Shown: positions 1 to 64,000 of the stretch, piece after piece
How positions within the stretch are numbered: the stretch's first letter is position 1
Layout of the letters: each line of letters opens with the position of its first letter
Assembly: GCA_963082975.1 (NCBI GenBank)
Contig: OY720350.1
Span: 186,001 to 250,000 of the forward strand
Length of the DNA: 64,000 nucleotides
Source: Labia minor
Taxonomy: Eukaryota; Arthropoda; Insecta; Dermaptera; Spongiphoridae
Direction: 5' to 3'
The notes under the pieces: generated by a model
Database searches by the model: none
Told to the model about the DNA's origin: nothing
Seen by the model: the letters and a program-made list of their open reading frames with translations, nothing else
Translations under genes and position numbers: made by a program

Positions 1-104
1 TTAAGGAGAGAGAGTATAAAATACTAAATAATTATAATTTGATTGTGAAGAGGTTGAGGATTAATATAAATAATTATGTAAATAAGAAGAATATCTTCTA
101 TAAC

Positions 105-330
105 CATACCTTTGAGGTTTTGTGTTAACCAGACATACGGGCTCTTCGTATTCAGGGCTGACCCCTGGCGAGGGTATAAAACGATGGATAGTGCCACCGC
201 GTGGGGTGAGCGCTGCCCAGAGAACCCGGTTATCCGGGGTAGCCATCCCCGGCGGCAGATTTCCAACACAAGGATAAAGTACTGCCTCACAACTTTTTGT
301 TGCAGAAACTTCTATTTGAAGTGATGCTTT
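105..330. repeat. GC-rich insert of unknown type
   Basis: This stretch is far richer in G+C than the DNA around it and has sharp edges against AT-rich flanks. Short open frames cross it on both strands, but none looks like a protein I know. The composition and lack of introns suggest the 5' part of a retroelement or a processed fragment. No second copy was seen in this window, so the family cannot be defined here. Confidence 0.35.
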
Positions 331-657
331 ATCATGACGACAAGTACGGACAAGTACAAGACTGAAACAAGTAAAAAAAAAAAAAAATAAATTTATATTT
401 AAGTATGTAAATAAAATATTATTACTTAAATTTGATTTAAATTTTTAACAACATGAATGAAAATGTGTTATTCTCTTCTTCTCTCTCTGAATTAAAACAT
501 TGAAAGAAATCATGGTGTTTTGAGGCATTTTGATTTAAAATACTAATCTTAGAAAAGTATAGTTATCATCTCCAATGTGACAGAAATAATAATAAAAACG
601 AATACTAGTATTCCAAGTAATTTAAGAATAAAAGAGAAGTAGAAAAAAAAATAATAT
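331..657. other. AT-rich DNA, nothing recognised
   Basis: It holds a short poly-A run near 373 and otherwise AT-rich sequence. It may be intron of the minus-strand membrane-protein gene whose exons lie just to the right. Confidence 0.4.
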
Positions 658-1115
658 TTACATTCGACATTTTAGAAGAATTAAAGCTAAAAGTGCACCA
701 AGAAGAAGAACACCAACACTTGATGTGATAAGAACAAGAAACCATGTTTCATTTAAGTTTGGACCTAAAATAATCAATTAAGAAACAATAAAATAAAAGA
801 TATTTTTAGTTTTATATCTAGGTACATATATTTATTAAATATTTACATACCTTGACGTGGTAATTCAACAAAATCAACGCCATTGGACCCGATTGTCCAT
901 TCACATGGTGATGTACATGGTATTTTATGTGGATCAGTGTCATTCTCATGCGCAGTAATTAATGTCTGAATGCCTTCTTGAATAAAAACAGGCATTGGAG
1001 GTGGTGGAATGAAAAGTATGGAATCGGGAGGTGGGCCCAACTCGGTAGCACAATCACCAGTACATGAGACATTCAATGGCAGTAAAAACTCGTAACCCCC
1101 ACCCATTGTGAATCC
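658..1115 (-). CDS. Two exons of a single-pass membrane protein, unidentified
   Basis: Two minus-strand exons join in frame. Exon A (1115 to 851) has a pyrimidine-rich acceptor ending TAG before it and a GTATGT donor after it. It is 265 bp and ends in phase 1. Exon B (764 to about 662 or 658) follows a TTTTAG acceptor and completes a glycine codon. Exon A encodes an extracellular-looking segment rich in proline and cysteine (CTGDC, CTSPC, a run of four prolines) and an NDT glycosylation sequon. Exon B adds another sequon (NET) and then about 25 hydrophobic residues, from WFLVLI to ALILLK, followed by KCR, which reads as a type I membrane anchor. Translation either stops at a TAA (658-660) or continues through a GTAAAT donor at 661. 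Upstream exons were not found. The strong splice signals and conserved-looking protein make a real gene likely, but I do not recognise the family. Confidence 0.6.
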
Positions 1116-1349
1116 CTAGAAAGATAGAAAAAAAAAAAAAAAAAATACAATCTATTAGATAGAAACAATGGGATAAAAAATTCATCAATTTATCATAATT
1201 AATGATCCAAAAGAGAAATCATTTTATTTAAATATATATATATAATACTTAAGAGAAACTAAAGAAGATTTTAACAAAGTGTAGGACTCTTTAGTTCGGG
1301 GAAAACTGTTATAAATTTTAATTTTAATGGAAATTCCAAAAAAATTAGT

Positions 1350-1990
1350 ACGTATGATTCGGATTTGTCTCAAAGAAAGGTAGTAAAAGGAAAGTAAGAT
1401 GCGGGAATCATTTGACAGAAATTTTCGAAATTCGGAATGGGTTAAAACCAGAAGATGCTCTACTACCAATTTTATTGAATTTAACATTAGAATATGTGAT
1501 TAGACAAATTAGGGAGACAATTGAGAAAAAAAGTTCAAGCATCAGATTTAATATAAATTTAATCAAAAATGCGGAAGAACAATTAATAGACGCTGGAAAA
1601 GAGATTGGGCTTGAAATTAACATTGCTAAAACAAAATATTTAGTAACAGAGAGGAACAGTATTAACACATAAAAACGTAGAATTTGAATATGTAGAAAAA
1701 GTGAAATAATTAGAAATTCTGAAATAATGAAGAATTAATTAATAATATTATAGAAGAAATATTAAATTGAGGTTGCAATCGGGTTACTCCTGTTATCATC
1801 ATGCAGTGAAGGGGTTTTTCTTGACAAAATTATTATCAAAATTAAAATATTATATAAAACAATTATTTTGGTGGTAGTATTATATGAATGTGAGGCGTGG
1901 TCTATGACGCCGGGAGAAGAGAGTAGATTTAGAGTATTTGAAAATAGGATTCTTAGCAGAAGAGTAGAGTCCAGTTACTTTTAGTAAAAC
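1350..1990 (+). repeat. LINE fragment, reverse transcriptase region (copy 1)
   Basis: This is a degraded piece of the main non-LTR retrotransposon of the window. An open frame at 1412-1672 keeps reverse transcriptase remnants (LLPILLNLTLEYVIRQIRET), matching the usual arthropod pattern of a GDALxxLLFN-like block before the catalytic YADD. The following DNA repeats the ending of other copies, including a block resembling VVLYECEAWSMTPGEESRFRVFENRIL. Stops and frameshifts show it is dead. Confidence 0.75.
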
Positions 1991-1999
1991 GAAATCATT

Positions 2000-2454
2000 T
2001 TAGTGGTACAACAACATTTTAATACAAGTTTTTCTGAGAACAACTTTGAAAAGTTAGAGCATCGCTTCCTTATAATATATTAAATATAAACCCCTACTGA
2101 ATTTCGTAAATTCTATTACATACACACAGGAGAGTTAAACTACTAATAAAATAAATGTTGAAAACAAGATAAGAATTGAAAACGCATACAGTTTTTAATG
2201 ATGATGCGTATAAATAGAAAGAAGTACAAATACTTTACGTATATTATAATTTTAGATGAGGGAGGGAGGGATGAGAGAGGGTAAGAGAGAGAGAGAGAAA
2301 GAGAGGAGGCCGAGGCAATTAAATACATATTAGAAACACTGGAATTAGAGATTGGATTCATTGATTTTATAATTATCTACAAAATGTGTAATACTCTTTA
2401 TTTTTTTATTTTTTTCTTAAAATAATGAAGAAAATATTGAATTCCAAATGAAAA
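2000..2454. other. AT-rich DNA with a GA-rich simple repeat
   Basis: A GAGA/GGGA-rich tract lies at about 2258-2310. No gene is supported. Confidence 0.4.
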
Positions 2455-3055
2455 TAAGTTGACCTGTGACCAGGCGCAGAACCGCAGAACCGACCGACGG
2501 TTTGAAGTAAATTAATTTCCAGCTACAGAAACAATTTCAAATAATTTAAATGTATCTATTAATGCAATAAAAAATATGGATATGGATATAACATAAATAT
2601 TTTTAATGTTATTTTATTTATAATATATAAGTAGTAGCTCGCTGTGTGACGTCATGAAGGGCTGGCTGTGACGTCATATAATTTTAAATTAAGAAAAAAC
2701 TAATGAAGATGATTTTTCCCGAGGAGATATGTAAAAAAATATTTTCATCTGAAATTTGGTGTGAAAATAACCCTTTCCTTCCTATCGTCGATTGCTAATA
2801 CTACCACTTCCGGTTTCCCGATATACACTAAAAGTTGATCAATTCATCATACTGATGCATTAAGTAAATTAATACCAAATTTCATCAAAATCCGTTGAGC
2901 CGTTCAATCTGTACACGTCTATACGGACGGACAGACATCATGCTAAAAATACTCTTTTCTGTGAACAAATTGCATAATTCGTAGAGATATGTAAAAATCT
3001 CCACATGTAAAATTTGGTGTGAAAACAATACCTCCCTTACTATCGTCGGTCGGTT
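2455..3055 (+). repeat. Repeat family A, copy 1
   Basis: This is an interspersed repeat of about 600 bp with six copies in the window (others at 4046, 12410, 19980, 26071 and 27249). It opens with AAGTTGACCTGTGNCCAGG and ends with ATCGTCGGTCGGTAAAA. The core ACCGACCGACG occurs near the start and, inverted, at the end, which suggests short terminal inverted repeats. It carries two TGACGTCA palindromes around 2648-2677. There is no coding capacity, so it looks like a non-autonomous element. Confidence 0.8.
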
Positions 3056-4045
3056 AAAATAGTGAAAACTTTTTTGAGGGTCCATATTCTACTTATATTC
3101 GAACAGGGGACTGAAAATAGAAAAAGAAATAAACAGAATACTTCTGTAGGTACATATGTAGATAAAACAAAAACTACAAGCATAATTATGAATTTAATTA
3201 TAGAAATTATCGAGACATAAACTTATGTAGTTCACGACAGATATAATATAAATAAATATTATATATTTATTTTGAATTACATATTTTTAAAATTTTTTTA
3301 GTGTTGTTATTGTTTATCGACTATAAATATCAAAATATAAATTCTAGCAATTCCTAGCTATATTATGTAATTACTAAATACTTGTAAATATGTATACGCT
3401 GAAGAATATAACTACTAGAGAGAGAAAATAAGTTATTTTACTGCCTAAAAAATATTTTATTAAAAAGTAAAGAAAGTCTTCTTTTATTATTTTCTCATAC
3501 GAGTATATCTATCTACATATGTGGTATATAAGTATATTTATAATATATAGGAGTATTACGTATATAAAAACAAATTCTTATTAAAATAACTTTAGGATCA
3601 CATGAATGGTAATTTTCATTATGGATGTAGAATCAGTTTTTTTCTCTGTTATATCTACTAGATAGTAGAAACTAGAAAATAACTATATAATATCGATATT
3701 ATCTTATTTATGAAAAATATAGTTATAAAATTGCAATTAATCATAGTTAGCAATTATCTAATATATTGACAATTATTAAATGTGCCATATCGCCATATGG
3801 AATTTAATTGGAGAATTTGATGGAAGAAGGTTAGCAAATAAAAGATGATCAATTGAGAAAGTGACTGACAGAAAAAAAAAATAAGAGACGTTACTGATTT
3901 CGTTAGCTGACTCATCAAAAGAGTTTATCAAAAACCCTTCTCTTTCTCTTTCATTGATTAATCAATAATTCTTAAAATAAAGATGTGAAAAATACTTTAT
4001 AAGAATGAGAGAAAGAGAGAGAGAGAGACTCTTCTCTCATCCTTT
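3056..4045. other. AT-rich spacer between inverted repeats
   Basis: About 1 kb of AT-rich DNA lies between two family A copies in opposite orientation. A GAGA tract sits at about 4007-4028. No gene was seen. Confidence 0.4.
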
Positions 4046-4625
4046 TTACCGAACGACGATAGTAAGGGAGGTATTGTTTTCACACCAAATTTCACATGTG
4101 GAGATTTTTACATATCTCTACGAATTATGCATTTTCTTAACACGAAAAAGTATTTTTAGCATGATGTCTGTCCGTCCGTATAGACGTGTACAGATTGAAC
4201 GGCTCAACGGATTTTGGTGTATTTACTTAATGCATCAGTATGATGAATTGATCAACTTTTGGTGCATATCAGGAAACCGGAAGTGGTAGTATTATCGATC
4301 GACAAAAGGAAGGGAACACCAAATTTCACATGAAGATATTTTATACATATTCGTTTTATCCTCGGGAAAAATCATCTTCATTAGTTTTTTCTTAATTTAA
4401 AATTATATGACGTCACAGCCAGCCCTTCATGACGTCACACAGCGAGCTACTACTTATATATTATAAATAAAATAAAATTAAAAATATTTATGTTATATCC
4501 ATATGTTCATGTTTTTTATTGCATTAATAGATATATTAAAATTATTTGAAATTGTTTCTGTCGCTGGAAATTAATTTACTTCAAACCGTCGGTCGGTTCT
4601 GCGCCTGGCCACAGGTCAACTTATT
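4046..4625 (-). repeat. Repeat family A, copy 2 (inverted)
   Basis: This is the reverse complement of the copy at 2455. It begins with the complement of the ATCGTCGGTCGG end and finishes with the complement of the GACCTGTGGCCAGG start. The open frame at 4005-4289 is a product of the repeat and not a gene. Confidence 0.8.
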
Positions 4626-4971
4626 TTTGTTTTTCATGATTTTCGTCACTAATTTCCTGATGTTACATAATATATTCTAACCCAACCACTTCACGTTTAA
4701 TACTAATCCATTGTAATTTTGCTTTTTTCCTAATCTCTATTAATTCTTAATATTGCTCATAGAACGAACCATGGTTTATACTTTTTTGTTATTTTTAAAA
4801 CCTATATACTATTTGATGCTGCCGTTTCAATATTTATTTTTATTTTGTCTCATATTTCTTCTGGGTCTTTCGTCTCTCGTCATTTCCTTCAAGATTCAAA
4901 CTATTAAATCTATTTTTGAATTCGATTTGGAATTTTAATTTATATTCCTCGTTTTTAAATCTATCTAAATA

Positions 4972-5066
4972 AAAGTTGGATGGATGTAGCTCAGGAGAGG
5001 GACACTTGGAGAAATGGGTGGGCTTGCTACAACCAAGAACTTTCAAGTTCTGTAGAGTCACAGAGA
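4972..5066 (+). repeat. LINE fragment, 3' coding end (copy 2)
   Basis: A short piece matches the 3' part of the LINE (GGGACACTTGGAGAA followed by the CAAGAACTTT block), also seen at 17345-17410. It is too short to code. Confidence 0.65.
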
Positions 5067-5230
5067 TATATTTTAATTTGGATACTATACTTTTAGATAA
5101 CAATTTTATCGAATTCAATTCATGTATGCGGATTCCCAAGAGAAAGGCAGTAACTGATGGTGACTCTGCAAGATGGTATATATATATATATATATTTATA
5201 TATTTACACATAAATATGTGGTTTCAATAA

Positions 5231-5680
5231 GACGGTGCCACATGCCATACAGCCCGTGAAACACTTCAATTACTGCATGAGACATTTCCAGGTCGTGTAC
5301 TCTCTCGTTTCGGTGATCAGAATTGGCCCCCTACCTAGATCGTGTGATTTAACACCATTAGATTTCTCTCTTTTTATGGGGATATCTAAAATCACAGGTC
5401 TACGTCAATAAGCCCACAACTACGCGTGCATTAAAGGAGGAGATTCAACGTTGTATCAACGAAATTCAGCCACATTTATGCAGAACGGTCATGGAAAATT
5501 TCGACAAACGAGTGCGTATGTGTATGCAAAGCCGCGGAGGCCATTTGCCCGATGTGTTATTCCATAAATAACCCTATCCTTTGTACTTTATGAATCATTA
5601 AAAAAATTACAATCAAAAGACTAAAAACTGTGTTTTCTATTTAATTCAAATCTTGCGTTAATTTTGGGACACCCTTTATA
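5231..5680 (+). pseudogene. IS630/Tc-like transposase relic, C-terminal half
   Basis: Broken frames give a DGATCHTARETL block followed by FPGRVLSRFGDQNWPP. This is the second catalytic-Asp region of the IS630/Tc1/mariner DDE superfamily. Stops and frameshifts then interrupt the third catalytic region. The right end carries an inverted-repeat-like terminus, complement GGGTGTCCCAAAATTAACGC. The 5' half is missing and replaced by an AT microsatellite. It cannot encode an active enzyme. Confidence 0.75.
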
Positions 5681-5689
5681 TATTTACAC

Positions 5690-6382
5690 AATTGTATTAC
5701 ATTGGTAAGAGAACTTAAATTAAAAAAAATATTTAGAAACCCTTTCCCTCAATTCAATCTTAGTAAAATTTCCAATCCCTCTCCTTTCTTATGGTTTTAA
5801 ATTGCGAATTTTATATTCATTTCTCTAAAACCTCTCCAAACACTTTCAGTCGTCTTATTCCTTTCCCCTCAAATTCTCTTCTTCTCCTACTATGCCATTA
5901 GGGAATAAATTATTAAAAGCCCTTTTCTGAACTAAACTCGAAATCTAATTACAGAATCCATCGTCCAAATTAATTCCCTTTACTGCTTTGCCAACTACAA
6001 TATAATAATAATGATAATAATAATAATTATTATTATTATTATTATATAATTATATTAATAGGATTAAGGATTAAAAGTATTTGTAATTTAAAATGTCATT
6101 TGAAATGTTTAAAAGTATCTTCTCAACATATTTTATATTATTAGATTATATTATAACGTTCTTTTCAACTTCACTTTTTTTTCAACTCCTTTTGTATTGC
6201 TCCGATTAAATTTTTTTTCAACGGATTCTGAAACATAAATATTGATTTCAAGATAGATTTTCATTTTGATAGTAATTAAATATATTTTATAGCATTAAAA
6301 TTAATGATGAATTCTTATTAATCAGCACTAGAGTCGATGAAGTAGGGATAGTTTTTCCCTCAAATGGAATAGAGAAAAGGGC

Positions 6383-6423
<41 letters not shown>

Positions 6424-7283
6424 CGGGAGAAAAACCAACAAAAGAATGATCTTTTTTTATGAAGACAATATGAGTACATTATTCTATATCCATTTATAAA
6501 ATCTTATATTAATAAAAATTATTTATTTATAAATATAATATAATAATTATATTATTCAATAATAATATTTACTTAACATAAATTCATAAAATCAATTTTA
6601 GAAGATTAATATTGTTTTTTGTTTTATTCAATTTGCAAATTTTCATATAACTTCATCTTTTCTATTTCTCTTGTTATATTAAAATATAAAGTATATATCA
6701 CACATTTTTTTCTTTTTTAAATTAAACTTGTAAAAAATAAAAATAAAATTTAATTAAGTTAATAATGTTCGAGTATAACCGCACAAATAACCGTACAAAA
6801 ATCACCATATAACAAGTTACATACTTCAACAATGGATATAAACCACCCACGCTCTTTAGTAAGGATCAAAGCTAACATATTTGTATTTCTATAGTAATAT
6901 TTCCCTGAATTCAAATCGTTTACGTAATATTATTAATTTTTTTATTTCGTTTTGATATAAAAAACTAATAATATATTTATAATATATTCAAATTTTTGTT
7001 AGTTTAATTCCTTAATTACTTAATTTCACACTCAACTTATTATATCTTTTTCCATAGTTGACTTGAGAATGTTCCCTTTCATTCATCAACCATTCAAATA
7101 GTCATTAAGCAACAAGATATCGATTTTCAATAGTAACTATTGGAAAGGATATTTATACTAATCGTATTTCAAACGACAGCAACAACTGCAATACCATCAA
7201 AATAAAGTAAAAATTTCAAATGAGGTGTCTTAATTTGATGAATATTCTTTAATTATCAGTTTGTTTTTAAATTTTATTATGCA
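5690..7283. other. AT-rich DNA with microsatellites
   Basis: It contains an (ATA)n stretch at about 6000-6045 and an uninterrupted (AT)n at 6385-6420 ending in CCCCGGG. No coding or RNA gene was recognised. Confidence 0.4.
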
Positions 7284-7500
7284 ATGGCTCGATCATTACT
7301 TATGAGTACCGGGACCCCGAGCCTCGGCTCGGTAATTAAGTTACAAAAAAATGATTCATTATTATTGGATTTGGCTAGTAATATTAATACCTGGGACACC
7401 GAGCTCTCGCTCGACCCTTTAAAAAATATTAATATACAATTCTTTAATTATTTATTACAATTATTAAATGTTGCATCATTGCATCAATCTGATTAAAATG
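7284..7500 (+). repeat. Repeat family C, copy 1 (palindrome-rich)
   Basis: It carries the block GGGACCCCGAGCCTCGGCTC, in which CCGAG and CTCGG pair as an inverted repeat, and about 75 bp on a second block GGGACACCGAGCTCTCGCTC. The same pair is found inverted at 15345-15660, with degraded versions at 16525 and 43471. The open frame here is fortuitous. Confidence 0.65.
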
Positions 7501-7799
7501 AATTGAACTGGGGTCCTCAATAATACAAACAAACAATTTTAGCTAGCATAATAAGATTAATCCAAGTAATATTGTCCATTTCTATTCGACACTATTTTCC
7601 GTTATGAAATGAGAAGGGATTCACAGTCAGTAGAGAGAAAAAAAAATGTAATTGAAGGCCGCCGTTTTTCAAAATAATTAAATTATTTTATAGATTATAA
7701 AATAAAAATTATCGTATTAACATTAAAAATATTGAAATAAAAAATAATAGTTTGATTTAATAAATTAAAATATTATAAACATTTTTGGTGAGAATTTCT

Positions 7800-8165
7800 C
7801 AGAGGGGTAGTGAGCCCTATTCATTTACCCATCCATGTTGCATATGGCATCTTAATTTCTTAACACTCCGTTTTTTTTAAAATATAAAATAGAAGGAGAG
7901 AAAGAGTTTCAATTATATTCGAATAGTCTATATATTCTATATATCAGTTTTTTTTTCTGAATTTAATACCAAGTTGATTTTCAAAATTTTCTATTCTTTA
8001 TGCATATGATTGATTACATGTGTTAAAATTTAAACAAATTCAAAAATTCTAATTTTTAAATTTATATACAATTTAATATTATTTTTATTAATATCATATC
8101 AAAAAAGAGAATTTATTAAAAATTAAAAATAAGAAAAGAAGCCTATTAATAAAAAAATATAAACA
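7800..8165 (+). repeat. Composite-repeat internal segment
   Basis: This segment recurs at about 40735-41095 and in part next to 20605-20660 (inverted). It includes the landmark CATCCATGTTGCATATGGCA followed by an ACTCCGTTTTTT tract. At 41 kb it is part of a duplicated composite repeat. No protein is encoded. Confidence 0.6.
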
Positions 8166-8734
8166 TCTCCTTTTTATCATTTGTCTAAAAAATTATATTT
8201 TAATTTTTATATAACCAAGAAATCATTTTTTCACTTAAAATATAGTAGTAATTAATAATTGAAACAAAAACAAAAAATAATATAATTTAGTCATTTTAAT
8301 TGATGTTTTGAAAATATTTTTGTATTCATAAAACATTAAAAATAATATATTCTGTTTTTTATATTAGACAATGATAAAATTTATATCTTTTACTTTTAAA
8401 TAGACCGCCGTTTTTTAAAATATAATTCAATTATTTTATAGATTTTAAAATAAAAATTATTGTATTAACATTAAAAATATTGAAATAAAAAATAAAAGTA
8501 ATAGTTTATTCATATAATCTTGAATGTTTATGTTTTTATGTTTATATTATATTTATATTTATATTTTATATATTATAAATTTTATTTTATTTTTCTAATA
8601 TTGGCCTTTTTAAATTATTTATAAAACACTGAAAACATTCAAGATTATATGAATAAATAATTTTAATTTTGATCTCACAATTGGATTTTCATTTTCAACT
8701 AAGTAAGATATTATTATGAGTGGATTCACAATGT
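8166..8734. other. Very AT-rich DNA, no gene seen
   Basis: It contains a second copy of a short segment also found at 7660-7760 (GACCGCCG followed by TTTTTCAAAATA-like sequence). The short minus-strand open frame at 8619-8930 is not credible as a gene. Confidence 0.35.
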
Positions 8735-8850
8735 ATGAAGGGACATTTCTAGAAGAGCACAGAAATAGATAGATATAACATTTACAATAATATATAATAA
8801 ATTTACTGATTAAATTAAAATATATTAAAAGTAAGAACACAAAAACAAAT
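8735..8850 (+). repeat. LINE 3' untranslated fragment
   Basis: It shares the AGATAGATATAACAT block and the AAGTAAGAACACAAAAAC block with the 3' untranslated ends of the copies near 9850 and 23620-23710. Confidence 0.55.
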
Positions 8851-9107
8851 AAATGTTGGACAGAGATCTTATATGAGAATGCAAAAACAATAACTGATAT
8901 TCTACTTCCATTTTTACGCGTAATGTACAATTATTACACATTCATTTAACACCACATAAAGACTTGTGCTCATTTCCTTCGTAGCTAATTGCTCCCGATG
9001 CAGAAAACAGTGCAGTTACTTTTCACGCAGGATGAGCAACCTTCTTTAATCTTGTCACTAAACCCTTATGCTGGCCTGTCATAGCTGCTGGTAAGAAGTA
9101 GCATGTC

Positions 9108-9371
9108 CAGGGCCGTTCCTAGGGTATATGCCGCCCGGCTACGAGAATAATTTTGCTGTCCCTTCCCTAACCCAACCCCTTCTCCCAAGTTGTTAAAAAT
9201 TTTCAAATAAAAAAGTCTTTTAAAAAATTTAAAATAAATCGAAAGTATTTAAGATCCTGATCGCAAAATCATTTGACCATTTTTTTTTCTTAGAACCATA
9301 TTGAAAAAAAAAAATTAAAAAAACATAAAATTAATAAGTACTTTTAAGGCGACCCGCGCAACCCGGCCCTG
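9108..9371. mobile_element. hAT-like MITE 1, 264 bp
   Basis: The ends are CAGGGCCG and CGGCCCTG, a perfect 8-bp inverted match. The flanking octamers are AGCATGTC on the left and AGCATGCC on the right, agreeing at seven of eight positions, as expected for an 8-bp hAT target duplication. The interior is non-coding, with a short A-rich centre. Confidence 0.75.
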
Positions 9372-9769
9372 AGCATGCCAAAAATTTCTTGTGATGTTGT
9401 TGATGCTTCTAGTTTTAAGCAACAGAACAATTCTTCTTCAATGTCTTTGGAGGCATAAGCTTTATATCTAATATATGTAGGTACCTATATTCTGTAATCG
9501 CGTAATACAAAGTTTTCTCTAGTATTTGAATTCATTATTATGTACATATTATATAATTATATACAAATAATTTACTTATTATTATAATTATTATGACAGA
9601 TTGTAAATGAATTGAATATTAAAAAAAAAAAAAAATGTATAATATTGGCCTTTTTTAACTTATTTATTTATATTTATTTGTGAAAATATTCACATTGCGA
9701 CTATATTACCTCTTTTATATGAATAAATAATTTTAATTTTGATCTCATAATTGGATTTTCAGGTAAGTT

Positions 9770-10055
9770 TTTAATATGGGTGAACACAATGTAGGAAGGG
9801 ACGTGAGAGAGATGGGACAGGGTAGGAGTTATATGGTTATAGCTCCGGACACACACACAGGAACATAGATAGATAGATGTAACATATATAATTAATTTAA
9901 AATATATTTAAAATAAGAACACAAAAAGAAATTAATGTTTTATGTAATATACTGATTGAAACATAATGAATGAAAACCTTTTACCTAGAAACTTTCAACC
10001 AAATACTATGTATTACTTCGGGGTTACAGGGAGCAGAGCTCCCGTCTAGGTGTGA
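9770..10055 (+). repeat. LINE 3' end (copy 3)
   Basis: It contains the end of the LINE coding region (AGGAAGGGACGTGAGAGAGA), the AGATAGATAGATGTAACATA spacer, the AAGAACACAAAAAGAAAT block and the terminal GC-rich block around 10020-10050 that ends copies at 23800, 26490, 33221 and 33994. It appears truncated at both sides. Confidence 0.7.
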
Positions 10056-10289
10056 AGAACGCCCAAGTGTATATTTAGTGTGATCCAACCCTTCAGGTAG
10101 TTGATCAATTGTACGAAATATTGAGCCATTTTCAGTCGAGAATATGAATTTTACCATGGCCAAAACACAAAATATTTGTAATTCTATTGCGACATCTTCT
10201 TCCGATGCCTGTCACATTTGTCTAGATTTTTTTGAAGTTAACGAGAGTGTACATTTTGTATTGGCGCCTGTAATACGCAGCTAAGGCAA

Positions 10290-11025
10290 TGTAAAAATTA
10301 TCATCTTCACTTTTATATTTCAAATAATATGTTTATAAAAACTAATGTAGTGCATTTTTAAAAAATAATATTTTTAATAGTAGTTTTTGGATCTTTAATT
10401 AGTTTTTATTAAAGAGATAAAAAATGGCTGAACAATTGCTGTTTCTATTTAATAATCGAATTCCAGTAGTTGATCGAACTACTCGAGTAGATCTAGACCT
10501 AAAAACTCATTCAGTTTCTAAATAAAAAATAATTAAATATCTCTACTATAATATTTTTAAAAGATACTTTTATAATGATTTTTGAAATTTAAGAATTCTT
10601 TTTTTGAATATCATTGATTTATATTTATACAATAGAAATGGGAATATCACAAATGTTCTGAGGTCTGGTTTTAGAAATATAATAGTAATAGACATAGAAA
10701 TAGGTCATCCTGTTTCAAACCAACATTTATTAAAATCCGTTCAAATTAAGATAAATCATTCGTTTAGAAACGAATTTTTCATAATTTTTAATAAATAATA
10801 TATTGAAATTCTTATAATTAATATATGAATCAAAATTAAAGAAAATAATAATTTTTTTTTATGACCTGAAAAGGTTGAATCAACCCCTTCGTCCTTTCAG
10901 ACAATAAACATAGACTTTTTATAAATTAGTTAATCAGATAGAATGATTGCCTATTTGTGTGTGTGTGTGTGTGTGTGTGTGTGAACCTTTCTTCAAATAA
11001 AATCTCCCCATGGTACATACTAATA

Positions 11026-11057
<32 letters not shown>

Positions 11058-12409
11058 TATAGCCCTCGAATAAGAATAAATAAATGGAAATACGTATGTT
11101 TAAATATAATTTTTAGGTAGTCATGGAAGGCAATCTCTCGTTTGAAATTAAACCAAGCATTTATTCACACATTTTTAGTTCTAATTAGTAGTTACAGAGT
11201 ACCTACTTGAAATTCTGGTCTAAAGAGGCTCATTCCTTTGCAAAGTTATCTCAAGGGATGTAATTTTGAATTTATAAAGCATAAAGATGTATAAGCACAA
11301 ACGTTTATAAAATCCAGCCAAGACAAATGAAAAAATCATCTCTTGTCATTTTAGAGAAAACAATATTGAATTATACTTAATTATAATTATAAAAAAAATT
11401 ACTGTCCATATATTCTATTTATTTATTTATTTATTTTAATAAAAATATAGATTATATATGTAAAATTAAACAATTTCTAAATTACTATATTTAGTATAAT
11501 ACAATAGAGAGATTGGATAGGTTAGTATTACATCAATAAAAAAATATTGTTCAATTTCAAAGTGTTGTTGTTGTTTATAATTAATATCAAAATTCTTGTA
11601 TAATTGAAAATATTCTTATCATTTCTTTTCACTTATGACGTTAATTGTTTCGTAATGAGAATTTTAATTGGTTCTTCTTCTACCCTTCTTATTTTTTATC
11701 ACTGTCATAAAATGATAATTTCTCCTTCCTACTTTTTTTTTTATACAATAGTCTTTTAGTCTTTATAAAACGACTTAATGTTATTGTGTTTTTTATTCTA
11801 ACCGTTTTGCTAACTCATTAAATACAATCAAGCTTTGTGCAAATTATAGTGGAAAACATGACATTTATGAAAATCCCTTATTAATTAAATGGACTATCTA
11901 GTTATGTTTGCCGAGTAAATAATTGTTAATGTTCTAAGCTGGCTTCTGGTGTTGGTTGGTTGGTCTGAAAGCTGCGAGCTGCGAGCTGCGATCACAGTAA
12001 TAATTTAATACAATAACAACAGAGAGGACATTAAGATGAATTAGAAAAAACAGTTTATGGAGTTTTCATTATTATTATTATTATTATTATACTATTCGAT
12101 TTATTTTATACAATTCAATAAACAAAAAAAACAAAGTTAGAGTATGATGTAATTATTTTATTGTTTTTATTCCTTTTAAGAAATCAAACTTTGTTAATTT
12201 TAAAATTTATTATAATTGATACTTTAGAAAGAAAATTAATTCATTTATTTTATAGAAAACTATTTGTTATAGTAAAAGATTTATTTTCTTGTGTTTGAAT
12301 TTTTAATTTCATATTAAATTGGATATTTTGTTAAATTATATACTTTTATGTTATAATGTGTAGTAAAAATACGCCTTAACTTATCGTAACATTCAATTAA
12401 ATATACTTT
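10290..12409. other. AT-rich DNA with microsatellites
   Basis: It holds (TG)n at about 10956-10983, (TAA)n at 11031-11060, (TTA)n near 12070-12090 and a short GCGAGCT repeat near 11972-11990. No supported gene was found. Confidence 0.4.
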
Positions 12410-12525
12410 TTTTTACCGACCGACGATAAGAAGGGAAGATATTGTTTTCACACCAAATTTCCCATGTGGAGAGTTTTACATTTTTTCTCCACGAATCATG
12501 CATTTTGTTAACAGAAAAAAGTATT
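12410..12525 (-). repeat. Repeat family A, truncated copy 3
   Basis: It begins TTTTACCGACCGACGATAAG and follows the family A end sequence for about 115 bp, then stops matching. It is inverted relative to the copy at 2455. Confidence 0.75.
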
Positions 12526-12902
12526 ATTAATCTTATTTAGGTAATACTGTGTGGTTATTAATTATAAATTAAAATTAATCCTCAAGTGATTATTATAATT
12601 TTAATTAATATTATTCATATTATTAAAGGTCTTATAATAAAATAATAAATAATTTATAGTTTGTTTGTTTTTTTACTTTATTAATAGGTTGGTAGGTATA
12701 CATATTTTAATGTATAATATAAATGATAATATGATATAATTAGTCTTTAACCTATTTATAATGAAGAGGTGATTTATAGATAATATAATGAAGATGTTGA
12801 AGATATTCATGATAATTAAATCATTTGAATATACATATAACATCATAATAACATTCCTAGTCACACAGACATGAAAAAATTTATAATATTCTATTTTATA
12901 TT

Positions 12903-12948
<46 letters not shown>

Positions 12949-13909
12949 AGAAAAATAATCTAAATAAAATTAGAATCGTATTTAAATTTAATAAAATTAA
13001 AATAATAATAATCAAAATATAATAAATTTTAATTATAATTTTAGTTTAATAAATATATTTTAGTAATATTTAAGATTTTTCTAGTTATATTTAAATTTAA
13101 AAATGAAAAAAGTTAAATTCTCTTATCATTTGTGATTTGTAATCGGATAATTAATCTTTCAACGCACCCCTATTTCTCATATCATGTAATCCACAATCTA
13201 CCCTTTCCCACCCCCTTTACTCACCCCTATAACCCTATAAAACGTGCCTCCTGCCCTCGTATCGTCCTCTACTCTTTCTTATTTTGTTTTTACATTTGGT
13301 TTGATTATAGTACTTAATTATTTGTTGTATTATATTATTATTTAATTTTTGTACTAAAATAAGATTTTCAGTATAGATGAATTTTGAAAATAAAGAATTG
13401 TGGTGGTAGTGAGAAAAAAATAAGAGGATGGATTTGGGGATTTCCAAAACGAGTAAAGGTGATGCAATTAATTTCTATACATGCATTGAAATAATGATTG
13501 TAATTATTTTACCTGACACTCGTCGACGTTGTCTTTGTCGTAGTAATTACTCTCTCTCTCTCTCTCCCTTTCTATAATATATATATATATATATATGATT
13601 TGCACAGACAACGACAGAAGGCGAAAATGCTCTGAGTGTATATATCGAAACGAGACAGAAGGCCGCGCGTAGTAGGCAACGCAGGCGCACCATCCCCCAT
13701 CACATACATACACACACAACAGCATGAGTACCAACGAAACTTGCAACCCACCCTGGGCTATTGATCCCCGCTCCGACCCGCCCGCCTATCGATTCCCCAT
13801 TGAGGAAAAAAAAATGAGCATTAGACTTATTATACACCCGGTAATGAAATGAGCCACTACCAATCACCACCCTGTTAGTAGAGGTCTTTTATACACCAAC
13901 CAATTGCTG

Positions 13910-13947
<38 letters not shown>

Positions 13948-14511
13948 AGGGTGTGAATGGGAGGATGCACGAAAAATCGAAACTTTTCAAAAAGAGTAAA
14001 AGTTGGATACTTTCACTTTTCCACTACGATTCGGATGAAAAGAGAGGCCTGTATTATGATAATTACTCTGATAAATAAAAAAAAAATAAAAAAAATCTCT
14101 TGATTATATAGTCCCTTTTTCAAAGAACAGATTAGTAATGAGAGATAATCCTTTATTTAACTTTCTACGTCTACGATTGTGATTAAAAGAAAGTGAGTAT
14201 TTGTGTGAATAATAATATAATTTAAAAAAAAAAAAAAAAAAAATTACAAATAATATATATATATATATATATTTACAATACATATTATTATTAATCCATT
14301 GATCAAGAGAAAATAATTAAATTATGTAGATCTTATATTAGAATAATTATTACAAACAAATTTATTATAAAAATATTAATTATATTAATTTTTTTTTTTT
14401 ACATCTCTCCTCTTCTGTTATTAATTATTTCCAAACCTAAATAGTTATTTAGCATAACTAAGTTATCATTCATACCTAATTAATGAGCAAATTCTAATAA
14501 TTAATTATTAC
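12526..14511. other. AT-rich DNA with simple repeats
   Basis: It contains a compound (AT)n(AG)n tract at 12901-12950, a (CT)n(AT)n tract at about 13550-13595 and (GATA)n at 13911-13947. The region 13610-13800 is less AT-rich (CGACGACAAAG- and CGACCCGCCCG-like sequence), but no coding pattern was found. The minus-strand open frame at 13504-13746 is largely microsatellite. Confidence 0.4.
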
Positions 14512-14681
14512 AGATTTATTTGCTGTAAGCTCTTCCCGTTGTTGGAGAAGATCTACATATCTAGGTGTGTGAAATTGCAGTCCAGTTTGGTCGAAAAAAC
14601 TGTTTGGCTGAAAGCCAGATCTTCCAATGTTGATCATTGCATGATTAATAGTTTTTAAACAATAACTCTGCCATTTTTTCA
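14512..14681 (-). CDS. Candidate internal exon of an unidentified gene
   Basis: A minus-strand segment lies between a TTATTTAG acceptor and a TCT/GTAATA donor. It is 170 bp, which would be phase 1 in and phase 0 out. The encoded peptide starts VKKWQSYCLKTINHA and includes GRSGFQPNSFFDQTG and RYVDLLQQREEL. Its amino acid mix is balanced and unlike the surrounding AT-rich noise, which is why I think it is real. No partner exons were found on this strand nearby and the family is not recognised. It could also be a fragment captured by a mobile element. Confidence 0.4.
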
Positions 14682-14689
14682 CTAAATAA

Positions 14690-14812
14690 CAGATTTAATT
14701 CCTTCAATCATTTCAAGAGTTTTTATTGTTCTAACTCAATTGGCAACACTTTCCTCTATCCAGTTATCTTCTTCCAATTTTTTCTCTCTCTCTCTCTCTC
14801 CTAATACCCTTA

Positions 14813-14859
<47 letters not shown>

Positions 14860-14937
14860 AATTTAATTGTCATTTCTCTTAGTCTATCCATTCAAATTCA
14901 TCCATTGTGTTCTATCTATGACTCTTAACTATCTATC

Positions 14938-14980
<43 letters not shown>

Positions 14981-15344
14981 TATAGATATGTTGGTTTTCA
15001 AAATGAAAATCTATCCTGAAATCAATATTTATGCTTCAAAATCAGTTGAAAAAAAATTAATCTGCTTTACCTAATTCTTGATTTAATTTTCCACCAATTT
15101 GTCTAATCACATAATACAGTACTAAATTAAATAAAATTAGTGATAGTGCTTATTAAGTATTTATGTTACAAATCCAGTCCCAACTTCGATCGATTGAAAT
15201 CAGGTCTTATTGGTCCTGGGAGAGGCACGGCCTTTATCTGTACAATAAAAGCTTAAATAAACCGGGGATCGTTGATTTCCGATCAAACTGCAATTTAAGA
15301 GATAAATGAATAAAAAATATATTATATATTTATGTATTATTGAG
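14690..15344. other. Microsatellite-rich DNA
   Basis: It contains (TC)n at about 14783-14801, (TCTA)n at about 14812-14860 and (TA)n at about 14940-14980. The plus-strand open frame at 14740-14928 is built from these repeats and is not a gene. The segment at 15000-15060 resembles the inverted form of 6230-6290. Confidence 0.4.
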
Positions 15345-15660
15345 GAGCACAAGTTCATTAATTTTAATCAGATTGATGCAAATGTGTAACATTTAATAAT
15401 TGTAATAAATAATTAAAGAATTGTGTATCAATATTTTTTAAAGGGTAGAGCGAGAGCTCGGTGTCCTAGGTATTAATATTACCAGCCAAATCCAATAATA
15501 ATGAATCATTTTTTTTAACTTAAGTACCGAGCCGAGGCTCGGGGTCCCGGTACTTTTAATTTATAATTTATAATTAATTAAATTTAATTTAAATATAATA
15601 TACCTATGTGTTAATTAATCCAATTCAATTTTGCGAGATAGTCGAGCGGAGACACTTCAG
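15345..15660 (-). repeat. Repeat family C, copy 2 (fullest)
   Basis: It is inverted relative to 7284 and carries both GC-rich palindromic blocks at about 15440-15560, then an AT-rich arm ending near GATAGTCGAGCGGAGACACT. The AT-rich arm and terminal motif recur at about 29038-29195 and 61672-61805, which defines the full element as at least 300 bp. Confidence 0.6.
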
Positions 15661-16299
15661 CTTATTTGCTTAAAAGTTTTGGTAGTTGAAAACAACAAAC
15701 AGTAATTTGAGAAGGTATTCCTAAAGAAGAAGAGGAATTAAAACAAGAAGAAACCTAAGGACAAGTAAAAATAAACCGAAATCATCAAATCTGGAAGGAA
15801 AGACAGTTGTTGCTATTCAGGAACATATTAAAAAAAAAAGATATTCCTACTATTAATATGTAAGGAGTAGATAATATACAATAATAACAAATAGTTCATT
15901 TATTTTTAATTCATATACAAAGTATATTTATGCTGAAGTTACGAAAATTCTTCTATGATAATTAAAACTGATAACAAAATATTAAAATATTTAAATTTAA
16001 ATCAAAATGTATCGTTTTAGAAAGAGAGGAAGCAATAAGTATGAAGAGGGAGGGAAAGAGCGATAGATATAGTTTGTCTCACATGGAATGGCAATACATT
16101 CCCTCTCTCTTTCTCTCTGGTTTCACGCACCGATTAACATATTAACAGCCACCAGTAATTGAGAAGGAAGCCGGTGGTGCATGAACCAATGTTAGTGTGG
16201 GATGTTAGAAATGGGTGGAGTGGAAAAACAAGAATGAGAAGGACATGGCCTTAGGCTTATATTCCCCAGGCATCACTCACTTCATGGGGTTTATGTGTT

Positions 16300-16435
16300 T
16301 ATATCTTATATATATATATATATATGTGGGTGTGTGTGTGTTTGTAGTCCCATTCATTTAACAACATTACCACCACCACCACCACCACCACCACCACCAC
16401 CACCACCTCCACCACCACCTCCACCTTCCCATTCC
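16300..16435. repeat. Microsatellites: (TA)n, (TG)n and (CAC)n
   Basis: (TA)n at about 16306-16326 is followed by a short TG run and a (CAC)n-type tract at 16369-16428. The last produces a polyproline open frame that should not be called a gene. Confidence 0.8.
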
Positions 16436-16794
16436 CAACCACTGAAGAGGATCAAACTATATAAACCTATAAAGACAGATTCTCCAATTATCTGTCATTT
16501 ATAAGTAAATTAGAAGTAAATTATAGGTATCTGGAACACCAAGCTACCGCTCAACTCTTTAACACAATTATCTTTATACAATTTAATATAATTATTAAAT
16601 GAGTTTTCTAAAAATGACACATCAAAAATTTCCTAAAATGGTCCAAATTAATTAAATAACTCGATTTCCATTTCAAGACAAAAAATATGGATATTCAAAT
16701 TTACTTGATAAAATACTTGATGCTATATTATAATTATTATACTCGTAGATGGCTTCGGCTTTATATTTTTCAAAGTAGCATAGCTTATATATAG

Positions 16795-17425
16795 CTAAAA
16801 TATGAAAATGTAGAAAAATTGAAATACTTAGGTTCTGTAATAACGAAAGATAATAATATTCGAGAAGAGTTTAAAGCGAGGTTACAATCGGGATACACCT
16901 GTTATCATGCAATAAAGGGGCTTATCGCGTCAAAATTATTATCAAAGGGAATAAAAATTAAAATATATAAACAATTATTTTACCGGTTGTATTATAGGCG
17001 TGTAAGGCATGGTCTATGACCTTAGGTGACGAGAGTAGATTTAGAGTATTTGAGAATAGGATTCTGCGAAGCATTCATTTATGTGCCAAAGAAAGATGAG
17101 GTCACTGGGGAATGTGGCGTAGACTGCATAACGAGGAATTGCATGACCTCTATGCATCTCCAGAAGATATAGTTAAAATTATAAAATCGTGGGCAGGACA
17201 CGTGGCTAGAATGGGGGAGGAAAGAATGGCGGAAAAATATATTTGGGGTGGGGGGGGGAGACCGAGTGGGAAAGACCAAGGACGCGGTGGGTGGATAATG
17301 TAGGAAGGGACATGAGAGAGATGGGAGAGGATTGTGGCTCAGAGAGAATAGGGACACTTGGAGAAGTGGGCTTGCTGCGGCCAAGAACTTTCGAGTTCCG
17401 TAGAGCCACAGAGATAGATAGATCG
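16795..17425 (+). repeat. LINE fragment, RT C-terminal region (copy 4)
   Basis: Broken frames read KYLGSVITKDNNIREEFKAR, then SKLLSKGIKIKIYKQLF, and further on IIKSWAGHVARMGEERMAEK with a GRPSGK-like block. This is the conserved tail downstream of the reverse transcriptase in many arthropod LINEs, where LGS, YGWEAW-like and GHVARM blocks occur in this order. It is interrupted several times. The minus-strand open frames at 17079-17432 are shadows. Confidence 0.8.
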
Positions 17426-17429
17426 ACCA

Positions 17430-17880
17430 CAAAGATTACTTGTGCTAATAAGAAAAATTCTGCACCTTTCCAATCATGTCCGACAATGAATGTACTTATA
17501 AATAATAATTATGACTAATAGATTTTCTTTCTATGATTTTATATTGATAAAAAAAGATTTTAAAATCGAATCTCGCTAATAGCGTTCCATATTTCTTCTG
17601 TACATCAATTATTATGACTGACAAGTTTAAATGAAATCATTTAAATAAATTAAAAACTTAACTGTAATTTTTATACTCGAATTATTTAAACTTGGCAAAT
17701 ACAAATAATATATATAATTGTTGTATTATATTATATTTATTTAATAAAATACTTGTACTAATGTGGTTTATTAATGTATAATGTTTTCAAACTTTTAATA
17801 CATTTTTACTATCTCGCCAGATGATGAAAATTTTCGATGTCGAAATTTTGATGTTTTTATACGTTTTGAAGGTCACTGAG
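17430..17880 (+). repeat. Diverged LINE 5' segment
   Basis: It contains a diverged version of the ATCAAATCTCGCTAA and CTGTACA blocks found near 20735-20770 in the LINE 5' part. The match is partial, so this is a tentative old copy. Confidence 0.35.
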
Positions 17881-18414
17881 TCATTTTAACAAATTGTAAT
17901 CCCTTTCGTCTTGTATATTTTGCAAATTGTAATATTCAATAGGTAATTTACTTTAACTATATGTCCTTTATTAAAAATAAATAATTAAATTAATAATTAG
18001 ATAAAATATATATAGTATGTGGTTGTTTGTTGATGATGATGTTTATTTTAAATTTTCCTTATGAAAAATTTGAAATAATGATATGATTTAATGATCTTTA
18101 ATCTCTCTCTTTCTCTCTATTCTCATTTAATTTTTATTTTTTCATTTTTTTATTTTTTTTTTTATTTATCTTATATATAAATATCTCAATCAACCACAAA
18201 TGTCATTAACTAGACAAACAGTTAGTTATAGGGAGAAAGAGAGAGAGAGAGAGAGAGAGAGATACTAACTTATTTTATGTGTAACTTAGTGTGGTGATAG
18301 GGTAAGGAGGAGATGGAGTGGGAGATTCAATTTATTTTTAAATCAACCAGACAAAAGAGGAAAGAAAATAGAGAATATAAAATCAAACTGAAATTGGGAA
18401 TGATTTTATATGCT

Positions 18415-18446
<32 letters not shown>

Positions 18447-19075
18447 ATCCATTCCCTTTTCATCCTCATTTACTCATTCCTACACTTTCTATGTGCTTTT
18501 CAATGGCACCCCTCTAAACTTACAGGGTGATTGAAAATCTTTGCATCATAACAATATTAAATTTATATATTATTTCATTTATTAATTATGAAAATTTTTA
18601 GTTTCATTTATAATGACTTACAATTAGCGTTACTTTACAGTGTAAAAAATATATTAAACACACTAATTTTCATAGCTTTTTGTATATTAGTGGAATTTAA
18701 TTTCGGACAACACTAAATCTATCCTATTATGTACTTAATGGCTGTTTAGTTTATTCAAAATATTTTATATTTTATATTTTTTTTTTCTAGTTAAGAAACA
18801 AATTATAAATCCAACATTTTTTATTAATATAATTTATTTATTTACTTATTTAAGCCTTTTTGAATGAAGCATTTTAATATTTACATATAAAATAAATAAA
18901 AATAACAATTATTTAATTATTTATCAGGCCCGTTTTGGGCATAGGCCTCTCCCATTTCTTTCCAAATTACTCTTCTTTAGACAGTTTTTCATTCATAATA
19001 CTTTAATAATATTATAAATCTTATAAATAAACATCAAGGAAAAAGAAAATATTCCCATGGTTTAATCGTTTAATG
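17881..19075. other. AT-rich DNA with (GA)n and (TC)n tracts
   Basis: (GA)n lies at about 18236-18262 and (TC)n at about 18415-18442. A short GC-richer piece at 18925-18965 (GGCCCGTTTTGGGCATAGGC) resembles a retroelement remnant. No gene is supported. Confidence 0.4.
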
Positions 19076-19248
19076 CAGGGGTTATCAACATTTCAGGCTT
19101 TTTTTTAGAACCATTTTGAATAAAATTGAAAAAATATCGGAAATGTTCAAAAAGTTTTTTTTACAACAGTTTTCGGGCACTTGATATGCTCGCGCCCCCC
19201 TTAGAATGTGCTCACGCTCCCCCCCCCCCCCCAGGTTGAGAACTGCTG
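19076..19248. mobile_element. hAT-like MITE 2, 173 bp
   Basis: Imperfect inverted ends CAGGGGTTATCAAC and GGTTGAGAACTGCTG are flanked by a perfect 8-bp duplication GTTTAATG (19068-19075 and 19249-19256). The interior has a poly-C run at 19220-19232 and no coding capacity. The terminal sequence resembles the common CAGNGGTTCTCAAC hAT terminus. Confidence 0.85.
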
Positions 19249-19256
19249 GTTTAATG

Positions 19257-19979
19257 GGAATAATTCATTGCATTATAAATTGATAAATAAATCTTAATAC
19301 GAGCTCAAATGTTTTTTATAAGTAAAAGAAGGCGTTTGATATGGCATGGCTAATTTAAATACACATTGTATCGAATCTTAATGATGATAAAATTTATATA
19401 CTTACATATATATAAGATAGAAAAAGAAATAAAAGATAATTGATTTTTCATTTTACATAACAAAATAGTAGTGTAATATAAATATAATATGTATGGTACA
19501 TATAGATGTGGAATGATTTTTAAACCTCCTGTAGATAGAGAAAGCTCCCCTAAAATGGTATATACATGTACATATGTATATACGCGTAGATGGTTGGATA
19601 TCCCTCATCTTCTTCTGTATTTATAAAAGCAAATAAGTATCTTATCAAAGCAAAAAAAAAAAAGTGGGTGTGTGGGAATGGGGATATAATAGAAATGCTT
19701 AAAAATAATAAATATGCAACAGTATTTTTATATCATTGCAAATATGTTGTTAAACATCAAAATAAGTTTTTACGTATATCTTTTATATTATATCTACCTG
19801 TACATCTATAATATATCATTAACAAATAATAATGGTTTTAATCATCATAATTATTTGTTTATACCTAAACCAATCTAATTATTATTATTATATAATATAC
19901 ATTTTTATAGTAATTTATTATTTTATTATTATTATAAAACGATCACTAGATCAGGTCTATCTGTCAGTTAGCCCAAATA
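19257..19979. other. AT-rich DNA, nothing recognised
   Basis: No repeat match to the rest of the window and no coding pattern was found. The open frame at 19590-19811 is low-complexity. Confidence 0.4.
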
Positions 19980-20600
19980 AATAAGTTGACCTGTGGCCAG
20001 GTCCGAACCGACCGACGGTTTGAAGTAAATTAATTTCCAGCTACAGAAACAATTTCAAATAATTTTCATATATCTATTAATGTAATAAAAAACATATAGG
20101 CATATAACATAAATATTTTTAATTTTATTTTATTTATAATATACATGTAAGACCAGGCTGTGACGTCATGAATGGCTGGATCTCGTCATATAATTTTAAA
20201 TCAAGAAAAAACTAATAAATATGATTTTTCTCGAGGATAAAACCAATACAAAGAGCATGATTCGTGGTGATATATAAAAAAATCTCCTCATGTGAAATTT
20301 GGTGTGAAAATAACCCTTCCCTTTCTATCGTCGATCGCTAATACTACCACTTCCGGTTTCCGGATTTGCACCAAAAGTTGATCCATTCATCATACTGATG
20401 CATTAAGTAAATATACCAAATTTCATCAAAATCCGTTCAGCCGTTCAGGCTGTACACATCTATACGGACGGACGGACAGATATCATGCTAAAAATACTTT
20501 TTTCTGTTAAGAAAATGCATGATTCGTGGAGATATGTAAAAATCTCCACATGTGAAATTTGGTGTGAAAACAATACCTCCCTTACTATCGTCGGTCGGTA
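19980..20600 (+). repeat. Repeat family A, copy 4
   Basis: A near full-length copy starts AAGTTGACCTGTGGCCAGG and ends ATCGTCGGTCGGTAAAA. It abuts the start of the composite repeat (AACGGAGTGTTAAGAAATTA), whose intact form reads straight through a T-tract at 40801. Family A therefore appears to have inserted there. Confidence 0.8.
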
Positions 20601-20639
20601 AAAAACGGAGTGTTAAGAAATTAAGATGCCTTATGCAAC

Positions 20640-21628
20640 ATGGATGGGTAAATGAATTGGGCTGGAAGAAGAGGAAATTTATAATTTTCTTCTAATACGG
20701 ATTTAGGACACACAAATCGGACAACATTATATCAAATCTCGCTAAGAACATTCAATATTTCTGTACACAAATTATTCAGAGTATTGGCAAAGCGTATCAC
20801 TCACAATCAGTTTGAATTGAAATTTATATAAATTAACAAAGTGAAAATTTTTATTTGTTTAAATTTTTTTACAATGAATCAAAAAAAATTAAATATATAG
20901 ATCACATGATTAATAGAATCAAGAATCTTGAGAGAAAATAAGTACATATTGGATGGAGGTCGGACATGACAGAAACTGTAAGCGAATTCTTCATGTGTTG
21001 GGACTAATAATTTTCAACTCCCCTAGCACCACAGAATTAGATAAGTTTCTTTTAAGGGAAGAAATTAACTATGATCTAAAAAAATTAATAAATGAACTTA
21101 ATAATAACAAAACAAATAAATCAATTAATTTAAATTAATACTATTAATGAATGTATATATTGATAATTTATCTATAGTTTTATACCCATAATTTTTATAA
21201 ATTTTCCCAAGTCTCTAAAGTTGCATTTTCTCAAATTTCATTATAATTAAAAATCAAACATTGAAAATAAAATATCAAAATGTAATGTTCAAGAAATATT
21301 ATACTCTATTTCACTATTAAAACATATACAATACTTACGAACTATAGGCGGAGGAAATATTAGGAGATATGATTGGGGGTTCAAGCCAAATCGGTCAACA
21401 TTAATTAAGATATTTTCATTATGACAGATATTAGAAAAAAACCGCGAATTCAATATTTCTGTTCATTAATTATTTGTAGACTTTAGTAAAACATACGCAT
21501 GACTCAATACATCCGGATTAACTTTTTCAAATTTTGATCTTCAAATTTGTCTTGGAGGTAGTAAAAAAAAGAGTAAGATGCGGAAATCAATTGTAAAATA
21601 TTAGGTTATCCAGACGACTTAAATAATA
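20640..21628 (+). repeat. LINE copy 5, 5' part, up to the mariner insertion
   Basis: It is collinear with the inverted copy at 34740-35890. Translation near 21583-21628 gives KILGYPDDLN, matching CYSDDLNIIGDS in the inverted copy, so the catalytic YxDD of the reverse transcriptase lies here. The frame then runs into the mariner. The rest of this part is degraded. Confidence 0.75.
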
Positions 21629-22908
21629 GGTTGGGGAAAAAGAAATCCATTATTTTTACGTGAACTTCAAGACTTTATTTAACATGTTTTGCATTGTCCA
21701 ATTTAGGTCAAATATGCACCATTTTGTTCTATAATTTGTTGCCATTTTAATGGTAGCTTCATTATGCTTCTCTCATAAAAGTCTTGGTCCTTATTAGCGA
21801 AAAACTCCAGCAATTGATTTTCACACTCTTCCCTTGATGCCAATTTCTTATCACTAAAAAAGTTTTGCAATGCAAGAAAAAGATGGTAATCGCTTGGTGC
21901 GAGGTCCGGAATGTATGGTGGATGCATCAAAACTTCCCAACCAAGCTCCCGGAGTTTCTGACGAGTCACTATAGAAGTGTGTGGCCTGGCGTTGTCCTGA
22001 TGGAACACGACACCTCTTCTGTTGGCCCATTCTGGCCGTTTCTGGTCAATTGCTCGCTTCAGACGGTCCAGTTGTTGACAATAGATGTCTGAATTTAATG
22101 TTTGGCCATATGGAAGCAACTCGTAATAAATGATTCCTTTCCAATCCCACCAAACGCAAAGCAGAACCTTCCTGGCCGTTAGTCCCGGTTTGGCCACCGT
22201 CTGAGCTGCTTCACCGCGCTTTGACCACGATCGCTTTCGCATAATGTTGTCGTATGTGACCCATTTCTCATCCCCAGTCACCATCCGTTTAAGTAATGGG
22301 TTGATTTCATTACGTTTGGCCAAGGCTTCGCAGATGGAAATTCGATCGATCATGTTTTTTGGTGTTAATTGGTGTGGCACCCAAACATCAAGCTTTTTTT
22401 TAAACCCAGCTTTGTGCAAATGGTTTAAAACTGTTTTGTGGTCGATCTTTAACTCCTGGGCGATGCTACGACTACTAACATGCCGGTCCACTTCGATGAT
22501 TTCAGTGACTTTGTCGACATTTTCGACGACGGGCCTGCCTGTGCGAGGGGCATCCTTAACGTCAAAAATACCCGAACGGAATCGACGAAACCAAAATTGC
22601 GCGTAATTAGCTGTTACAGTATCGGGACCATAAACACTATTCACATTTTCAGCCGCCTGACTTGCATTTTCGCCCTTATCAAAGAAAAACTGTAAAATGT
22701 ACCGAATTTTCTCTTTGTTGACTTCCATCTTTAACGGCGTGTAACTCAGAACTGAATGGACAAAACAAAAAACTGCAAACGAATTCTTTTAGTGCGAACT
22801 GTTACCTTGACAACGAGCATAAATTTGAAATTGTTTGATCGATAATTTACGAGATATCGATCACTACAGCCATCTACCGAAAAATAATGGATTTCTTTTT
22901 CCCCAACC
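21629..22908 (-). mobile_element. Complete mariner element
   Basis: The 1280-bp element has 29-bp inverted ends starting GGTTGGGGAAAAAGAAATCC, which are identical on both sides by eye, and a TA dinucleotide on each flank. Its transposase is on the minus strand. The matching empty site exists in the LINE copy at about 34930-34955, which confirms the borders. The intact ends and open frame indicate a recent insertion. Confidence 0.95.
21703..22728 (-). CDS. Mariner transposase, intact
   Basis: The 341-residue protein has the full length of a mariner transposase. It catalyses cut-and-paste movement into TA sites in the nucleus by binding the terminal inverted repeats. Residues 1 to about 110 form the paired helix-turn-helix DNA-binding part. 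The linker motif WVPHQL lies at 116-121. The catalytic aspartates are D153 (TGDEKW), D245 (HQDNARPH) and D280 (APSDYHLF), with exactly 34 residues between the last two, the D,D34D signature. The common YSPDLAP motif reads YIPDLAP, a small deviation. The start ATG lies about 150 bp inside the right inverted repeat, as usual. No stop or frameshift is present. Plus-strand open frames across it are shadows. Confidence 0.95.
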   Translation of the reverse strand: MEVNKEKIRYILQFFFDKGENASQAAENVNSVYGPDTVTANYAQFWFRRFRSGIFDVKDAPRTGRPVVENVDKVTEIIEVDRHVSSRSIAQELKIDHKTVLNHLHKAGFKKKLDVWVPHQLTPKNMIDRISICEALAKRNEINPLLKRMVTGDEKWVTYDNIMRKRSWSKRGEAAQTVAKPGLTARKVLLCVWWDWKGIIYYELLPYGQTLNSDIYCQQLDRLKRAIDQKRPEWANRRGVVFHQDNARPHTSIVTRQKLRELGWEVLMHPPYIPDLAPSDYHLFLALQNFFSDKKLASREECENQLLEFFANKDQDFYERSIMKLPLKWQQIIEQNGAYLT

Positions 22909-23850
22909 TAATATAATAGAAGATTCGGCAATTGCAATTACAGATACAGAGGAAAAATTAATGCAGGTAGGAAAAGAGATGATGTTTGAAATTAATAGTG
23001 ATAAGAAAAAATATTTAGTAACAAAGAGGAAGAGTATTAACATACAAAATCTTAATATACAAAATGTAGAATTTGAATATGTAGAAAAATTGAATGTAAT
23101 CACGAAGGATAATAATATTTGAGAAGAATTTAAATCGAGGTTGAAATCGGGAAACGCCTGTTATCATGCAGTAAAGGGGCTTATCTCATCAAAATTATTA
23201 TCAAAAGGAATCAAAATTAAAATATATAAAACAATTATTTTGCCTGTTGTATTATATGGGTGGGAGGCATGGTCTTAGACCCTTAGATTCAGAGTATTTG
23301 AGAATAGGATTCTTCCAAGCATTTATGAGCCAAAGAAAGATGAGGTCACCGGGGAATGGCGGAGACTGCATAACGAGAAATTGCATGACCTCTAAGCATG
23401 TTCAGAGATGGTTAGGGTTATAAACGCGAAAAGGCTGCGATAGGCAGGTCACATGACTAGAATGGGAGAGGAAAAAGATATTGGTGGGGAGACCGATTGG
23501 AAAATGTCCGCTTGGAAGACCAAGGACGCGTAGGAAGGGACGTAAGAGAGATGGGACAAGGGCTCAGGATAGGGACACTTGGAGAAATGTAGTTGTTGCG
23601 ACCAAGGTAGATAGATAGATATAACATATACAATAATAATAATATAATAATATATAATTAATTTACTGATTAAATTAAAATATATATTTTAAATAAGAAC
23701 ACAAAAAGAAATGAATGTTTTATGTAATATACGGATTGAAACAAAATGGATGAAAACCTTTCACTACTTTCAACCACCAAATACTATGTACTACTCGGGG
23801 GTACAGAGGGCGGAGCCCCCGTCTAGGTGTGGAGAGGTCTGACCAGCTAG
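22909..23850 (+). repeat. LINE copy 5, 3' part, after the mariner
   Basis: It resumes the reverse transcriptase at the GDSAIAITDTEEKLMQVGKE block and includes KKKYLVTKRKS, the AIKGLISSKLLSKG-like and WEAWS blocks, and the GRP-rich tail. It then enters the 3' untranslated region, ending with the GC-rich terminal block at about 23795-23835. Frameshifts and stops are present. Confidence 0.8.
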
Positions 23851-24216
23851 ACTATAGTAGACGTATATAGTAGACTCAGTCGATTTGTATTATATTTTTA
23901 CATCATGATACATGTTTCTTGTCCCTTATAACACTTTATTAATAATATATATTATATATTGTTTGTGATGGTATAATTTATACCTTTTCGATAAAGATTT
24001 CGCCTTTTAACTCATATTAACGCCTATTTACTGTCAAAAGAAAAAAGGCCAATCCTAATTAATATACCTAAATAGGGAGATATATATTTATTTACATGTG
24101 TATGGATAAATGTAAAGGTAAAGGTAATAATAAAGATAATAAATGATAAAGGGATAAAGGGAAGTTGAAGGTTGAAGGGGGTGGACTCTTTTGCGTCGGC
24201 GCCTCTCTTACCTTGT

Positions 24217-24430
24217 ATGTCAGTTGTAATAGGGATGCAGTGGCGATCGCATGCGTGCCATTCAGGCTTGGCTGCCTGTCGCCTTTTAATTTTGTTACTT
24301 GTCTATTTTTGTTTCTTATTATTTGGAGCAGCACTATTTAGCAGTATTGAGGGTCCAGAGGAAAGAGCGCGGGTCCAGGAGTTACGAGACATCAGGGCAA
24401 ATTTTTTAGTCTTGCACCCCTGTGTATCTG
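24217..24430 (+). CDS. K2P channel alternative first exon 1a
   Basis: It encodes 71 residues plus one base, ending HPCVS before a GTAAGA donor (phase 1). The start at 24217 is the first ATG of the open frame. A second in-frame ATG follows at 24235. Residues from CRLLILLLVYFCFLLFGAAL form TM1, followed by SSIEGPEERAR and a helix leading to FLVLHPC, as in TWIK cap regions. No downstream exon specific to it occurs before exon 1b, so it should splice to the shared exon at 44534, making an aspartate codon at the junction. It could instead be the orphan first exon of a partly lost paralogue. Confidence 0.8.
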
Positions 24431-25867
24431 GTAAGAAGACTCACATTCACTTTCTCTCTTTCTATTCATTTCTCCTCTTTCCTCTTTCCTCTTTCCTATT
24501 TCCTATTTCCAATTTCCAATTTCCAACTAGTACCTATCACCAAATAAAATGAAAATAACCTTCGTTCCAGATTAAATAAATAAATATAATTTCAATTAGT
24601 TTTTTAAAATATATAAGTATTTATTTTTTTCAAAAAGATATTTTCTCTACTTTCAGTTTGCTCTAGTATATATTATCTACCATTTATAACAAATATAAAT
24701 AATTATAATAATTTAATAAATGTAAGCCAATCACATCAATGCATCCTATATAAATTTCAACATTTCACCTGTGTTTAATATTATTCATTAATATTTTATT
24801 ATCTGTGCTACTAAACCACTAATATGACCACCTTTATGAATATTAAGAAATTAATTTGTGATTCACAAATCATTAATAAGAAGAAAATTTATTTAAAAAA
24901 CTGCGCTGCTCAATTGAATTTGTTCTTTCAAAAGAAGAATATTACAAAAAATGTCTATTATATTACCATTCAAAATGTTTATATATGTAATATAAATGAA
25001 AATTAAATTTAAAAAATATAAAACTTAATTATTTTTTTTATTATTAATAAACACTTTTCTGGTCAACTCATAACTTTTGCTAAACTTAAAACACATTATG
25101 GTGTGTTAAATTTAAATATTAATTCAAAGGAGAAGAAAAAAAAAATAGAAAAAATATTCTTATATATTAATTTTAACAAACAACTTACAATTAGTATAGA
25201 AATATTTAAATTAATATGTAAGTGTCTAAGGAGTTTAATTCACACATTTTTATTTTAATTTCTAAATAAAAAAAAAAATTCTTTAATATATTTTCAAAGT
25301 TGGCATTTTATTTAATTTAATATTAAAAACGTTTCACTTTGGAACATTCTATGAGTATGTAAGGACCTAGGCGCCTAGGCCTATCAACCTTTACCTTGAA
25401 TTTCATGATCGGGGGCGCTACCGTTTTTATCAAATAACATCCCTTAACTTAGTGGATTACTTTTTAACCTTAACAAAGATGGAAAATTTTAAGTTCATAA
25501 GTAATCGGATAAGAGCTTGAGTGGTCGCGCGTTTCCATTAGTTTATTAACCTTTTCGATGATTGGAAAACCAATCGTCGGTAGTGCAATCCTTGATATCA
25601 CACATTTAATAATATACCAGTTTAGTATTAATAATAAATAAAATAATAATAATAATAACATAAAATTGAGAGCTAAAGATTCAAGTGAGGTCATTGCCAA
25701 ATTGGATCGATACTTTGCGGTAGAAAACGTAGGAGCAAAAAAGAAGATGAAAAAGAAGAAAAATAAATAAATTATGGTTTATCCAAATATAAATATTATA
25801 ATGAGTCAAGAGATATGTATATGTGTGTGAAGATTTATTAATGTATAGAATGTATACATACAAGAAC

Positions 25868-25920
<53 letters not shown>

Positions 25921-28900
25921 CTAAACCTTAAATAAGCATTAAAACATTATAATAATAAGTATATACTAATAAATCTAGTTTAATATAATAGTAAGTAAGC
26001 ATAGGGAATTTTTGCTTTATAATTTCATCTAGATATTCATATATATTTATTTTTTTAATATAAAAAAAAATAAGTTGACCTGTGGCCAGGCACAGAACCT
26101 ACCGACGGTTTGAAATAAATTAATTTCCAGCTACAGAAATAATCAATTTAAAATAATTTAAATATATCTATTAATGCAATAAAAAACAGATAGGCATATA
26201 ACATAAATATTTTTAATTTTATTTTATTTATAATATATAAGGAGGGGCTGGCTGTGACGTCATATAATTTTAAATTAATAAAAAACTAATGAAGATGATT
26301 TTTCCAGAGGATAAAACCAATACAAAGCGCATGATTGGTGGAGATATATAAATATATATATATATCTCCTCATGTGAAAACAATACCTCCCTTACTATTG
26401 TCGGTCAGTAATTTTTTTGTCGACTCTCACTTTTTCTAAATATGGGAAGGATCGATGAATTCAATTCATTTATTGAATTTTATTTATTTACTAGCTGCTC
26501 CGACCGCCTTCGGCGCTCTCCACACCTAGACGGGGGCTCCGCCCCCTGTACCCCCCGAGTGTCCCTATTCTGAGCTATAACCATCTAACTCCTACCCTGT
26601 CCCATTTCTCTCACGTTCCTTCCTACAATGTCCTCCCTGTTCACAATTGGTCTTCCACACGGACGTTTTCCAATCGAACTCCCCACCAATATATTTTTCC
26701 TCTCCCATTCTAGCCATGTGCCCTGCCGAACCCAGCCTTCTTTATTTTATAACCTATATCTAGAGATGCATAGAGGTCATGCAATTCCTTGTTATGCAGT
26801 CTCCGCTATTCCCCGGTGTCCTCATCTTTCTTTGGCCCATAAATCTTGGGAAGAATCCTTTTCTCAAATACTCTGAATCTACTCTCATCTCCCAGGGTTA
26901 TAGACCATGCCTCCCACCCATATAATATAACAGAAAAAATAATTGTTTTATATATTTTAATTTTGATCCCCTTTGATAATAATTTCCCGATTGCAACCTC
27001 GATTTAAATTCTTTGCAAATATTATTCGCTCTGATACTATTTATTTTGCATTATCACTATTAATTTCAAACCCCATCACTTTTCCTGCCTCGAAACCATT
27101 AATACAAACAAACAATTTTAGCTGGCATAATGAGATTAAAAAATAAAAAATATATAAACTTACCTGAAAATAATTAGATATTTATTTAATAAAATTAAAT
27201 TTTTAAGTAAATAAATAAATAAAATCAAAATTCAAAATTAATCAAGTAATAAGTTGACCTGTAGCCAGGTCCGAACCGACCGACGGTTTGAAATAAATTA
27301 ATTTCCAGCTACAGAAACAATTTCAAATAATTTTAATATATCTATTAATGTAATAAAAAACAGATATAAATATAACATAAATATTTTTAATTTTATTTTA
27401 TTTATAATATATAGCTGAAGTAGCCGGCGTTGCCCGTGATTATAATAAGGAGGCTGTGACGTCATGAAGGGCTGGGTGACGTCATATAATTTTAAATTAT
27501 GAAAAACATAATGAAGATGATTTTTCCCGAGGATAAAACCAATACATTGGTGGTGATATGTAAAAAAATCTCCTCATGTGAAATTTGGTGTGTAAACAAT
27601 ACCTCCCTTACTATCGTCGGTCGGTAAAAAAGGCACTCGAAATGTTTTAAATTATCTAAAAAAAACAATTATTAATATAAAAATACAAATAAAATGATCA
27701 AAAAATAAATAAAATTAAATTAAATAAATAAAACGTTTTAAATAGAAATACAAACTAATTGATATTATGAAAAACAATTTTAAACAAATGTATTTAATTA
27801 AATTAATAAATTTAAAAAATATTAAATGATATTTAGCTTAAATATAAAAATTAAAATAAAAAGAAATTACTTAAAAAAATTAAAACTATAATAATAATAT
27901 TAAAATATATATGAAATTACCTGAAAATAATTAGATATTTATTTGATAAAATTAATTATTTATCTTAAAAATATTTTATAATCTATAGAATAATTTAATT
28001 ATTTTAAAAAACGGCGGTAATCATTTTTTATCCCTAGCTGTGACGTCATCAATAAGAAAATGTAAAGAAAAGGGCTGTTTTTAGGGTTTTTCCGACAATT
28101 ATTCGATTTTTTCTCGCCGGAAAAACCATCCTTGGACTTCAACGAACATTTTAAAAAAAGAATTGTCAAAATTGGTCCAGGCGTTATTGAGTGATGCAAT
28201 TACAAAAGTCATTTTTATTTATAAGATTTTTAAGAAATTTACCATCCTATCTACCAGATTTATATATTTAAAAAATGAAAAACAAACAAACATAGCAGTA
28301 ATATTAGATATAATATTATATTCATAATAAATTATTTAGAAATAGGTTCCAGAGTTAGTTAGGCAATTTTTTTTTTTTTTTGTAAAAATCATTTAGAAAT
28401 AGCTTCAATTGAATATAAATATTATATTATAATTTGTTTGTCATTTAATTTAATTATCATAAAATTTAAAATAGATGTAAGATATTATTTTGTTATTATA
28501 AAGAATAGAAAAGGAAATGAAAAGTAAACTTATAAAGAAAAAAACATTTGATTTGTGTATTGTGGTTAAATCCATATTCTTATCTTAAACTTTATTCGTT
28601 ATCTCTTCTCTTTTAATTTCAAAAATAAATACGAAATCTATTTTAAAGTAGACTTTACTTATTTACTATTTGACACATAATAAAATAAACTGATACAAGA
28701 GAATCACACTAGTTTCCATTTACAATTAAAAAAATATTAATTAATTAATTAATCCAGTTAATATAATATAATATATTTAAAGGAAGATTATCTTTTTATA
28801 AAAGTATCATAGAAAATATACATGAAAAGATATTAATCAGAATTCCCATCTTAACTATTTACAAGATATTCAATATGTACCTATATATGTACATTATCTC

Positions 28901-31900
28901 GTACTATTTTTATTAATATAGTATGTATCATGTACCTACGTATATATGTATTATATATATTAATTGGGCACTTTGAACATGTATTATATTATAATTTAAC
29001 TTGAGATAACAATTGGTGACTTCATAATTCGAATAAAAAATGAGCTGGAGTGTCTCCACTTGACTATCTCGCAATTTGAATTGGATTATATATATATATA
29101 TATAAATAACATAATATATAATATAATTAAATTTAATTAATTAAGAATTATAAATTAAAATTAATAAATAATATTTATTAAACCAGGGCATGTTTGGCTC
29201 TTTCTTAATGGATATTTGTAATTAATTAATTAATATATTCCAAAGATGATGATGAGAGCGTTAAAAAATGAAAAATGAAATAAATTATCATAAAGTAGAT
29301 AACGTTTACTCGTAAAAATCAAATAATTTAATCCAAAAAAAAAAAACAAAAAAAAACATAAATAATTAATTAAAATATTAATTTGAATAGAAAGTGTGGA
29401 TAGAAAACAAACAAATAAAATAATATTTATAATTAAAGAGAATGAATAAAATACTTAATACTTATATAATGAATTTCCTGGCAAGGTGGACGGACACACA
29501 GCGGACCAACCGATCATATTCACTTTGCAATGGAAACTAAAAGATTTTATTAAAATAAATAAATTTTAATCCCATTTTTATTTATATTCTGTTTTTCCAT
29601 GAAATTTAACCGAATAGCTTATCGCACGATTAGGAAAAAAAAAATCATTACTTACTTACTGGAATTGTCCCTTTTACTTTTTATTTAAAACAAAATAATA
29701 TTATCTATATTATAATAATAATAATTTATTATATTTATTAAAAAAATAATTTAAAAAAGAATCAGATATTTATTAAATAAAATAAATAAATTATAAAATA
29801 TATTATATTTATAATATATATTTTAATAGATTATTGAATAAATAATTTATATTAAATAAAATTTTATTTTTAATGAATCCAAATTATCTGGTGAGATAGT
29901 AAAAATTTAAAATTCTTTAGACAATTAGAATTTTCATCACAATGATATACCTAAATATATATTATTATAAATTGTCCTTAATATAAAATTAAACCTAGAG
30001 ATTGATAGATAACTAACTATCTATGTATCTCTGTGGATTTATACGCAAGTCGAAAGTTCTTGGACGCAGCAACTCTATAGTAGTTGCCTCTCCAAACGTC
30101 ATCCTATCCTGAGCTACACCCATCCAACTCCTATTTTCTCTCATCTCTCTTATTCTTACCCCCCACCCCCCACCCCCCACTTCCTTGGTCTTCCAAGCGG
30201 ACGCATCCTAATCAATTTCCTGTCTGCCATTCTGCTTATCGCAACCTTCTCCATTTTATAACCCTAACTAACTATTTCTGAAGATGCATAGAGGTCATGC
30301 AATTCCTCGTAATACAGTCTCCCTTATTCCTCGGGTGAGATCATCTTTCTTTGTCCCATAAATGTTCGTCTCCCTAGGTCATAGACCACGCCTCACACTT
30401 ATATAATTCAACTGGCAAAATCATTGTTTTATATTTAATTTTAATTTTGATATCCTTTGATAATAATTTTGATGAAATAAGCACCCTCTAATGCATGATA
30501 ACAGACGTTACCCGATTGGAACCTCGATTTAAATTCTTCCCGAAAATTACTATCAAGACACTTTGCAAAATAAAAATTAAAAATTAAAAATGTTTAACTC
30601 ACATAAATGGCCAATTGCAAATATTGCTTCAAAAATCTCATTAAAATATTTATATAATATCATAAATCTTTTATTTACAATAAATACACAGATACACTTA
30701 TTAGCATAACTCATAGAATCTATTGATTGATTGAGTCTTTTGTCTCTTCTTCTTACATTGCAATTTAGTCTAAAATTCAACCCAAAATTCCCTGACACCA
30801 TCTTACTTAAAACAATTGTTCAGATAAAGCTGTATCAAATAAAAAAATAAATTAAATGTCATTTCGTAAACATTTGTTTGTTTTGTTTGTTTTTTGTTTT
30901 TTTTTTAAAAAAATTGATATATATATATATATATATACCTGTTCCTAACCTTTGTCTATGAATACTTTAATTGATAAAAAATAACTAAACACATTTAGGT
31001 ATCTTATTTTTTAATCATAAAGAAATAATTAATTATCCTTACAAGTTTATATATATATATATATATATATTAATAATAGCAACAATATTAATAAAATGAA
31101 TGATAATAATAATTGTATGAATATATGTCATTGGTCTCTGAACTATTGTTAATATACATATATTAATTATTTTAAACTACTGCATCAAAAAAAAAAGTAT
31201 TATATTTCATATATGTTATATAATATGTAAATTAATAATATCAAACCGCTTCTTGATAATTAATATAAAAAATAAATAAATAAAATAAAATTATAACATA
31301 CATTTGCTTATCTTTCTTATCTTTTTCTTTTTTAATATTGTTATTTTTGTTGTTGTTGTTGTTATTATTAATATTTGTGAAAGAAGGAGAAGGGAAAGAG
31401 ATAGAGAGAAATATTATATTTTATCAATTGTATGTAGAACAGCCAACATGAACACATCTACATTAGTTAATTTTATCTTTATATATATATATATAATCAA
31501 TCATTCATTGTATATGAAGGGGTAGTAGAGCAACAGAGGGGGAGTAGAATATATATATATATATATATAAGTAATTATAGAAATAAGATTTTAATGAGAA
31601 TAGTAGTGTTATTTGAAAAGTTTAGTAGAAGGGAGAGAGCGTTTGAAGTTTTCATTATTTTTATTCATTTACAAATGTTTATCCAATTATTTTATTATCA
31701 TGTATCATTTAAAGATTAATTAATTTATATTCATTCTATCATTTATTTTATTAGTTAATTATTTTCTTCTTTTTCTTCTTCTATCTTCTTCCTCCCTTCC
31801 ACCCCCCCCCCCTCACTCACACACACACACACACACACATTTTTTTCATTTATTCACTTTCTTCATTTATAAATTGGCAAATTAATAAATAAATGTGGTA

Positions 31901-32771
31901 GTAATTGGATAATAAATAAATTAATTTTAAATATCAAGAAAAAAAAGAAATGTTTTCAAATACAACAGCCTATATTCCCATTGATGGGTCAGATTATCAA
32001 CATCATCATCATTATCATCATTTAAAAAGATTATTTGGATTTCGTCGTAGTACAACACTTTTATTCCTTTTCATTTCTTTTTATGTAATATACCTAATAA
32101 TTGGTGCTAGTATTTTTACTATGCTTGAATATCCATTTGAAAAAGATTTAAGAACTACACTCACTACATGCAAGGCAAAATTTTTAGAAGAGCATCCATC
32201 TGTTACATGTAAGTCATTTTACAATTTATATACATATCTAATCTTATTACACTGTATACTACCATCAATTATATATACTATATAATATAGAGATAATAAA
32301 TGTTAAATATTGTTTATTTTTTGAAGAAAAAAAACATTTTAATCTTTTTTTTTTTATTTTTAATCCATTTGATACACTTATTTTATAATCTATCATCAAA
32401 TTAAATATAAATATTATTATTAATTATGAATATTATTAAAATTTATGTGAACTTGGTAAGGTTTGAACCTTCGCGAGCGCAAAAAGTACAAATACTTATT
32501 TATAATAGATTCAACAAATTTCTTGTTAACTATGCTTTATTATTTTGGGAAATTAAATAAAATGATAACATTTTTGAATAAATTAATGAATTTATATAAT
32601 CTTATGATTGTTTAAATACAAATTATAATTATAAAAATATAAAATTATATATATATATTTATATATATACATAGAATATTTTTTTTTTTTTTTATTTAAC
32701 TTCCAATTAAATACATTAATTTCACATCTGCCTTATTTAGGGCATTAGAAGAACATTTACAGGTTAAAACT

Positions 32772-32809
<38 letters not shown>

Positions 32810-35800
32810 CACAATAAGAAATAGAGGGGTATTATGAGGGGAGGATCAAGAAAGAAAGATATTAATGGGAGGGGAGGGGGGGGGATAGGACTAGACAGAA
32901 TTAAGATAGGAAAATAGGTGTTGAGGATATTATTTAGGGACAAGTAGAGAAGAGATGAGAAGATGGAGCGATTGACTTGAATCAAACCATTGAACCGGCC
33001 CATTAGTCGAAGGAGAATTGATTCTGTCGTGTATCAAGTCGTTAGACTTCTGGTCAGTAAGTTGTCTCGCTTTGTCGTTAACATGGTTTTGTAGTCTGTT
33101 GAGGTAGCGTATGCTAACGTGTTAACTGCACCTCCTCCGCCACAGTATACATAGAATATAGATATAAATTTATTATAAATAATAACGGTATAATCTAATG
33201 ATTTTTGATTTTATAGAATTACTAGCTGCTCAGAGCGCCTTCGGCGCTCTTCACACCTAGACGGGGGCTCCGCCCCCTGTACCCCCGAGTGGTACATAGT
33301 ATTTGGTGGTTGAAAGTAGTAAAAGGTTTTCATCCATTTTGTTTCAATCAGTATATTACATAAAACATTCATTTCTTTTTGTGTTCTTATTTAAAAAATA
33401 TATTTTAATTTAATCACTATATTAATTATATATATTATTATTGTATATGTTATATCTATCTACCTATGTGGCTCAAAGATACTCGAAAGTTCTTAGCCGC
33501 AACAACCACATTTCTCCAAGTGTCCCTATCCTGAGCCCTTGTTCCATCTCTCTTACGTCCCTTCCTACGCGTCATTGGTTTTCCAAGCGGACGTTTTCCA
33601 ATTGGTCTTCCCACCAATATCTTTTTCCTCTCCCATTCTAGCCACGTGCCCTGCCTATCGCAGCTTTTTCCCTTTTATAACCCTAACTATTTCTGAAGAT
33701 GCAGAGAGGCCATGCAATTTCTTGTTATGCAGTCTCCCCCATACCCGGTGACCTCATCTTTCTTTGGCCAATAAATGCAGGGAAGAATCCTATTCACAAA
33801 TACTCTGAATCTACTCCCATCTCCAAGGGTCATAGACCATGCCTCCCACCCATATAATTCAACAGGCAAAATAATCTTTTTATATATTCCCTTTGATAAT
33901 AATTTTGAAGAGATAAGCCTCTTTATTGAAGATAACAGGCGTTTCCCGATTGCAACCCCGATTTAAATTCTTCTCAAATATTATTATGTTATAACTAGCT
34001 GCTCAGAGCGCCTTCGGCGCTCTTCACACCTAGACGGGGGCTCCGCCCCCTGTACCCCCGAGTTGTACATAGTATTTGGTGGTTGAAAGTATTAAAAGGT
34101 TTTCATCCATTTTGTTTCAATCAGTATATTACATAAAACATTCATTTCTTTTTGTGTTCTTATTTAAAAAATATATTTTAATTTAATCACTATATTAATT
34201 ATATATATTATTATTGTATATGTTATATCTATCTACCTATGTGGCTCAAAGATACTCTAAAGTTCTTAGCCGCAACAACCACATTTCTCCAAGTGTCCCT
34301 ATCCTGAGCCCTTATTCCATCTCTCTTACGTCCCTTCCTACGCGTCATTGGTTTTCCAAGCGGACGTTTTCCAATCGGTCTTCCCACCAATATCTTTTTC
34401 CTCTCCCATTCTTGCCACGTGCCCTGCCTATCGCAGCTTTTTCCCTTTTATAACCCTAACTATTTCTGAAGATGCAGAAAGGCCATGCAATTTCTTGTTA
34501 TACAGTCTCCCTCATACCCGGTGACCTCATCTTTCTTTGGCCAATAAATGCAGGGAAGAATCCTATTCTCAAATACTCTGAATCTACTCTCATCTCCAAG
34601 GGTCATAGACCATGCCTCCCACCCATATAATGCAACAGGCAAAATAATCTTTTTATATATTCCCTTTGATAATAATTTTGAAGAGATAAGCCTCTTTATT
34701 GCAAGATAACAGGCGTTTCCCGATTGCAACCCCGATTTAAATTCTTCTCAAATATTATTATCCTTCGTGATTACATTCAATTTTTCTACATATTCAAATT
34801 CTACATTTTGTATCTTAAGATTTTGTATGTCAATACTCTTCCTCTTTGTTACTAAATATTTTTTCTTATCACTATTAATTTCAAACCTCCATTAAATTTT
34901 CCTCGCTATCTGTAATTGCAATTGCCGAATCTCCTATTATATTTAAGTCGTCTGAGTAACATAATATTTTACAATTGATTTCCGCATCTTATTCTTTCTT
35001 TACTACCTTCAAGAGAAATTAGAAGATTGAAAATTTGAAAAAGTTTATCCGGATCTATTGAGTTATGCGTATGTTTTACTAAAGTCTACAAATAATTAGT
35101 GAACAGAAATATTGAATTCGCGGTTTTGTTCCTAATATCTGTCATAATGAAAATATCTTAATTAATGTTGGTCGATTTGGCCTGAACCCGCAATGATATC
35201 TCCTAATATTTCCTCCGCCTATAGTTTATAAGTATTGTATATGTTATAATAGAGTATAATATTTCTTGATCATTACATTTTGGTATTTTATTTTCATTGC
35301 TAGATTATTATTGAATATTTTTAATTATAATGAAACTTGAGAAAATGCAAAAATAGAGACTTGAGACAATTTATAAAAATTAACGGTATAAAACTATAGA
35401 TAAATGACCAATATATACATTCATTAATAGTATTAATTTAAATTAATTGATTTATTTGTTTTTTTTATTATTAAGTTCATTTATTAATTTTTTTAGATCA
35501 TAGTTATTTTCCTTAAAAGAAACTTAAATTCTGTGGTGCTAGGGGATTTGAAAATTATTCGTCGCAATATGAAGATTTCGCTTACAGTTTCTGTCATGTC
35601 CGACCTCCATCCAACAGTTATTTTCTGTTAAGTTTTTTGCTTCTCTTAATCATGTGATCTATATATTTAATTTTTTTTGATTCATTATAATAAAATTTAA
35701 ACAAATAAAAATTTTTACTTTGTTAATTTATATAAATTTCAATATAAACTGATTGTGAGTGATACGCTTAGCCAATACTCTGAATATTTTGTGTACAAAA

Positions 35801-36729
35801 ATATTGAATGTTCTTAGCGAGATTTGATATAATGTTGTACGATTTGTCCTAAATCTGAATTAGAAGAAAATTATAAATTGCATTAAAATGAGACCTTTTA
35901 GAATAAATTATTTAATTGAAATGTTATTTAAATATAAGAATTTAAAAAAATATTATATTCTTTGTTTGGCAATTGTTATTTAATTATGTGCAACATGATT
36001 CGACTTGCACAGAGCATCGTTATTTTTTATTAATATCACATAATAAAAATGAATCTTTTAAACATAATAAATAAAAAAGACATTTTAATAAATTTAAAAA
36101 ATATACCCAATTTAAAAATGTCAAAAATTTAAAACAACTTTATATCATCATATTTTAATTTTTATATAATATATATATATTTAGTAATTAATAATAGAGT
36201 AATTAAATTAAAATAAAAAACAAAGATAATATAATTCAGTCATTTTAATTCAGGTTAAATAATATTTTTTTTTATTATTCAATGATAAAATTTATATATT
36301 ATTATATATATATTATAGAAAAGAAGAAATATTCAATTAAATAAAAAATAATTTAAGATAAAAATATGATCTAATAAATATTTTAATTAAATTGAGAACT
36401 TTTAGAATAAATTATTTAATTGAATTGATATTTGTATATTAGAATTTAAAATAAAAAGGGAAATATTATAATAATTCTTCGATTGGGAATCTCTATGATA
36501 ATTCATTGTTTGAAATGATTCCGCTAGGCCGACAGTGAGCCGCGAGCTGCTCTTGAATGAACAACACGGAGAATTATATAAACTTTAAAAAATTAATTTC
36601 TGCGGTTATTGATAAGATATTAATAAAATTTATAGCCTATGTTACTCTAGAGGTATATAAGAATATTGTGATGTAATTTCAAAGAAATCGGTTCAGCCAA
36701 TTCTGAGTCTATAAAATAGTAATTTTCCG

Positions 36730-36800
<71 letters not shown>

Positions 36801-39800
36801 GTGAAAAATTCTAAAGTCACTTTTGGATTCTAGAGGTCATGAAACGCGAAGATATGCAAAAATTTTTAAATTCTGAGCAATGTGCAGACAAAAACCTTTT
36901 TTTATATATATAGATAGTGAAATCTATAAAACTATAGATCATAGGTTCTTAAACTTATGTACTCCACGGACCCCCACTTGAAAAAATTTTTTTTGACGGA
37001 CCCCCATCACAACTTTAGGTACTTTTCGTCATTTTATTAATTAATTTCTGGCTTACGATCTCATAAGGACAAGGATATATGATGAATATTTCTAACAGTG
37101 ATTGGTGAATAACGATTTTTTTGCATATTGTAGAACACATTTTATTAGAAATTATAATATTGAAGAAAGAAAATACAAACATTGTCATAGCAACAAATCT
37201 CACAAATTATAATGGGTACTTACATTAAATTCATATAAATATTTTATAATTTTTTTCAGAAAATATTAAATAAGAAATATTTTAAAAAATAACTGCATCT
37301 ATCTCATTAAATATAACTTACATATTTAATGAGATGTATGCAGTTGTTTTCTTGAAACAAGAATCTCAATATCTGGCTTAATATTGGAAACTTTTAATCT
37401 AAGATCCGGCTCTACATTTAATTTGTTTCTATATTTAGACTTAATATAAAATAGTACCGAAAAAGCTTGTTCGCATAAATATGTTGTGCAGAATGGAATC
37501 AAGTGTTGAAGTGCTTTATTTGCAAGCGCAGGATAATCTGACCTGAGAAGTAACCAAAAGTTGCTCAATTCAGTTTTGTTAAATTTTAGTTTATAAGTTG
37601 TATCACATGATAATTCCACGAGAATATCTTGTTCAGGTGCAGATAAATGTTTAGCATTTGTAATTTCCATATTAAATGGATCTCTGATCCAGTTATTGCA
37701 AGGATCAGGAGTAGAAAAATACTTCCTGAAGTTGCTTTTCAAAGTAATTAAATGTTCAACAAATAATTGACGCGTTTGATTAAGCAATTTTTCACTGGAG
37801 CTTTCTATGAAATCATTGAGAGTTGGAAAAGACTCATATACACCGTTCTGGATGCGTTTCGACCACAAGTCGATTTTTTTAATCATTGCTTCTATTTTAT
37901 CTTCAACTTTAAATATATTTACAACAGTACCTTGCAGGCTCAAATTAAGTTCGTTCAATTTTGTAAAAATATCAGTCAAGTAAGCCACCTTAGCTAACCA
38001 GATAAAATCATTGAAACATTCGGTCAGTTCAAAATGCGCATCTATTAAAAACAATCGTATTTCATCTCGAAGCTCAAAAAGGCGAATGAGTACTTTCCCG
38101 CGGGACAACCAACGTACATCTGTATGTAATAATAAATGTGTATGTTGACTACCCATTTCCTCACACAAAATTTTAAAAACTCTGGAATTAAGTGGACGAG
38201 CCTTAATGAAATTGACAATTTTAACTACTTCGTCTAATGTTCTTTTCAAATCTGGTGACATATTTTTGGCTGCTAATGATTCTCTGTGAATGCAGCAATG
38301 ATTCCAAACAACCTGAGGCGCAACATTTTTAATAAGAGCAATCAATCCAGTTCTTGTACCTGACATTGCACGAGCACCATCAGTGCAAATTCCAACACAT
38401 TTTGGCCACTCTATTTCATTTTCGGTTATAAAATTATTCAAACTGTTAAATATGTCATTAGCTGTCGTTCGTGAAGGTAGTGAATCACAAAACAATACAT
38501 CTTCTTGTATTTGATTTTCAAACTCATATCTAATGAAAGCTAACAAATTGGCATTATTAGTGACATCAGTACTTTCATCCAATTGTAATGAGTAATAGTG
38601 ACTTTTGCGCACTCTCGATATTAATTCTTCTTTTATATTACATGACATGTCTTCAATCCTATTCTTAACCGTATCATTTGATAATGAAATCAAATTTATA
38701 TCGTTTGCTGCTTTAGTTCCTAACATTATATTTGTAATTACTTTTGTAGCAGGAAGAATTAATTGCTCTGCTATATTATGCGGCTTTCCTGCTTTAGCAA
38801 TAAGTAGAGCTACTTCATATGATGCCATTACTGCTTTCTTACTCATACCACCAGATCCCGTCTTAACCATCAATTTCTGACTTGAATTAAGTTCTTCTTT
38901 TTTCATTTTAAAAAATTCGATAGACTTACTAACATGCTCGCTGTGCTTTGTTTGTAAATGACGTCTGAGATTAGCAGGTTTCATACTTTCATTGGATAAA
39001 CTTTCCTGACATAGAACGCAGACTGGTCTTTCCACATCATTGTTGCAAATATAAGTAAATCCAAATGATAAATAATCATCCGAATATTTTCTAGTTTTGC
39101 GTTTCTTGGTAGAGTTTGCTGTTGATGCCTCATCATCTGATTCTTTCCGTTTCTGTGTTGAACCAGTTTGTAGCCAACGATCCATTTTATGGAGTAATTT
39201 ATTAACATTGAACTACAATAATATAAATATAATATAAATATAATATAAATATAACGAATTATTATTTACTAGCTATGTTTTAATATGATTTTAAATGAAT
39301 GTTTTAATATCATTTTAAATGAATGTTTTAAATCATTTTAATAAATGTTTTAAATCATTTTAAATAAATGATTTAATATCATTTTAAATGAATATTAATT
39401 TATACAATAAATATATTTCGTAATTTGATTCTAAAATATTATTAATTTCGTAATTTGATTCTAAAATATTATTAATTTCGTAATTTGATTCTAAAATATT
39501 ATTAATTTCGTAATTTGATTCTAAAATATTATTAAAATAAATATTTTTTATTCATAAAACTAACTTATACTTACTCTCAAAAACAGCCTTTCTGGGAAAT
39601 TGCAAAATGTGTTTAGTGTTTTTATAAAATAATGATCATGCAAATTACACTAAAAATTAAAAAAAATTATTAGCTATAATAAACTATTATTAGCTATAAT
39701 TTAATTATAATTAATTAAATTAATAAAAATAATTTAAAGATACAACTCGTTGAGAAATGAACTTATAATTAACATTTGCTTTAAAACTGTTTAAAACCCC

Positions 39801-41972
39801 AGAGTGGACGCTGACAATTTGGGTTTTTCCGGGTAAGACTGTCCCCTCCCCTGGTTTTCCCCAATAACAAAGTGAAAGAAAATTCCCTTATATGCCTCCC
39901 CTTCCGAGCCCCTAAGAGGGGTTATTTTAAAGGAACAATCGAAAAATGATTTTAAATGAATGAATGGATGAAAATTCAAATTTTATATATAGTTTTTTAT
40001 ATATGTTTATTTATTCACAAAAAATTAATTGACATAATTATCAATTTAATAAAATAAAATAGTATTATTAATAGTATTAAATTATAGCCGTAATTCTCTA
40101 GGAGGATATAGTTAAACAATGAACTTTAAATATTTATATATGTATATATTTTTACGATGATTTATTTCCGAGGACCGCGGACCCCCAGTAAAGGCTTCGC
40201 GGACCCCCAGGGGTCCGCGGACCACAGTTTAAGAACCACTGCTATAGATAAATGACCAATATATACATTCATTAATAGTATTAATTTAAATTAATTGATT
40301 TATTTGTTTTTTTTATTATTAAGTTCATTTATTAATTTTTCTAGATTTTAGTTAATTTCCTCCCTTAAAAGAAACTTATCTAATTCTGTGGTGCTAGGGG
40401 ATTTGAAAATTATTCTTTGTAATATGAAGATTTCGCTTACAGTTTCTGTCATGTCCGACCTCCATCCAACAGTTATTTTTCTCAAGTTTTTTGCTTCTCT
40501 TAATCATGTGATCTATATATTTAATTTTTTTTGATTCATTATAATAAAATTTAAACAAATAAAAATTTTCACTTTGTTAATTTATATAAATTTCAATTTA
40601 AACTGATTGTGAGTGATACGCTTAGCCAATACTCTGAATAATTTGTGTACAAAAATATTGAATGTTCTTAGCGAGATTTGATATAATGTTGTACGATTTG
40701 TCCTAAATCTGAATTAGAAGAAAATTATAAATTGCCTCCTCTTCCAGCCCAATTCATTTACCCACCCATGTTGCATATGGCATCTAAATTCCTTAAAACT
40801 CCGTTTTTTTAATTTAAAATAGAAGGAGAGAAAGAGTTTTAAATTATATTCGAATAGTCTATATATTCTATATATCAGTATTTTTTTTCTGAATTTAATA
40901 ACAAGTTGATTTTAAAAATTTTCCATTCTTAATGCATATGATTGATTACATGTGTTAAAATTTAAAAAAATTCAAATATTCTAATTTTTATATTTATATA
41001 CAATTTAATATTATTTTTTATTAATATCATATCAAAAAAAGAGAATTTATTAAAAATTAAAAATAAAAAAAGAAGCCTATTAATAAAAAATTGAATGGTG
41101 ATTTAATTATTTTATTAAATTAATTAAAATGAGACCTTTTAGAATGAATTATTTAATTGAAATGATATTTAAATATAAGAATTTAAAAAAATATTATATT
41201 CTTTGTTTGGCAATTGTTATTTAATTATGTGCAACATGATTCGACTTGCACAGAGCATCGTTATTTTTTATTAATATCACATAATAAAAATGAATCTTTT
41301 AAACATAATAAATAAAAAAAACATTTTAATAAATTTAAAAAATATATCCAATTTAAAAATGTCAAAAATTTAAAACAACTTTATATCATCATATTTTAAT
41401 TTTTATATAATATATATATATATTTAGTAATTAATAATAGAGTAATTAAATTAAAATAAAAAACAAAGATAATATAATTCAGTCATTTTAATTCAGGTTA
41501 AATAATATTTTTTTTTTATTATTCAATATTAAAATTTATATATTATTATATATATATTATAGAAAAGAAGAAATATTCAATTAAATAAAAAATAATTTAA
41601 GATAAAAATATGATCTAATAAATATTTTAATTAAATTGAGAACTTTTAGAATAAATTATTTAATTGAATTGATATTTGTATATTAGAATTTAAAATAAAA
41701 GTGAAATATTATAATAATTCTTCGATTGGGAATCGCTATGATAATTAATTGTTTGAAATGATTCCGCTAGGCCGACAGTGAGCCGCGAGCTGCTCTTGAA
41801 TGAACAACACGGAGAATTATATAAACTTTAAAAAATTAATTTCTGCGGTTATTGTTGACATATAAATAAAATTTATAGCCTATGTTACTCTAGAGGTATA
41901 TAAGAATATTGTGATGTAATTTCAAAGAAATCGGTTCAGCCAATTCTGAGTCTATAAAATAGTAATTTTCCG

Positions 41973-42023
<51 letters not shown>

Positions 42024-45000
42024 GTGAAAAATTCTAAAGTCACTTTTGGATTCTAGAGGTCATGAAACGCGAAGATATGCAAAAATTTTTAAATTCTGAG
42101 CAATGTGCAGACAAAAACCTTTTTTTATATATATAGATAGACTATATTCCCCCCAAGACAGTAAACTAATTAAGTCTTATTTAATGCTATTGAATTCTCT
42201 AGAGAGACAAGAATATGAAATGCATACATAAATGAAAAAAAAAACAAACAAATTAATTAATACACAATTAAACAAATAAAACGTTATAAGATTAAAAACG
42301 AAAGAGTATAAAGAAACATTTATTTTTAATGTAATTAATCTGATTCTAATTAAAGTAAGCACTTAAAATCTTACTTTTTCGCTTAGGATAAGTCCTTTAT
42401 AAATAATTCATTATGAGTATTAATAGTAGTAATTGTAAAATTATTTAATAGTAACGCGGAAATGTTTAAGTTTCTATTCAATTAAATTAAATTAAATATA
42501 TATATATATATATATATAAAGTAAATAAAATACTCTACTTTAATATCGAAATAGAATAATCTATTTCATTTCTTAATAATATTTACTATATTTTCTTTTA
42601 ATGCACAACTTTGCTTCCGCCATTTTGCAATAGAGTACTCTAGCGGTAAGTGGTAGTCGAAATAAATAGATCGATGATGTCATACAAAAGGGTTAGGTAT
42701 TTGTAAACATAACGCCATTGAAATATTAGTCGATTTGTGTTTGCATCGTCAATTTATTCTCCATTAAACATGTCAGTTTACGAGTCAATCCTCGTCATTT
42801 GTGGGAGGTTTTAATTTTCTGTTTTAAGAAGAAGAAGAAGAAGAAGAAGAATCGAATGCTATTAAATACCTATGAGTGAGGCCGCTATTAGTGAAAGAAA
42901 GGGCCGAGAGGCGTTTCAACGCTTCAAGAACGGTGATTTTGACGTCGAAGACAAGCATTGGGATGGAAGTATGGTTTTCGAAGATGCAGAATTGATCAAG
43001 ACTCGTGTCAAACGCGACAAGAGTAGTGTATTATGAGTGAAACAATCACAGGTGATCGTTATCGAACGCTATAAATGCGTTTGAGCCGAGCATTGAAAGA
43101 CAAACGGCCGTATTAAAACGAGAGACATGATAAAGTGATTTTACAGCATGACAATGCTCGACCCTATGTTGCGAAAGTGGTCAAGACATACTTGGAAACG
43201 TTGAAATGGAAAGTCCTACCTCACCCGCCATATTCTCCAGATGTTGCTCCCTCGGAATATCACTTGTTTTGATCAATGGCACTCGGCCTGGCTGATCAGC
43301 ACTTCTGGTCATATGAAGAATTAAAAAATTGGATCGATTCGTGGATCGCTTCAAAAGATGACCAGTTTTTTAAACGCGGGATTCGTACGCTGCTATCTTA
43401 TGTATTTATTTTAAATAATATGATAATTGATCTTAAATATTCATTGTTCATAAGGAATATTTTTTTTTAAAGTACCGAGCGGCGGCTTGGTGAACCAGGT
43501 ACTTATTATTAAATAAAAAATACAAGTAATTATGGTCTAAACAAATAGAAATCAATAAATATAAGATAAAAGAGACAAATCGTAGTAAAACTTCCGTTAA
43601 GATAACTAATTATTTATTTATTTATTTATTTACCAAATAAACATACAGAATCATAAATAAAGATAAATCATATGATTTTTAAATTAATATTGAATTTTCT
43701 TATTTGTAAATATTGGAGATAAATGTTTAATTCAATATTCTAATTATTATTATAATATAAAATATGTTTTTGTATATGTATTAGGCGTAAAAAAATAAAA
43801 AAGATAAATAGGAACAAATTAATCACCAACCTTTGAGGATATGGAAGATTAATAAATTTTAATTAATCTTACATTTTATTTTTTATTTTATTTTATTTTA
43901 TTTTATTTTAATAAGGTAAAAGCAAGGAATAGAACGCATTAGCTCTGCCTCGAAAACTAAGCCTTTTGGCGTGGGGAAGGTATTGGGGGATATGATAGAT
44001 AGATATTTTTACAATTTATTTATTAATTAAATCATATATTTTTCACTTTCACTATATCGCAATAATTAAGCATTAGATGTTGACACCATATATATATATA
44101 TATATCTAGTATATGTTTAACTTATGTTATTTAAACTAAAATTAAACTTAAACTTAATATAAAGTTTTATAAGAGTAATTTTGGTAAAGTTTCAAATTTA
44201 TTGATATCCCTACAATAACTAGTAACTATATATTGAATAAAAAAAAAATGGAATTTTTTGAAAAAAATGTTTGTTTTTTTCCTTATTTATTTTACTGAAT
44301 TATTAAATGGTTTGCTAAAACAACATATATCATAGATAAACTTAAAATATTAATTTTGTTTAATTATCTATCACACAATACTGTATCCAACACTTATTCT
44401 CTTCCACTTATAGAAGAAAGAGGCCAGATATATAAAAGTTTTTTTTTTTTTTATATTTATATATAATATGAAATTTTAATATGTATTTAAGAAATTAATT
44501 ATTAATTTGTTGTTATATTTATGATTATTCTAGATGAAGCACTTGAAGATTTATTGGAAGTCGTTGTGAAAGCTAACAATAGGGGCGTCTCTGCAGCAAG
44601 GAATGTGTCTGGAGAATCTAACTGGAGTTTTGGACAATCATTATTCTTTTCTAGTACAGTTGTCACCACAATTGGTAAATTATTATAATTATTGTTATTA
44701 AATTTATTTTATCATAAATCAATAAAAAAACTAAATATTTTATGTTCGTTTTTGTTAATCCTATAGAATTTATTAGGTATTATATTATTATATACACGTA
44801 TATTCAAGTAAATATTTTACAGTGCAAAAACAAAAAATACATAAACTATGCGATATTAGGTAAAACGGAGGGATATGGCGCGGTTAGGGATATATCTCGA
44901 AAACTAAACCTTTTGGTGTGGGGAAGGAAGGCATTAGGAGGACAATAGTAGCCAAATGAAGCGGGTATACCTTATTTATTGTTTTGTCCATCATCTTGAA

Positions 45001-46526
45001 GATCAACACAAGCAAAATTTCATCACACTCTTTAAAATTAATATATTAATACTTATTTATTCACATCTCTCTCTCTCTGTTTACTATTTGTAAGTCTTTT
45101 TCTAAAATTGTGCGAGGGATATGGCATGCGTTTTATCTTTGTTTAACATTGCAGAATTGAACCGCCCAAAACAATTTAGTAAAATATTCATGGTTACAGA
45201 CTTTTGTAAATATATTATTTAAGTTAAATACATTTTTTTTTCTTAAATTTCTTTAACTTAACTTAAATATTTGAACGTTTCACATTTATGAGTTTATATT
45301 TTTGGTTTACATATAATTTCCCAAAAACAATATCCCTCACTTTGCTTCTCTCAATATCACCACCCCTGTTAGAAATAATTAAGTATTACCGAAAAGTTAA
45401 CTTTTTTTAATTTTGTAAATTTTAAAAGTTCTTATTTTAAGAATAAGAATATAAAGCTCTCATTTTCATTCTAATAGTATGCTAGCTACCATTAACTAAC
45501 TCCAATAATCATGTCATAATAGATATTAACGTTTGAGAATTGGCAAAAATCCGAATTGTGCGTCATACCCCTCGTGTTTACCTTATCTACTATGCATAGA
45601 AATATTACCTATATATTATAATTTGTTTGTTTGTGTTTGTTTTTGATACTCTCTTTTATATAGGTTATGGCCATGTGACACCATTAAGTAAAGAAGGGAA
45701 AATCTTTTGTATCCTGTATGCAATGTTGGGCATTCCATTAACACTTGTGTTAATGTCAGCCCTTGTAGAACGATTAATGATACCAACAACATTCTTTTTA
45801 CAATATTTAAATAGCAAATTGGGACACCTTTATCAGGTAGTTTTCTCTTCTCTCTTCTCTTCTCTTCTCTCTAATTATATTATCATATTTATTTTATTCC
45901 TTTTCGTTTTTTTTTTCCAGCCTTTTAATATACGTTTATTGCATTTATTGATTGTTCTTTTGGTGTTGTTGAGCGTTATATTTCTCATTCCTGCTGCCAT
46001 TTTTGCTTATCTAGAACCTGAATGGGATTTTCTAGATTCACTTTATTATTGTTTCATTTCATTGACTACGATTGGCCTTGGTGATTATATTCCAGGTGAT
46101 ACACCAATGCAACCATATCGGCCAATCTATAAAATAGCAACTACAGGTAATAAATAAATAAATATTTATAAAAATGTATAAATAAATATATTTATTCTTT
46201 TTCTTTTCTTTCTTTCATATATGACACACACAGTTTATCTATTGATTGGATTAACTTTAATGATGTTGGCGTTGACTGTATTTTATGATATTCCACAATT
46301 AAATATTGGTATCTTTTTTCTAATGCGTTCGGATGAGAAACAATCGGATCCAGAAAAGTTGCACCTCCAAGCGCCTGGAATTGTACCTACAAAATATGGC
46401 CAAGATGTTGTTACCTGTGCTGAGAGTCCGGGTGGTGTTCATCGTCCTGCAATTGTACGAATTAAAAGTAGACGTGAGGATAGTCCAAGTCCAGAAGACA
46501 CTACACCAGTACATGCCAGACCATAA
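24217..46526 (+). CDS. TWIK-type two-pore-domain K+ channel (whole gene)
   Basis: This gene encodes a plasma-membrane leak potassium channel that works as a dimer. Coding exons are 24217-24430 (1a) or 31950-32208 (1b), then 44534-44674, 45664-45836, 45921-46146 and 46234-46526. All junction phases agree (1, 1, 0, 1). Predicted lengths are 348 (with 1a) or 363 residues (with 1b), close to vertebrate TWIK1 (about 336). The order is TM1, an extracellular cap helix region with NRGVS and an NVSGESNWSF stretch, pore 1 (TTIGYGHVTP), TM2, TM3 (LLIVLLVLLSVIFLIPAAIF), pore 2 (LTTIGLGDYIPG), TM4 and a short cytoplasmic tail ending HARP. The GLGDY in pore 2 and the overall match favour the TWIK subgroup. 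The first introns (over 12 kb) are packed with transposons. Confidence 0.92.
24431..26070. other. Intron DNA with microsatellites
   Basis: It is AT-rich, with a compound (AT)n(AG)n tract at about 25869-25920 and a less AT-rich part at 25360-25420 (GGACCTAGGCGCCTAGGC) that looks like a small repeat remnant. No exon was recognised between the two alternative first exons. Confidence 0.4.
26071..26410 (+). repeat. Repeat family A, internally deleted copy 5
   Basis: It keeps both ends of family A (start AAGTTGACCTGTGGCCAGG, end ATTGTCGGTCAGTAA) and the TGACGTCA block, but lacks about 250 bp of the central and right part. Confidence 0.75.
26490..27095 (-). repeat. LINE copy 6, 3' part, inverted
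   Basis: It begins with the complement of the LINE 3' terminus (ACTAGCTGCTCCGACCGCC, then CGGGGGCTCCGCCCCC) and runs back through the GHVARM and WEAWS coding blocks into degraded sequence. The plus-strand open frame at 26628-26876 is a shadow. Confidence 0.8.
27249..27626 (+). repeat. Repeat family A, internally deleted copy 6
   Basis: Both family ends are present. The middle is deleted and carries an extra short GC-richer stretch at 27412-27450 (AGCTGAAGTAGCCGGCG). Confidence 0.75.
27627..29037. other. AT-rich intron DNA with an unknown repeat segment
   Basis: A less AT-rich stretch at 28010-28210 (containing CTAGCTGTGACGTCATCAA and CGCCGGAAAAACCATCC) looks like a repeat remnant but has no other copy in this window. 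The rest is simple AT-rich DNA. Confidence 0.35.
29038..29195 (+). repeat. Repeat family C end fragment
   Basis: It shares GTGTCTCC, CGACTATCTCGCAA-like and AAATTAATAAATA blocks with 15560-15660 (inverted) and 61672-61805. The GC-rich palindromes are missing. Confidence 0.5.
29196..30009. other. AT-rich intron DNA, nothing recognised
   Basis: Only AT-rich simple sequence was seen. Confidence 0.4.
30010..30560 (-). repeat. LINE copy 7, 3' part, inverted, old
   Basis: It is a diverged inverted copy of the LINE C-terminal coding region, recognisable by the complements of the CAAGAACTTTC, GGACGCATCC and AGACCATGCCTCAC-like blocks. It is more diverged than the copies at 33-35 kb. Confidence 0.75.
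30561..31949. other. AT-rich intron DNA upstream of exon 1b
   Basis: Several (TA)n tracts (about 30918-30938, 31050-31070, 31548-31570) and a CA-repeat (about 31816-31840) precede exon 1b. The promoter of the 1b transcript should lie here. No clear core promoter motif could be assigned. Confidence 0.4.
31950..32208 (+). CDS. K2P channel alternative first exon 1b
   Basis: It encodes 86 residues plus one base, ending HPSVT before a GTAAGT donor (phase 1). After the ATG, a cytoplasmic N-terminus with a histidine-rich run (HHHHYHH) leads to TM1 (TTLLFLFISFYVIYLIIGAS), then FTMLEYPFEKDLRTTL and FLEEHPSV, very like the FLEEHECLS of TWIK1. Joined to exon 44534 it gives a tyrosine at the junction, where 1a gives aspartate. 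Exons 1a and 1b therefore encode different N-termini, TM1 and cap starts. Confidence 0.9.
32209..33220. other. AT-rich intron DNA with an unexplained segment
   Basis: (TA)n lies at about 32773-32802. A more complex segment at 32975-33150 (TCAAGTCGTTAGACTTCTGG followed by CGCTTTGTCGTTAAC) is not AT-rich noise and might be a SINE-like or processed remnant. No tRNA fold could be confirmed by eye. Confidence 0.35.
33221..33990 (-). repeat. LINE copy 8, 3' part, inverted
   Basis: It starts with the complement of the LINE terminus (ACTAGCTGCTCAGAGCGCC) and stops at TATTATTATG, directly before the next copy begins. It is nearly identical to the first 770 bp of copy 9, at an offset of about 773 bp. 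Small open frames on both strands are remnants. Confidence 0.85.
33994..35890 (-). repeat. LINE copy 9, longest copy, inverted
   Basis: It runs from the GC-rich 3' terminus back through the C-terminal blocks, the reverse transcriptase catalytic region (CYSDDLNIIGDS near 34925-34965) and further 5' sequence to about 35890. It is used here as the reference for the LINE. It still has frameshifts, so it is not an active copy as written. A continuous composite arm follows to about 36917. Confidence 0.8.
35891..36917. repeat. Composite repeat arm, copy 1
   Basis: AT-rich sequence leads into a conserved segment with GAGCCGCGAGCTGCTCTTGA, ATCGGTTCAGCCAATTC, a long (ACAG)n array (about 36730-36800) and a poly-T/(TA) end. 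Such a tail is typical of the 3' end of RTE-type retroelements. It is repeated almost identically at 41100-42140. Confidence 0.75.
37326..39185 (-). CDS. hAT transposase (ZBED/SCAND3-like), intact
   Basis: This 619-residue uninterrupted protein resembles the BED-finger hAT transposases related to vertebrate ZBED5/SCAND3/FAM200. It binds the element ends and catalyses cut-and-paste transposition. A BED-type zinc finger is formed by C56, C59, H76 and H81 (VCVLCQ, then LRRHLQTKH). The RNase H-like catalytic fold shows SLQLDESTDVTN, then GICTDGARAMSGTRTG and the CCIHRESLAAK segment. The C-terminus carries CEQAFSVL, part of the hAT dimerisation region. Length and domain order are complete. The start lies about 1.05 kb inside the right end. 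Short plus-strand frames across it are shadows. It could be an active autonomous copy or a very recent insertion. Confidence 0.93.
   Translation of the reverse strand: MDRWLQTGSTQKRKESDDEASTANSTKKRKTRKYSDDYLSFGFTYICNNDVERPVCVLCQESLSNESMKPANLRRHLQTKHSEHVSKSIEFFKMKKEELNSSQKLMVKTGSGGMSKKAVMASYEVALLIAKAGKPHNIAEQLILPATKVITNIMLGTKAANDINLISLSNDTVKNRIEDMSCNIKEELISRVRKSHYYSLQLDESTDVTNNANLLAFIRYEFENQIQEDVLFCDSLPSRTTANDIFNSLNNFITENEIEWPKCVGICTDGARAMSGTRTGLIALIKNVAPQVVWNHCCIHRESLAAKNMSPDLKRTLDEVVKIVNFIKARPLNSRVFKILCEEMGSQHTHLLLHTDVRWLSRGKVLIRLFELRDEIRLFLIDAHFELTECFNDFIWLAKVAYLTDIFTKLNELNLSLQGTVVNIFKVEDKIEAMIKKIDLWSKRIQNGVYESFPTLNDFIESSSEKLLNQTRQLFVEHLITLKSNFRKYFSTPDPCNNWIRDPFNMEITNAKHLSAPEQDILVELSCDTTYKLKFNKTELSNFWLLLRSDYPALANKALQHLIPFCTTYLCEQAFSVLFYIKSKYRNKLNVEPDLRLKVSNIKPDIEILVSRKQLHTSH
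39416..39540. repeat. 30-bp tandem repeat, four units, within the hAT
   Basis: Four near-identical units of TAATTTGATTCTAAAATATT plus ATTAATTTCG start at 39421, 39451, 39481 and 39511. They lie between the transposase start and the right end of the element, with shorter ATTTTAAATGAATGTTT-like repeats just to the left. Confidence 0.9.
40242..42140. repeat. Composite repeat, copy 2
   Basis: It repeats 35390-36917 almost base for base, in the same orientation. About 360 bp at 40735-41095 are absent from copy 1 and match 7800-8165. The (ACAG)n array (about 41974-42023) is shorter than in copy 1. The hAT lies at its left edge, with LINE sequence on both sides of the insertion. Confidence 0.85.
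42141..42600. other. AT-rich intron DNA, nothing recognised
   Basis: A (TA)n tract lies at about 42497-42520. No other feature was seen. Confidence 0.4.
42620..43410 (+). pseudogene. Mariner relic, internally deleted
   Basis: The 5' part reads EAFQRFKNGDFDVEDKHWDG, and after a deletion LQHDNARPYVAKVVKT, then PYSPDVAPSEYHLF, a stop and SMALGLADQHFWSYEELKNW. These are mariner transposase blocks. The first catalytic region is missing, the third catalytic Asp position is Glu (APSEYH), and stops interrupt it. A (GAA)n run near 42826-42850 precedes it. It belongs to a different mariner lineage from the intact copy at 21629. Confidence 0.85.
43471..44533. other. AT-rich intron DNA with repeat remnants
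   Basis: A short family C-like palindrome occurs at 43471-43503 (AGTACCGAGCGGCGGCTTGG) and a fragment of family D at about 43913-43990 (CCTTTTGGCGTGGGGAAGG). The last 40 bp form the polypyrimidine tract and acceptor of channel exon 2. Confidence 0.5.
44534..46526 (+). CDS. K2P channel shared exons 2 to 5
   Basis: Exon 2 (44534-44674) encodes the cap and the start of pore 1, ending TTIG. Exon 3 (45664-45836) completes GYGHVTP and TM2. Exon 4 (45921-46146) carries TM3, an IPAAIF stretch and pore 2 (TTIGLGDY). Exon 5 (46234-46526) gives TM4 and a tail of about 70 residues with KSRREDSPSPED, ending at TAA 46524-46526. Splice sites are GT-AG with polypyrimidine tracts. Introns are 989, 84 and 87 bp, the first nearly filled by a family D repeat. 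Both pore signatures are canonical, so the channel should be potassium-selective. The open frames at 45627-46157 and 46221-46526 reflect these exons. Confidence 0.92.
44859..45582. repeat. Repeat family D (MITE-like), copy 1
   Basis: The ends GGTAAAAC and GTTTACC are inverted, next to TTA on each side, which would fit a TWA-type PIF/Harbinger target duplication. The interior includes CCTTTTGGTGTGGGGAAGG and ATCAACACAAGCAAAATTTC. The same landmarks occur at 51169-51609. Confidence 0.6.
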
Positions 46527-47665
46527 ATATAAATCAATTTACTAGAAAATATACTATATTAGTTAAAATTTAAATATCTAAACACACACACACACATACA
46601 AACATATATAAACATTCTATTTTTTTTTTTTCACTATAATAAAATAAATTTATTTTATATAAATAAATAAAATATATAAATTATTCCACTTTTTTTTTTT
46701 TTTTTGTCAGACATTCAGTACACCAAACAACACAATGGAATCTTGTGTTTCTTTTTACTTCTTTTTTTCTAAATAACTTTAACAACTTTAACATATGTAG
46801 TTATATAATATTATGGATTAATAATAAATAAATGAAAATTAAATAAGTAATTGTAAATAACAATAAAAAAAAAAACACTCAAATTAACGTAGATGGTGGT
46901 TGATGATAAATAGGCAAAGTATTAAGTATAAAAAGTTTTTATGTTTTAAGAGTGAAATCTAAAAACAAAGATTAGTGTTACGTATCTCTTTCAAACAAGA
47001 GAATTTAGTGAGAGGTACACACTATTGTTGTGTAATTCCCTCTAAAATCCTATCAGAGGCACAATACTCTATTTTCCATTTCTTCCTAAGCATAATAGAT
47101 AGGAGTAGGGGTTGTATAGGATTTACTCGTTACAATTTGTATTTAATTTAAAAAAAAAGATATAAATTACGTATAAACAATACAATAAATTGCGTATCAA
47201 TGTTTTCAATGATTTATCAACTTGCAATATTGGTTGGTATATATACCTTTTAAATATAAATCAATATTATATTTTAAATAAATTTTTAATAATAATCCTA
47301 TTTTTCTAAAAAAAAAGATTAAAATCGCCGAAATTAAAAAAATTAATTATAAACCTAATAATAATAGATTAAATACATATATAATAATTATATTATAATG
47401 TTTATATTTTTATTAATTAAATAAAAATATAATTATAATATAATAAGATAAAATTAGAATTTAAAATTTAAAATTATACTTAGATTTGATAATGAAAAAA
47501 AAAAATAAAAGGTTATTTATGATGGATGAAAAGATGCACTTTTCTAATGCTATTGGTTTAATTTAAGGGTCCAAATGTATGAAAATGAATGAAGAGTTTG
47601 TAGGTAGCCAACAAGAGAGGTGAATGGAAGGTTTAGAAATCACCACTGGATTGACGTTTCATATA
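46527..47665. other. Channel 3' untranslated and intergenic DNA
   Basis: Several AATAAA-type hexamers lie just after the stop (near 46640-46680), suitable as polyadenylation signals. The rest is AT-rich with no recognisable gene. Confidence 0.45.
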
Positions 47666-48160
47666 CAGGGTCATCGAAAAAGGTGGTCGCGTATTTCGAA
47701 GAGTATAATAAAAACCGTAATACAAATGGTAAAATATTTATTTATCCATCAACAAAGATACAGAAAATCTTAAACTTTTTTTATGTACTCTTTAAAAAGT
47801 TTCGATGTGTGCTCCCTCCGTCGCACAACAGACTTCTATAGCCGATAATTGCGGGAGTCACAGTTGCAATGGCTGCGTAAATTCTTTCTTTCCGCATCAA
47901 CGCGATGTTCTTAACCTTAGCCCCAACAGAAAAAATCCAAAGGCGTCCAATCAGGACTTCAAGGAGGTCACAAAACAGGATCATTCCTCCCAATCCAACG
48001 GTCAGGAAATCTGTTGTTGAGAGCATCCATCGTCCAACGATTAGGCTATTCAAACTATTTATTAATGCTACACAATCTCTCGTTAATTTCGTGTTGATGA
48101 CGTGATTATTTATCGAATACTTGTACAACAAAATCCCGTTCACCTTTTTCGATGACCCTG
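47666..48160 (-). pseudogene. IS630/Tc-like transposon relic, 495 bp, with both ends
   Basis: Inverted ends CAGGGTCATCGAAAAAGGTG are flanked by TA on both sides. Broken minus-strand frames recall the C-terminal part of an IS630-type transposase (VKNIALMRKERIYAAIATVTPA with frameshifts around a degraded LWG-like block). It is an internally deleted, non-coding derivative. Confidence 0.75.
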
Positions 48161-49721
48161 TATAGGCATCATATATATACTTATATATTACCAAGATAAC
48201 ACTGGAAGAAATTTAAATTTTCAAAAATTTTCATCATTCAAATCATCATTGCAATATATATATATATATATCAATTTAATAAAAAGAAATTTATTTTATA
48301 AAATTATGTGAATTAAAATAGTATAATATTATTATACATGTCTCTCTCCCTCCTAAATTCCCTCCCAACAATTAATATAATACATAGAGATAGATATATA
48401 AAAAGAAAACTAGATAATAATTTATTAAAAATATTAGAGAATAGATACATATACTATAGATAATATAATAGATAAATACAAATAAATATAGTTTATATAT
48501 TTATTAAATAATAAGGATATTAAAGAGATAGACAAATAATAATTAATCAAATTAAAAGACTACATATGATTCGTATAGTATAGTAGTATTATAATATCAA
48601 AATATAATAAAATATTAGATATACACACGTATTATCTAAATAACAATGCATATTAGAATTCCACAGCCATATCTTCTCTATTTCTCTCTCACACTGACCA
48701 TTTTCTTTTCATCAATGAGGTACCTCTATATATCAATATATCATTGAGAGAGATAATTAATAGAAAAATTGAAATATTATTTGCATCCAACAGACTATAT
48801 CGTTCGAATACTCGTTACCATCGACACAATCAATGAAGTGAATGGCGTCTGAATTATTTTTAAACTTGTCAGAGAAACATATTTTGAAATATGAATTCGC
48901 AATATTGCCTTGTAATAAAATTTATCACCATTGAACACTGTTCAATGATGTCCCACGTGAATTAGAGGTTACCTTTTGTTTATTTTTTAATAAAATCGTT
49001 GGAGAGCAAACTATTTTAAATAAATTTACTCTATAATAAAATATAAATTTAAAAATGAATTTCGTGACAACAATCTTTCATTAACAAAAGCTGCTACAAA
49101 TTCTAATGTTAAGCAAACATTATTTTTTTTATCGTATAGAAAAAAGAAAAAAACACTGAACTTTCAGACACACAAACTAATTGCCAGAATTTTTAAAAAA
49201 ATTTATCGAAAAGACCAACAAAAATCACAATCAAACGTGAAAATAACCCGGAAATAATTAAAAAACTTAATTATTTCTTCAATAGGAAAAATTATATATG
49301 ATATATATATATATATATATATGAATAGTTATATATACGATATCAGAATACAATATTTAATACGTAAATTGAAATCAATGATAGTGATAATAAACGACAA
49401 CAAGAGAGAGATAGAGAGGTAGGAGAGATAGGTGGGGGTCCAGAATCCACCTTCCTATATTTCTCATTACATTTAAAAATTATATAATTCTTATTTTATA
49501 TATTAACCAATTCAATTGTCCCCTCCTACTTGGCTCTTTATTGCATTTTTCTACTAGAATATTATATTCATTATTAGTCATCTATTATAAAATTACTAAA
49601 ATTTGTACCTGAGATAGTAAACCTGATTGTGAGAGATGAATTTCATTATAAACACGCATTTAATTTCATACCCTACCCCTTACACCCCCCCCCCCCCGCT
49701 TCCCTGATTGTGCCTATCATA
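48161..49721. other. AT-rich intergenic DNA
   Basis: (TA)n lies at about 48253-48270 and 49300-49322. A poly-C run sits at about 49686-49697, just before the Tigger-like element. No gene was recognised. Confidence 0.4.
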
Positions 49722-49723
49722 TA

Positions 49724-50819
49724 CAGTGGTACCTCGACATACGAGTGCCCCAACATACGAGTGTTTTGAGATACGAGCCGCCAACCGACCGATATTTTGC
49801 TTTGAGATACGAGCAAGATTTGAGATACGAGCACCCCGTGACGATGCACACGGCACCAATTTGCCCCCGCATTTCTAATTTTAAGAAGCTGTACACAAAG
49901 CACATGTTCCGCAAATGCTTTGAAGTGACGGATAGTACAAACCTGACCCTTCGAGAGTTTTGGAAAGACCATTTTAACATAGTGACATGTCTAAGAATTA
50001 TTGATCAGGCCTGGCTGGGTGTCACAAAAAGAACATTAATTTCTGCATGGAAAAAGCTATGGCCTGACGCTGTAACTGAAAGCATCATTGCAGAATCTGA
50101 ATCTCAAGTGTCAGAAATAGAAGAGATTGTTTCTTTGGGAAAATCTTTGGGTCTAGAAGTAGATGAAAATGATGTAAACGAACTCGTCGAGCAACATTTT
50201 GAGGAGCTTACAACTGAAGAGTTACAAAACCTACAAACACAGAATGATGTTGTGACCCAAGAAAACACAGTTTCTGAAGAGGCGCCAGAAACAGAAAATG
50301 TTATCTCTTCAAAAGAAATTAAAGAGATCCTAGGAATGTGGGAGAAAATTGTTGAATTTGTAGATAAAAACCACCCCGAAAAGGTTGCAACTGGTCGGGC
50401 TTCGGAATTATTTAACGAAACCTGTCTCAATCATTTTCGCAATACCGTGAAGGGGAGGAAAAAACAAACTTCCTTAGACAATTTTGTAAAACGCCTTGCA
50501 GAACAAGATGAGCAAGGGGAGGCGAAAAAAGCAAAGACAAGCGATGATATTTAAGTTTTTTTTTAAATTCTTCTTATTTTTATTTATTTAAATGTTCCCA
50601 TTATTTTTGTTGTTTTTAAATAAATGTTCCTTCTCGTAAAGACATTTGTTTGATTCAAAATAGCATACAAAAAACAAAACTAAGGTGATTTTTGGGGACT
50701 GGAACGGATTAAAAGCTTTTCTATTAGTTTTAATGGCGCGAAGTGCTTTGAGATACGAACAATTTGAGATACGAGCAAGGTCTTGGAACGAATTAAGCTC
50801 GTATGTCGAGGTACCACTG
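49724..50819 (+). mobile_element. Tigger-like (pogo) element, internally deleted
   Basis: Inverted ends CAGTGGTACCTCGACATACG are flanked by TA on both sides (49722-49723 and 50820-50821). The subterminal parts repeat GAGATACGAG several times. At 1096 bp it is less than half the length of a complete Tigger element, and the DNA-binding and DDE domains are missing. Confidence 0.93.
49844..50554 (+). CDS. C-terminal remnant of a Tigger/jerky-type transposase
   Basis: The open frame has 236 residues from its first ATG and extends upstream, without a stop, into the terminal repeat. It matches the C-terminal part of Tigger transposases (LTLREFWKDHFNI, then IIDQAWLGVTKRTLISAWKK) followed by an acidic, glutamate-rich tail (QVSEIEEIVSL, TTEELQNLQ) and a basic end. 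The CENP-B-type helix-turn-helix and the DDE catalytic core are absent, so it cannot catalyse transposition. The frame is unusually free of stops for a deleted element, which suggests a recent deletion or retained use of the fragment. The minus-strand open frame at 50104-50430 is a shadow. Confidence 0.8.
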   Translation: MHTAPICPRISNFKKLYTKHMFRKCFEVTDSTNLTLREFWKDHFNIVTCLRIIDQAWLGVTKRTLISAWKKLWPDAVTESIIAESESQVSEIEEIVSLGKSLGLEVDENDVNELVEQHFEELTTEELQNLQTQNDVVTQENTVSEEAPETENVISSKEIKEILGMWEKIVEFVDKNHPEKVATGRASELFNETCLNHFRNTVKGRKKQTSLDNFVKRLAEQDEQGEAKKAKTSDDI

Positions 50820-50821
50820 TA

Positions 50822-51168
50822 CTCATCATATAAATAAATAAATAAACTATTAGAAAAAAAAAATAATAAATAAACCTATAATTATATAAATGTATAAATT
50901 TATAAAATAATTTAAATAATATATTATAATATATTTATATTTATATATAATATTAAAAAAATAATAAATTATATTTTATTTAAAATATATATATATATAT
51001 AGTATATTATATATATACTTATGTATATATTAATATTAATAATATATTTTTTTTTACACTATAGTTTTGAAATGGTGCTTTTAATAATAATAAATTAGTA
51101 AATGAAAATAGAGTGGTGCTTTAATATTATATTAAAAAATTAAGAAATCAATTGAAAAATATGTATAA
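50822..51168. other. AT-rich DNA, nothing recognised
   Basis: It consists mainly of (TA)-rich simple sequence. Confidence 0.4.
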
Positions 51169-51609
51169 GGTAAAACGGGGGGATATCACCCGTTTTCTAT
51201 ATGTCGAAAACTAAGCCTTTTAACGTGGGTAAGGCATTAGGAGAGGACAATAGTAGCCAATTCATGGCCAAATGAAGCGTGTCTACCTTATTTATTTAGG
51301 GATTTAGGATGTAAGGATGATTTGTTTTGTCCATCATCATGAAGATCAACACAAGCGAAATTTCATCATATTTAATTCAAAGACTCGTAATTTGTTTTCT
51401 TTTGCAATTTTTGCAAGTATAGTGTATTCTATGTTTTACCACACACACTTTAAAATTAATATTAAGACTTCTTTATTCACATATCATTAGATCATTACCT
51501 AATAGCATTTACTACCATTTACTCCAATAATCATGTCATAATTAGATATTGGCGTTTGAGATTTGGCAAAAACCCGAATTGTGGGTCACATATCTCTCTC
51601 TGGTTTACC
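51169..51609. repeat. Repeat family D (MITE-like), copy 2
   Basis: It shares ends (GGTAAAAC and GGTTTACC), the CCTTTTAACGTGGGTAAGG block and ATCAACACAAGCGAAATTTC with copy 1 at 44859. It is shorter by about 280 bp. Confidence 0.6.
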
Positions 51610-53443
51610 TTATATAATATTACAACTTGGATAATAAAAATATTATTATTAAAATTAATTAAAGACTAAATTATTTTATTATATAGGTAATATGTATAAT
51701 AACATTTACGTGAAAAAATTCAATTTTATTTCATATAGTTTATTGAATTCATTCATTCATAATCATACAATTTTTGAAGTAAGCATTAATTTATATTATC
51801 TAAATAAAATAAGCGAATTTTATTTTATATAAGTAAATATCAATTGTTTCAGAAATTAAAATATTTTTTTTATTTCAACATGATTCAACTGACTATTAAT
51901 TGTTTTCTGTCAAGTTTGATAAAATTTTCCAATTTTTCTCATCAACATTTCAACAAAACTAAATATAATAGTACATAGTACAATTAAATTATCAACGTAA
52001 ACTTGATGTTAGCATGATACGCAATAATATTTATGTTTTTTATTCAAATATAATAAATAATAATAGAGAGCAATTCTTTTTAATTAAAATAACTTATTAT
52101 ACTTATTTATAAATACGTATGTCCCATATGTAGTTAATACTGTTTCAGTTAGATATATTATACAAGAGAAGAATCAATACGATTTATCTAGAAAAATAAG
52201 ACTAATAGAATATTTAATAAATAAGTTTTTATTTATAATTAAGTATGTATATACTCGTATATTTATAATTTCATTCTTTTTAGTAAAATTCCGTTTAATG
52301 TTAAATCCAAAATTATTATGTATATATATTTTTAGAAAAAATGATGATTGAATCGCATTGGGTGAATTTTTGGAGATAATTGATAAATATCATGATTTGT
52401 AAAACATAAATTTCATTAATTAATAATCGATTGAATACATAAATGATACAGACCAACATAATCTTTATCAAATTATTATCCTATTTGAAAAAATATACTT
52501 ATATTATCTTATTAACTTTTTCTTTTGTATAAATCTAATATGATAAACACCAGAAATGTATATAAAAATTATTTGGAAGATAAAAAAAAAAAAGGGTTGG
52601 AAAAATAATTAATAATTATGTTTTATTATCTGTTATAAATATACAAATGTTTCCTTTCCTCCCTCATAATCACTTCATTTCATTTTCATTTCTTTTAATA
52701 CCACCAGAAAAAAGATACATCAGTCAATGATTAGTATTATTATTTGAAAACAGAAAAATAAATACTTGCTTTCAGAGTCTGAATTGGTTCATAATTAAGC
52801 CATTTAATAAAATCAAAAGGTGTATGATTGGAAAATATTATAAATTGAAATTAATTGTTTCTAAGTTCTTTAATTTTTTAATATTTTTATGAGTTTTTAA
52901 CTTACTTATGTATTATGATTGGTGGGCAATTTAACTTTCGGCTATAAAAAAAAAATAAATAATTAATATTTTTTGTAAAATTATGAGTTTATTAGAAAGA
53001 ATGGGCATTTTCATTTAAGAATGAAATATAATATCATTTAAATGATTGCCACTACAAATGGGTTGACTACTCAATACCCAATTTTTCAGTATATTTTCGA
53101 TTGTTTGTTCTCCAATCGAATGAATTACAACGACAATTTCAACTTTCAAAGCATCCTTCATCTCTGGGTTGTTAAAGCAACACTTTTCTTCAGTTGATGT
53201 CAAGGAACGTCCATTCCTGTAACTCCTATGATATAATATCATCAGTTGATGTGAAGCAAGTTATATTTTAAATAATTGTAATTTTATGAATTAAAAATCT
53301 TTGTTTCACCTGTTCAAGCTCAAGTTAAATTAATCATAAAAGCTAGTAGTAGTAGTAATAGTTGAAGTTGATAACTCTCAATTTTGGTTAATTTATGTTA
53401 ACTCTGAAAATATTACAAACAATCGTCAAATCTTAATATAGAT
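51610..53443. other. AT-rich intergenic DNA
   Basis: No exon or repeat match was identified. The minus-strand open frame at 53015-53242 has a few ordinary-looking residues but no splice context or family that I can support. Confidence 0.35.
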
Positions 53444-53703
53444 TAGTGATTCTCAACCTGGGCGACCGACATCTTAAAGGGGGCGATTATTTGACTATAC
53501 GATTTTGGAGGGCGATAAGTTATTTTTGGGGGGCCATAGTAATTTTATGATTTTACTAACTTACTTTTTCCGCTTTTTTTCAATATGGTTCTAAAAAAAA
53601 AAAAACAAAAAAAAAAGGTAAGATGATTTTGAATTTTTATCTGTTAAAATTTATATGAGGATGAATTATGAAGCCGGCCTTACGAAAAGGTTGAGAACGA
53701 CTA
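53444..53703. mobile_element. hAT-like MITE 3, 260 bp
   Basis: The ends TAGTGATTCTCAACCT and AAGGTTGAGAACGACTA are inverted with few mismatches. The flanks carry a perfect 8-bp duplication ATATAGAT (53436-53443 and 53704-53711). The interior is G-rich then A-rich and has no coding capacity. Confidence 0.9.
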
Positions 53704-53711
53704 ATATAGAT

Positions 53712-54349
53712 TTTTTCAATAAAAGGTTTCATTTTGAATAGCCTGCTATCTGGACAAGTGTCACTTTTGAAGCTGCCATTTTTTGTCATTGGACAAGTAA
53801 AACTACGCCATTATTCAAATGAAACGATACACGCTTCAATAATAAATTGAAATTATTAAAATTCACTACAGGAATGGTGAAAATTTTGCAGTCACAGTTC
53901 GCAAAACTATAGCACCTTTAGGTCGTAGTGAAGCTTGTTCTGTTATTTTCTTCAAGAAGTGCCATACAAGCAAGATAACAATTGTAATTTTGTAAGAAAA
54001 GTTTCCTGGTCGTGTTATGTTTCGAAGAGGTGATCACGATCACAATTAGTCCCCGAGACAATTTTCTTTGGAGCCACGTAAAAGATAACGTCTCTACCAA
54101 TGCTCCACAATCGATTATCGAGGACATATAGCCGCTAATGTGCGAATTGGTCATAGAAAATTTTATGAAAAGGATATGGTGTTGCATCTGTAGCCTTGGC
54201 GGTCATTTGGATGATATCATCATATCATTTTCCATCGTTAATGGCATACCTTTCTCTTTACAATAAAATAAATATCCATAATATACTCTCTTAAAGTATA
54301 CTCATTTTTTTAAATATCAAAATGAAACTTCTTATTGGAAAAACCTTGT
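53712..54349 (+). pseudogene. IS630/Tc-like transposon relic with both ends
   Basis: The ends read TTCAATAAAAGGTTTCATTT on the left and the complement TCCAATAAGAAGTTTCATTT on the right. Fragments of transposase survive on the plus strand: NFAVTVRKTIAPLGRSEAC, then WSHVKDNVYTNAPQSIIED-like and ENFMKRIWCCICSLGGHLDD. Stops break the frame and much of the middle is lost. The minus-strand open frame at 53918-54187 is a shadow. Confidence 0.75.
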
Positions 54350-54931
54350 ACTTGTACATATATTGTACATTAAGAAGACTGATTGCATTTACTGATCATT
54401 AGAATTAGAAAATTGTATTAATTTGTAAATAAAATATAGGTTTATTAATAGATTGAAATATTAATATCAATTTATTAATAGAATTCATTTAAATATTTGT
54501 TTGTTTCATATAAATGAAAATCACTTCTCATTTAAAATTAAACGAATGCAGCTTCATTTAAGATATTTTAAGACTGTTCAAAGCGCTAATATTTCTGTTT
54601 TCGTTTACAGATCAATATATAATTGTCCTTAAGCGATATTATTTCTATATATTTGTCAAATATGAATGAATTTCAAGTACTTTTACTTATATCGCTTTCA
54701 ATATTTATATAAAATAGCTACAAATATTTCATATAAAATAAAATCACAACTTTAAGTTGATAATAGATAAGAGTAAGTTACATAAAGAATTTATTAGTAA
54801 AAAATTTATTGTTATTTACAATTTTTTGGATTCATTTAAATTTCTTTTAATGGATTATATTTATTTATATCAATTCTAACTAAGTAACATTTTTATTGAA
54901 ATATGTAGATAACTATAAATGTTAAATCGAT
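54350..54931. other. AT-rich intergenic DNA
   Basis: No feature was seen apart from A/T-rich hexamers that could serve as polyadenylation signals for the minus-strand gene at 54932. Confidence 0.4.
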
Positions 54932-56318
54932 TTAATGTATGCCTTCTAATGGTGAATATGCTTTATATTGATAAAGATCTGATCCGCCATAGCCATAAAG
55001 TAAACGTCCTCTGCCTTTTTCATCATAATATGGATAACGATACTTTGGCCTGTAAACAAAATAATTAAAATAATAGATTTTATAATAATATTAAATTAAT
55101 AAAGTTATAATCTTATAAATTTTATAATTATTTATATATATTAGATATTATTTTATACATATTCAATTTGAAAAATTAAAGGCTATGTCATATACGACAT
55201 AAGTATATAGTAAATAATGTAATGTATTTTTATAAAACATGCAATAAAATAGTTCATCGTATACACCTATATAAAGTAAATTAATTTAATATATATATAT
55301 ATATATATATATTGTTTCTTTTATTATAGAAATTCCTTCTTTGATACAATAAATAATCATTTTTTTATAAAATATATATAAGTAATTTTCCTCAGAGATG
55401 AATTTTGAATCTCCCACGTTTTCGTTGAAAATTTTCTCTTTTATTCTTATTGCATAATTTGATGGAATGAGCAATAGATGACGGTCCAGTATAATTTATT
55501 AATAATATTTAATAATTAAATATTTTTGTATGTAAAATTTATTTTAAATATGTTTTTATTTAATATAAATACAATTAATTAATTATGTTATTAAATTTAT
55601 ATGTTAAAGGAAAATATGCAACTGCATTTGTGTTGAAAAAAAATTCGACATATATATAGATTGCTCATCCTTTAGGGGCACTGAGGGGGACGCTCTTTTT
55701 ATTTTAAGTCTAAAGATAAAAAGGGGTAAATAAGTCATCCCATGTATTTTTGACATTTTGGATAAAAAACTACCGGACAACTGGGCCGTGCCCAAAATCA
55801 TATATTGGTGTATTTTATATATAATAAAAAAACTTCCTTCATATATTATATGCAGTGTGTTTTCCTTTTCTTTAAATCTTTTTTTTTTTAACTTGACGGG
55901 TATTATTTATTATTTACAACTATAAAATTGTTAATCGTTCAAATTTAATAATAATATTAATAAATGAAAATGGCAATTATTTTCAAATTTTTATTAATTC
56001 TATATTAAAGATTTAATTTTATAAAAAATTATTTATAAATTATAAAGAAAATTATATATATATATCTGTGAGTGTTCTCATATATATATATATATATAGA
56101 TAGATATGATTGTGACCTAAATATATTTCCAATTTTTTTCTTGTTAAAAATAAACTTTCACCTAACCTCAAAACTATTTCATGCATTCAAATCATTTTTA
56201 TTTTAGAAATAAAAAAAGAAAAAAATTACCTTTCAAAATATTGGAAATTTGGCGCTTTTGGTGTTAATGACTGAGCGTTACTACATTTATTTATTATAAA
56301 TATACACATTAAAATCAT
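54932..56318 (-). CDS. Small secreted protein 1, unknown function
   Basis: There are two minus-strand exons: 56318-56230 (ATG to GAAAG before a GTAATT donor) and 55049-54932 (after a TTTACAG acceptor, ending TAA). The join is in frame (phase 2) and completes an arginine. The 68-residue protein begins MILMCIFIINKCSNAQS, a short signal peptide with a plausible cut after SNA, so the mature chain would start with glutamine. It continues LTPKAPNFQYFERPKYRYP and YYDEKGRGRLLYGYGG, then SDLYQYKAYSPLEGIH at the C-terminus, and is rich in tyrosine, glycine and proline with no mature cysteine. A TTTTTTAG acceptor lies immediately before the ATG, so a 5' untranslated exon probably exists upstream. I do not recognise the family. 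Phase agreement, the signal peptide and composition support a real gene. Confidence 0.65.
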
Positions 56319-57102
56319 CTAAAAAAAATATGATAAATCTTCAATTTATTCATTTATCTATAGATAATAATTTCTTACAATAAAGTTAATAAATATTTTA
56401 TTCATTGTTGTTGTAGTAATAATAAATAAAAAGTATGATATCTAAAACTAGAAATATTTCAATAATTATGATTATAAAAACAGGGACGAGCACATAGGTT
56501 GACAGACGTGGAAAGTTGACAGAAAGTCCACTAATAGCTTGAATCACTTGAATAGTAGAACTTCAATCTACACTCTCTCATAATAAAAACAAAAGTGAAA
56601 GTATTTTATTTCAAAATAAGTAGGAGAAGAAAGGTGGAGAGAACGAATGGTTATAGAAAATGTATAAGAAGAAAGATATAATTATTGATGTGTATGAATT
56701 GTAAATTGCAGAGGAGGAGAACAGAACACTGCTTACTTTCAATAAAAAATTATTCGAAGAAATTAAAATAGTATAAATATTTTATACTCCTAAATAACAA
56801 ATAATTAATCATATATATATATAATTTTTTTTAAAAAATATTCTTTATGAATCATTATGTTTTTTTTTAAATTAGCGTATTATTATTCCTTTATTTTAAT
56901 TTCCTATTAAAATATTAATTAAAAACAATTTTTTTTATTTTTAATTTTAATAATTTGAGTAATATAAGTGTATATGTAAACATGTATACATGTGTACATA
57001 TATATGCAATTTAAGTATATATATAGATATATATATATATTAATTTTGTTGACTAATCACAAAAATATTGTAAACAATAAAATAAATACTTACTTAAAGA
57101 TG
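56319..57102. other. Spacer between the two small-protein genes
   Basis: AT-rich DNA with (TA)n near 57015-57040. It should contain the upstream exon and promoter of small secreted protein 1 (transcribed leftwards), but no specific site was identified. Confidence 0.35.
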
Positions 57103-57460
57103 TTAAAACGATAATTTTATTTCCTTTACATCTTGATAACCATTGCCCAAAAGATGAATTAATTTTTCTCCTCGTGTACCATATTTATTTTGAAACATTT
57201 TACGATCACGTAAGGCTTGTTCATAACTAAAAGTTATTGGAATTTTACGAAAATATTCTGGATATTGTTGTTGAACAAGTGCCCAATTAACAATGCGCTT
57301 TTTTTGTTCGCATTTAACAATTAATGAAGATGAATGGAATAATAATAAAATAAGTATTATTATATTAATCTAAAAAAATGAAAATAATATAAATTTAAAA
57401 TATAAGAACAAAATAAATTCAAATTTATTTTAACTTTTATCATGTTGATTAATATACCAT
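57103..57460 (-). CDS. Small secreted protein 2, unknown function
   Basis: A first minus-strand exon ends with the ATG at 57460-57458 directly before a GTATAT donor. The second exon (57369-57103) follows a TTTTTTTAG acceptor and is open for 89 codons to TAA. The predicted 89-residue protein starts MINIIILILLLFHSSSLIVK, a clear signal peptide, followed by a basic EQKKR step and then RIVNWALVQQQYPEYFRK, ITFSYEQALRDRKMFQNKYG and TRGEKLIHLLGNGYQDVKEI. It has the same strand and a similar design to the neighbour at 54932, and a weak resemblance between YGTRGEKLIHLLGNGYQD and YDEKGRGRLLYGYGGSD. The two may be old tandem relatives. Putting the start codon at the end of exon 1 is inference, but it avoids the stops met in other phases. 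Confidence 0.6.
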
Positions 57461-57851
57461 GCGGTAACATCAAGACTAAAATGAAGTTTACTAAAACTAA
57501 CACTATACATATATATCACCATCTTTTTGGTCCTAAAACTTTCATTTTTTTATTTGCTGCTTTCATTTAGTACATATATATATATATATATCCATTTATA
57601 ATACTTTTTTTTTTTGAAAGTGAAAGGAAAATTTTTATAAATTAATTTTTTTTTTTATTTTTAAATCATTTTATATATTATCCTAATCAAATATTTTCTC
57701 ATTTTATCATAAAAGAAAATCCAATAAATATATTACTAAACAAAAATAATTACTAAGAATAAAAGTCACCTTTTCCCAGTCTAAATTTGCTAACTAGCTT
57801 CAAGGATAGGATTGATATTTTCATTATGAGCAATAAATTGATGCTTTAAGG
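57461..57851. other. AT-rich DNA upstream of small secreted protein 2
   Basis: (TA)n lies at about 57572-57592. The promoter of the leftward gene should be here. No convincing element was found. Confidence 0.35.
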
Positions 57852-58022
57852 CAGTGGCAGATTAAAGGAGCGCCCTAGGCAATCACTTTATCGGCGCCCC
57901 TGTATCGGCCATAAATGCCCATCATAATACTATAAATTTTAAAAATTCTGAGCTCGCGCGCCCCTTGTAACTACACGCCCCTAGGCACGTGCCTAGTTTG
58001 CCTTACGGATAATCCGCCTCTG
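57852..58022. mobile_element. hAT-like MITE 4, 171 bp
   Basis: The ends CAGTGGCAGATTA and TAATCCGCCTCTG are inverted with two mismatches. The flanks are a perfect 8-bp duplication CTTTAAGG (57844-57851 and 58023-58030). The interior is GC-rich at both sides (GCGCCCTAGGC and GCGCGCCCC). Confidence 0.9.
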
Positions 58023-58030
58023 CTTTAAGG

Positions 58031-58216
58031 GTAAGCTTTTTTCATAAAGTTTGAAATAATTCAAATTTAAGTTATATGTATATTCATTAAAATTATATAT
58101 TTTATAACCAAAGATTATTTTTATTTCTTAGATTCCATTGCGTTGAACAATATCTAAATAATTTCAATTTTTAAAAACTATTTTAAAGTTAAATAGCATT
58201 TTGGAATCTTAATTGA
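58031..58216. other. AT-rich spacer
   Basis: Nothing was recognised. Confidence 0.4.
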
Positions 58217-58612
58217 TTGAAAAAATATCGAAACCAATTTTTTTTTTGTTTATCTTGCATATATCAAAATCACAACAAGACTAAAGGACCATATAAAATT
58301 AGAGAATGCAGGCGTGAAGTGCCGTGTAAGTGTGGGATGGTTTATATTGGTGAAACAGGCAGAAAAGTATCAACCAGGATCAATGAACATAGCAGAGCAA
58401 TAAGGTTGAAAAATTGCAATCAATCCGCTATTGCTGAGCATGTGTTGACTACTGGTCATGTGGTGGAGTTTGATTCAACAAAAATTCTACACAATGAACA
58501 GAATTATTGGAAAAGAAAGATTAAAGAGAGCCTGGAATTGATGAAAAATAAGAATAACATGAACAAGGACAAAGGCCTCTTAATAAATCAATTTTGGGAT
58601 CTTGTGAATTGA
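58217..58612 (+). pseudogene. Penelope-like element 3' end with GIY-YIG nuclease
   Basis: The open frame ends with a GIY-YIG endonuclease domain of the Penelope-like retroelement type: YKIRECRREVPCKCGMVYIG, then ETGRKVSTRINEHSRAIR, IAEHVLTTGHVVEFD and a terminal FWDLVN. The CKC cysteines match the small zinc-binding insertion before the nuclease in these elements. The nuclease nicks target DNA for primed reverse transcription. The first about 20 residues look like random AT-rich sequence, and the reverse transcriptase that should precede the nuclease is absent, so this is a 5'-truncated copy. Motifs near 59040 (CGCCACCTGGTATCATAACC) recur near 60805 and 60980, suggesting that 3' untranslated sequence extends that way. 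Confidence 0.8.
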
Positions 58613-59124
58613 AAATTATTAAAATTATTTATTAATCATCATTTTTATTATTTTTTAGGACTTAGCGACTTTATTGTTTAGATAATTATATTTCATCACT
58701 TTCCATTTGTTGAGAATCATCTTTTGGCAACACTGGTTTGAATTCCCGCCAAAATCTCTTGCTTAATTTAATATTAATATAATAAATAATGTAAAATTAA
58801 AGAACTCAATTTATTCATAAAATAATTGTTGTTCACGTTTTGTTTATAATTTTTAATTTAATTGTTTAAGAATAATTATTTTTTCTCCTGTAATTTTGAA
58901 ATTGTAAGCACGTTCAGAGCGCCATCTGGTTGGTGACTTTGGTCTTATATTAATGATCATTGGTCACTTGTCACTGGACCACAGACTATCTTTAAGATGT
59001 CCCCACTCCGGGTTAAATTTTGAAGCAAAGTTTTAGCACATCGCGCCACCTGGTATCATAACCCATATACTAATTTTATAAAAAACGCTATAAAAAAGCG
59101 TGCTTGTGTGTGTGTGTCTGTGTG

Positions 59125-59126
<2 letters not shown>
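58613..59126 (+). repeat. Probable 3' untranslated region of the Penelope-like copy
   Basis: It follows the nuclease frame directly, contains less AT-rich landmarks at 58910-59060, and ends with a TG-rich run before a long poly-T. The assignment is inferred from position and shared motifs only. Confidence 0.4.

Positions 59127-59161
<35 letters not shown>
59127..59161. repeat. Poly-T run
   Basis: An uninterrupted T run of about 34 bases directly follows a (TG)n stretch. Confidence 0.9.
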
Positions 59162-59162
<1 letters not shown>

Positions 59163-59354
59163 TCGGGAATTCCGGGAATTAAAAAATTGTGGAAAATTTT
59201 CTGTTAAATGAAAAATTATCTATTTGGAGATAAATATTAGTTTAATTTCCAAATAAATAATTTTTCATTAACTGAAAATTTTCTACAATCTTTTTATGTA
59301 ATTAACATATCTAAAAGAAACGAATAATTTTTTATGAATATAAACAATATATAT

Positions 59355-60042
59355 TTGAAAATTAATAAAAATTATAAAATTATATTTACAAATAATGTGG
59401 TGATCTCACTATTAAACATATCTTTTTAACATTTTGTTTTTTCGCTTGTGCAAAAATTTGACAATTTTTGAATTGTTATTATTGAATTTATACAGCTAGA
59501 TTGATATAGTAATGTTCTAAGAGTAATAGATAATATATAATACATAATACATAATATTTGTTCTAAAATTAATAAAAATTATAAAATTATATTTACAAAT
59601 AATGTGGTGATCTCACTATTAAACATATCTTTTTAACATTTTGTTTTTTCGCTTGTGCAAAAATTTGACAATTTTTGAATTGTTATTATTGAATTTATAC
59701 AGCTAGATGGATATAGTAATGTTCTAAGAGTAATAGATAATATATAATACATAATACATAATATTTGTTCTAAAATTAATAAAAATTATAAAATTATATT
59801 TACAAATAATGTGGTGATCTCACTATTAAACATATCTTTTTAACATTTTGTTTTTTCGCTTGTGCAAAAATTTTACAATTTTTGAATTGTTATTATGGAA
59901 TTTATACAGCTAGATGAAAATAGTAATGTCTAAGTGATAGATAATATATAATACATAATACATCATATTTATTTGAAAATTAATAAAAATTATAAAATTA
60001 TGTTTACAAATTATATGGTGATCTCACTATTAAACATATCTT
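59355..60042. repeat. Tandem repeat, 207-bp unit, about 3.3 copies
   Basis: The block AATAATGTGGTGATCTCACT recurs at 59391, 59598 and 59805, exactly 207 bp apart, with a diverged fourth start at about 60009. Copies differ by only a few bases. The unit also holds TTTTTTCGCTTGTGCAAAAA. No coding capacity was found. Confidence 0.92.
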
Positions 60043-60713
60043 ATTTACATATTATTTATTCATATATTGTGAGACGTATAAATTTACACCTTTGAAAATA
60101 GTTTTATTAAATACACAAAACATATTATCTTGGGTTACTTTCTGAGGTATCACTCCACGGTTTAACTTTTTCTTCTCGCTTGTTGTAAAATCGCTGTTTT
60201 CATGATTAATCCATCTGAGAAATGATAACAAATAATTTTAAAATAGTTTAATAGATATGTTTGGAATATCGAATTTTAAGTACATGGGTTGATCTACAGG
60301 TTATAAATATGGTCTGTTTAATAAAAACTTAGCCTATTGTCTTGGATCAGGTATACGAGGAAATAGAAGAATAGTTAAAATAGAAAGAAACTCGTTCATT
60401 TTCAATAGACAACATATATTAATAATATATTCAAATATTTTATTTTATATGTACATAATTCAGTAATACTGAATATTAATGTAAATATAAATAATAATAT
60501 TTAATATGGCAAATATGTAAAATTTTGTAAATAAATAAAATATTTAATAATATATTAATAAATTTAATATTAATATAAAATAATTTATATAATAAAATTT
60601 TACTTACTGTAGGCATGTTTGCAATTGCTGCCTTCGGATTTCGAATTTTTATGCACGATGTAGCCTGTGGCGAGGGGACAATGACACACATCAACACACA
60701 TGGACACACAACT
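60043..60713. other. AT-rich DNA with weak exon-like segments
   Basis: On the minus strand, a segment at about 60065-60215 follows a TTTCTCAG acceptor and stays open (SEKKKLNRGVIPQKVTQDNM). Another at about 60612-60675 sits between a CCACAG acceptor and a GTAAGT donor (IKIRNPKAAIANM). A start-like MNEFLSILTILLFP lies near 60400. They could be parts of one small gene, but the phases could not be joined convincingly. Confidence 0.25.
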
Positions 60714-61063
60714 GGGGGATGATTTTACAAGTCCAAGAAAATAAATTCAAATTTTATCTTCTACAGTAGTGCGGCCTCGTGAGCGTCTTCAGAGTTACAA
60801 ATTGGGTGCCTGCAGCGCCTTCTGGTATCATAACCCATTAAAGTCAAAACATGGACTCAGAGCTTGCCTAAGAGTGAGATGTACCTGTGGGGGATGATTT
60901 TACAAGTCCAAGAAAATAAATTCAAATTTTATCTTCTACAGTAGTGCGGCCTCGTGAGCGTCTTCAGAGTTACAAATTGGGTGCCTGCAGCGCCTTCTGG
61001 TATCATAACCCATTAAAGTCAAAACATGGACTCAGAGCTTGCCTAAGAGTGAGATGTACCTGC
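60714..61063. repeat. Direct tandem duplication, 175-bp unit, two copies
   Basis: The copies run from 60714 and 60889 and are identical or nearly so by eye, beginning GGGGGATGATTTTACAAGTC and ending AGTGAGATGTACCTG. Each contains GCGCCTTCTGGTATCATAAC, which resembles the Penelope 3' landmark at 59040. The plus-strand open frame at 60944-61156 lies within it and is not a gene. Confidence 0.9.
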
Positions 61064-61670
61064 ACTGGACGCTCGAACAGTGCAGTCCACAGAGCATCCG
61101 TATCAGAGGTGATCACTCAATGCTATTTTTTTTTCACCCTTAGTGATGGCAAGTGATGGCAAGGATGGCAAACAGGTTGGACATGTGGGAGCGTTTTTAC
61201 CGACCGGAGAGAGGGGCATTTTTAAATTTTTTTTGTATGAATATTGTGAATTTAAAAATTATTTATTGAGATATAAAATTAGCATTACAGAAATAAAATA
61301 TGCTTTTTTCAAATATCCAAATAAATAATTTAAATTAACAGAAAACTTCACCTACTTTTATGTAATTTACATAAATAAAATAAACGAATAATGTTCTTGT
61401 TAATATTTTATATGTATGGATTAAAAATTTTCTTCAATGCCAATATTTGAAACGAGAGAAACACATGAGAATTGTTCTTAGTGAGAAGGAAATTTATAAA
61501 TAAATAAATAATCATTTCTATTTCCAAAAAGATACTATTTAAAAAGATCACAAGAAATCCATAAATCATTGATTAACTAAGAATAATTAATCCAACGCAT
61601 TTTTAATCATCAAAGTTTATCAAAAAACTGAATTATGAACATTTGGGTAAATTTATAAATGAAAAAAATG
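61064..61670. other. Mixed DNA, nothing recognised
   Basis: A less AT-rich part at 61064-61220 follows the tandem duplication and may belong to the same repeat. The rest is AT-rich. Confidence 0.35.
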
Positions 61671-61671
61671 T

Positions 61672-61805
61672 GGGATGTCTCCGGTCGGCTATCATGCAAA
61701 TTCCAATTGGATAAATTAACACATATATATTATATTTAAATGAAATTATAAATTAAAATTAATAAATAGTATTTATTAAACCAGCGCGAGTTTGGCTCTT
61801 TGTTG
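61672..61805 (+). repeat. Repeat family C end fragment
   Basis: It parallels 29038-29195: a GTCTCCGGTCGGCTATC block, AT-rich arm, AAATTAATAAATAGTATTT, then AAACCAGCGCGAGTTTGGCT. No palindromic GC blocks are present. Confidence 0.5.
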
Positions 61806-62644
61806 AGGGCATCTGGTCACATGCTGGCGCGTGATTGTTAGTCAACGTGCTAAAAAATTAATTCCGGTACTTTTAGCGATTCAACCAAGCTGAAATTCTA
61901 TATATAGCAGTTTTATGCAATTTTTATACATGTGAAAAACTATAAAAGATATACTGAGAGGAGTACGTGAATATATTTGGTTTAATAGTGCTTATTGTGA
62001 ATTTCTATATTGCTGTGAAATTTGTATTTATTTATCAAATATTAAATAATTTAACTTTGTTATTTGATTGGTTACAATGTAATTTAAATTATTTTTCAAA
62101 CAATTTATAATAAATTTTTCAAATGCTCTGTGACGCAGGTACTATTATATAACACCATATTCATATATAACACCAAATTCTTTTCATTTGGCAATATTAG
62201 CGCCATATTTGATTTTTTTATTGCTCCTTACTAAAATAAAAAAATAATATTCTATTAAATTATAATCTATCAAATGTCAAAATGTTTAAAAAAATCATAA
62301 AATAAAAATAAATTAAAATGTATTTATATTATTTAAATTTATTTTATTTTTATAACAACTCTGATTAAGGTTAGAATCTTAAATAAATTATAAGAGGCAA
62401 TAAGAGGTCTAATATTTATTTGATTAATTTGTGATTATAATAATTATTAAATGAAAATTATATAAATATTATTGAAATATAAACATTTTTTAACAAACTA
62501 CAAACATTTTGTATTCTTTTCTTTATACATGTCAAAGGAATCTTATTTATTTTTAACTTTTTAAAAAAAACACAATAGAAAATAATCATTTTGGTGAAAT
62601 AAGTAGTTAATTGACTATTATCATTTAATAGATATATATGTCAA

Positions 62645-62675
<31 letters not shown>

Positions 62676-62692
62676 TAATTTTTCAAATAAAA
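61806..62692. other. Upstream region of NDUFAF7
   Basis: AT-rich DNA with (TA)n at about 62652-62675, ending 18 bp before the start codon. No core promoter motif was identified. Confidence 0.4.
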
Positions 62693-63863
62693 ATGTTTTT
62701 AAATAAAATTCATTTAATTAAATCCATCAGAAAAATAATAAGTAAGTATATTTATCTAACAAGAATGTTAAATATTTCTCTATACTATTACTTTTTTCAT
62801 TTTATTGTTTAAGATATAAGAACTCTTTCACTAGAATCATCGTTAATAAATAAAAATGAATCCAAGCCAAATATCTATGAGTATTTAAAAATGCGAATTA
62901 AAGCAATTGGACCTATATCAATTGCAGATTATATGCGAATTGTTTTAACAAATGCAGAATCCGGTTATTATTCTGTAAAGAAAAATATTATAGGGCCTGA
63001 TGGAGATTTTACCACATCACCTGAAATATGTCAACTTTTTAGTGAGGTAATTCATTTAATGGTAATAAAAAATTAAATAATTTTAATTTACTCTCAGGAA
63101 TACATGTTGGTTATAATAATATAATTAGCATCCATCAATTCATCAATAATACATATATTTATTTCTGCCTATTTATTATTTATAATAAAGTATAACGTAA
63201 ACAAAATATCAATTTTTGAAGAATTACTTTTAAAGTTCTTTAGAAGTTATAACATAAACACATTAAAAATATTAATTTTTCTGCCAATAATAATAAATAA
63301 ATACTTAAAATATTTTATTGAATGTGGAGTTGATATGTTTATTTTTTTAAAATTCAATTACGCTATTATCTTCAATATTTTAAAATTTATTTTTAATTTC
63401 TTTGGTTTAGATGATTGGCGTATGGATGATTCATGAATGGCATAAAATTGGATATCCAAAACCTTTGCAAATCGTTGAATTGGGCCCTGGAAATGGCACA
63501 TTAATATCTGATGTTATTAAGGTGTGATAAAATATTGAATAATTATTTATAATTTAATTAATAGTTTTATTTATATATTTTAGGTCTTTAAAGATTTAAA
63601 TATGTTAAATGATATACATATTGAATTAGTTGAAATGAATCCGAATTTATCACAGAGACAAGCAATTTTACTTGAATGTAATTCTTTTGAAGAAAATATA
63701 ACAAAAAATTTAAAAGAACCATATAGTAAAGGGTTAATTCATGAAAATGTTCCAATCAATTGGAGATCAAGATTAGAAGATGTCCCAAAGGCATTCTCTA
63801 TTGTATTGGCTAATGAATTTTTTGATGCTTTCCCTATTCATAAATTCCAGGTTTTTTTTTTTA

Positions 63864-63897
<34 letters not shown>

Positions 63898-64000
63898 CAT
63901 AATGATAAATTTTATATTTTCTTATTTAGAAAACACAAAATGGTTGGAGAGAGGTTTTAATTGATATTGATCCTAAATCAAAAACAGGTGAAGAAAAATT
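62693..64000 (+). CDS. NDUFAF7: NDUFAF7, complex I assembly methyltransferase (5' part)
   Basis: NDUFAF7 (MidA) is a mitochondrial matrix SAM-dependent methyltransferase that dimethylates an arginine of NDUFS2 early in respiratory complex I assembly. Five exons are seen: 62693-62741, 62814-63046, 63411-63521, 63584-63850 and 63930 onward, cut by the window end. All are GT-AG with matching phases (1, 0, 0, 0). The start MFLNKIHLIKSIRKII is a basic, amphipathic mitochondrial targeting sequence. The first conserved block is ISIADYMRIVLTNAESGYYS, then GDFTTSPEICQLFSE, IGVWMIHEW, the SAM-binding ELGPGNGTL, VLANEFFDAFPIHKFQ and NGWREVLIDIDP. About 243 codons are visible out of roughly 440 in animal homologues. 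No damage was seen. It is the clearest host gene in the window after the channel. Confidence 0.95.

What the first reader, a model, noticed from the sequence alone, without database searches (positions are those of the whole stretch)
24217..44674. Two alternative first exons swap TM1 and cap of one K2P channel
Exons 24217-24430 and 31950-32208 both encode a cytoplasmic N-terminus, TM1 and the start of the extracellular cap. Both end at the same structural point (HPCVS versus HPSVT) in phase 1, and only one exon 2 (44534) follows. The TM1 sequences differ strongly, and the junction residue becomes Asp or Tyr. If both are used, one locus makes two channels with different N-terminal trafficking signals and cap regions, driven by promoters about 8 kb apart. 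Alternatively, 1a is the surviving first exon of a second, mostly lost K2P gene.
Basis: partly seen in the sequence, partly recalled or inferred. Interest (0 to 1): 0.75.

Follow-up and report, generated by a model that had tools for sequence, protein, structure and literature searches.

The report
Ancient channel gene with two beginnings
An insect gene for a potassium leak channel carries two alternative starting exons, each encoding a different first membrane helix and half of the outer cap; relatives from ticks to moths show both, so the gene very probably makes two versions of the channel.

Summary
Confirmed and extended. The window (27% GC, in a 604-Mb genome; insect by nearest relatives) holds one complete TWIK/KCNK1-type K2P gene with two first exons, 1a (24217-24430) and 1b (31950-32208), both phase 1, and common exons 2-5 (44534-46526). 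Both splice products read through.

Among 184 listed relatives I found 22 isoform pairs of the same two types, from locusts, bugs, beetles, Lepidoptera, a barnacle, a crab, ticks and a branchiopod-like crustacean; 15 come from one species each. In 19 of 22 the two become identical at the same residue, just after the cap apex. In a tree of 23 pairs all 1a separate from all 1b (97/93): one old duplication. No second downstream exon set for 1a was found in window or genome, so the 'lost gene' reading is rejected.

New point: 1a keeps the cysteine that links TWIK-1 subunits in 20 of 23 pairs, 1b in 7; the window's 1b has serine. Start choice would select tail, TM1, cap helix 1 and, in many insects, whether the dimer is covalently linked. 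Expression, promoters and function were not tested. Ten paper searches listed nothing on this.

The parts
24217..24430 (+). Alternative first exon 1a: short cytoplasmic N-terminus, TM1, cap helix 1, apex HPC-V-S; donor after 24430, phase 1. The initiator may be the Met at 24235
   Evidence: tblastn by 64 of 120 homologs, best E 4.5e-14; 1a profile 74.7 bits versus 1b profile 58.2; start by comparison
31950..32208 (+). Alternative first exon 1b: longer cytoplasmic N-terminus (His-rich stretch, then FGFRRST), TM1, cap helix 1, apex HPS-V-T; donor after 32208, phase 1
   Evidence: tblastn by 86 of 120 homologs, best E 3e-15; 1b profile 82.5 bits versus 1a profile 55.3
44534..44674 (+). Common exon 2: cap helix 2, pore helix 1 and start of first selectivity filter (TTIG)
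   Evidence: 98% match in the own genome, no other place above 55%
45664..45836 (+). Common exon 3: GYGH of filter 1, TM2
45921..46146 (+). Common exon 4: TM3, second pore loop (TTIGLGDY)
46234..46526 (+). Common exon 5, coding part: TM4, cytoplasmic C-terminus and stop (46524-46526)

Best explanation
This is one arthropod KCNK1 (TWIK-type) K2P gene with two ancient alternative first exons. Transcription starting upstream of 1a or of 1b gives an mRNA whose first exon is spliced, in the same phase, to the single exon 2. The exon border falls in the apex loop between cap helices 1 and 2, so each start supplies a complete module (cytoplasmic tail + TM1 + cap helix 1) to a constant pore. Shown: both exons, frames, splice sites, no second downstream set found, and the same pair with the same junction in other arthropods. 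Inferred: two promoters, expression in this species, and the effect. The most likely effect is that isoform 1a makes a disulfide-linked dimer with a short tail, while 1b makes a dimer with a longer tail that carries a basic RR-S/T motif before TM1 and, in this insect, lacks the cap disulfide. That gives different trafficking, partner choice or cap-dependent gating from one locus.
For: Frames and junctions. tblastn of 120 homologs, only four zones hit. In 19 of 22 other isoform pairs the sequences turn identical exactly 44 residues before TTIGYG; the exceptions are 49 (Tribolium), 35 (Papilio, two species) and 18 (Scylla with an unnamed record). Of the 15 pairs from one named species, 14 are identical from the filter to the end, Plutella is 232/234. 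Cross-order 1a-1a plus 1b-1b scores beat the within-gene 1a-1b scores in 186 of 207 gene comparisons without using labels. ML tree of 46 exons: 23 1a against 23 1b, support 97/93, 96% of 200 bootstrap trees. Whole-genome search with 1a finds itself, then 1b at E 0.10 and one other place at E 0.95. Search with exons 2-3 finds the window's exons at 94-98% and nine other places at 33-55%. AlphaFold2 models of both Nilaparvata isoforms put the border (split codon at residue 66 / 70) between helix 1 (ends 60 / 64) and helix 2 (starts 66 / 70) and match human TWIK-1 3ukm first. Cap Cys tally against TWIK-1 C69.
Against: No RNA evidence for this species; many of the isoforms elsewhere carry automatic names (X1/X2/X3) and may be predictions. 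In the wider tree of 73 exons two decapod 1b-type exons (crab record P0154, Macrobrachium P0151) fall beside the window's 1a on long branches, and only 6% of 200 bootstrap trees keep the labels to one change. Six decapod-like N-termini (two of them unnamed records) are unresolved by the profiles and two similar unnamed ones (P0148, P0155) score as 1a, so the decapod second exon may have another origin. My protein search with residues 1-80 of the 1a product found nothing at E 0.001 among 124 candidates. Tick, barnacle and crab 1b exons score better with other orders' 1b than 1a in only 12, 14 and 4 of 22 comparisons. Published mutants in TASK-2, TWIK-2 and TREK-1 show that loss of the cap Cys need not stop function or dimer formation (PMC4906011, passages), so the Cys change may matter little.
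Confidence: 0.9

Rival explanations
1. Exon 1a is the surviving first exon of a second, mostly lost tandem K2P gene and is no longer used with exon 2.
For: 1a lies 7.7 kb upstream of 1b and its TM1 differs strongly; its GC3 (0.42) differs from that of 1b (0.14) and the common exons (0.26).
Against: No other downstream K2P exons in the window and no second close set found in the genome. 1a is intact, with start, frame and donor. 1a-type starts are joined to the same constant part as 1b-type starts in 22 pairs, ticks to moths.
Confidence: 0.03
2. One first exon is functional and the other is a silent or very rare relic in this species, although both were used in its ancestors.
For: No expression data here; the window's 1b ends in T, giving a Tyr at the junction where other pairs share one residue.
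Against: Both exons keep ORF, donor, phase, the Pro and Glu after TM1 and the type-specific residues; in AT-rich sequence an unused exon would be expected to gain stops (inference).
Confidence: 0.07
3. The pairs in other species arose many times by recent duplication of exon 1 rather than once.
For: Lepidopteran 1a exons are divergent; two decapod second exons do not group with other 1b.
Against: Across orders, like matches like better than the two exons of one gene do (186 of 207), and the 23+23 tree separates the types with 97/93 support.
Confidence: 0.04

Closest known systems
Human TWIK-1 / KCNK1 (K2P1.1)
   Same: First structural match of both ortholog models (3ukm, TMt 0.83 and 0.86) and first sequence match of P0057 among solved structures; GYGH (TWIK-1 H122 pH sensor) kept; Pro after TM1 (P47) and cap Cys (C69) kept in 1a
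   Different: The window has Ile where TWIK-1 has the unusual filter Thr118; it has two first exons; 1b of the window lacks C69
Arthropod 'potassium channel subfamily K member 1/6-like' isoforms X1/X2 in public annotation (e.g. Nilaparvata P0018/P0057, Tribolium P0028/P0033)
   Same: Same pair of N-termini, same junction, same constant part: the window looks like an ortholog
   Different: I met them only as unnamed isoforms; in 19 of 22 pairs the junction residue is the same in both isoforms, in the window it is Asp/Tyr
C. elegans twk-40 (PMC9049526, passages read)
   Same: K2P gene with alternative upstream first exons whose promoters and isoforms appear to have different behavioural effects
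   Different: There the extra exons lengthen the N-terminus of a common channel (393 aa, shared by the 415- and 436-aa forms); TM1 and cap are not exchanged
Mammalian TREK-type N-terminal variants (recalled, no call)
   Same: Alternative N-termini of a K2P channel
   Different: They change the cytoplasmic tail, not TM1 and cap helix 1 (recalled)

Membership tests
K2P channel | Two pore loops with filter motifs and four TM helices | tested here: met
   Ion_trans_2 twice in both splice products; TTIGYG and TTIGLG present
K2P channel | Extracellular cap of two helices between TM1 and pore 1 | tested here: met
   Helices 12-60/66-81 and 16-64/70-84 in models of the Nilaparvata orthologs; ten-residue pLDDT means 81-95 over helix 1 but only 49-79 over much of cap helix 2. 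The window protein itself was not modelled
TWIK/KCNK1 subfamily | Closest to KCNK1 among solved K2Ps | tested here: met
   Ortholog P0057: KCNK1 5.3e-70, KCNK6 2.6e-60, KCNK2 2e-45; window common part 66-78% identical to the 25 best relatives shown
TWIK/KCNK1 subfamily | Cap cysteine (C69) for the inter-subunit disulfide | tested here: inconclusive
   Met in 1a (HPC), not met in 1b (HPS); the cysteine is not conserved throughout K2Ps (PMC4906011, passages)
TWIK/KCNK1 subfamily | Extracellular His after GYG (H122) that senses pH | tested here: met
   GYGH in exon 3; function not tested
Alternative-first-exon gene | Two first exons that can be spliced to one common exon in the same phase | tested here: met
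   Sequence anatomy and isoform pairs of relatives
Alternative-first-exon gene | Both transcripts and separate promoters observed in this species | not testable with these tools
   No RNA reads or start-site data for this species

The most novel reading that the evidence does not exclude
An arthropod-wide promoter switch decides whether a leak-channel dimer is covalently locked. 1a keeps the cap cysteine under constraint while 1b has lost it several times (beetles, moths and butterflies, a branchiopod-like crustacean, this insect), so one locus makes a disulfide-locked and an unlocked channel with different TM1-cap hinges, and 1b subunits are freed to pair with other K2P subunits or to gate differently with extracellular pH.
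Probability: 0.3. Interest if true: 0.75.

Novelty: new variant of a known kind. Interest (0 to 1): 0.55.

Why it matters
K2P isoforms that I know of differ in their cytoplasmic tails (recalled; twk-40). Here a first membrane helix and half of the cap are exchanged as a module while the pore stays constant, and both versions appear to have been kept since before insects, crustaceans and ticks parted. In TWIK-1 the TM1-cap hinge and the rise of the cap are part of pH gating (PMC9184524, passages), and C69 links the subunits (PMC4906011, passages). The locus is therefore a natural experiment on what TM1, the cap and the cap disulfide do, with ready species that keep or lack the cysteine in 1b. 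It also warns that work on insect KCNK1 that clones one isoform sees only part of the gene's products.

Tried and rejected
Protein search with residues 1-80 of the 1a product: 124 candidates, none at E 0.001; the full-length search with the 1b product worked. CpG counts for a promoter signal: 7 CpG in the 200 bases of exon 1a, not unusual in this window (3.3% of bins have 10 or more), so nothing is claimed. Rfam: no match. Placing the species: the common part is nearest to termites (78% Cryptotermes), Timema (75%) and locusts (74%), but order and species stay unknown. A first label-based shuffle test favours itself because the orientation of each pair was set by likeness to the window; I relied on the label-free counts and the tree. 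In that label-free check 175 of 959 cross-order triangles were inconsistent (half expected by chance). One search printed 44 pairs with near-identical constant parts; I kept 22 and dropped 22: 14 with like N-termini, 5 that repeat a kept gene and 3 with cut or odd N-termini. Profile labels were partly trained on the same rows, so the tallies by label are partly circular; two 1b rows counted as lacking Cys (P0026, P0088) are trimming doubts. Human TWIK-1 cannot be assigned to 1a or 1b (59.9 versus 56.0 bits), so which exon is older is open; molluscs and Lingula fall with 1a. Ten paper searches (one search was on the disulfide) listed no paper that, by title or abstract start, deals with alternative first exons changing TM1 or cap of a K2P; the library lacks most subscription journals. 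I read passages of three papers only.

Full report
What is there. The window holds a complete K2P gene on the plus strand. Exon 1a (24217-24430) and exon 1b (31950-32208) both end in a GT donor in phase 1; exons 2 (44534-44674), 3 (45664-45836), 4 (45921-46146) and 5 (46234-46526) have AG acceptors and, but for the last, GT donors, and read through to a stop. 1a plus 2-5 gives 348 aa, 1b plus 2-5 gives 363 aa. Pfam finds Ion_trans_2 twice in both. The intron from 1a to exon 2 is 20.1 kb, from 1b 12.3 kb.

Is it more than chance? tblastn of the 120 proteins against the window hits 1a with 64 queries (best E 4.5e-14), 1b with 86 (3e-15), exon 2 with 119 and exons 3-5 with 120, and nothing else at E 0.01. 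The window's 1a scores 74.7 bits with a profile of other species' 1a and 58.2 with 1b; the window's 1b scores 82.5 with 1b and 55.3 with 1a (window rows not in the training sets). At the residues that part the two types best (83 and 85 rows, labels from the profiles) the window follows type: Arg/Leu at the start of TM1 (97% Arg in 1a, 82% Leu in 1b), Ile/Leu just before the Glu of the E-x-P site (92% Ile, 72% Leu), Val/Arg at TWIK-1 position 53 (82% Ile or Val, 83% Arg or Lys).

Is there a second gene? The window lies in a 604-Mb assembly of 71 contigs. Exons 2-3 used as query find the window's own exons at 94-98% identity, and nine other places at 33-55%, probably other K2P genes, which I did not read. 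Exon 1a as query finds itself, then 1b at E 0.10, and one other place at E 0.95. The same search with 1b did not complete. So no second downstream set for 1a was found.

The same pair elsewhere. Of 957 and 692 proteins found, the best 120 of each search were listed: 184 different proteins. One search printed 44 pairs with near-identical constant parts; setting aside 14 with like N-termini, 5 repeats and 3 with cut or odd N-termini leaves 22 pairs with one 1a-like and one 1b-like start: 15 from one named species each (Clastoptera, Nilaparvata, Halyomorpha, Anoplophora, Tribolium, Coccinella, Harmonia, Photinus, Pectinophora, Plutella, Plodia, Epargyreus, Choristoneura, Leptidea, Pollicipes) and 7 made of two related species or unnamed records (Schistocerca, Diabrotica, Spodoptera, Papilio, Rhipicephalus, a pair P0110/P0101 whose 1b groups with Daphnia, and Scylla). 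In 19 of 22 the isoforms become identical exactly 44 residues before TTIGYG; the others are at 49 (Tribolium, where flanking residues happen to agree), 35 (Papilio, two species) and 18 (Scylla with an unnamed record). In the window it is 43, because 1b ends in T and gives Tyr where others share the residue. The two Clastoptera records have no genome contig in the listing; I recall such UniProt entries as transcriptome-derived, which would be direct transcript evidence for both isoforms in one species.

One old duplication. Without using labels, the best cross-order pairing of exons scores above the within-gene pairing in 186 of 207 comparisons; 175 of 959 three-order triangles are inconsistent, half being expected by chance. 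In an ML tree of 46 exons (60 columns) all 23 1a lie on one side and all 23 1b on the other (97/93; 96% of 200 bootstrap trees). In a wider tree of 73 exons one starred branch (95/91) holds 37 rows: scorpion, spider, horseshoe crabs, ticks, millipede, crustaceans, insects, molluscs and Lingula with 1a; a horseshoe crab, ticks, crustaceans and insects lie on the other side with 1b, as does human TWIK-1, which was set as outgroup. Against this, two decapod 1b-type exons fall among 1a, beside the window's 1a, on long branches, and only 6% of 200 bootstrap trees keep the labels to one change. So the pair most likely predates the split of chelicerates from crustaceans and insects; the tick evidence for 1b is the weaker half (12 of 22 comparisons), and the decapod second exon is unsettled.

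Where the border lies. AlphaFold2 models of the two Nilaparvata isoforms (mean pLDDT 78 and 76) give helix 12-60 then 66-81 for 1a and 16-64 then 70-84 for 1b; the residue where the isoforms become identical is 66 and 70, so the exon border is at the loop between cap helices 1 and 2. Confidence is good over helix 1 (ten-residue means 81-95) and lower over cap helix 2 (49-79). Both models match human TWIK-1 3ukm first (TMt 0.86 and 0.83). Each first exon therefore brings a whole tail-TM1-cap-helix-1 module.

The cysteine. By alignment with TWIK-1 the last Cys of 1a is C69, which links TWIK-1 subunits. In the 23 pairs 1a has it in 20 (not Tribolium, Pectinophora, Plutella) and 1b in 7 (locust, three bugs, barnacle, crab record, tick). 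In the rows labelled by profile, 78 of 83 1a and 26 of 87 1b have it; 17 of 187 rows were left unlabelled, and the 1b set is rich in Lepidoptera. The 6 beetle pairs, the 8 lepidopteran pairs, the branchiopod-like pair and the window lack it in 1b, while the 1b-type protein of the lacewing Chrysoperla has it (P0016). Loss in 1b thus seems to have happened more than once; I did not count losses on a tree. What this does is open: mutation of C69 stopped TWIK-1 in the 1996 work cited by PMC4906011, but the equivalent change did not harm TASK-2 function or the dimers of TWIK-2 and TREK-1 (same paper, passages). In TWIK-1 the cap rises about 4 A at low pH and P47 is the hinge of TM1 and cap helix 1 (PMC9184524, passages); both first exons keep that Pro (98% in each type), and the H122 sensor is in the constant part.

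Other differences. N-terminal parts are shorter in 1a (median 59 aa) than in 1b (median 104 aa), and a basic RR[S/T/N] motif stands before TM1 in 29 of 87 1b rows against 2 of 83 1a rows. This could serve phosphorylation or retention; untested.

Novelty. Alternative first exons of a K2P with different behavioural effects are known in C. elegans twk-40, where they only extend the tail (PMC9049526, passages). Public annotation already lists the arthropod isoforms as X1/X2. In ten searches of an open library I saw no listing that describes them or the exchange of TM1 and cap.

Noticed in passing
window 21703-22788 (-): Mariner-type transposase ORF of 361 aa (Transposase_1, HTH_48), 1.4 kb upstream of exon 1a.
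   Followed up: partly
window 37326-39212 (-): 628-aa ORF with weak hAT dimerisation and BED-like matches, below the curated cut-offs, inside the intron between 1b and exon 2; looks like a hAT/ZBED-type transposase.
   Followed up: partly
window 63584-63868 (+): ORF with a Methyltransf_28 match, resembling NDUFAF7 (name recalled), downstream of the channel gene.
   Followed up: no
window 33687-33962 (-) and 34460-34747 (-): Two near-identical ORFs about 770 bases apart, perhaps tails of a retroelement.
   Followed up: no
window 44534-44674 and 45664-45836 (+): Filter 1 reads TTIGYG where human TWIK-1 has the unusual Thr118; the Ile is invariant in the 54 relatives aligned, so arthropod KCNK1 may lack the filter instability ascribed to Thr118.
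   Followed up: partly
protein P0008 (Papilio machaon, 516 aa): The N-terminal part contains two successive 1b-type TM1 modules; either a further tandem 1b exon in this butterfly or a faulty gene model.
   Followed up: no
proteins P0146, P0149, P0151, P0153, P0154, P0167 (decapods and two unnamed records): A decapod-like second N-terminus (YWxYLFxGAxxFSxIEGP) fits neither type well; it may be a third exon type or a fast-evolving 1b. P0148 and P0155 look alike but score as 1a.
   Followed up: partly
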